DNA of 20,221 nucleotides from Methanoregulaceae archaeon (lineage in GTDB: Archaea; Halobacteriota; Methanomicrobia; Methanomicrobiales; Methanospirillaceae), in NCBI GenBank assembly GCA_019695435.1, contig JACTVF010000004.1, forward strand, positions 1 through 20,221, read 5' to 3'. Each line of letters starts with the position of its first letter. Position 1 is the first letter of the stretch. The position numbers and the translations under genes are program-made. Under the pieces are notes generated by a model, which was not told where the DNA came from, did no database searches, and saw nothing but the letters and a program-made list of their open reading frames with translations. Shown one piece after another: positions 1-20,221 of this stretch.

Positions 1-2
1 GC

Positions 3-389
3 GAGCAGAACATATTCTACCGGGGCCGCGTCATCGACCCGACCGGAACCTTCTTTATTATGGCGGGGAGTTACCAGCCCGAGGCGATGCAGCAGCTGGC
101 AAAGATCGAGACGCCCGCGTTTGTTGCGGTCATCGGGAAACCGAACCTGTACCAGAAGCCGGACGGCTCGTACCTCGCCTCGATCCGGGTCGAAGCAATC
201 ACGGTCGTGGACAAGGAGACCCGGGAGCTCTGGATACTGGACACGGCCGCACGCACGCTCGACCGCGTCGATGCGCTGGCAACCGGCACAAGCTCGGATA
301 TCGCGAAGGCGAAGGAGCAGTATCCCACGGTCGATCCGGCGGTATGCCGGAAGATGGCATACGATGCGCTGGCGCAGATCAAGATGTAA
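3..389 (+). CDS. RPA-associated OB-fold protein, C-terminal part
   Basis: Partial gene, cut by the left edge of the window: the frame is open from base 3 (first visible residues EQNIFYRGRVID) and there is no need to start at the internal ATG at 60. The 128 visible residues resemble the archaeal RPA-associated protein family (COG3390), which accompanies the single-stranded DNA-binding protein RPA in replication and repair. The visible segment FYRGRVIDPTGTFFIMAG followed by a strand-rich region is consistent with the end of an OB fold, and the helical tail (KAKEQYPTVDPAVCRKMAYDAL) fits the family's C-terminus. The usual partner, the RPA large-subunit gene, would lie upstream outside the window. 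The family call rests on recognition of the pattern, not on an alignment. Confidence 0.75.
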   Translation, partial: EQNIFYRGRVIDPTGTFFIMAGSYQPEAMQQLAKIETPAFVAVIGKPNLYQKPDGSYLASIRVEAITVVDKETRELWILDTAARTLDRVDALATGTSSDIAKAKEQYPTVDPAVCRKMAYDALAQIKM

Positions 390-390
390 A

Positions 391-400
391 ATTTTTTTTA
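391..400 (+). terminator. Poly-T terminator after RPA-associated gene
   Basis: Eight consecutive T (392-399) begin three bases after the TAA stop. Archaeal RNA polymerase terminates at such runs without needing a hairpin. Further T-rich stretches follow at about 420-480. Confidence 0.6.
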
Positions 401-566
401 GAAAGACAAAGTTAAAAGATTTTTACTTTGTTATTATTTATTTACGTCTGAAAGCGCGTAAAAATGGTTTATTTTGTTTTTATATATTACATCATTCTGG
501 GTGTGTATTTTGATGGTATGATTTTCAAAATCTTTGATGTTCTGTTATCTTGTTTGTTGTGCCGGG

Positions 567-702
567 AGGTTCTGTTAATTTGGTGCGGGGGGATGAAAAT
601 ATTGTCAATTTAACCTTCATGAAAGATGGTCAGAATGAGTGATTAGGTCATTTAACTAATTTTAATCTTGCATTTTTTTCACATGAAAAGTTAACAGAAC
701 CT
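567..702. repeat. 12-bp inverted repeat with an extra direct copy
   Basis: AGGTTCTGTTAA at 567-578 is the perfect reverse complement of TTAACAGAACCT at 691-702. A third partial copy, GTTCTGTTA, lies at 539-547, exactly 30 bases before the matching bases at 569-577. The right arm covers the last bases read by the phosphofructokinase transcript. The role is unknown: a long-loop RNA hairpin or a set of protein-binding sites are both possible. Confidence 0.6.
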
Positions 703-706
703 ATAT

Positions 707-1751
707 TTATGCGTGGAACCCGGCCACCTGTTTTGCGCGTAAATATTCATCGGGATCGATTCCCTTTGACCGATGCATGACTGATTCAAGGGGGGGACAT
801 TGACAATCCGGTTTCCCTGCACTGCGGCAATGCAGCCAAAATTTCCTGCGTGGATCTGGTGGACTGTCTCAATCCCAAGGCATGTGGCAAGGACCCGGTC
901 ATAGGATATCGGATTTCCGCCGCGCTGGACGTGACCGAGCACGGTCACCCTTGTTTCCACTCCTAGCCTGCGCTCCAGTTCTTTGCTGAGGACAGTCCCA
1001 ACGCCGACAAATTTTTCGTGGCCGCATTCGTCTCTGTCACATTCTGGCACCGATATGCCGGCAATATCCTCACGGCGCGTTCCTTCGGCAACGACAACAA
1101 TCGAGAAGTTCTTTCCCGCGCGGTACCGTTCATCCAAGGACAGACAGACTTCACCTAGGGATGTGCGCATTTCCGGGACTGGGATCTCATCTGCACCTCC
1201 GGCAATGCCGGCAGCAAGGGCGATCCAGCCGGACCTACGGCCCATCACTTCGACAACCATAATCCGGTGGTGGGATTCTGCGGTCGTGTGGAGTCGATCG
1301 ATCGCTTCAGTAACAATAAAGACCGCCGTGTCGAATCCTATCGTGGCATTAGTTCCGAAAACGTCGTTATTGATGGTCTTTGGGATACCCCTAATGGGTT
1401 TACCATGAGTGGATACTTCTTGTGCTGCACGAAGGGTACCGTCACCATCAATCACAACAAGGGCTCCGATGTCAATATCCTCGATAACACACTTTATCCT
1501 TGTGATATCATCGGGATTTTTCACCGGGTCGATCCGGGAGGTTCCAAGGATCGTACCCCCCCGGGATATAATCCCGGAGACAGAATAATCCGTGAGCGGT
1601 ACGTGTCATTGCCGATAAGGCCCGGCCACCCGTTCCGAATTCCGATAACCGGATATCCCTTCGCGATCCCGCTGCGCACAACCGCCCGGATCGCGGCGTT
1701 TAGCCCGGGACAATCCCCGCCACCGGTAAGGAAGCCTGTTGCTTGTATCAT
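707..1751 (-). pseudogene. pfkA: 6-phosphofructokinase, twice frameshifted
   Basis: PfkA-family kinase (fructose 6-phosphate to fructose 1,6-bisphosphate). The N-terminus [20 protein letters not shown] is in one frame (1751 to about 1560). The frame breaks in a C7 run at 1556-1562, just where GGTILGTSR is expected, and the body continues in another frame (VEVMGRRSGW, LGHVQRGGNP). A second break lies in a G7 run at 790-796; shifting there restores a family-like end (VPLESV then DPDEYLRAKQVAGFHA) with a stop at 707. Without that shift the frame runs to 691 with an unrelated tail. Two motif residues are also changed: the catalytic Asp of TIDND is Asn (PKTINND) and the GGDGT loop reads IDGDGT. 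Gly in the 104-equivalent with Lys in the 124-equivalent resembles the mixed group of ATP/PPi enzymes. The start ATG at 1751 has a weak GATGAG upstream. Decay is likely; sequencing indels could explain the frameshifts but not the substitutions. Confidence 0.8.
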
Positions 1752-2069
1752 ACGTAGATTCTCATCCCGTTTTTGGATCCTCCGGTGAATATTCGCTTAA
1801 TGTTTCCCAGAAAAGAATCGGTAGGCGCCTTATATCGGTTAGCCAACCCGATAAATTTTCCGGATGTGCGAAAAGACCCAGAATTAATGGATGCACTAAT
1901 CGAATGAAGGCATTACCGATCAAGAAACATCTCTCCCGAATCGTTGATACGAGGGATATCATCCGGGATAGATAATGAGGTTTTGTATCCAATCGCAAAG
2001 GAGAGACTTGTGAGGAACTGTAAAAGATTATCGGCATATTTTTATGATAATTTCTGAAAAGGCGGTTTT
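1752..2069. other. Intergenic region, no convincing gene
   Basis: This 318-base gap lies between the Old Yellow Enzyme stop and the phosphofructokinase start. A 91-codon minus-strand frame (1762-2037, ATG) exists and a shorter plus-strand frame overlaps it. The minus frame has no Shine-Dalgarno site, its start follows AT-rich sequence, and its composition (many Leu, Arg and Ser, no recognisable motif) does not resemble a known family. The region presumably contains the phosphofructokinase promoter, though no clear TATA element was found. Confidence 0.4.
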
Positions 2070-3146
2070 TTAATTCCCGAGCGACGGATAATCCGTGTAG
2101 CCCTTTTCTTCACCAGTGTAAAACGTTGCCACATCTTCCCGGTTCAGCGAAGCATCCCTCTTGAATCGCTCGGGGAGATCCGGGTTGGCCAAGAATAAAA
2201 CTCCAAATGAGATCAGGTCTGCGAGACCATCTTCAATTGTTTGGGTTGCACTCCTCGCATCATAGCCCCCATTCAGGATGAGTGTTCCTTCAAATTTTTT
2301 ACGAATGAGCGGTGCCATCTGTACCTCCGGTGTTATTGCACCCAGCTTGCCCCCGATCGGCTCCACGAGATGAATATAGCCGACGCCTATCCTGCTTAGT
2401 TCCTGTGCCAGATAGGCAAATGTTTCCCGTGGATTTGTATCGGACATTGCATGGATAGAAAAATGCGGTGATATCCTGTATCCTACCTTCTTTGCACCCC
2501 ACACTTTTACCACTGCTTCCGTCACTTCGAGAGGGAGGCGTGCGCGGTTCTCCAGGCTTCCACCATATTTGTCGGTTCGCCGGTTTGAACCGTCTCTGAT
2601 GAACTGATCCAGCAGATAGCCGTTTGCTCCATGAATTTCAACGCCATCGAAACCTGCCTTCTTTGCATCCTTCGCCCCGTTCCTGAACTGGCGTACTATC
2701 CCCGTGATCTCAGCACGTCCGAGTGCCCGGGGTACCGGAATAGTCTTCTTGCCTTGGGGCGTATGGATTTCTTCATCGACCGGAAGGGCTGATGGCGCTA
2801 CCGGGAGATCCCCGGCGAGAAAATCAGGGTGTGATACTCGACCGACATGCCAAAGCTGAAGAAAGATCTTCCCACCGGCGCGATGCACAGCACCGGTCAC
2901 CTTCTTCCAGCCCAAAACCTGTTCCGGGGAGTAAATTCCGGGAGTCCGGTAAAAGCCAACACCCTGCGGGCTCACTTGCGAACCCTCAGTAATTATCAGA
3001 CCCGCCGAGGCCCGCTGCACATAATAGGTGACCGATAACGGACCCGGGACATTTCCTTCAATCGCGCGACCACGGGTCATTGGCGCCATCACCATCCGAT
3101 TCGAGAGCGATAGATCGCCCAGTTTATAGGGAGATAATATACTCAT
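2070..3146 (-). CDS. Old Yellow Enzyme family NADH:flavin oxidoreductase
   Basis: FMN-dependent ene-reductase of the OYE/NemA/XenB type, a TIM-barrel enzyme that reduces activated alkenes, quinones, maleimides or nitro compounds with NAD(P)H. At 358 residues it has the normal family length. The substrate-anion-binding pair and proton donor are visible in HGANGYLLDQF (His172, Asn175, Tyr177), followed by the hallmark IRDGSNRRTDKYGGSLENR. APMTR (about 21-25) and LQLWHVGRVSHP (about 97-108) contact the flavin and active site. The C-terminal NGGYDA and ISFGVLFLANPDLPERF are the phosphate-binding end. Start ATG at 3146 is supported by GAAGGA five bases upstream. A TATA-like TTTTTATTG (minus strand, about 3203-3210) lies about 60 bases upstream, so it probably has its own promoter. 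The physiological substrate is unknown; detoxification of electrophiles would fit the redox-rich surroundings. Confidence 0.92.
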   Translation of the reverse strand: MSILSPYKLGDLSLSNRMVMAPMTRGRAIEGNVPGPLSVTYYVQRASAGLIITEGSQVSPQGVGFYRTPGIYSPEQVLGWKKVTGAVHRAGGKIFLQLWHVGRVSHPDFLAGDLPVAPSALPVDEEIHTPQGKKTIPVPRALGRAEITGIVRQFRNGAKDAKKAGFDGVEIHGANGYLLDQFIRDGSNRRTDKYGGSLENRARLPLEVTEAVVKVWGAKKVGYRISPHFSIHAMSDTNPRETFAYLAQELSRIGVGYIHLVEPIGGKLGAITPEVQMAPLIRKKFEGTLILNGGYDARSATQTIEDGLADLISFGVLFLANPDLPERFKRDASLNREDVATFYTGEEKGYTDYPSLGN

Positions 3147-3223
3147 ACAGTTCCTTCTGTTTCATTCTGCACCATATCCGCACCACCCCGTTGTTCAACT
3201 ACAATAAAAATGACCGCCTTTTT

Positions 3224-4363
3224 TTAAGAGACCGCCCTTGCGTAGGTATCCGCCATCCGCGATGCGACCGGGTTCCACTGGAACATCCGATCAACCTTGC
3301 CTCTGCCCCGCCTTCCGAGCACCTCAGCGTTCCAAGGTTCATTGATCATGCTGCGTATCCCCCATGCCAGGGAATCTGGTGTGGGGTCAGCCTTGATCCC
3401 ATTCATAAAAGAATCTATATTCTCCGAGAGCCCCCCCACGTTCGACGCGACTACCGGCTTTTCCGCACTCCATGCTTCCAGCAGCACAAGACCAAAGGGT
3501 TCATTCCTGCTCGGGATCACCACAAGATTGCATGCATTAAGTAGACGAACATATTCCGAATCAGGAATGTAGCCGACAAAATTGACCGGGAGATCGCGTG
3601 CACGTTCTTGGAGGTACTGCCGCATCCCACCATCTCCGGCCACGATCACTTTTGCATCCCACCGTTCCCGGCATACCTTTCTTAACGCCTCGATAAACAG
3701 GTCAGGACCTTTCTGGTACACGAGCCTGCCAACAAAAAGGATGAGAGGAGCATACGGATGGATCCCATATGCCCGTTTCACCTCCCCGGGATCGATATCA
3801 GCCCGGTACTGTTGTGGCACAACCCCATTGGGAACAACGTCACATTTCCAGTCAGGGATATTGTAAAGATTCATTACCTCATTTTTCAGGATAGATGAAA
3901 CCGCAGTAACCCTCTTTGCAATCAGTCCCCCGTACCACTCTTTTCCGGAAATTTCCCTGTATTCCCACCAGTCACCATACTGGTTGCCGTTCCGGCCATA
4001 TTCAGTGGAATGATAGGTGAGAATTGTATCCCGCTGCTGCAGCCGGTGGAGCGCCTGTACTGCATGCCAGTCATGGAAGTGCAGGATATCAAATTTTTCC
4101 TTCCTGTCGAACTGGTGGAACTGATTCACCATCTGGTTGCTCATATCCTCACAGTACTGTACTGTATTGCATCCCTGCGGCTGACAGTAATGGTAAGAGA
4201 CATTATTGATCGTCTGATCCGGCATCCACCCCCGTGTGAAAAAGTGAACTTCGTGGGATTTTGCCATATTTTCCGCAAGGTTAGTCGCGGCGCTTGCGAG
4301 CCCCCCTACCCGCTCGGCATACATCGACTCCCAGCAGAAGAACGCTACTTTAAGTGACTCCAT
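3224..4363 (-). CDS. GT4 glycosyltransferase, glycogen synthase-like
   Basis: GT-B retaining glycosyltransferase of family GT4, 379 residues. Visible motifs are the N-terminal Gly pair RVGGLASAATNLAENMA (acceptor side), LHFHDWHAVQAL (about 94-105), the donor phosphate loop FVGRLVYQKGPDLF (about 210-223), and the C-terminal E-X7-E motif EPFGLVLLE (Glu288 and Glu296). The protein is cytoplasmic, with no signal or membrane segment. Its start overlaps the end of the upstream GH57 gene by 19 bases and is preceded, inside that gene, by GGAGG with eight bases to the ATG, which indicates translational coupling. Together the pair resembles the GT4/GH57 genes implicated in alpha-glucan (glycogen) metabolism in methanogens such as Methanocaldococcus. 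The donor, probably UDP- or ADP-glucose, cannot be read from the sequence. Confidence 0.88.
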   Translation of the reverse strand: MESLKVAFFCWESMYAERVGGLASAATNLAENMAKSHEVHFFTRGWMPDQTINNVSYHYCQPQGCNTVQYCEDMSNQMVNQFHQFDRKEKFDILHFHDWHAVQALHRLQQRDTILTYHSTEYGRNGNQYGDWWEYREISGKEWYGGLIAKRVTAVSSILKNEVMNLYNIPDWKCDVVPNGVVPQQYRADIDPGEVKRAYGIHPYAPLILFVGRLVYQKGPDLFIEALRKVCRERWDAKVIVAGDGGMRQYLQERARDLPVNFVGYIPDSEYVRLLNACNLVVIPSRNEPFGLVLLEAWSAEKPVVASNVGGLSENIDSFMNGIKADPTPDSLAWGIRSMINEPWNAEVLGRRGRGKVDRMFQWNPVASRMADTYARAVS

Positions 4364-5799
4364 AACAGTTCCCTCCGCTCGTTGATCGGGGTGATCAGAT
4401 CCTGCCGGTCTGTACGGCCAATGACGTCCTCGGCCAGTTTCTGATCGTGAAGTGTATGCTCGATCCAGTGCGCGATATCCCCCCGTTCCTGATGGTATGC
4501 GATCGAGTCGGCAGGTACCACCCGGAGCAGGTCGCAGAACTGGTCAAGACTGTATGCCGCATACCCGACATAACCGAAAGGAGAGGCAAAGTGGAAAGCC
4601 TCTTCCGGTGTCAGTGTCCGCAGGGTCTTTGCCGATCGTTTATTCTTCATGAACCGGATGTTTCTGTTTTCAAAATCGGCAAGGATCGCCATGTACGTCC
4701 TGAATGCATCCTCAGCCTCATGGTGGCTGAAGTAGTTGTGCACCTCGCCGCAGGTCCCATACTTGGAGGCCATATAATAGAAGTGGTCGCTTGTCTGGAG
4801 ATATCGCCAGATTGCCTTGTCTTTGGCAAAGGCCGCAGCTTTCTGGATCGCTGAGTATGCCGTGTGCTGCCGTTCGTTGCCCATCCATGCGGAAGCATCC
4901 TTCTCGATATCAGCCCACGATATAGTTTCACGGACATCGATTGCCCCGACCGGTTGGTAATTTTCAAGGGCCTCTGTGGGCAGGATGGTCCTGACTCCCC
5001 GTTGTTCCAGCTCAAGAGGGAGGTATGAGAGGAAATTAAGGATCCCGGTCTCTTTCCAGAAATGCTCACCGAAGGTTTCGTAATCGATAAAGATATTGAC
5101 GAGATCCCCGGTTGTACCACTTAACCAGTCTGCATAGGTGTCCGCAGTCAGCGGGTACTTGTCCCAGCCCTGGTTGCCAAACCGGAACGCGATATCATCG
5201 GAGAGCTGAATATCGCGGAGAAGAACGGGCATATCATTACAGGTGTAGACATGGTGCGGGCTGCGCCAGTCGAGTACCCGGTCTACACCTTCAGTGAATG
5301 CGCCGGCATAGCCCATCCCTTTTACGCAGGAGGCAATCTGGTTATTGAATGTGAACTCGGTATTTTCAAAGACTGTTGGACGGATCCTGAACAGGTCGTA
5401 CATCAGATCGGTATGTAACCTTGCCTGCTCGATAAATTCTGATTTGTCGCCAAAGCAACCGGCAATGCTGTGATAATAGGTCTGCCCGAGCAGCTCGGAA
5501 TTCCGGTGACGGGCTACCTGGTCAAAGAGGGACAGGACATCCGGTTGCCACTTCTCCAGTTGCTCAATAAGCGTTCCGGAAAAAGAGAATGCGCAGTGGA
5601 AACCCTCATCCATTTTTTCCAGAATTATTTGGGTGGCAGGCAGGTAGCACTTTTCAGATACCCTCTCCAGCACTTCCCGGTTCAGTTCATCAAAATAGAG
5701 CGTGCCCAGATCCTTTTCCTTCTTCTTTGGATCCGGAGAAAAGTGGCGGTTCAGCCGGAAAGGCTGATGCACTTCAAATCCAATACAGACTTCTGGCAT
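4345..5799 (-). CDS. GH57 alpha-amylase-like glycoside hydrolase
   Basis: Family GH57 enzyme of 484 residues, acting on alpha-glucans through an incomplete TIM barrel. Conserved regions are visible in order: HQP at 11-13, GQTYYHSIAGC (about 105-115), FENTEF with the nucleophile Glu148, and FIDYETFGEH with the acid/base Asp239. The frame could open at a TTG (5814), but a GGGGA site lies eight bases before the ATG at 5799, while AGGA directly abuts the TTG, so the ATG is preferred. There is no signal peptide, so it acts in the cytoplasm, probably on glycogen. It is the first gene of a two-gene operon with the overlapping glycosyltransferase. One of the five palindromic sites and a TATA-like element lie about 170-220 bases upstream, suggesting stress-linked control. 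Branching or amylase specificity cannot be separated by eye. Confidence 0.88.
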   Translation of the reverse strand: MPEVCIGFEVHQPFRLNRHFSPDPKKKEKDLGTLYFDELNREVLERVSEKCYLPATQIILEKMDEGFHCAFSFSGTLIEQLEKWQPDVLSLFDQVARHRNSELLGQTYYHSIAGCFGDKSEFIEQARLHTDLMYDLFRIRPTVFENTEFTFNNQIASCVKGMGYAGAFTEGVDRVLDWRSPHHVYTCNDMPVLLRDIQLSDDIAFRFGNQGWDKYPLTADTYADWLSGTTGDLVNIFIDYETFGEHFWKETGILNFLSYLPLELEQRGVRTILPTEALENYQPVGAIDVRETISWADIEKDASAWMGNERQHTAYSAIQKAAAFAKDKAIWRYLQTSDHFYYMASKYGTCGEVHNYFSHHEAEDAFRTYMAILADFENRNIRFMKNKRSAKTLRTLTPEEAFHFASPFGYVGYAAYSLDQFCDLLRVVPADSIAYHQERGDIAHWIEHTLHDQKLAEDVIGRTDRQDLITPINERRELLWSHLK

Positions 5800-5967
5800 A
5801 TTTCTCGTCCCCAATCCTGCTGTTATTTTTTAATTTCTCCCAATTTTGCATTCTCATATTTTTCGCGTTACCGGCGTTTCCCAAACCTGCACTCTCGCCT
5901 CCATTAGATACAGTTCAGAGTCCCGGTTATAGGAAGAGTTTTCAACCGTATTCCCTATGGTTAAGAG

Positions 5968-6017
5968 TATTAAATAGAGTCTTTCCCGAATATCAAATTT
6001 TGAGACAATGTTTGAAA
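5968..6017 (-). promoter_or_regulatory. Promoter with palindromic site A (GH57-GT4)
   Basis: The core palindrome at 5994-6014 reads CAAATTTTG, AGA, CAATGTTTG; seven of nine arm bases pair. On the minus strand a TATA-like TATTTAATA lies at 5968-5976, 17 bases from the core. The predicted start of transcription is near 5943, giving a leader of about 145 bases to the GH57 ATG. This is one of five related sites in the window. Confidence 0.55.
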
Positions 6018-6048
6018 GTTGGTGTCTGAGATGATCGAAAAAGAGGTT

Positions 6049-7422
6049 TCAGCACAGATTTTTTTTCCGGAACTGGCGGGCACAAATAGAGATTGCTTCA
6101 CCAGCCGTGGGAAATACATGATACATATCTGCCAGATCGTGGACAGATAGGAGCTGGGTTACTGCCAGAACTGATGCCTCGATAATTTCAGTTGCAAGCG
6201 GGGCACAGAGATGTACCCCAAGTACATGTTCATCAGATTTACTGACAACTATCTTTACCATCCCACGGGTATCTCCTGTCATGAAGGAACGGACCATGGA
6301 GTCCATCCGGAGGGTCTGAGTGATCGGATCCAGGCCAGCTGTCCGGGCCTGCGCCTCGGTCAACCCGACCCCGGCGACCTGTGGCATAGTGCAAATTCCA
6401 TGGGGAATGAACGAGTGGATAATGGATCGCTTCAGATCCGAAAATGCATTCATGGCGGCGATCTCCCCGCCGTAACGTGCGGCCGTCTCCAGCATCGGTT
6501 CTCCTGTAACATCGCCTGCGGCCCAGATATTCGGCGCCGAAGTCCTCAGGGTGGCATCCACAAGGACCGCCCCGGAAGGAGCGGTTTTCACTCCGGCCCG
6601 GTCGAGTCGGAGTTCTTTTGTATTGGGGGAGCGACCGACAGCCAGGAGCAGTTGCTCTGCGGAAAATATCTGTACGGTTCCTTCGATAATGGCGGTAACC
6701 GCAACTCCATTCGTGGTCTTCTCGACGCTCTTGACCTCTACCCCAGTACGGATATCTATGCCCTCTTCACTGAGATATCCGGCAAGGAGATCGGCTATTT
6801 CCGGTTCTTCGTCAGGAATAATTCGGGCACTCCGCTGGAGGAGCATGACTTTTGTCCCGAGATGGGCATAGAGTTGGGCAAACTCGAGTCCCAACGCCCT
6901 TCCACCGATAACAATAAGCGATCCGGGGATGCGTTCCGGGCTCAGTGCCTCTGCATTTGTCATGAACGGAACAGCATTTATTCCCGGAATGGGCGGAATA
7001 GCGGGAGATGAACCGGTAGCGATGATCGCACGATCCGTGGTAACATTACGGCTACCGATCTGCAGCTTCGTGGGTGAGAGAAACACCGCATTACCTTCGA
7101 TGATTTCGATATTAAGCCCGGCTATCCTGTCCGTTTTCTTCTTTTTCAGCCGCCCGATCAGGGAATCTTTTTCGGCAAGGACTACGGACAGATTGAAACG
7201 GCTGTCCATCCCAATACCCGTATGGCCATGGTTTTTGTAATAATAGTACTCCGCAAGCGTAAGGAGAAACTTGCTCGGGACGCATCCGGTATTCACGCAT
7301 GTACCCCATAGGGAACTACGCTCAACAATTGCCACGCGTGATGCTCCCTTATGAACCGCGGTAGTTGCCGCAGTTGTCCCGGCGGCACCACTTCCGATCA
7401 CGACAAGATCATACATGGCCAT
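6049..7422 (-). CDS. MerA-like pyridine nucleotide-disulfide oxidoreductase
   Basis: FAD- and NAD(P)H-dependent flavoprotein of 457 residues. The FAD-binding VVIGSGAAG (about 7-15), redox-active disulfide GTCVNTGCVPSK (Cys42, Cys47), NAD-binding VIGGRALGLEFAQ (around 172-184), second FAD contact WAAGDVTG and a dimerisation domain are all present. The end of the dimerisation domain reads HVFPTAGE where lipoamide dehydrogenase has the catalytic His (HAHPT). That points away from lipoamide dehydrogenase and towards the mercuric reductase-like group, but only a single C-terminal Cys (NLC) is present instead of the MerA Cys pair, and there is no N-terminal HMA domain. True mercury reduction is therefore doubtful; it may reduce another disulfide or metal. 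Start ATG 7422 has AAGGG five bases upstream. It is the last gene of the SOD cluster, 23 bases after the ferredoxin remnant, and a short T5 run follows at 6038-6042. Confidence 0.85.
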   Translation of the reverse strand: MAMYDLVVIGSGAAGTTAATTAVHKGASRVAIVERSSLWGTCVNTGCVPSKFLLTLAEYYYYKNHGHTGIGMDSRFNLSVVLAEKDSLIGRLKKKKTDRIAGLNIEIIEGNAVFLSPTKLQIGSRNVTTDRAIIATGSSPAIPPIPGINAVPFMTNAEALSPERIPGSLIVIGGRALGLEFAQLYAHLGTKVMLLQRSARIIPDEEPEIADLLAGYLSEEGIDIRTGVEVKSVEKTTNGVAVTAIIEGTVQIFSAEQLLLAVGRSPNTKELRLDRAGVKTAPSGAVLVDATLRTSAPNIWAAGDVTGEPMLETAARYGGEIAAMNAFSDLKRSIIHSFIPHGICTMPQVAGVGLTEAQARTAGLDPITQTLRMDSMVRSFMTGDTRGMVKIVVSKSDEHVLGVHLCAPLATEIIEASVLAVTQLLSVHDLADMYHVFPTAGEAISICARQFRKKNLC

Positions 7423-7445
7423 TCAAACCCTTACGTCATTCCCCG

Positions 7446-7662
7446 TTATGGATGACCTGCGCTGGGGCTAAGATCTGCATCCCCGGCCACGCATGCGTAC
7501 AATTCCTGAGGACCAAATCTTTCGGCAGGATTTTCGGCTGACCGAAATTGTTCGATCACCTTACTGAACGAGGCATTCGGGTTCTGTTCAAAGAATGCCA
7601 GGCACGTCTCCCAACAGGAACTGCACCTTAACACATCCCTGTCTGTCAATCGTTACTTTCAT
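7446..7662 (-). pseudogene. Ferredoxin, frameshifted
   Basis: The N-terminal MKVTIDRQGCV (ATG at 7660-7662) is in one frame; after the bases GTTAAGG one extra base shifts the reading. Removing that base gives an unbroken cluster motif CVKCSSCWETC (CxxCxxCxxxC), followed by a typical ferredoxin body (FFEQNP, FSKVIEQF, GPQELYACV) ending at 7446. Intact it would be about 71 residues, a normal size for a small archaeal ferredoxin. Beyond the frameshift, the usual Pro after the fourth Cys is Leu, and the distal DLCP, whose Cys normally ligates the cluster, reads DLSP. The break is not in a long homopolymer. It sits just upstream of the MerA-like flavoprotein, for which a ferredoxin could have been an electron partner. 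The downstream half can also be read from a TTG at 7649, but that would lack the first Cys. Confidence 0.75.
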
Positions 7663-7759
7663 CCTGCTTCCAACTTTATTTTGGGATAGTTTCATTGCAA
7701 TGACCGTATAGTATTTCGAGTCTGTCAACCCTTGAAATGCTATGATTCCGTTGTTTTGG

Positions 7760-8026
7760 TCATGCTTTACAATCTTCACGTTCTGTTGTCCGCATCCCAG
7801 TTCCCTGCAAAGAAGGCACCCGGTTCAGGTATATTATCTGGCGTAAATCCCGCATGTTTAATTTTTCGACGACGAGATGTCGCTCCTTGAGTTTGTTTAT
7901 CCCATACCGCACGGTGCGCGGGCTGAGCTGTGTCTTTTTCACCAGATCCTTGTGCGACATTTCTGTGCCGGCATCAAGAATCGTGAGAATGGTTTCCGAA
8001 GACCGGGGGAGTGGTGATGTTGTCAT
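7760..8026 (-). CDS. Winged helix-turn-helix transcriptional regulator, MarR-like
   Basis: An 88-residue DNA-binding protein, almost entirely one winged-helix domain: ETILTILDAG (helix 1), SHKDLVKKTQLSPRTVRYGINKLKERH (helix-turn-helix with recognition helix, about 24-50), then LVVEKLNMRDLRQIIYLNR (wing). This matches the MarR/ArsR-type domains common in archaea, without an obvious ligand or Cys-based sensor domain. The start ATG 8026 has no Shine-Dalgarno site but follows the preceding gene's stop by only 18 bases, so translation may be coupled. Its place inside the SOD/A-domain cluster suggests it controls that cluster or the related palindromic sites. That link is inference: a dimeric winged-helix protein would suit a palindromic operator, but no direct evidence is in the sequence. 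Confidence 0.82.
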   Translation of the reverse strand: MTTSPLPRSSETILTILDAGTEMSHKDLVKKTQLSPRTVRYGINKLKERHLVVEKLNMRDLRQIIYLNRVPSLQGTGMRTTEREDCKA

Positions 8027-8044
8027 AGTTAAAAAGACCCGGGA

Positions 8045-8392
8045 TCAGCCGCAGCTTGTCCCGCAGCCCTCCCCCGTACCCTGGTCGGCTTCTTCTTTGT
8101 CTATAAGGATCCGTGCAAGTGCTTTTTCGACAAAGTCATCGAACGAGTCCATCTCCCCCCAGTTTTCAACGAGATAGTTCTCTGATATCTCCGGGTTTGG
8201 CAGGATGAGAACATTGCCCTCATCGTTCCGGGACGTAATGTATTTTCTCGCACGGTGCACGCGGTGCAGGGTTTCCTCTTTTTTGGGGATACGTGCTGTC
8301 ACCACCCAGTAGGTCTCAAGATCCTGTACATCGACATAGATCTCGTGTTCCTGCCGGAATTTGTTTAAGTCTTTCTGAGTTGTTTGTAACAT
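8045..8392 (-). CDS. Hypothetical protein with Cys-rich tail, next to A-domain protein
   Basis: This 115-residue protein belongs to no family I recognise. The ATG at 8392 is chosen over the GTG at 8401 because a near-perfect AAAGGAGGTGA lies just before it and the GTG falls inside that site. The N-terminal part is charged and strand-rich (EIYVDVQDLETYWVVTARI), the middle basic (HRVHRARKYITSRN), the later part acidic and helical (FDDFVEKALARILIDKEEAD). It ends with a flexible tail GTGEGCGTSCG whose two Cys could bind metal or form a disulfide. It lies 32 bases downstream of the encapsulin-like A-domain gene and 18 bases before the winged-helix regulator, so all three are surely co-transcribed. 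It is a candidate partner or cargo of the A-domain protein, which is speculation. Confidence 0.8.
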   Translation of the reverse strand: MLQTTQKDLNKFRQEHEIYVDVQDLETYWVVTARIPKKEETLHRVHRARKYITSRNDEGNVLILPNPEISENYLVENWGEMDSFDDFVEKALARILIDKEEADQGTGEGCGTSCG

Positions 8393-8424
8393 ACAGTTCA
8401 CCTCCTTTGTGCTCCCGTTCTCCT

Positions 8425-8715
8425 TTAGTGAAGCACACAGATGGCCCCCGGGGAACTGATAAGAAAGGCCAGGCTCTCTGAGACACTGAACTCAAAGCGG
8501 TCCCCGGACGGACCATTATACCCAATGTTCATATCCTGCCCTACCACAAGTGAGCAGTACTGCCGGCCTGAGGCAAGAAGAACCCCGCCTTTATTTAAGG
8601 CCGGGGCTTTTATCACATCCCCGGCAATATCGAGACGTATCGCCCGGACGAGTTCCTCGTGCGTAAGCCGGCGTTCTGGTAATATACCACCGGACGGATT
8701 GACAAATTTAGGCAT
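8425..8715 (-). CDS. Encapsulin-like stand-alone A-domain protein
   Basis: This 96-residue protein resembles only the C-terminal part (A-domain and end strand) of HK97-fold encapsulins. APALNKGGVLLASG, SLVVGQDMNIGY and FSVSESLAFLI match, in order and spacing, the encapsulin pattern of a Gly-rich strand, VGQDLSIGY and a TESFTF-like strand near the end. It lacks the N-terminal arm, P-domain and E-loop, so it is about a third of normal length, yet the gene is intact with its own start (AAGGAG, six bases, ATG 8715). Small A-domain-only proteins are described as family 4 encapsulins (DUF1884-type, known from Pyrococcus) and usually sit beside an enzyme. Here the upstream neighbour is superoxide dismutase, 100 bases away, and the downstream one a small Cys-tailed protein. 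The homology is read by eye from motifs, and assembly into a particle is unproven. Confidence 0.68.
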   Translation of the reverse strand: MPKFVNPSGGILPERRLTHEELVRAIRLDIAGDVIKAPALNKGGVLLASGRQYCSLVVGQDMNIGYNGPSGDRFEFSVSESLAFLISSPGAICVLH

Positions 8716-8815
8716 GTTTCTCTCCTTTTTCGTAGGGTGTCCTTATCGTTGTACGGGCCGGACGACTACATCTTCTGACATCATGTATGACAGATCCCGG
8801 CAGGGCAAAACCCGG

Positions 8816-9433
8816 TTATTTCTTCAGCCGGTCAAACCTTTTCTGGACTTCGTCCCAGTTCACGATGTTCCAGAATGATTCGACAAACTTTGCCCGGTCG
8901 TTTTTGTAATCGAGATAGTACGCATGTTCCCATACATCGAGTACCATAAGGATATGGAACCCGGGGACGATGTTCACGTTGTGTTTTTCGACCTGCATAA
9001 TGAGGAGTCGGTTTGTTTTCATGCAGTGGGTCAGCACGGCCCATCCCGATCCTTCAGCACTGGTTGCGGCCGCTGTGAACTCTTTTTTAAAACGGTCGAA
9101 TTTTCCAAACTCCTCATTGATTGCCTTTGCCAGTTCTCCTCTGGGCGCGCCGCCACCACCCTTTCCTGCAGGTGCAAGGTTCTCCCAGAACAAGTTGTGG
9201 AGCCTGAACCCCCCGAGATGGAACGACAATTCTTTGAGCGTTGCCTTCACGTCAAAATCCGAGTTCTCTTTCCTTGCTTTGTCAAATTTCTCATAGATGG
9301 CATTTGCTCCGTTGACGTAGGCCTGGTGGTGTTTTGTGTGGTGCAGTTTCAGTTGTTCTTCAGAGATGTACGGTGCTAGGGCGTTGTATGCGTAGGGCAG
9401 TTCCGGTAACGTATAAAATCTGCTTGTTGTCAT
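8816..9433 (-). CDS. sodB: Superoxide dismutase, Fe/Mn family
   Basis: Cytoplasmic Fe/Mn superoxide dismutase of 205 residues, converting superoxide to oxygen and peroxide. All four metal ligands are visible: His31 in [11 protein letters not shown], His79 in [10 protein letters not shown], and Asp166 with His170 in [13 protein letters not shown] His in VEKHN fills the second-sphere position often occupied by Gln in bacterial enzymes, as in archaeal Fe-SODs; the choice of Fe over Mn cannot be settled by sequence alone. Start ATG 9433 is preceded by GAGGT nine bases upstream. The gene opens a cluster running to the MerA-like flavoprotein, and its upstream region holds the palindromic site B and a TATA-like element about 80 bases away. 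No encapsulin-type targeting peptide is evident at its C-terminus (RFDRLKK). Confidence 0.95.
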
Positions 9434-9511
9434 GGTTCGATTACCTCTTTTTCATGTGGGACTTTCCACGAAAGGCAAAGTCCCTCCAATGGCACCGGTA
9501 TTCAACAAGAA

Positions 9512-9560
9512 ATTTTAAAGGGTCTTGCCCATTAATCAAAAATTGAAACAAAATTTGAAG
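9512..9560 (-). promoter_or_regulatory. Promoter with palindromic site B (SOD cluster)
   Basis: The core at 9537-9557 reads CAAAAATTG, AAA, CAAAATTTG (seven of nine arm bases pair). On the minus strand a TATA-like TTTAAAAT lies at 9512-9519, again 17 bases from the core, as at site A. The start of transcription would be near 9487, giving a leader of about 50 bases to the SOD ATG. Confidence 0.6.
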
Positions 9561-9637
9561 GGTTACAGAACATCTGGACGGATACAGTTTGCCCGTTACC
9601 GCATACACTTTTCCCCTTCCGTGAGAGGGGGGCCCGG

Positions 9638-9854
9638 TCATTTCTCAACCAATTTGACGACATTGGCGCAGCAGTCTGAAGCGGCCCGGACTTCACAATT
9701 CCTGAGATCTTCAGGAGGTGCTCCATTAGCATTGTTCCCATTAAAACTGTGCTTTTCCCACAATCGGGCTGAACAAATCCTCCTTGTTCTTTTTAAACAA
9801 GTCGGGACAGGAGCAGGTGCCGCAACTGATGCAGTTTTTGCGATCAATCAACAT
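9638..9854 (-). pseudogene. Second ferredoxin, frameshifted
   Basis: From the ATG at 9854 the frame reads MLIDRKNCISCGTCSCPDLF and on to SPIVGKAQF, then stops at a TAA. Removing one T from a T4 run restores the frame into NGNNANGAPPEDLRNCEV and AASDCCANVVKLVEK, ending at 9638, a typical ferredoxin C-terminal half. The cluster motif is itself short: CxxCxxC is followed by SCP instead of the usual xxxCP, so two residues are missing. The start sits two bases after the stop of the small upstream frame (TGA, AA, ATG); an in-frame ATG at 9875 is an alternative. With the ferredoxin at 7446-7662 this makes two broken ferredoxins flanking the SOD cluster. Confidence 0.7.
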
Positions 9855-9856
9855 TT

Positions 9857-9991
9857 TCAGGGTCTTAAATCCCATTCCTTTTTTAAGATCACCGCTGATG
9901 CGGGATCGAGGGGGGTGCCCGTCCTCACGCGACCTGCCCCCCCCAAAAAACCGGCCTCCTCTACAAATAGCGGGTAATCTGCCCCGTTCAT
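9857..9991 (-). CDS. Short 44-residue frame, possible gene remnant
   Basis: The frame opens at ATG 9991, five bases after the stop of the 70-residue gene upstream, and ends two bases before the ferredoxin start, so it fills its slot exactly. The product begins MNGADYPLFVEEAGFLGG and ends DPASAVILKKEWDLRP. No family can be assigned with any certainty; YPLFVEEAGFLGGAGRV recalls the Gly-rich stretch of iron-sulfur reductases of the QueG/RdhA type, but this is weak. A run of eight G (minus strand) in the Gly-Gly part makes a further frameshift or truncation possible. Confidence 0.35.
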   Translation of the reverse strand: MNGADYPLFVEEAGFLGGAGRVRTGTPLDPASAVILKKEWDLRP

Positions 9992-9995
9992 CGTG

Positions 9996-10208
9996 TTATT
10001 CCCGCGATTCGAAATATTTCAATGCGGAAGGAAAATGCTTCTTCACCTCGCCAAAGAAATATTTTACCAGTTTTTTGTCCGAATTTGCGATCGATCCGTT
10101 GATAGTGGCGAGCAGCCAGTTTGGCAGATCAGGGTTCTTGTCAAGGACATTCATGATAACGACAACGGTCTCGTCAACGTCAACCTTCTTTTTCCATCGG
10201 TAGGGCAT
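9996..10208 (-). CDS. Hypothetical small basic protein
   Basis: A 70-residue protein of unknown function. It begins MPYRWKKKVDVDETVVVIMNVL and is rich in Lys at both ends. A short hydrophobic strand (TVVVIMNVL) and two likely amphipathic helices (PNWLLATINGSI, KKLVKYFFGEVKKHF) suggest a compact soluble fold. No Cys or catalytic motif is visible. The ATG at 10208 has only a weak GAAG-type site, but the gene follows the ATP-cone gene by 27 bases and precedes the next small frame by four, so it is part of the same transcript. Confidence 0.65.
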   Translation of the reverse strand: MPYRWKKKVDVDETVVVIMNVLDKNPDLPNWLLATINGSIANSDKKLVKYFFGEVKKHFPSALKYFESRE

Positions 10209-10235
10209 GGTTCTTACTTCATTTTGAACCGTACC

Positions 10236-10490
10236 TCATCCCGATCTCTTCTTCACCGCAAGATCATACACTGTCCAGTTCCTCTCCCATTCAGGATTTT
10301 TTGCCTTTAGCATGCCGAGAATTTTGGTTTTGATCTCCTGTGTCGTGATACCGTCCCGGGCACCGCGTTCAATGTCCTGTGCGATTGTCCGTGCGTAGTC
10401 GGAAGGTGCGCCGGTCTTGATCATGCTGACCACGATCTTTTCCGGCACAAACGGTTCCTTCCTGCCATCCCTTTTCTTTACCATAACCAT
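10236..10490 (-). CDS. Stand-alone ATP-cone domain protein
   Basis: An 84-residue protein consisting essentially of one ATP-cone domain, the nucleotide-binding regulatory module found at the N-terminus of ribonucleotide reductases and in NrdR. The opening VKKRDGRKEPFVPEKIVVSMIKTGA matches the typical start (strand, KxDG, then helix), followed by AQDIERGARDGITTQEIKTKILGML, the second half of the cone. The C-terminus ends in NPEWERNWTVYDLAVKKRSG. No reductase or zinc-ribbon domain is attached, so it cannot be NrdR itself (which has an N-terminal zinc ribbon). GGAGAG lies ten bases before the ATG at 10490. It sits between DUF2769 and a small unknown gene. A role as a free nucleotide sensor is inference. 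Confidence 0.78.
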   Translation of the reverse strand: MVMVKKRDGRKEPFVPEKIVVSMIKTGAPSDYARTIAQDIERGARDGITTQEIKTKILGMLKAKNPEWERNWTVYDLAVKKRSG

Positions 10491-10535
10491 CGTTGATCAT
10501 CTCTCCAGAGAGTGCCGCAAGATAAGCACCTGTTT

Positions 10536-10853
10536 TTAGATAATCTTTGTACCCCAGAGCGCGTGTTCATAGCGTTGGGCTTTCTCAGATCCCTTTGTGC
10601 AAAAGAACCTATGTTTCAGTCCCAACTCCGATGTGATCGGGCAGACCGGGCAGATACAATCTTTTTTTTCGGATATGCACATGAAGCTCTTCCCTGTTGC
10701 ACAGAAAAGCAGTTCCTGCTCCTTCTTTGCGCACCGGTTATAGGTCGGACAGGAGGGACACGTACACTTGGCTGCGAATTTTCTGGCGGCCTCTTCCCAC
10801 TCAGCCGGTGTCATTCCGAACATCGACAGCATCGCCTCTTCGAATTTATCCAT
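10536..10853 (-). CDS. DUF2769 Cys-rich protein
   Basis: This 105-residue protein matches the pattern of DUF2769, a family found largely in methanogens with unknown function. It carries two similar Cys clusters: CTCPSCPTYNRC followed by LLFCATGKSFMC, and CICPVCPITSELGL followed by RFFCTKGSE. The repeated CxCPxCP arrangement suggests a metal or iron-sulfur site. Two adjacent ATGs are possible (10856 and 10853); AAGGTGA ends one base before the first and four bases before the second, so the second is preferred. The first would add one Met. It follows an Hsp20 gene by about 150 bases and precedes the ATP-cone gene by 45. Confidence 0.85.
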   Translation of the reverse strand: MDKFEEAMLSMFGMTPAEWEEAARKFAAKCTCPSCPTYNRCAKKEQELLFCATGKSFMCISEKKDCICPVCPITSELGLKHRFFCTKGSEKAQRYEHALWGTKII

Positions 10854-10857
10854 CATT

Positions 10858-11007
10858 TCACCTTGTATATCCCAGTTGTACCGTCATCGGTTCTTTCCGG
10901 CATACGATCGTTGCCACGGTTGCAAGGGATGTATCCTTTTGGTATTTGCTTCCCGTTCTTGCCCGCCCGATAATGATCCGGTCGTATGGGCACCTGGCAC
11001 AATCATG
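10858..11007 (-). pseudogene. Startless open frame after Hsp20, UspA-like tail
   Basis: Directly after the Hsp20 stop (11008-11010) the same frame stays open for 49 codons, beginning HDCARCPYDRIIIGRARTGS and ending EPMTVQLGYTR. There is no ATG, GTG or TTG before codon 31, so it is not an independent gene as it stands. The order IIIGRARTG, then SLATVATIVCRKEPMTV, resembles the C-terminus of universal stress proteins (Gly-rich nucleotide loop, then SVATKVVRHAPCPV-type ending). It is best read as a remnant of a stress-protein gene truncated at its 5' end; stop-codon readthrough from Hsp20 is a less likely alternative. The ribosome site of the DUF2769 gene overlaps its last codons. Confidence 0.4.
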
Positions 11008-11487
11008 TTAGTCGATAGAAATTTTTCCCCGTGATTCTTTGGTGGTCTTTTTCAAGTGTACTTCCAGGACACCGTTCTTGAATGTTGAAGACGATCCCTC
11101 TTCTGTCACCGGTTTCGGGAGCGGGATGATCCGTGTCATCGACCCGAACGTGCGCTCGCGCATGTAGTACCCCTCTTTCTCCTCTTTCTTCTCCTCCTTG
11201 CGCTCGCAGGAGATCTCCAGTGCCTGAGGGCCGATCAGATCGAGGGTGATATCCTTTTTTGCTACACCCGGGATGATGTCTGCGGTGACAACCACTTCGT
11301 CATCCTTCTCCGACACATCCACATGGAAGGATGTCCGTTGTGCAGGCAGCTGTTTTGCGGCCGGTTCACCGGTAGCAGGCAACAGAGCTACCGGACTGGT
11401 ATCATATAACTGCCGGGTCAGCGAATCCATGTAGTTCCTCATGTCTTCAATCTCATCAAAGAGCGATCGGTAATACCATCGTACCAT
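11008..11487 (-). CDS. hsp20: Small heat-shock protein, Hsp20 family
   Basis: An ATP-independent chaperone of 159 residues. The frame extends to 11610, but GAGGTGA five bases before the ATG at 11487 and the start of similarity fix the beginning at MVRWYYRSLFDEIEDMRNYM. The alpha-crystallin domain spans about 50-150, with FHVDVSEKDDEVVVTADIPG-type strands (here DIIPGVAKKDI), YYMRERTFGSMTRIIPLP, and the hallmark FKNGVLEVHLKK. The extreme C-terminus KISID carries an I-x-I motif used for oligomer assembly. The variable N-terminal region (about 1-45) ends in a Pro/Ala-rich linker. A palindromic site (C) lies about 157 bases upstream, on the side of the divergent plus-strand gene. Genes downstream to 9638 may be co-transcribed. 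Confidence 0.93.
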   Translation of the reverse strand: MVRWYYRSLFDEIEDMRNYMDSLTRQLYDTSPVALLPATGEPAAKQLPAQRTSFHVDVSEKDDEVVVTADIIPGVAKKDITLDLIGPQALEISCERKEEKKEEKEGYYMRERTFGSMTRIIPLPKPVTEEGSSSTFKNGVLEVHLKKTTKESRGKISID

Positions 11488-11618
11488 CTGTTTCACCTCA
11501 CTTTTTCGTGGTTGTATCCGGATCCCGTTTTCGGGTAGCCTTTCGGTCAAGGGATACATGGTTCTACACGGTGAACCCGCAGAACTACCATCCCTTATCC
11601 AACAGTGCATTTATGGAG

Positions 11619-11668
11619 TATTTCATCAAATTATTCTGTAATATCAAAATTTGAAACACATTTTGAAA
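11619..11668 (-). promoter_or_regulatory. Palindromic site C between Hsp20 and a divergent gene
   Basis: The core at 11645-11665 reads CAAAATTTG, AAA, CACATTTTG, with eight of nine arm bases paired, so it is close to a perfect palindrome. At the 17-base distance seen at sites A, B and D, the minus strand has only a poor TATA match (ATGAAATA, 11619-11626); a better AT element (AATAATTT, 11628-11635) lies nine bases away. The site also lies 35 bases upstream of a plus-strand TATA box, so it could act on both genes. Confidence 0.55.
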
Positions 11669-11700
11669 ATATGGGCATCATTTTTGTAAGATCTTTCCTT

Positions 11701-11710
11701 TTTTATACTA
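11701..11710 (+). promoter_or_regulatory. TATA-like promoter element of the plus-strand gene
   Basis: TTTTATACTA at 11701-11710, preceded by a T-rich stretch, is a good methanogen-type TATA box. Transcription would start near 11732 and leave a leader of about 175 bases before the gene at 11909. That leader contains two short reading frames. Confidence 0.5.
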
Positions 11711-11759
11711 ACGGTCCCTGATTACATCCCGCCCAAATCCATAATTCAAACCGGGATCG

Positions 11760-11896
11760 ATGTTCGAGTACGAGATAGAATACCTCAAAATGTGCGATAT
11801 GACAGAGGGGAGCGGGAGCAGATAATGGCTGTACTAACCAGCTCGCCTGGTCTCTGGAATGATACCCGTTTCTGGTCATCACCGGAGGAAATATGA
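11760..11896 (+). other. Leader with two chained short ORFs
   Basis: The leader of the next gene contains two short frames. The first (11760-11825) encodes MFEYEIEYLKMCDMTEGSGS plus Arg and ends with TAA. The second starts in TAATG overlap at 11825, has GGGAG six bases upstream, encodes 23 residues (MAVLTSSPGLWND onwards) and stops at 11894-11896. Its stop is followed directly by the GAGGTGA ribosome site of the gene at 11909. This arrangement could couple or attenuate translation. Neither peptide resembles a known protein, so coding is uncertain. Confidence 0.3.
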
Positions 11897-11908
11897 GGTG
11901 ACTAATCG

Positions 11909-12298
11909 ATGAGTGAAGATGCGAAACAGATCATAAAACACCTGACTGAGCAGTTATGGGCATTGCAATTCAGGGATTACCTTGTGTCTGAAGATTTTTC
12001 CCGGTTCTGCAGAGAATATGATCTGGTTGATGCATGGGGAGGAACTCTCGACCTCTCCCGGAACATACCGAATTTATACGGGGGTATGGAGATGAAGAAT
12101 GCATTTGTTTTGCTTTTGCTCCATATCTACCGGAGCCGGCAAAAAGAATTTCCAGCATTGTTTACTCGTCTCCTCACCGGTTTTTCCCATGGGATTTCCT
12201 ACCCCCTGCCTCTTGACGACATGAAAAAGGATCTGGTGCTCCTGGGCTATTCTGCACATGAGATAGAACAAGAATTATCCGGCATGAATAATAATTAA
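11909..12298 (+). CDS. Hypothetical protein, helical, cytoplasmic
   Basis: A 129-residue protein with no family I recognise. The start at 11909 is fixed by GAGGTGA seven bases upstream. It is mainly helical and acidic: an opening helix KQIIKHLTEQLWAL, a motif-like DYLVSEDFSRFCREYDLVDAWGG, then a hydrophobic helix MKNAFVLLLLHIYRSRQ that is too short and charged at the edges to be a clear membrane span. It ends LLGYSAHEIEQELSG and Asn residues. It is the only complete gene on the plus strand in the window, divergent from Hsp20 and sharing the intergenic site C with it. This suggests stress-linked expression, but a function is not deducible. Confidence 0.75.
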   Translation: MSEDAKQIIKHLTEQLWALQFRDYLVSEDFSRFCREYDLVDAWGGTLDLSRNIPNLYGGMEMKNAFVLLLLHIYRSRQKEFPALFTRLLTGFSHGISYPLPLDDMKKDLVLLGYSAHEIEQELSGMNNN

Positions 12299-12360
12299 AA
12301 GAATTCCTTAAACCGCGGGGAGAAGATGTCCTGATGAAAAGGGTGATTACTCAATAAAAA

Positions 12361-12376
12361 CCCCAAAAAGAAGGGG
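12361..12376. terminator. Possible hairpin between convergent genes
   Basis: CCCC (12361-12364), eight bases, then GGGG (12373-12376) could form a short stem between the plus-strand gene ending at 12298 and the minus-strand gene ending at 12523. A run of five A precedes it, which on the minus strand gives a T5 tract after the stem. The rest of the 224-base gap (12299-12522) shows no gene. Confidence 0.35.
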
Positions 12377-12522
12377 ATCCTGTAGTTGTTATATATACCC
12401 AGTGCTTTTCCCGGTCGGGATCACTTGAAAGCCGGGCAGGAATCCTACCACTATAGTCCCGATCTGGATCGATACCAGTAATTCAATGTTGTGCGTTTCG
12501 ATACCTTTTTGCGTTTGCCACG

Positions 12523-13233
12523 TCACGCCGATTTTCTGAACGCCATCTGCGCCACGACACCGGCGAACTTGTCCAGGGACTCGTTCCACCCGGCCCTTGT
12601 CTGATCAAGCATGCCGCCGGGGGGGAGACCAGTATGCCGGAGGGTAAGCCGTGTCCTGCCTGCTTGAACATCAAAGGTCACGGTCATAAGCATTTCAGCG
12701 GGAAAGTCCGGGCTCATGCCGTAATACGTCGCCGGCACCACGTTCCCTTTTTCATCGGCAAAACTATCCGTGCAGACAATTTTTTCCGGTTTTGTAATTT
12801 CCCGGAATACACCGGTACTCCAGTAGTCCTTTCCCTCGGGGGATCGCATGCAGTAGAGATAAGATCCGCCAACCCGGAGATCGATCCGGCAGGAAGGGGA
12901 TGTGAAGTTTTTCGGGCCCCACCACTGCATAACGGCACCGGGATCCGTCCATGCTTTCCAGACAATCTCACGCGGCGCATCGAAAAGGCGGGTGATGATG
13001 AGCACCCCCCCGCATGCATTCGTGTTGAAACTGCAGCCTGCAACCGACGATTCAATTTTGTGGCTGGTTGTATTCACCCGGTAGAGCCGGGGATTGTTCA
13101 GTAAATCCAGTACGTTGATCTTCTGGTCAACGAGATCTTCATAGGAGAAGAAATCGGTAACATCGTTTTCTGCATCGGTCCAGAAGATCTGGACCCCGTT
13201 CTGGTATTTTTTACTGCTTGTAATCTGCTGCAT
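12523..13233 (-). CDS. SRPBCC/AHSA1-domain protein with extra N-terminal domain
   Basis: A 236-residue protein. The C-terminal two thirds (about 76-236) is an AHSA1-type SRPBCC domain, a helix-grip fold binding hydrophobic ligands and related to the C-terminal domain of the Hsp90 activator Aha1. Hallmarks are ITRLFDAPREIVWKAWTDP, VMQWWGPKNFTSPSC, DLRVGGSYLYCM, and the final helix GWNESLDKFAGVV. The first 75 residues (MQQITSSKKYQNGVQIFWTD onwards) form a separate, unrecognised segment with FFSYEDLVDQKINVLDLLNN. The frame opens at a GTG (13278), but GGAGG six bases before the ATG at 13233 identifies the true start. It is the last gene of a four-gene cluster. Its ligand is unknown; archaea lacking Hsp90 still carry such domains. 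Confidence 0.82.
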   Translation of the reverse strand: MQQITSSKKYQNGVQIFWTDAENDVTDFFSYEDLVDQKINVLDLLNNPRLYRVNTTSHKIESSVAGCSFNTNACGGVLIITRLFDAPREIVWKAWTDPGAVMQWWGPKNFTSPSCRIDLRVGGSYLYCMRSPEGKDYWSTGVFREITKPEKIVCTDSFADEKGNVVPATYYGMSPDFPAEMLMTVTFDVQAGRTRLTLRHTGLPPGGMLDQTRAGWNESLDKFAGVVAQMAFRKSA

Positions 13234-13305
13234 GTTCTTCCTCCTGTTTTCATTGCTCCGTTCGTAACGATACTGCACCCGGCTGTTGGCAGTTCATAGA
13301 TGGGA

Positions 13306-13590
13306 TCAGCTCGTGGATCTGACCAGGTCTTCGGGTTTTAGCCATTTGAGCACAGCCTCAATACTGGAAATCTCGCGTTGAATGATCTCTTCGTGAAAAT
13401 ATTCCCTGAGTTTAAATTCGAATTTCATCCTGAATTCGCGGTTCCATCCTTGTTCCGGATCGTACTGATTCCTGATATAAAACTGAAATTCGTCAAGATC
13501 CTGCCGGGTGAGTTTATCGATGAGTGTCGCTTGGTACTTGTTCATGAGGGATCGTTTCATATCATCAAACGAAATTTTTTCCTGATCCAT
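13306..13590 (-). CDS. Hypothetical 94-residue helical protein
   Basis: The product begins MDQEKISFDDMKRSLMNKYQ and is highly charged and helical, rich in Lys, Arg, Glu and aromatic residues (DEFQFYIRNQY, FRMKFEFKLREYFHEEII). It ends in KWLKPEDLVRSTS. No Cys, signal or membrane segment is visible and I recognise no family. The start is supported by GAGGTG inside the end of the preceding gene, whose stop lies only four bases upstream, so the two are translationally coupled. Its neighbours in the cluster are a coiled-coil protein and the AHSA1 protein. A chaperone-like or structural role would fit, but is guesswork. Confidence 0.75.
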   Translation of the reverse strand: MDQEKISFDDMKRSLMNKYQATLIDKLTRQDLDEFQFYIRNQYDPEQGWNREFRMKFEFKLREYFHEEIIQREISSIEAVLKWLKPEDLVRSTS

Positions 13591-13594
13591 GTAG

Positions 13595-13786
13595 TCACAC
13601 CTCGAAACACGACCCTGTTGATTTAGTTGTGCGCCCCATGTCTGTGATCAGGTCTTTTTCCCTTGCGTACCATCTCCGGGAATTATCAAAATCTACCTGG
13701 AGGTATTTGACCTTGTTACGCCGCTCCTCAGCCTGACGGGTCTGTTTCTTTAGTTCTTTTTTGAGTTGTTCAATGTCGTCCATCAT
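13595..13786 (-). CDS. Small coiled-coil protein
   Basis: A 63-residue protein whose first 30 residues (DIEQLKKELKKQTRQAEERR) have a clear heptad pattern for a coiled coil, with alternating Lys/Glu charges. The rest reads KVKYLQVDFDNSRRWYAREK and ends GSCFEV. The sequence recalls the start of GrpE-type dimerisation helices (YLQVDFDNSRRWYAREK is like the YLRLQADFENYRRR segment of GrpE), but the rest of GrpE is missing, so this may be a GrpE-like fragment or stand-alone helix. GGGAG lies four bases before the first of two adjacent ATGs. It follows the Cys-rich gene by 46 bases. Confidence 0.72.
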   Translation of the reverse strand: MMDDIEQLKKELKKQTRQAEERRNKVKYLQVDFDNSRRWYAREKDLITDMGRTTKSTGSCFEV

Positions 13787-13832
13787 GTCACTCCCTTACC
13801 TATGCTGGAGCATTTCACGGTGTACGCATTTT

Positions 13833-14063
13833 TCAGTCACACCCTGGATAATTCCAGTAATGCCGGATAAAATCAACATAAATGCAGTCATGGCGATCGC
13901 AACGGTTGCAGCCATATGCCGGACAAGGAATCCCATAGGTGGGATTTTCCGAGAAGAGCCCCTTATGAGTAATACATTCCCCTTTACAGAAATTACTCCA
14001 GATTTTGTCAAGAGCCTCACCGGTCATATATAACCCGTCTGAATGGTCATCAACGGAAATCAT
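13833..14063 (-). CDS. Small Cys-rich protein
   Basis: A 76-residue frame starting MISVDDHSDGLYMTGEALDK. It contains FCKGEC, then PCPAYGCNRCDRHDC, and ends HYWNYPGCD, so there are eight Cys, most in CxxxC, CxxC or CxxxxC spacing, with His residues nearby. A zinc or iron-sulfur site is likely. GGTGAG lies very close to the ATG at 14063; the first gene after palindromic site D and its TATA element would start here. A competing frame on the same strand (13796-14020) encodes a hydrophobic peptide but only from a GTG without a good site. Codon composition (purine first bases) favours the Cys-rich frame. No family is recognised. Confidence 0.55.
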   Translation of the reverse strand: MISVDDHSDGLYMTGEALDKIWSNFCKGECITHKGLFSENPTYGIPCPAYGCNRCDRHDCIYVDFIRHYWNYPGCD

Positions 14064-14090
14064 TCTCACCCGTTTTTGGAATGGACAAGG

Positions 14091-14141
14091 CAAAATATTA
14101 GGCTCTCTTGTCAAAATCAGATTTTGAAACAAAATCTGAAA
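14091..14141 (-). promoter_or_regulatory. Promoter with palindromic site D (Cys-rich/AHSA1 cluster)
   Basis: The core at 14118-14138 reads CAGATTTTG, AAA, CAAAATCTG, a perfect nine-base inverted repeat. On the minus strand a TATA-like TAATATTTTG lies at 14091-14100, 17 bases from the core, the same distance as at sites A and B. Transcription would begin near 14067, a few bases before the ATG at 14063, so the first message may be almost leaderless. Confidence 0.6.
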
Positions 14142-14188
14142 TAACGATGCAACATATTAAAAACGTACGTATCTTCGCCGGCTATGGC

Positions 14189-14470
14189 TTATGGTACCGG
14201 TTTTTCAAGAATGATTTCCAGCACTCCGTCAGAGAACTTTTTTTTGAAAAGCCGTGCTTCCTGAGGGATCCGTATGGCTTTTCGGAGTGTCTTTTCATCG
14301 TCTGATACTGATAAGGTAAAGAGAGTTTTTTCAAGATCGATCCGTATTTGTTCTTCCGTTACTTTGGGAAGATCGATGTTGACGTGAATATACCTGTCAT
14401 CATCAGTCATGCGGATCGGCGGATCGAACGCGATATCATCTGATAGATTATCACGGTCTTTCAATTCCAT
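14189..14470 (-). CDS. Minimal Hsp20-like alpha-crystallin protein
   Basis: A 93-residue protein made of little more than an alpha-crystallin domain: YIHVNIDLPKVTEEQIRIDL (strand and helix), LFTLSVSDDEKTLRKAIRIP, and KKKFSDGVLEIILEKPVP at the end. The DGVLEI segment is the family's GVL hallmark. It lacks both the long N-terminal arm and the C-terminal I-x-I tail, so it probably forms small assemblies or acts as an Hsp20-like cochaperone. The frame opens at 14497, but AAAGGAG four bases before the ATG at 14470 fixes the start (MELKDRDNLSDDI). It lies downstream of a long gene-poor leader carrying site E. Confidence 0.85.
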   Translation of the reverse strand: MELKDRDNLSDDIAFDPPIRMTDDDRYIHVNIDLPKVTEEQIRIDLEKTLFTLSVSDDEKTLRKAIRIPQEARLFKKKFSDGVLEIILEKPVP

Positions 14471-14636
14471 AAAACTCCTTTGCTGGGATTCATACAAACC
14501 CGGTTCGGTTTAATGGATTTTTCCGGGAATATTATCATCTCTCCACCAGAGCCGCCATTTCCTTTTTTTAGAGCTGGCTTCATTACGGATCACTTTCTGG
14601 TAATGATGAGAACTATCTGTTTTTTGGGGAGGAATT

Positions 14637-14667
14637 TTCCCTGGCAGGGATACCCGTTACCAGGGAA
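14637..14667. repeat. Inverted repeat / hairpin in Hsp20 leader
   Basis: TTCCCTGG (14637-14644) pairs perfectly with CCAGGGAA (14660-14667), and an inner GGG/CCC (14647-14649 with 14653-14655) could extend it. No T run follows on either strand, so it is not an ordinary terminator. Confidence 0.5.
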
Positions 14668-14892
14668 TTATTGGATTATATCATCGGACTAAGCGATTTC
14701 CCTGCGGCCAGTTTTTTACTCTGCGGTTTTTCAGAGGTGTGTGTGCAATGGCTCCCGTGCCATCTTCTATGTCCAGTCTTCTGTCCGCAAGGTATATTTA
14801 GGGACTAATGAGGGGTTAATCCTTTGATGCATGGCATTTTCCTTTGATGCGGGCAATTAACACCCACGCCTCTTCCTTATTTCGGCTTCTCC

Positions 14893-14934
14893 ATATAAAT
14901 TACCGAAAGTTTCAGGAATTGTTTCAAATTTTGA
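14893..14934 (-). promoter_or_regulatory. Palindromic site E (small Hsp20 leader)
   Basis: The core at 14913-14933 reads CAGGAATTG, TTT, CAAATTTTG on the plus strand, the reverse orientation of sites A-D. Only six of nine arm bases pair, so it is the weakest copy. ATATAAAT at 14893-14900 gives a good minus-strand TATA (ATTTATAT), 12 bases from the core rather than 17. Confidence 0.45.
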
Positions 14935-15043
14935 CATATGCAATCTTCATGCCTGATCCCGCGTCATGGTCCGGTAACCCGATCATGGCAGGGCACATGC
15001 CGCTCCTCGCCGGATTTCATGATTGGGGTGCGGGGGTATCTGG

Positions 15044-15049
15044 AAAAAA
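15044..15049 (-). terminator. Poly-T run after response regulator
   Basis: Six T on the minus strand begin about three bases after the response regulator's TAA stop. This is a plausible archaeal terminator for the kinase/regulator operon. Confidence 0.45.
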
Positions 15050-15051
15050 TG

Positions 15052-16398
15052 TTATTTCTTCTCGGGTGGCGTGATGGCAGTGACACTGTCTCCCAGAATG
15101 TGCCTGAACACAAACTTGAACTCGACGAGCCGGTTATGAATATACTTTTTTCCGGCCTCTGTCGGCGAGTACAGTTTTGATTTTCCCGAAGTCTTCATCA
15201 CGAGGTATCCTTTCTGTTCGAGATCATAGAGGTACATGTAAATCCGGGCTTGAGGAATGAGGACATTATACCGGCTGTGGATCTCATGGACGATATCATA
15301 CCCTGAAATGGGTTTTTCGAGGAGCGAGAGCACCACCGGTTCAAGGGATTTTTTCACGACATCGTCGATGGTTGCCTGGGGCACAACGCTGACAGATTCT
15401 GAAGGGAATGACCGGTGGGCAAAGGACAGGGTAGTTTCTTTACCTGTCGATATGATGATCTTTGCAATGCCATCACAGAGCTGTTTTATCTGGTTGTGAT
15501 CGATATCAGCCATGTTCACGGCAATAATGCCCGATAATGGTACACCTTGGTTCTTCTTTGCCAGGATAAGATTTTTTACGGAGATGATATCGGAAAATTC
15601 TTCCGTTTCGGAAAAATCAAAAAGAACCTGAAGTGTGCCGGGCGACGGATCCTTAGGTAATGATTCTGAACACTTTTCAAGGATTCCGGGTAAGAGATAC
15701 ACTTCGCCCTTTTTTATCCGTCGCATGAAAAGGTCGCCATGCTGGATCTCCTTTAAAAAATATTTCTGCAGGATGGACCTATGATAGGCAAAGAAATTGC
15801 GCCCTCCTTTTTTCAGGCCGGCTTCGATGGCAAACTTGAATATTGGTTCTTTTAAGGTTGGATCGGCATACAGGAAAAGAACTATATCGGTAAAAATATC
15901 TTTTAAAAGGACGGTCTTGATCTCCGGTAGTTTAATATATTCAGCCCCGGCCTCATCCTCTGCACCACTTCCTGTATGCCGGACACCCTTCTCATAAGTT
16001 GCATGAGCGGCCTTGCGGAGCTCCTGTTCAGTTGTTTTTCGGAACAGGGCAACCTCGATAGCAGCCTTGATCTCCAGTTCATTGAAGGGTTTTACAATAT
16101 ACCCGTAGGGCCCGACCTGTTTTGCTTTTTCGATAATTGCATCGTCTGCATAGGACGTGACAAAGACAACCGGGATATCCAGTTCCCCGGCAATGGTCTT
16201 TGCCGCTTCAATACCATTCAGCCTTCCCGGCATGACAATATCCATCAGCACCAAATCCGGTGTAAGCCGCCGTGCCTTCTCGATGGCGTCTTCCCCTGAT
16301 GACGCCATCCCGGCAACGGTATACCCCATTGCGCTCAGTCGTTCTTCCAGCTGCATCGATATAATGGCTTCATCATCAACTACAAGGATCTTTGACAT
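15052..16398 (-). CDS. Response regulator with PadR-type DNA-binding domain
   Basis: A 448-residue response regulator. The receiver (about 1-120) has the acidic pair Asp8/Asp9, phospho-acceptor Asp53 in LVLMDIVMPG, Thr in VFVTSYAD and Lys in IVKPF. A linker carries a basic helix. The middle (about 160-345: LLKDIFTDIVLFLYADPTLK, FAYHRSILQKYF, LQVLFDFSETEEF) looks like an alpha/beta, RecA-like domain reminiscent of MEDS/DUF835-type sensor modules. The C-terminus (about 355-440: SLEPVVLSLLEKPISGYDIV, QARIYMYLYDLEQKGYLV, YSPTEAGKKYI) is a PadR-type winged helix. It starts two bases after the kinase stop, so the two are one operon and a likely cognate pair. Most archaeal receivers lack a DNA-binding output, so this architecture stands out. 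Target genes are unknown. Confidence 0.85.
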   Translation of the reverse strand: MSKILVVDDEAIISMQLEERLSAMGYTVAGMASSGEDAIEKARRLTPDLVLMDIVMPGRLNGIEAAKTIAGELDIPVVFVTSYADDAIIEKAKQVGPYGYIVKPFNELEIKAAIEVALFRKTTEQELRKAAHATYEKGVRHTGSGAEDEAGAEYIKLPEIKTVLLKDIFTDIVLFLYADPTLKEPIFKFAIEAGLKKGGRNFFAYHRSILQKYFLKEIQHGDLFMRRIKKGEVYLLPGILEKCSESLPKDPSPGTLQVLFDFSETEEFSDIISVKNLILAKKNQGVPLSGIIAVNMADIDHNQIKQLCDGIAKIIISTGKETTLSFAHRSFPSESVSVVPQATIDDVVKKSLEPVVLSLLEKPISGYDIVHEIHSRYNVLIPQARIYMYLYDLEQKGYLVMKTSGKSKLYSPTEAGKKYIHNRLVEFKFVFRHILGDSVTAITPPEKK

Positions 16399-16400
16399 CG

Positions 16401-19400
16401 TTATTTACCCCCGGTATTGAGAGAGAATTCCACAATCACTTCTGTGCCATGGTTACTGGTGATAGTGACGGACCCGTTCAGCTGCATTACAAGACTGCGG
16501 ATGAGTTTGAGTCCCAGGCTAGTGGTATGGTAGACATCCATATCTTTGGGGATCCCGACCCCATCATCATGGACGGCGATACGGATGTGGTCACCCGCAT
16601 GTGTTGCCGAGACACTCAGATTCCCGTGCTTTTTCCCCTTGAACGCATGTTTAAATGCATTGGAAAGGATCTCATTCACCACGAGAGCACAGGGAATGGC
16701 CTGATCAACCGGCAGGTAGATATCCTCTGAATCGATCTCGCTTAAGATCTCGGCACCTGAACGGCCGTATATGCTGGACAGATCTGCCACCTGATCCCGG
16801 ATTTGGCTTCCCATGTTGATCTTATCGAATTGTTTGCTCTCGTACAGTCGCGTATGGATCTGTGCCATGGTCTTGATTTTCATCATCATATCGGTCAATA
16901 TGCTGTTTGTTGTACTATCCTGTGTCCGCATCCGTGTCATATCCAGAAGACCGGATATGATCTGAAGGTTGTTTTTGACCCGATGGTGAATTTCCCGGAT
17001 AAGGGTCTCCTTCTCCTGGAGGGAAGCGACGAGTTTTTCCTCGGCATGCCGGCGGTCGGTGACATCCCGGTAACTCAGAACCCTCCCGATAATCGATGAC
17101 TCCATTTTCTGGGGTTTTGAATATCGTTCAAAAATCCTGCCATCCTTAAGTTCCAGCATGTCATAGGTCTCACGATCCTTGGGATTGTCGTGTTCATCAT
17201 CACTATCCATAAACAACCCGGGATTTTTAACCTGGGTTCTAAGATATTCTGACACCGTACGGTCTTCACCGCTTTGCAGCAGTTCATCCGGAATCTTCCA
17301 CATAGATGCAAAATTCTGGTTATACCGGATGATCCTCCCGGTCCGGTCTACGGCATAAATCCCGTCAGCCGTTGATTCAATGGCTGCATACAGTTCGGAT
17401 ATGGTTTTCTTCACCAGGGATTCCGCCAGCCTTCGCTGGGAAATCTCCTCTTTGAGCTGGGCATTGGACTGCACCAGCTCTGAGGTCCGCTCTTTCACCC
17501 GCTTTTCCAAAAGATCGTGCTCTTTCCGGAGCGCCTCTTCGGCCTTTTTTCGTTCGGTGATGTCCCGGGCAGCGGCGAATGCCCCGGTGACATTCCCCGC
17601 CTTATCCCGGTATAAGGTCGCATTATAGAGGACCGGGGTCAGGTTGCCGTTCCTGTGCCGGATCTCCAGTGCATAGTCGGTCACCGACCCGTCACGGAAC
17701 ACACGCTCGTAGCCTGCCTTTGCTTTCGCAGGCTCCGTAAAGTAGTCCGAGAAATCGGTCCCGACCAGTTCATCCCCAGAGAAACCGGTGACCCGGATCG
17801 TTGCTTCGTTGACGTCACTGATCGTCCCGTCCGGGCTGATGGTGACCAGCGGGTCAAGGCTTGCCTCGATCAGGCTCCGGTTATATGTGTTTGCCCTTTC
17901 GATCGCATCTTGGGCCTTTTTCCGTTCTGTGATGTCCCGTGCAGCGGCAAAGGCCCCGGTGACATTTCCCGCGGTGTCCCTGTATACGGTCGCATTATAG
18001 AGAACCGGCGTCCCGTGCCCGTTCCTGTGCCGGATCTCCAGTGCGTAATCGGTCACCGACCCGTCACGGAACACACGCTCGTAGCCTGCCTTTGCCTTTT
18101 CCGGTTCCGTGAAATAGTCCGAGAAATCGGTCCCGATCAGTTCCCCCCGGGAAAAACCGGTGACCCGGATCGTTGCCTCGTTGACATCACTGATCGTCCC
18201 GTCCGGGCTGATGGTGACCAGCGGGTCAAGGCTTGCCTCGATCAGGCTCCGGTTATATGCATTCGCTTTTTTCAGCGCTCCTTCGGCCTTCTTCTGTTCC
18301 GTAATATCGATGCCCATCTCGAGTATCATGAAGGACCCGTCGGTATCCGTGAAGGGGAAGTCGTAGATATCGTAGTCCCTGCAGTTCGGGCCGGTCCAGA
18401 ACCAGTGATGAGGCGCACGGGTCTTCATGACGGTGTAGGTCTCGCAGGTCTCACATGGTTCATTACGGTTGAAGAGGAAGTCATAACAACGGCGCCCTTT
18501 CGGATCCTTAAAGGTCTCCCGGAAGTACCTGTTGGCAAATGGCATGCGGTAGTCCTTGTCGAGCAGGCAGACATACACAGGGAGCGCCTCAAGAACATCG
18601 TAAAGCCGGTGGCGTTCGGTACTGACAGATTCTACTGCCTCTTCCAGGTCAGCGGTGCGTTCCTCTACGCGCATCTCCAGTTCGTCCCGGGCTTTGAGCA
18701 GCGCTTCCTCTGCCTGTTTGCGCTCGGTGGTGTCCCTGTTCGAACCCCGTGTGCCTAAAAATCTCCCTTCCGCGTCAAGAACCGGCTGGCATACATGTTG
18801 GACCCAGCGCACCTCGCCATCCGGGCGTACGATCCGGAACTCCAAGGTAGATGGACCCTGCCCGGCCATCTCCTGAGCCATGTGTGCAAGCAGGATGAAG
18901 AGATCGTCAGGGTGCGTTACGTCCCTGAAAAGAGCCTCTGCAGAGGTATACTGGCTGACCGGCCTACCCAGGATCTTTTTGGCCGATGGTGAAAGGTAGA
19001 TGAACCGGCCATCAGGACCGGTCCAGAACTCCCAGTCATAGGTGAAATCGGCAACGGTGCGGTACCGTGCCTCGCTCTCGCGCAGCGCCGCTTCCGCAAG
19101 CGTGCGATCCGTGATATCGATTGAAGCTCCCAGCATTGCCTCGGTTCCGCCGAACCTGATACGGGCCAGCGAAGCAGAGACCCAGAAGGGGGTCCCGTCT
19201 TTTCGTACAACCTTTACCTCGCGGTCCCGTAACTCGCCTGTTTTACGAAGGATATCGATAGACGCACTTCGTTCAGCGGCATCGTAAAACCGGTCCACTG
19301 CAGGCCTGCCGATAATCTCCCCCGGCTGGAATCCGAATGCGCTGTTATAGGCAGGGTTGGTAAAGAGGATCGTACCGTCTGATATGCTGCTGACAGATAA

Positions 19401-20219
19401 CAGTACGGGAGATGTTTCGGCAATGACCCGGAACCGCTCTTCGCTCTCCCGGAGTGCCTCCTCGGTCTGTTTCCGTCCGGTGATGTCCCGCATGTAGACA
19501 TCGACCCCTCCCCGGCGGCCCTTCATGAAGATCTCGTACCACCGCCCGTTCAACGGTGACTGGGCCTCGTAGCGCTCGAGGGTGAACTTCTCCGCTGCAT
19601 CGAGGTAATGCCGGTGGATCCGGGTTCCGACGAGGTGCGGGTAGAGATCCCAGATGACCCTGCCGAGCAGTTCGGAGGCCGGCCTCCCGAACGGTGCCTT
19701 CTCGGCGGCAGGGTTCACGAGGGTAAAACGCCATTCTTCGTCAAGCGAATAGAACGTATCCGCAATGCCCTCCAGGATAGCGGAGGTCCTCTCCTGCCCC
19801 TCGCGCAGCGCCGCTTCTGCCCGCTTGCTTTCGGTCATATCGAGGACCACGTAGGCAAACCGGGGGTGCCCGTGGGGAGGAGTTCCCAGGTACGTGACGG
19901 TGGCGTGGAGCCAGGCCTCCGGTTTCCCCCGCTTGTCCGCGTATTCGAATGTCACCGGTTTTTTCGTCTTCCGGCTCTCGTTATAGTGACTGATCCACAT
20001 CCGCAGGATATCACGCGGTTCGCCCAGTTCGGAGCCGCGTCTGTTTTTCATGGCATCCGGTGTCAGGCCGATAAAAGCGGCGGTAACTGCGTTATCGGCG
20101 ATATGCAGCACGTCATCCTCTGCAATCACTTCCACGATACCCCGCATGACGCCGGCGGAATCAAAGAAACTGTGAAGGATGGATTCGCTCTCCCGCAGCG
20201 CTTCTTCTGCCTGCTTCCG
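16401..20219 (-). CDS. Multi-PAS sensor histidine kinase, N-terminus outside window
   Basis: Very large cytoplasmic sensor kinase, cut by the right edge. The frame is open to base 20219 (visible start [13 protein letters not shown]), so the ATG at 20147 is internal. The 1272 visible residues hold about eight PAS domains separated by short coiled linkers of the type ERKKAEEAL (roughly 10-130, 140-246, 256-373, 376-496, 533-636, 653-773, 777-897, 933-1060). They are followed by a HisKA_2 dimerisation segment with [17 protein letters not shown] (His near 1075) and a HATPase_c domain ([12 protein letters not shown] as N box, [12 protein letters not shown] as G1 box). No membrane span is visible. 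PAS5 contains a Cys cluster (CYDFLF, EPCETC, NCRDYD). PAS6 and PAS7 are near-identical. The partner is the response regulator that follows. Such kinases are common in Methanomicrobiales; the signal is unknown. Confidence 0.9.
17515..18263 (-). repeat. Tandem 372-bp duplication encoding PAS6 and PAS7
   Basis: Two consecutive modules inside the kinase are near-identical at an offset of 372 bases (124 codons). A 73-base block is identical at 17815-17887 and 18187-18259, encoding ...[19 protein letters not shown] residues, and GTCACGGAAC recurs at 17691 and 18063. The amino acid copies differ mainly in SRGELIG versus SGDELVG and in the linker after RNG. The identity of synonymous positions points to a recent duplication or ongoing gene conversion. 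Confidence 0.85.
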
Positions 20220-20221
20220 AC

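Follow-up and report, generated by a model that had tools for sequence, protein, structure and literature searches.

The window analysed here, a stretch of 20,221 nt from a Methanoregulaceae archaeon, carries five copies of a 21-bp palindrome, which raises the question of whether these copies are operators of one regulon and which protein would read them. Computation established the motif itself, the phasing of its copies, their conservation before orthologues, and their linkage to and co-occurrence with a regulator gene. We consider it probable, at roughly two chances in three, that the palindromes are the operators of one stress regulon, read and activated by the two-component system of the window. 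The original prediction of a candidate undescribed archaeal stress regulon is supported by over-representation of the motif, conservation before orthologues, and a phased TATA-like box, and it is gene content that suggests that the target genes answer to stress. Little is known about the way methanogens turn on their chaperones and oxygen defences; here an operator, its promoter geometry, a target list, a candidate regulator and a candidate sensor are supplied together, so that each step is testable with few purified proteins.

The palindromes and their promoter context

The five palindromes were recovered with the arm pairing first described for them, each with a minus-strand unit downstream (Table 1). 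The accompanying claim that all five are intergenic stands with a qualification, as sites B and E lie inside open reading frames, these being mechanical plus-strand ORFs only. Site D overlaps a mechanically extended ORF (13833–14132), but reads as intergenic because relatives start at the equivalent of the GTG at 14069, which lies 48 nt beyond D.

Table 1. Features of the window discussed in the text.
Feature	Position	Strand	Basis or remark
GH57 glycoside hydrolase	4345–5799	-	PF03065
TATA-like box of site A	5969–5977	-	Offset 16
Site A, putative operator upstream of GH57-GT4	5994–6014	-	7/9 arm pairs; composite score 55.0
Fe/Mn superoxide dismutase (SOD)	8816–9433	-	PF02777, PF00081
TATA-like box of site B	9512–9520	-	Offset 16
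Site B, putative operator upstream of SOD cluster	9537–9557	-	7/9 arm pairs
Hsp20	11008–11488	-	PF00011, E 1.4e-11; ATG start read from sequence
Weak TATA-like stretch of site C, phased position	11620–11628	-	Read from sequence
Site C, putative operator upstream of Hsp20	11645–11665	-	8/9 arm pairs; composite score 49.0
Truncated grpE, 63 aa	13595–13786	-	PF01025, E 6e-4, below cut-off
orfX, 78-aa Cys-rich protein, first gene after site D	13833–14069	-	Relatives in L150, L164
TATA-like box of site D	14093–14101	-	Offset 16–17
Site D, perfect palindrome upstream of orfX and grpE remnant	14118–14138	-	9/9 arm pairs
Small Hsp20-like protein	14189–14470	-	PF00011, E 0.0044, below Pfam cut-off
TATA-like box of site E	14893–14899	-	Offset 13, from sequence
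Site E, weak, between regulator gene and small Hsp20-like gene	14913–14933	-	6/9 arm pairs
Candidate regulator: receiver, KaiC/RecA-like, PadR winged helix	15052–16398	-	PF00072, PF03551; model and fold matches
PAS-rich histidine kinase (HisKA_2, HATPase_c), runs past window end	16401–20219	-	Pfam of 16401–20147

The pattern CAAAWTTTGN3CAAAWTTTG, allowing up to three mismatches, has exactly five matches in the window, whereas 100 dinucleotide-preserving shuffles of it gave a mean of 0.03 palindromes, one at the most, and never five. Across the draft genome to which the window belongs (2.99 Mb, 508 contigs, 84% complete), 18 places match against 5 for the backwards pattern, and with up to two mismatches 8 match against 1; 5 of the 18 and 4 of the 8 lie in this contig. 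Five of the three-mismatch matches (L022, L023, L024, L026, L027) fall inside long ORFs and were taken as background. The AT-rich arms, together with similar but promoter-less palindromes in some related genomes, might suggest AT-rich palindromes arising by chance, or else a dispersed repeat, an explanation that the shuffled and backwards controls and the conservation before orthologues contradict and that we regard as having a negligible probability. Chance palindromes were rejected on the controls, and a dispersed repeat on the conservation before orthologous genes.

The palindromes are promoter elements. In 37 of 75 sites chosen by palindrome alone, the best TATA-like box lies 17 nt beyond the palindrome (offset 16), where 5.5 of the 75 would be expected (offsets 15–17; binomial p = 2e-22), and at loci outside the training of the matrix described below the best box is phased in 11 of 30. 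The consensus is AT-rich, and the palindrome belongs to a composite promoter whose spacing is fixed and whose flanks are AT-rich. This architecture would also suit a structural or constitutive upstream element served by no dedicated regulator, but the palindrome occurs in only some genomes and before only some genes, and its distribution follows a single regulator gene, which makes such an element very unlikely. Promoter phasing had not featured in the original prediction.

Within the window, the best-scoring TATA-like box of site C is found not at the phased position but at offset 28. Site E is weak, with a composite score of 14.1 against 48–55 for sites A to D, and its gene-ward spacer is AAA, not TTT. 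Weak sites between the regulator gene and the small Hsp20-like gene are also present in L149, L151, L155, L158, L180 and L245, two of those in the first five loci facing away.

Conservation before orthologous genes

The prediction would have failed had the motif been equally frequent in coding or random DNA, or had the sites not been conserved; neither outcome was seen. In 39 genomes of the genus the degenerate palindrome occurs 82 times against a single occurrence of the backwards control, and sites are kept upstream of orthologous genes. At the family level, 45 palindromes against 0 controls (summed by hand) were found in 69 non-genus genomes. Among the named loci, the 32 with the regulator (438 kb) gave 25 palindromes and no backwards matches, and a further 47 loci (629 kb), whose matches were weaker and for the most part receiver-only and of which many are bacterial, gave no palindromes. 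These named loci (L149–L180) and the G-numbered genome loci overlap partly, coming from the same genomes, and the sets are not independent.

Upstream regions were scanned with a composite matrix of 35 strand-oriented sites, a few of them being both strands of one site. Counts based on it are partly circular because the training sites were picked with a hand-weighted TATA score, and the 95 matrix matches of one scan include both strands of some sites. A site scoring at least 15 lies within 600 bp upstream of SOD in 12/12 loci (the training set held only the window's), GrpE in 10/14, Hsp20 in 6/9, GH57 in 3/3 and orfX in 3/3. The GH57 loci include L228 and L180, and one of the three is a Methanospirillaceae MAG, supporting the proposed membership of GH57 in the regulon. 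A minority of loci have a site before AHSA1 (3/9), DUF2769 (2/7) and the small Hsp20-like gene (4/27), as do a few before the cluster genes ATP-cone (1/7), 9996–10208 (2/7), 7760–8026 (3/13), 7446–7649 (2/9), encapsulin (1/11) and 8045–8401 (1/12). The same scan returned no site for the response regulator gene itself (0/45 loci), OYE (0/5), GT4 (0/3), MerA-like (0/3) or PFK (0/1), and reversed or shuffled upstream DNA gave 0 sites in every gene family tested.

Where the window has a truncated grpE, locus L150 has a full grpE-dnaK-dnaJ; that this operon follows site D in relatives is an addition to what was first noticed. The gene after site E, which had been called a small Hsp20, does match Hsp20, though weakly and under the Pfam cut-off (Table 1). 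Its L150 relative matches the NCBIfam Hsp20 model at E 1.1e-9, likewise under the cut-off, and in many named loci the regulator gene is followed by a relative.

The candidate regulator and its linkage to the sites

The sites are most likely read by the two-component response regulator encoded beside them, judging from its domains and its distribution. Its receiver domain (PF00072, E 3.3e-25) retains D9, D53, T81 and K103, which are invariant in 30 sequences, and thus an intact phospho-acceptor set, and several helix and wing residues of the PadR winged-helix domain are likewise invariant in 30 sequences. The middle domain has a RecA-like alpha/beta fold; the Walker A motif GxxxxGK[ST] was not found by eye in the alignment of residues 158–330, and the domain reads as an inactivated KaiC-like domain rather than an active ATPase. 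A fold search with the full-length model gave receiver-domain proteins in the 50 matches listed, and the C-terminal two thirds were therefore modelled apart. A kinase match lies just before the regulator gene in 32/32 named loci. The original prediction had not pointed out a candidate regulator adjoining the sites.

In 16 of the 24 genomes with both, a site follows the regulator gene at a distance of at most 1.2 kb, against 0.06 expected, and the other 8 have no site within 1.2 kb; this count takes in the 24 genomes with listed site positions, leaving out others such as G017 and G165, and the list for G000 includes site A, found with a stricter-letter pattern. Regulator-bearing genomes of the genus (25) hold 75 palindromes against 7 in the 14 others (p = 0.0015), 6 of these 7 being in fetched loci, although neither this co-occurrence nor the linkage count is phylogenetically independent because the regulator-hsp20-grpE cluster is inherited together. 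A regulator match was taken as E ≤1e-40 or a full-length match, with the exception of G175, where there is a contig-end piece only. No palindrome with one mismatch or fewer is present in six of the 25 regulator-bearing genomes, though G020 and G033 have degenerate phased sites. In G197, G199 and G201 there are 16 palindromes and no full-length regulator match; the 4 of these examined are all without a promoter.

The promoter flank follows the regulator, being present at 60/76 sites in regulator-bearing genomes against 3/40 in others (p = 1e-14), the latter being the null rate. A site passed when its flank score exceeded the null 95th percentile with the genome being scored left out, the initial orientation being taken from the 35-site matrix and the sites from fetched loci only. 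The 40 sites comprise 6 from the genus, 12 from elsewhere in the family (no full-length match), and 22 from outside it, mostly not regulator-searched. Among the 18 regulator-searched sites, two have the flank, in G205 and G206 (64% and 75% complete), and the third flanked site without a detected regulator is outside the family.

The regulon could be real and yet be read by another protein, such as the 88-aa winged-helix protein at 7760–8026 or an unlinked regulator, with the response regulator a mere neighbour or target. This small protein of the SOD cluster resembles MsvR weakly (E 5.6e-5, well short of the cut-off) and has relatives in several regulator loci. Those relatives, however, occur in 35/39 genomes of the genus, including 12/14 that lack the response regulator, whereas the promoter flank tracks the response regulator; G011 and G022 each have one relative, of the widespread type by identity, yet carry strongly phased sites (scores 47.0 and 62.5). 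On this genus distribution the winged-helix protein was rejected as the better candidate, and we consider reading by a protein other than the response regulator improbable.

Proposed mechanism and comparison with known systems

We infer binding of the regulator to the motif, activation, control by phosphorylation, and heat or oxygen as the signal. In a stress regulon common to Methanoregula and some relatives, the PAS-rich histidine kinase would sense the signal and pass phosphate to the response regulator, which may bind the 21-bp palindrome, as one dimer or a pair of dimers, by way of its PadR winged helix. The palindrome is centred some 31–32 bp upstream of the middle of the TATA box, a distance of three helical turns, which would place the regulator on the same face of the DNA, just upstream of BRE/TATA, where, under phosphorylation control, it could activate by helping TFB or TBP to bind. 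Its targets would be chaperones (grpE, with dnaK-dnaJ where present, and Hsp20) and oxygen defence (SOD together with the cluster that follows it), joined in some genomes by AHSA1 and DUF2769 proteins, ice-binding-like surface proteins, GH57-GT4 and a P-type ATPase. Direct activation of a heat-shock and oxygen-defence regulon including dnaK by a receiver/KaiC-like/PadR two-component system, through a phased operator extendable into arrays of 12-bp period, is on balance plausible.

The response regulator might instead bind these sites and repress, the genes being released under stress. The sign of regulation is not readable from sequence, and several archaeal stress regulators are repressors, but the sites stand at a constant 17 nt on the upstream side of the TATA-like box, neither over it nor downstream of it, and repression is therefore unlikely. 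Activation through a phosphorelay would, if true, set this archaeal chaperone control apart from the repressor-based schemes known to us. HrcA-CIRCE and Phr/HSR1 are repressor systems with palindromic or repeat operators before chaperone genes, and these operators presumably do not resemble the motif described here.

In searches of open-access papers, judged by title and opening of the abstract, none dealt with this motif as an operator or with a methanogen response regulator of PadR type, and none joined Methanoregula, two-component and PadR. DNA-binding response regulators are rare in archaea according to the part of the archaeal receiver census considered here (PMC5847659), and the word PadR is absent from its main text. 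Proteins described there as iKaiC and REC-DUF835, which occur in Methanomicrobia and elsewhere, likewise join a receiver to a KaiC-like domain (PMC5847659), and the window regulator has no match to Pfam DUF835 at E ≤1. The receiver/KaiC-like/PadR layout would unite two archaeal signalling themes in one protein. LtrK/LtrR of Methanococcoides burtonii is also a methanogen two-component system and temperature-related, but LtrR is described as HTH-REC in the parts of the papers drawn on (PMC4823666, PMC5847659), and "heat shock" and "chaperon" are absent from the main text of PMC4823666.

As described in the sections used of PMC5937170, TFB-RF1 promoters of Pyrococcus furiosus are activated by TFB recruitment and resemble those described here in having a regulator-read palindrome at a conserved distance upstream of TATA, kept across related genomes. 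There the palindrome is TCTGAANTTCAGA, from which the consensus of our sites differs, the target is a putative ABC transporter operon rather than stress genes, and those sections mention no receiver domain (PMC5937170). RosR of Halobacterium salinarum governs an archaeal oxidative stress regulon, also through an imperfect palindrome of about 20 bp, but its motif, given as TCGnCGACGAGnTCGnCGAC in the portion of the paper considered, lies on average within 18 bp of gene starts (PMC4287449) and is not that of our AT-rich consensus. RosR is without a receiver or KaiC-like domain, since its PDB chains have about 110–116 residues, and the PadR part of our candidate regulator matches the RosR winged helix by fold (PDB 6qfd, 6ez1).

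Palindromes in the window and in related genomes

Five palindromes of the pattern CAAAWTTTGN3CAAAWTTTG, considered here as predicted operators, lie where the original prediction had placed them, and a scan of the window allowing up to three mismatches returned these five and nothing else; 100 shuffles of the window gave a mean of 0.03 matches and a maximum of 1. In the draft genome to which the window belongs, 18 places matched with up to three mismatches, compared with 5 for the pattern written backwards, and 8 compared with 1 with up to two, 5 of the 18 and 4 of the 8 being in the window's contig. Good places on other contigs lie upstream of a P-type ATPase, a secreted-repeat lipoprotein and an ice-binding-like protein (one each), and another lies on a contig that also carries the candidate response regulator in a second copy. 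With a degenerate palindrome (CARAWTYTGN3CARAWTYTG, up to one mismatch), the excess over the backwards control extends to related genomes, with 82 compared with 1 in 39 Methanoregula genomes and 45 compared with 0 (summed by hand) in 69 genomes from the rest of the family. Of two further families, f5 genomes held 1 palindrome in all and f4 genomes 0.

Conservation of the sites in related genomes, on which the regulon proposal had depended, was also found, as orthologous genes keep them, including SOD and grpE (see table). The palindrome begins 108–126 nt ahead of the SOD gene start, and the matrix training set held just one of the SOD sites, that of the window. Reversed or shuffled upstream DNA reached a score of 15 at no locus.

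Features of the window, and orthologous loci with a site (composite matrix score at least 15) within 600 bp upstream of the gene
Feature	Coordinates	Arm pairs (of 9)	Loci with site
Site A	5994-6014	7	
Site B	9537-9557	7	
Site C	11645-11665	8	
Site D	14118-14138	9	
Site E	14913-14933	6	
Phosphofructokinase (PFK) region	691-1751		0/1
ORF, different frame	1521-1751		
GH57	4345-5799		3/3 (one in a Methanospirillaceae MAG, L180)
GT4			0/3
Gene	7446-7649		2/9
Gene	7760-8026		3/13
Gene	8045-8401		1/12
Encapsulin	8425-8715		1/11
SOD	8816-9433		12/12
Gene	9996-10208		2/7
Hsp20	11008-11488		6/9
Gene	13306-13590		4/8
grpE (remnant)	13595-13786		10/14
orfX	13833-14069		3/3
Small Hsp20-like	14189-14470		4/27
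Regulator	15052-16398 (-)		0/45
PAS histidine kinase	16401-20219 (-)		
AHSA1			3/9
DUF2769			2/7
ATP-cone			1/7
OYE			0/5
Flavin disulphide reductase			0/3

Promoter geometry

In the direction of the gene, the consensus reads (tGTTT)CAAAATTTG-TTT-CAAAATCTG-ATTTatgGgAAAgAttc-TATAAAAT. Among 75 sites picked on the palindrome alone, with the best TATA-like box sought on both strands at offsets of 5–45 from the palindrome, this box begins at offset 16 in 37, when 5.5 would be expected for offsets 15–17 (p = 2e-22), and does so in 11 of the 30 sites from loci outside the matrix training. With an offset of 16, the centres of palindrome and TATA box are 31–32 bp (three helical turns) apart. TTT is the commonest gene-strand spacer (19 of 36 such sites). 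A third half-site, or runs of half-sites with a 12-bp period, occurs at four loci (L110:615-647, L120:2968-3000, L121:882-914 and L127:2398-2430), which suggests that more than one dimer may bind there.

Sites at loci L017 and L099 are close to the starts of ice-binding-like secreted protein genes; those at L016 and L018 are near ORF starts, this match being established for L017 and L099 only. L016 to L018 have GCCGGCAT in common in the gene-side stretch, and their TATA box is poor.

Association with the regulator

A site lies 0–1200 bp downstream of the regulator stop in 16 of the 24 genomes with both (0.06 expected), although these loci are related by descent and the count is not one of independent events. 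Fourteen of the 16 are 750–1135 bp past the stop, and in G024, G030, G032, G174 and G207 the linked site is the genome's sole one at that threshold. The second regulator copy (G000:C475:1739-3052), which is 67% identical and adjoined by a kinase and an Hsp20-like gene, has a site 1.3 kb downstream.

Independently of linkage, the 27-nt flank past the palindrome, scored with its own genome left out, was compared with the 95th percentile of the null. In genomes with the regulator 60 of 76 sites exceeded it, compared with 3 of 40 others, whose flanks are indistinguishable from the null (p = 0.86); 22 of these 40 come from outside the family, where the regulator search covered a minority of the genomes at most. 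Of the other 18, all from genomes covered by that search, two pass, both in incomplete genomes. Within the genus, 75 palindromes fall in 25 regulator-bearing genomes and 7 in 14 genomes without it (p = 0.0015), and some regulator-bearing genomes have sites that are absent or degenerate only.

Sixteen of the 45 palindromes from the rest of the family come from G197, G199 and G201, in which a full-length regulator match was not found, and an adjacent promoter was absent in all four looked at of the 16. At loci L314, L315, L317 and L326 of these genomes the similar palindromes, several of which take the form CTGATTTTGN3CAAAATCTG, have no phased promoter. The palindromes of these three genomes are perhaps terminators or some other element.

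For the regulator-associated sites, the simplest account from sequence would be that the PAS kinase phosphorylates the regulator, an activator, which would then sit directly upstream of BRE/TATA, the kinship of the genomes compared limiting the weight of this case. Heat and oxygen may be the signals, since the predicted targets are chaperones and SOD. The geometry resembles that of TFB-RF1 in Pyrococcus, a protein that recruits TFB and whose palindrome is found upstream of BRE and TATA with conserved spacing (PMC5937170). Searches of an open-access library, in which most subscription papers are absent, brought up no description of this operator, nor any of a methanogen response regulator of the PadR kind. 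According to a census of two-component systems in archaea from 2018, HTH-bearing response regulators are rare; the word PadR is absent from its main text (PMC5847659). The component parts are of known kinds, and their combination appears to be new.

Gene order and shortened genes

In many of the named Methanoregula loci the genes run histidine kinase, regulator, small Hsp20-like gene and grpE, with Hsp20, AHSA1 and SOD units beyond grpE in several. In the relative locus L150, Pfam matches include grpE, dnaK, dnaJ, SOD and a full encapsulin. The window keeps the gene order, but unlike L150 its grpE is shortened to 63 aa and dnaK-dnaJ is absent there; HSP70 matches in the same draft genome are on other contigs (C210, C45 and C385). 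The encapsulin in the SOD cluster is reduced to its C-terminal part, 96 aa compared with 262 aa in L150. The phosphofructokinase match begins at profile position 78, and the ORF in a different frame resembles, by eye, the absent N-terminal part; a frameshift or sequencing error is possible in this gene.
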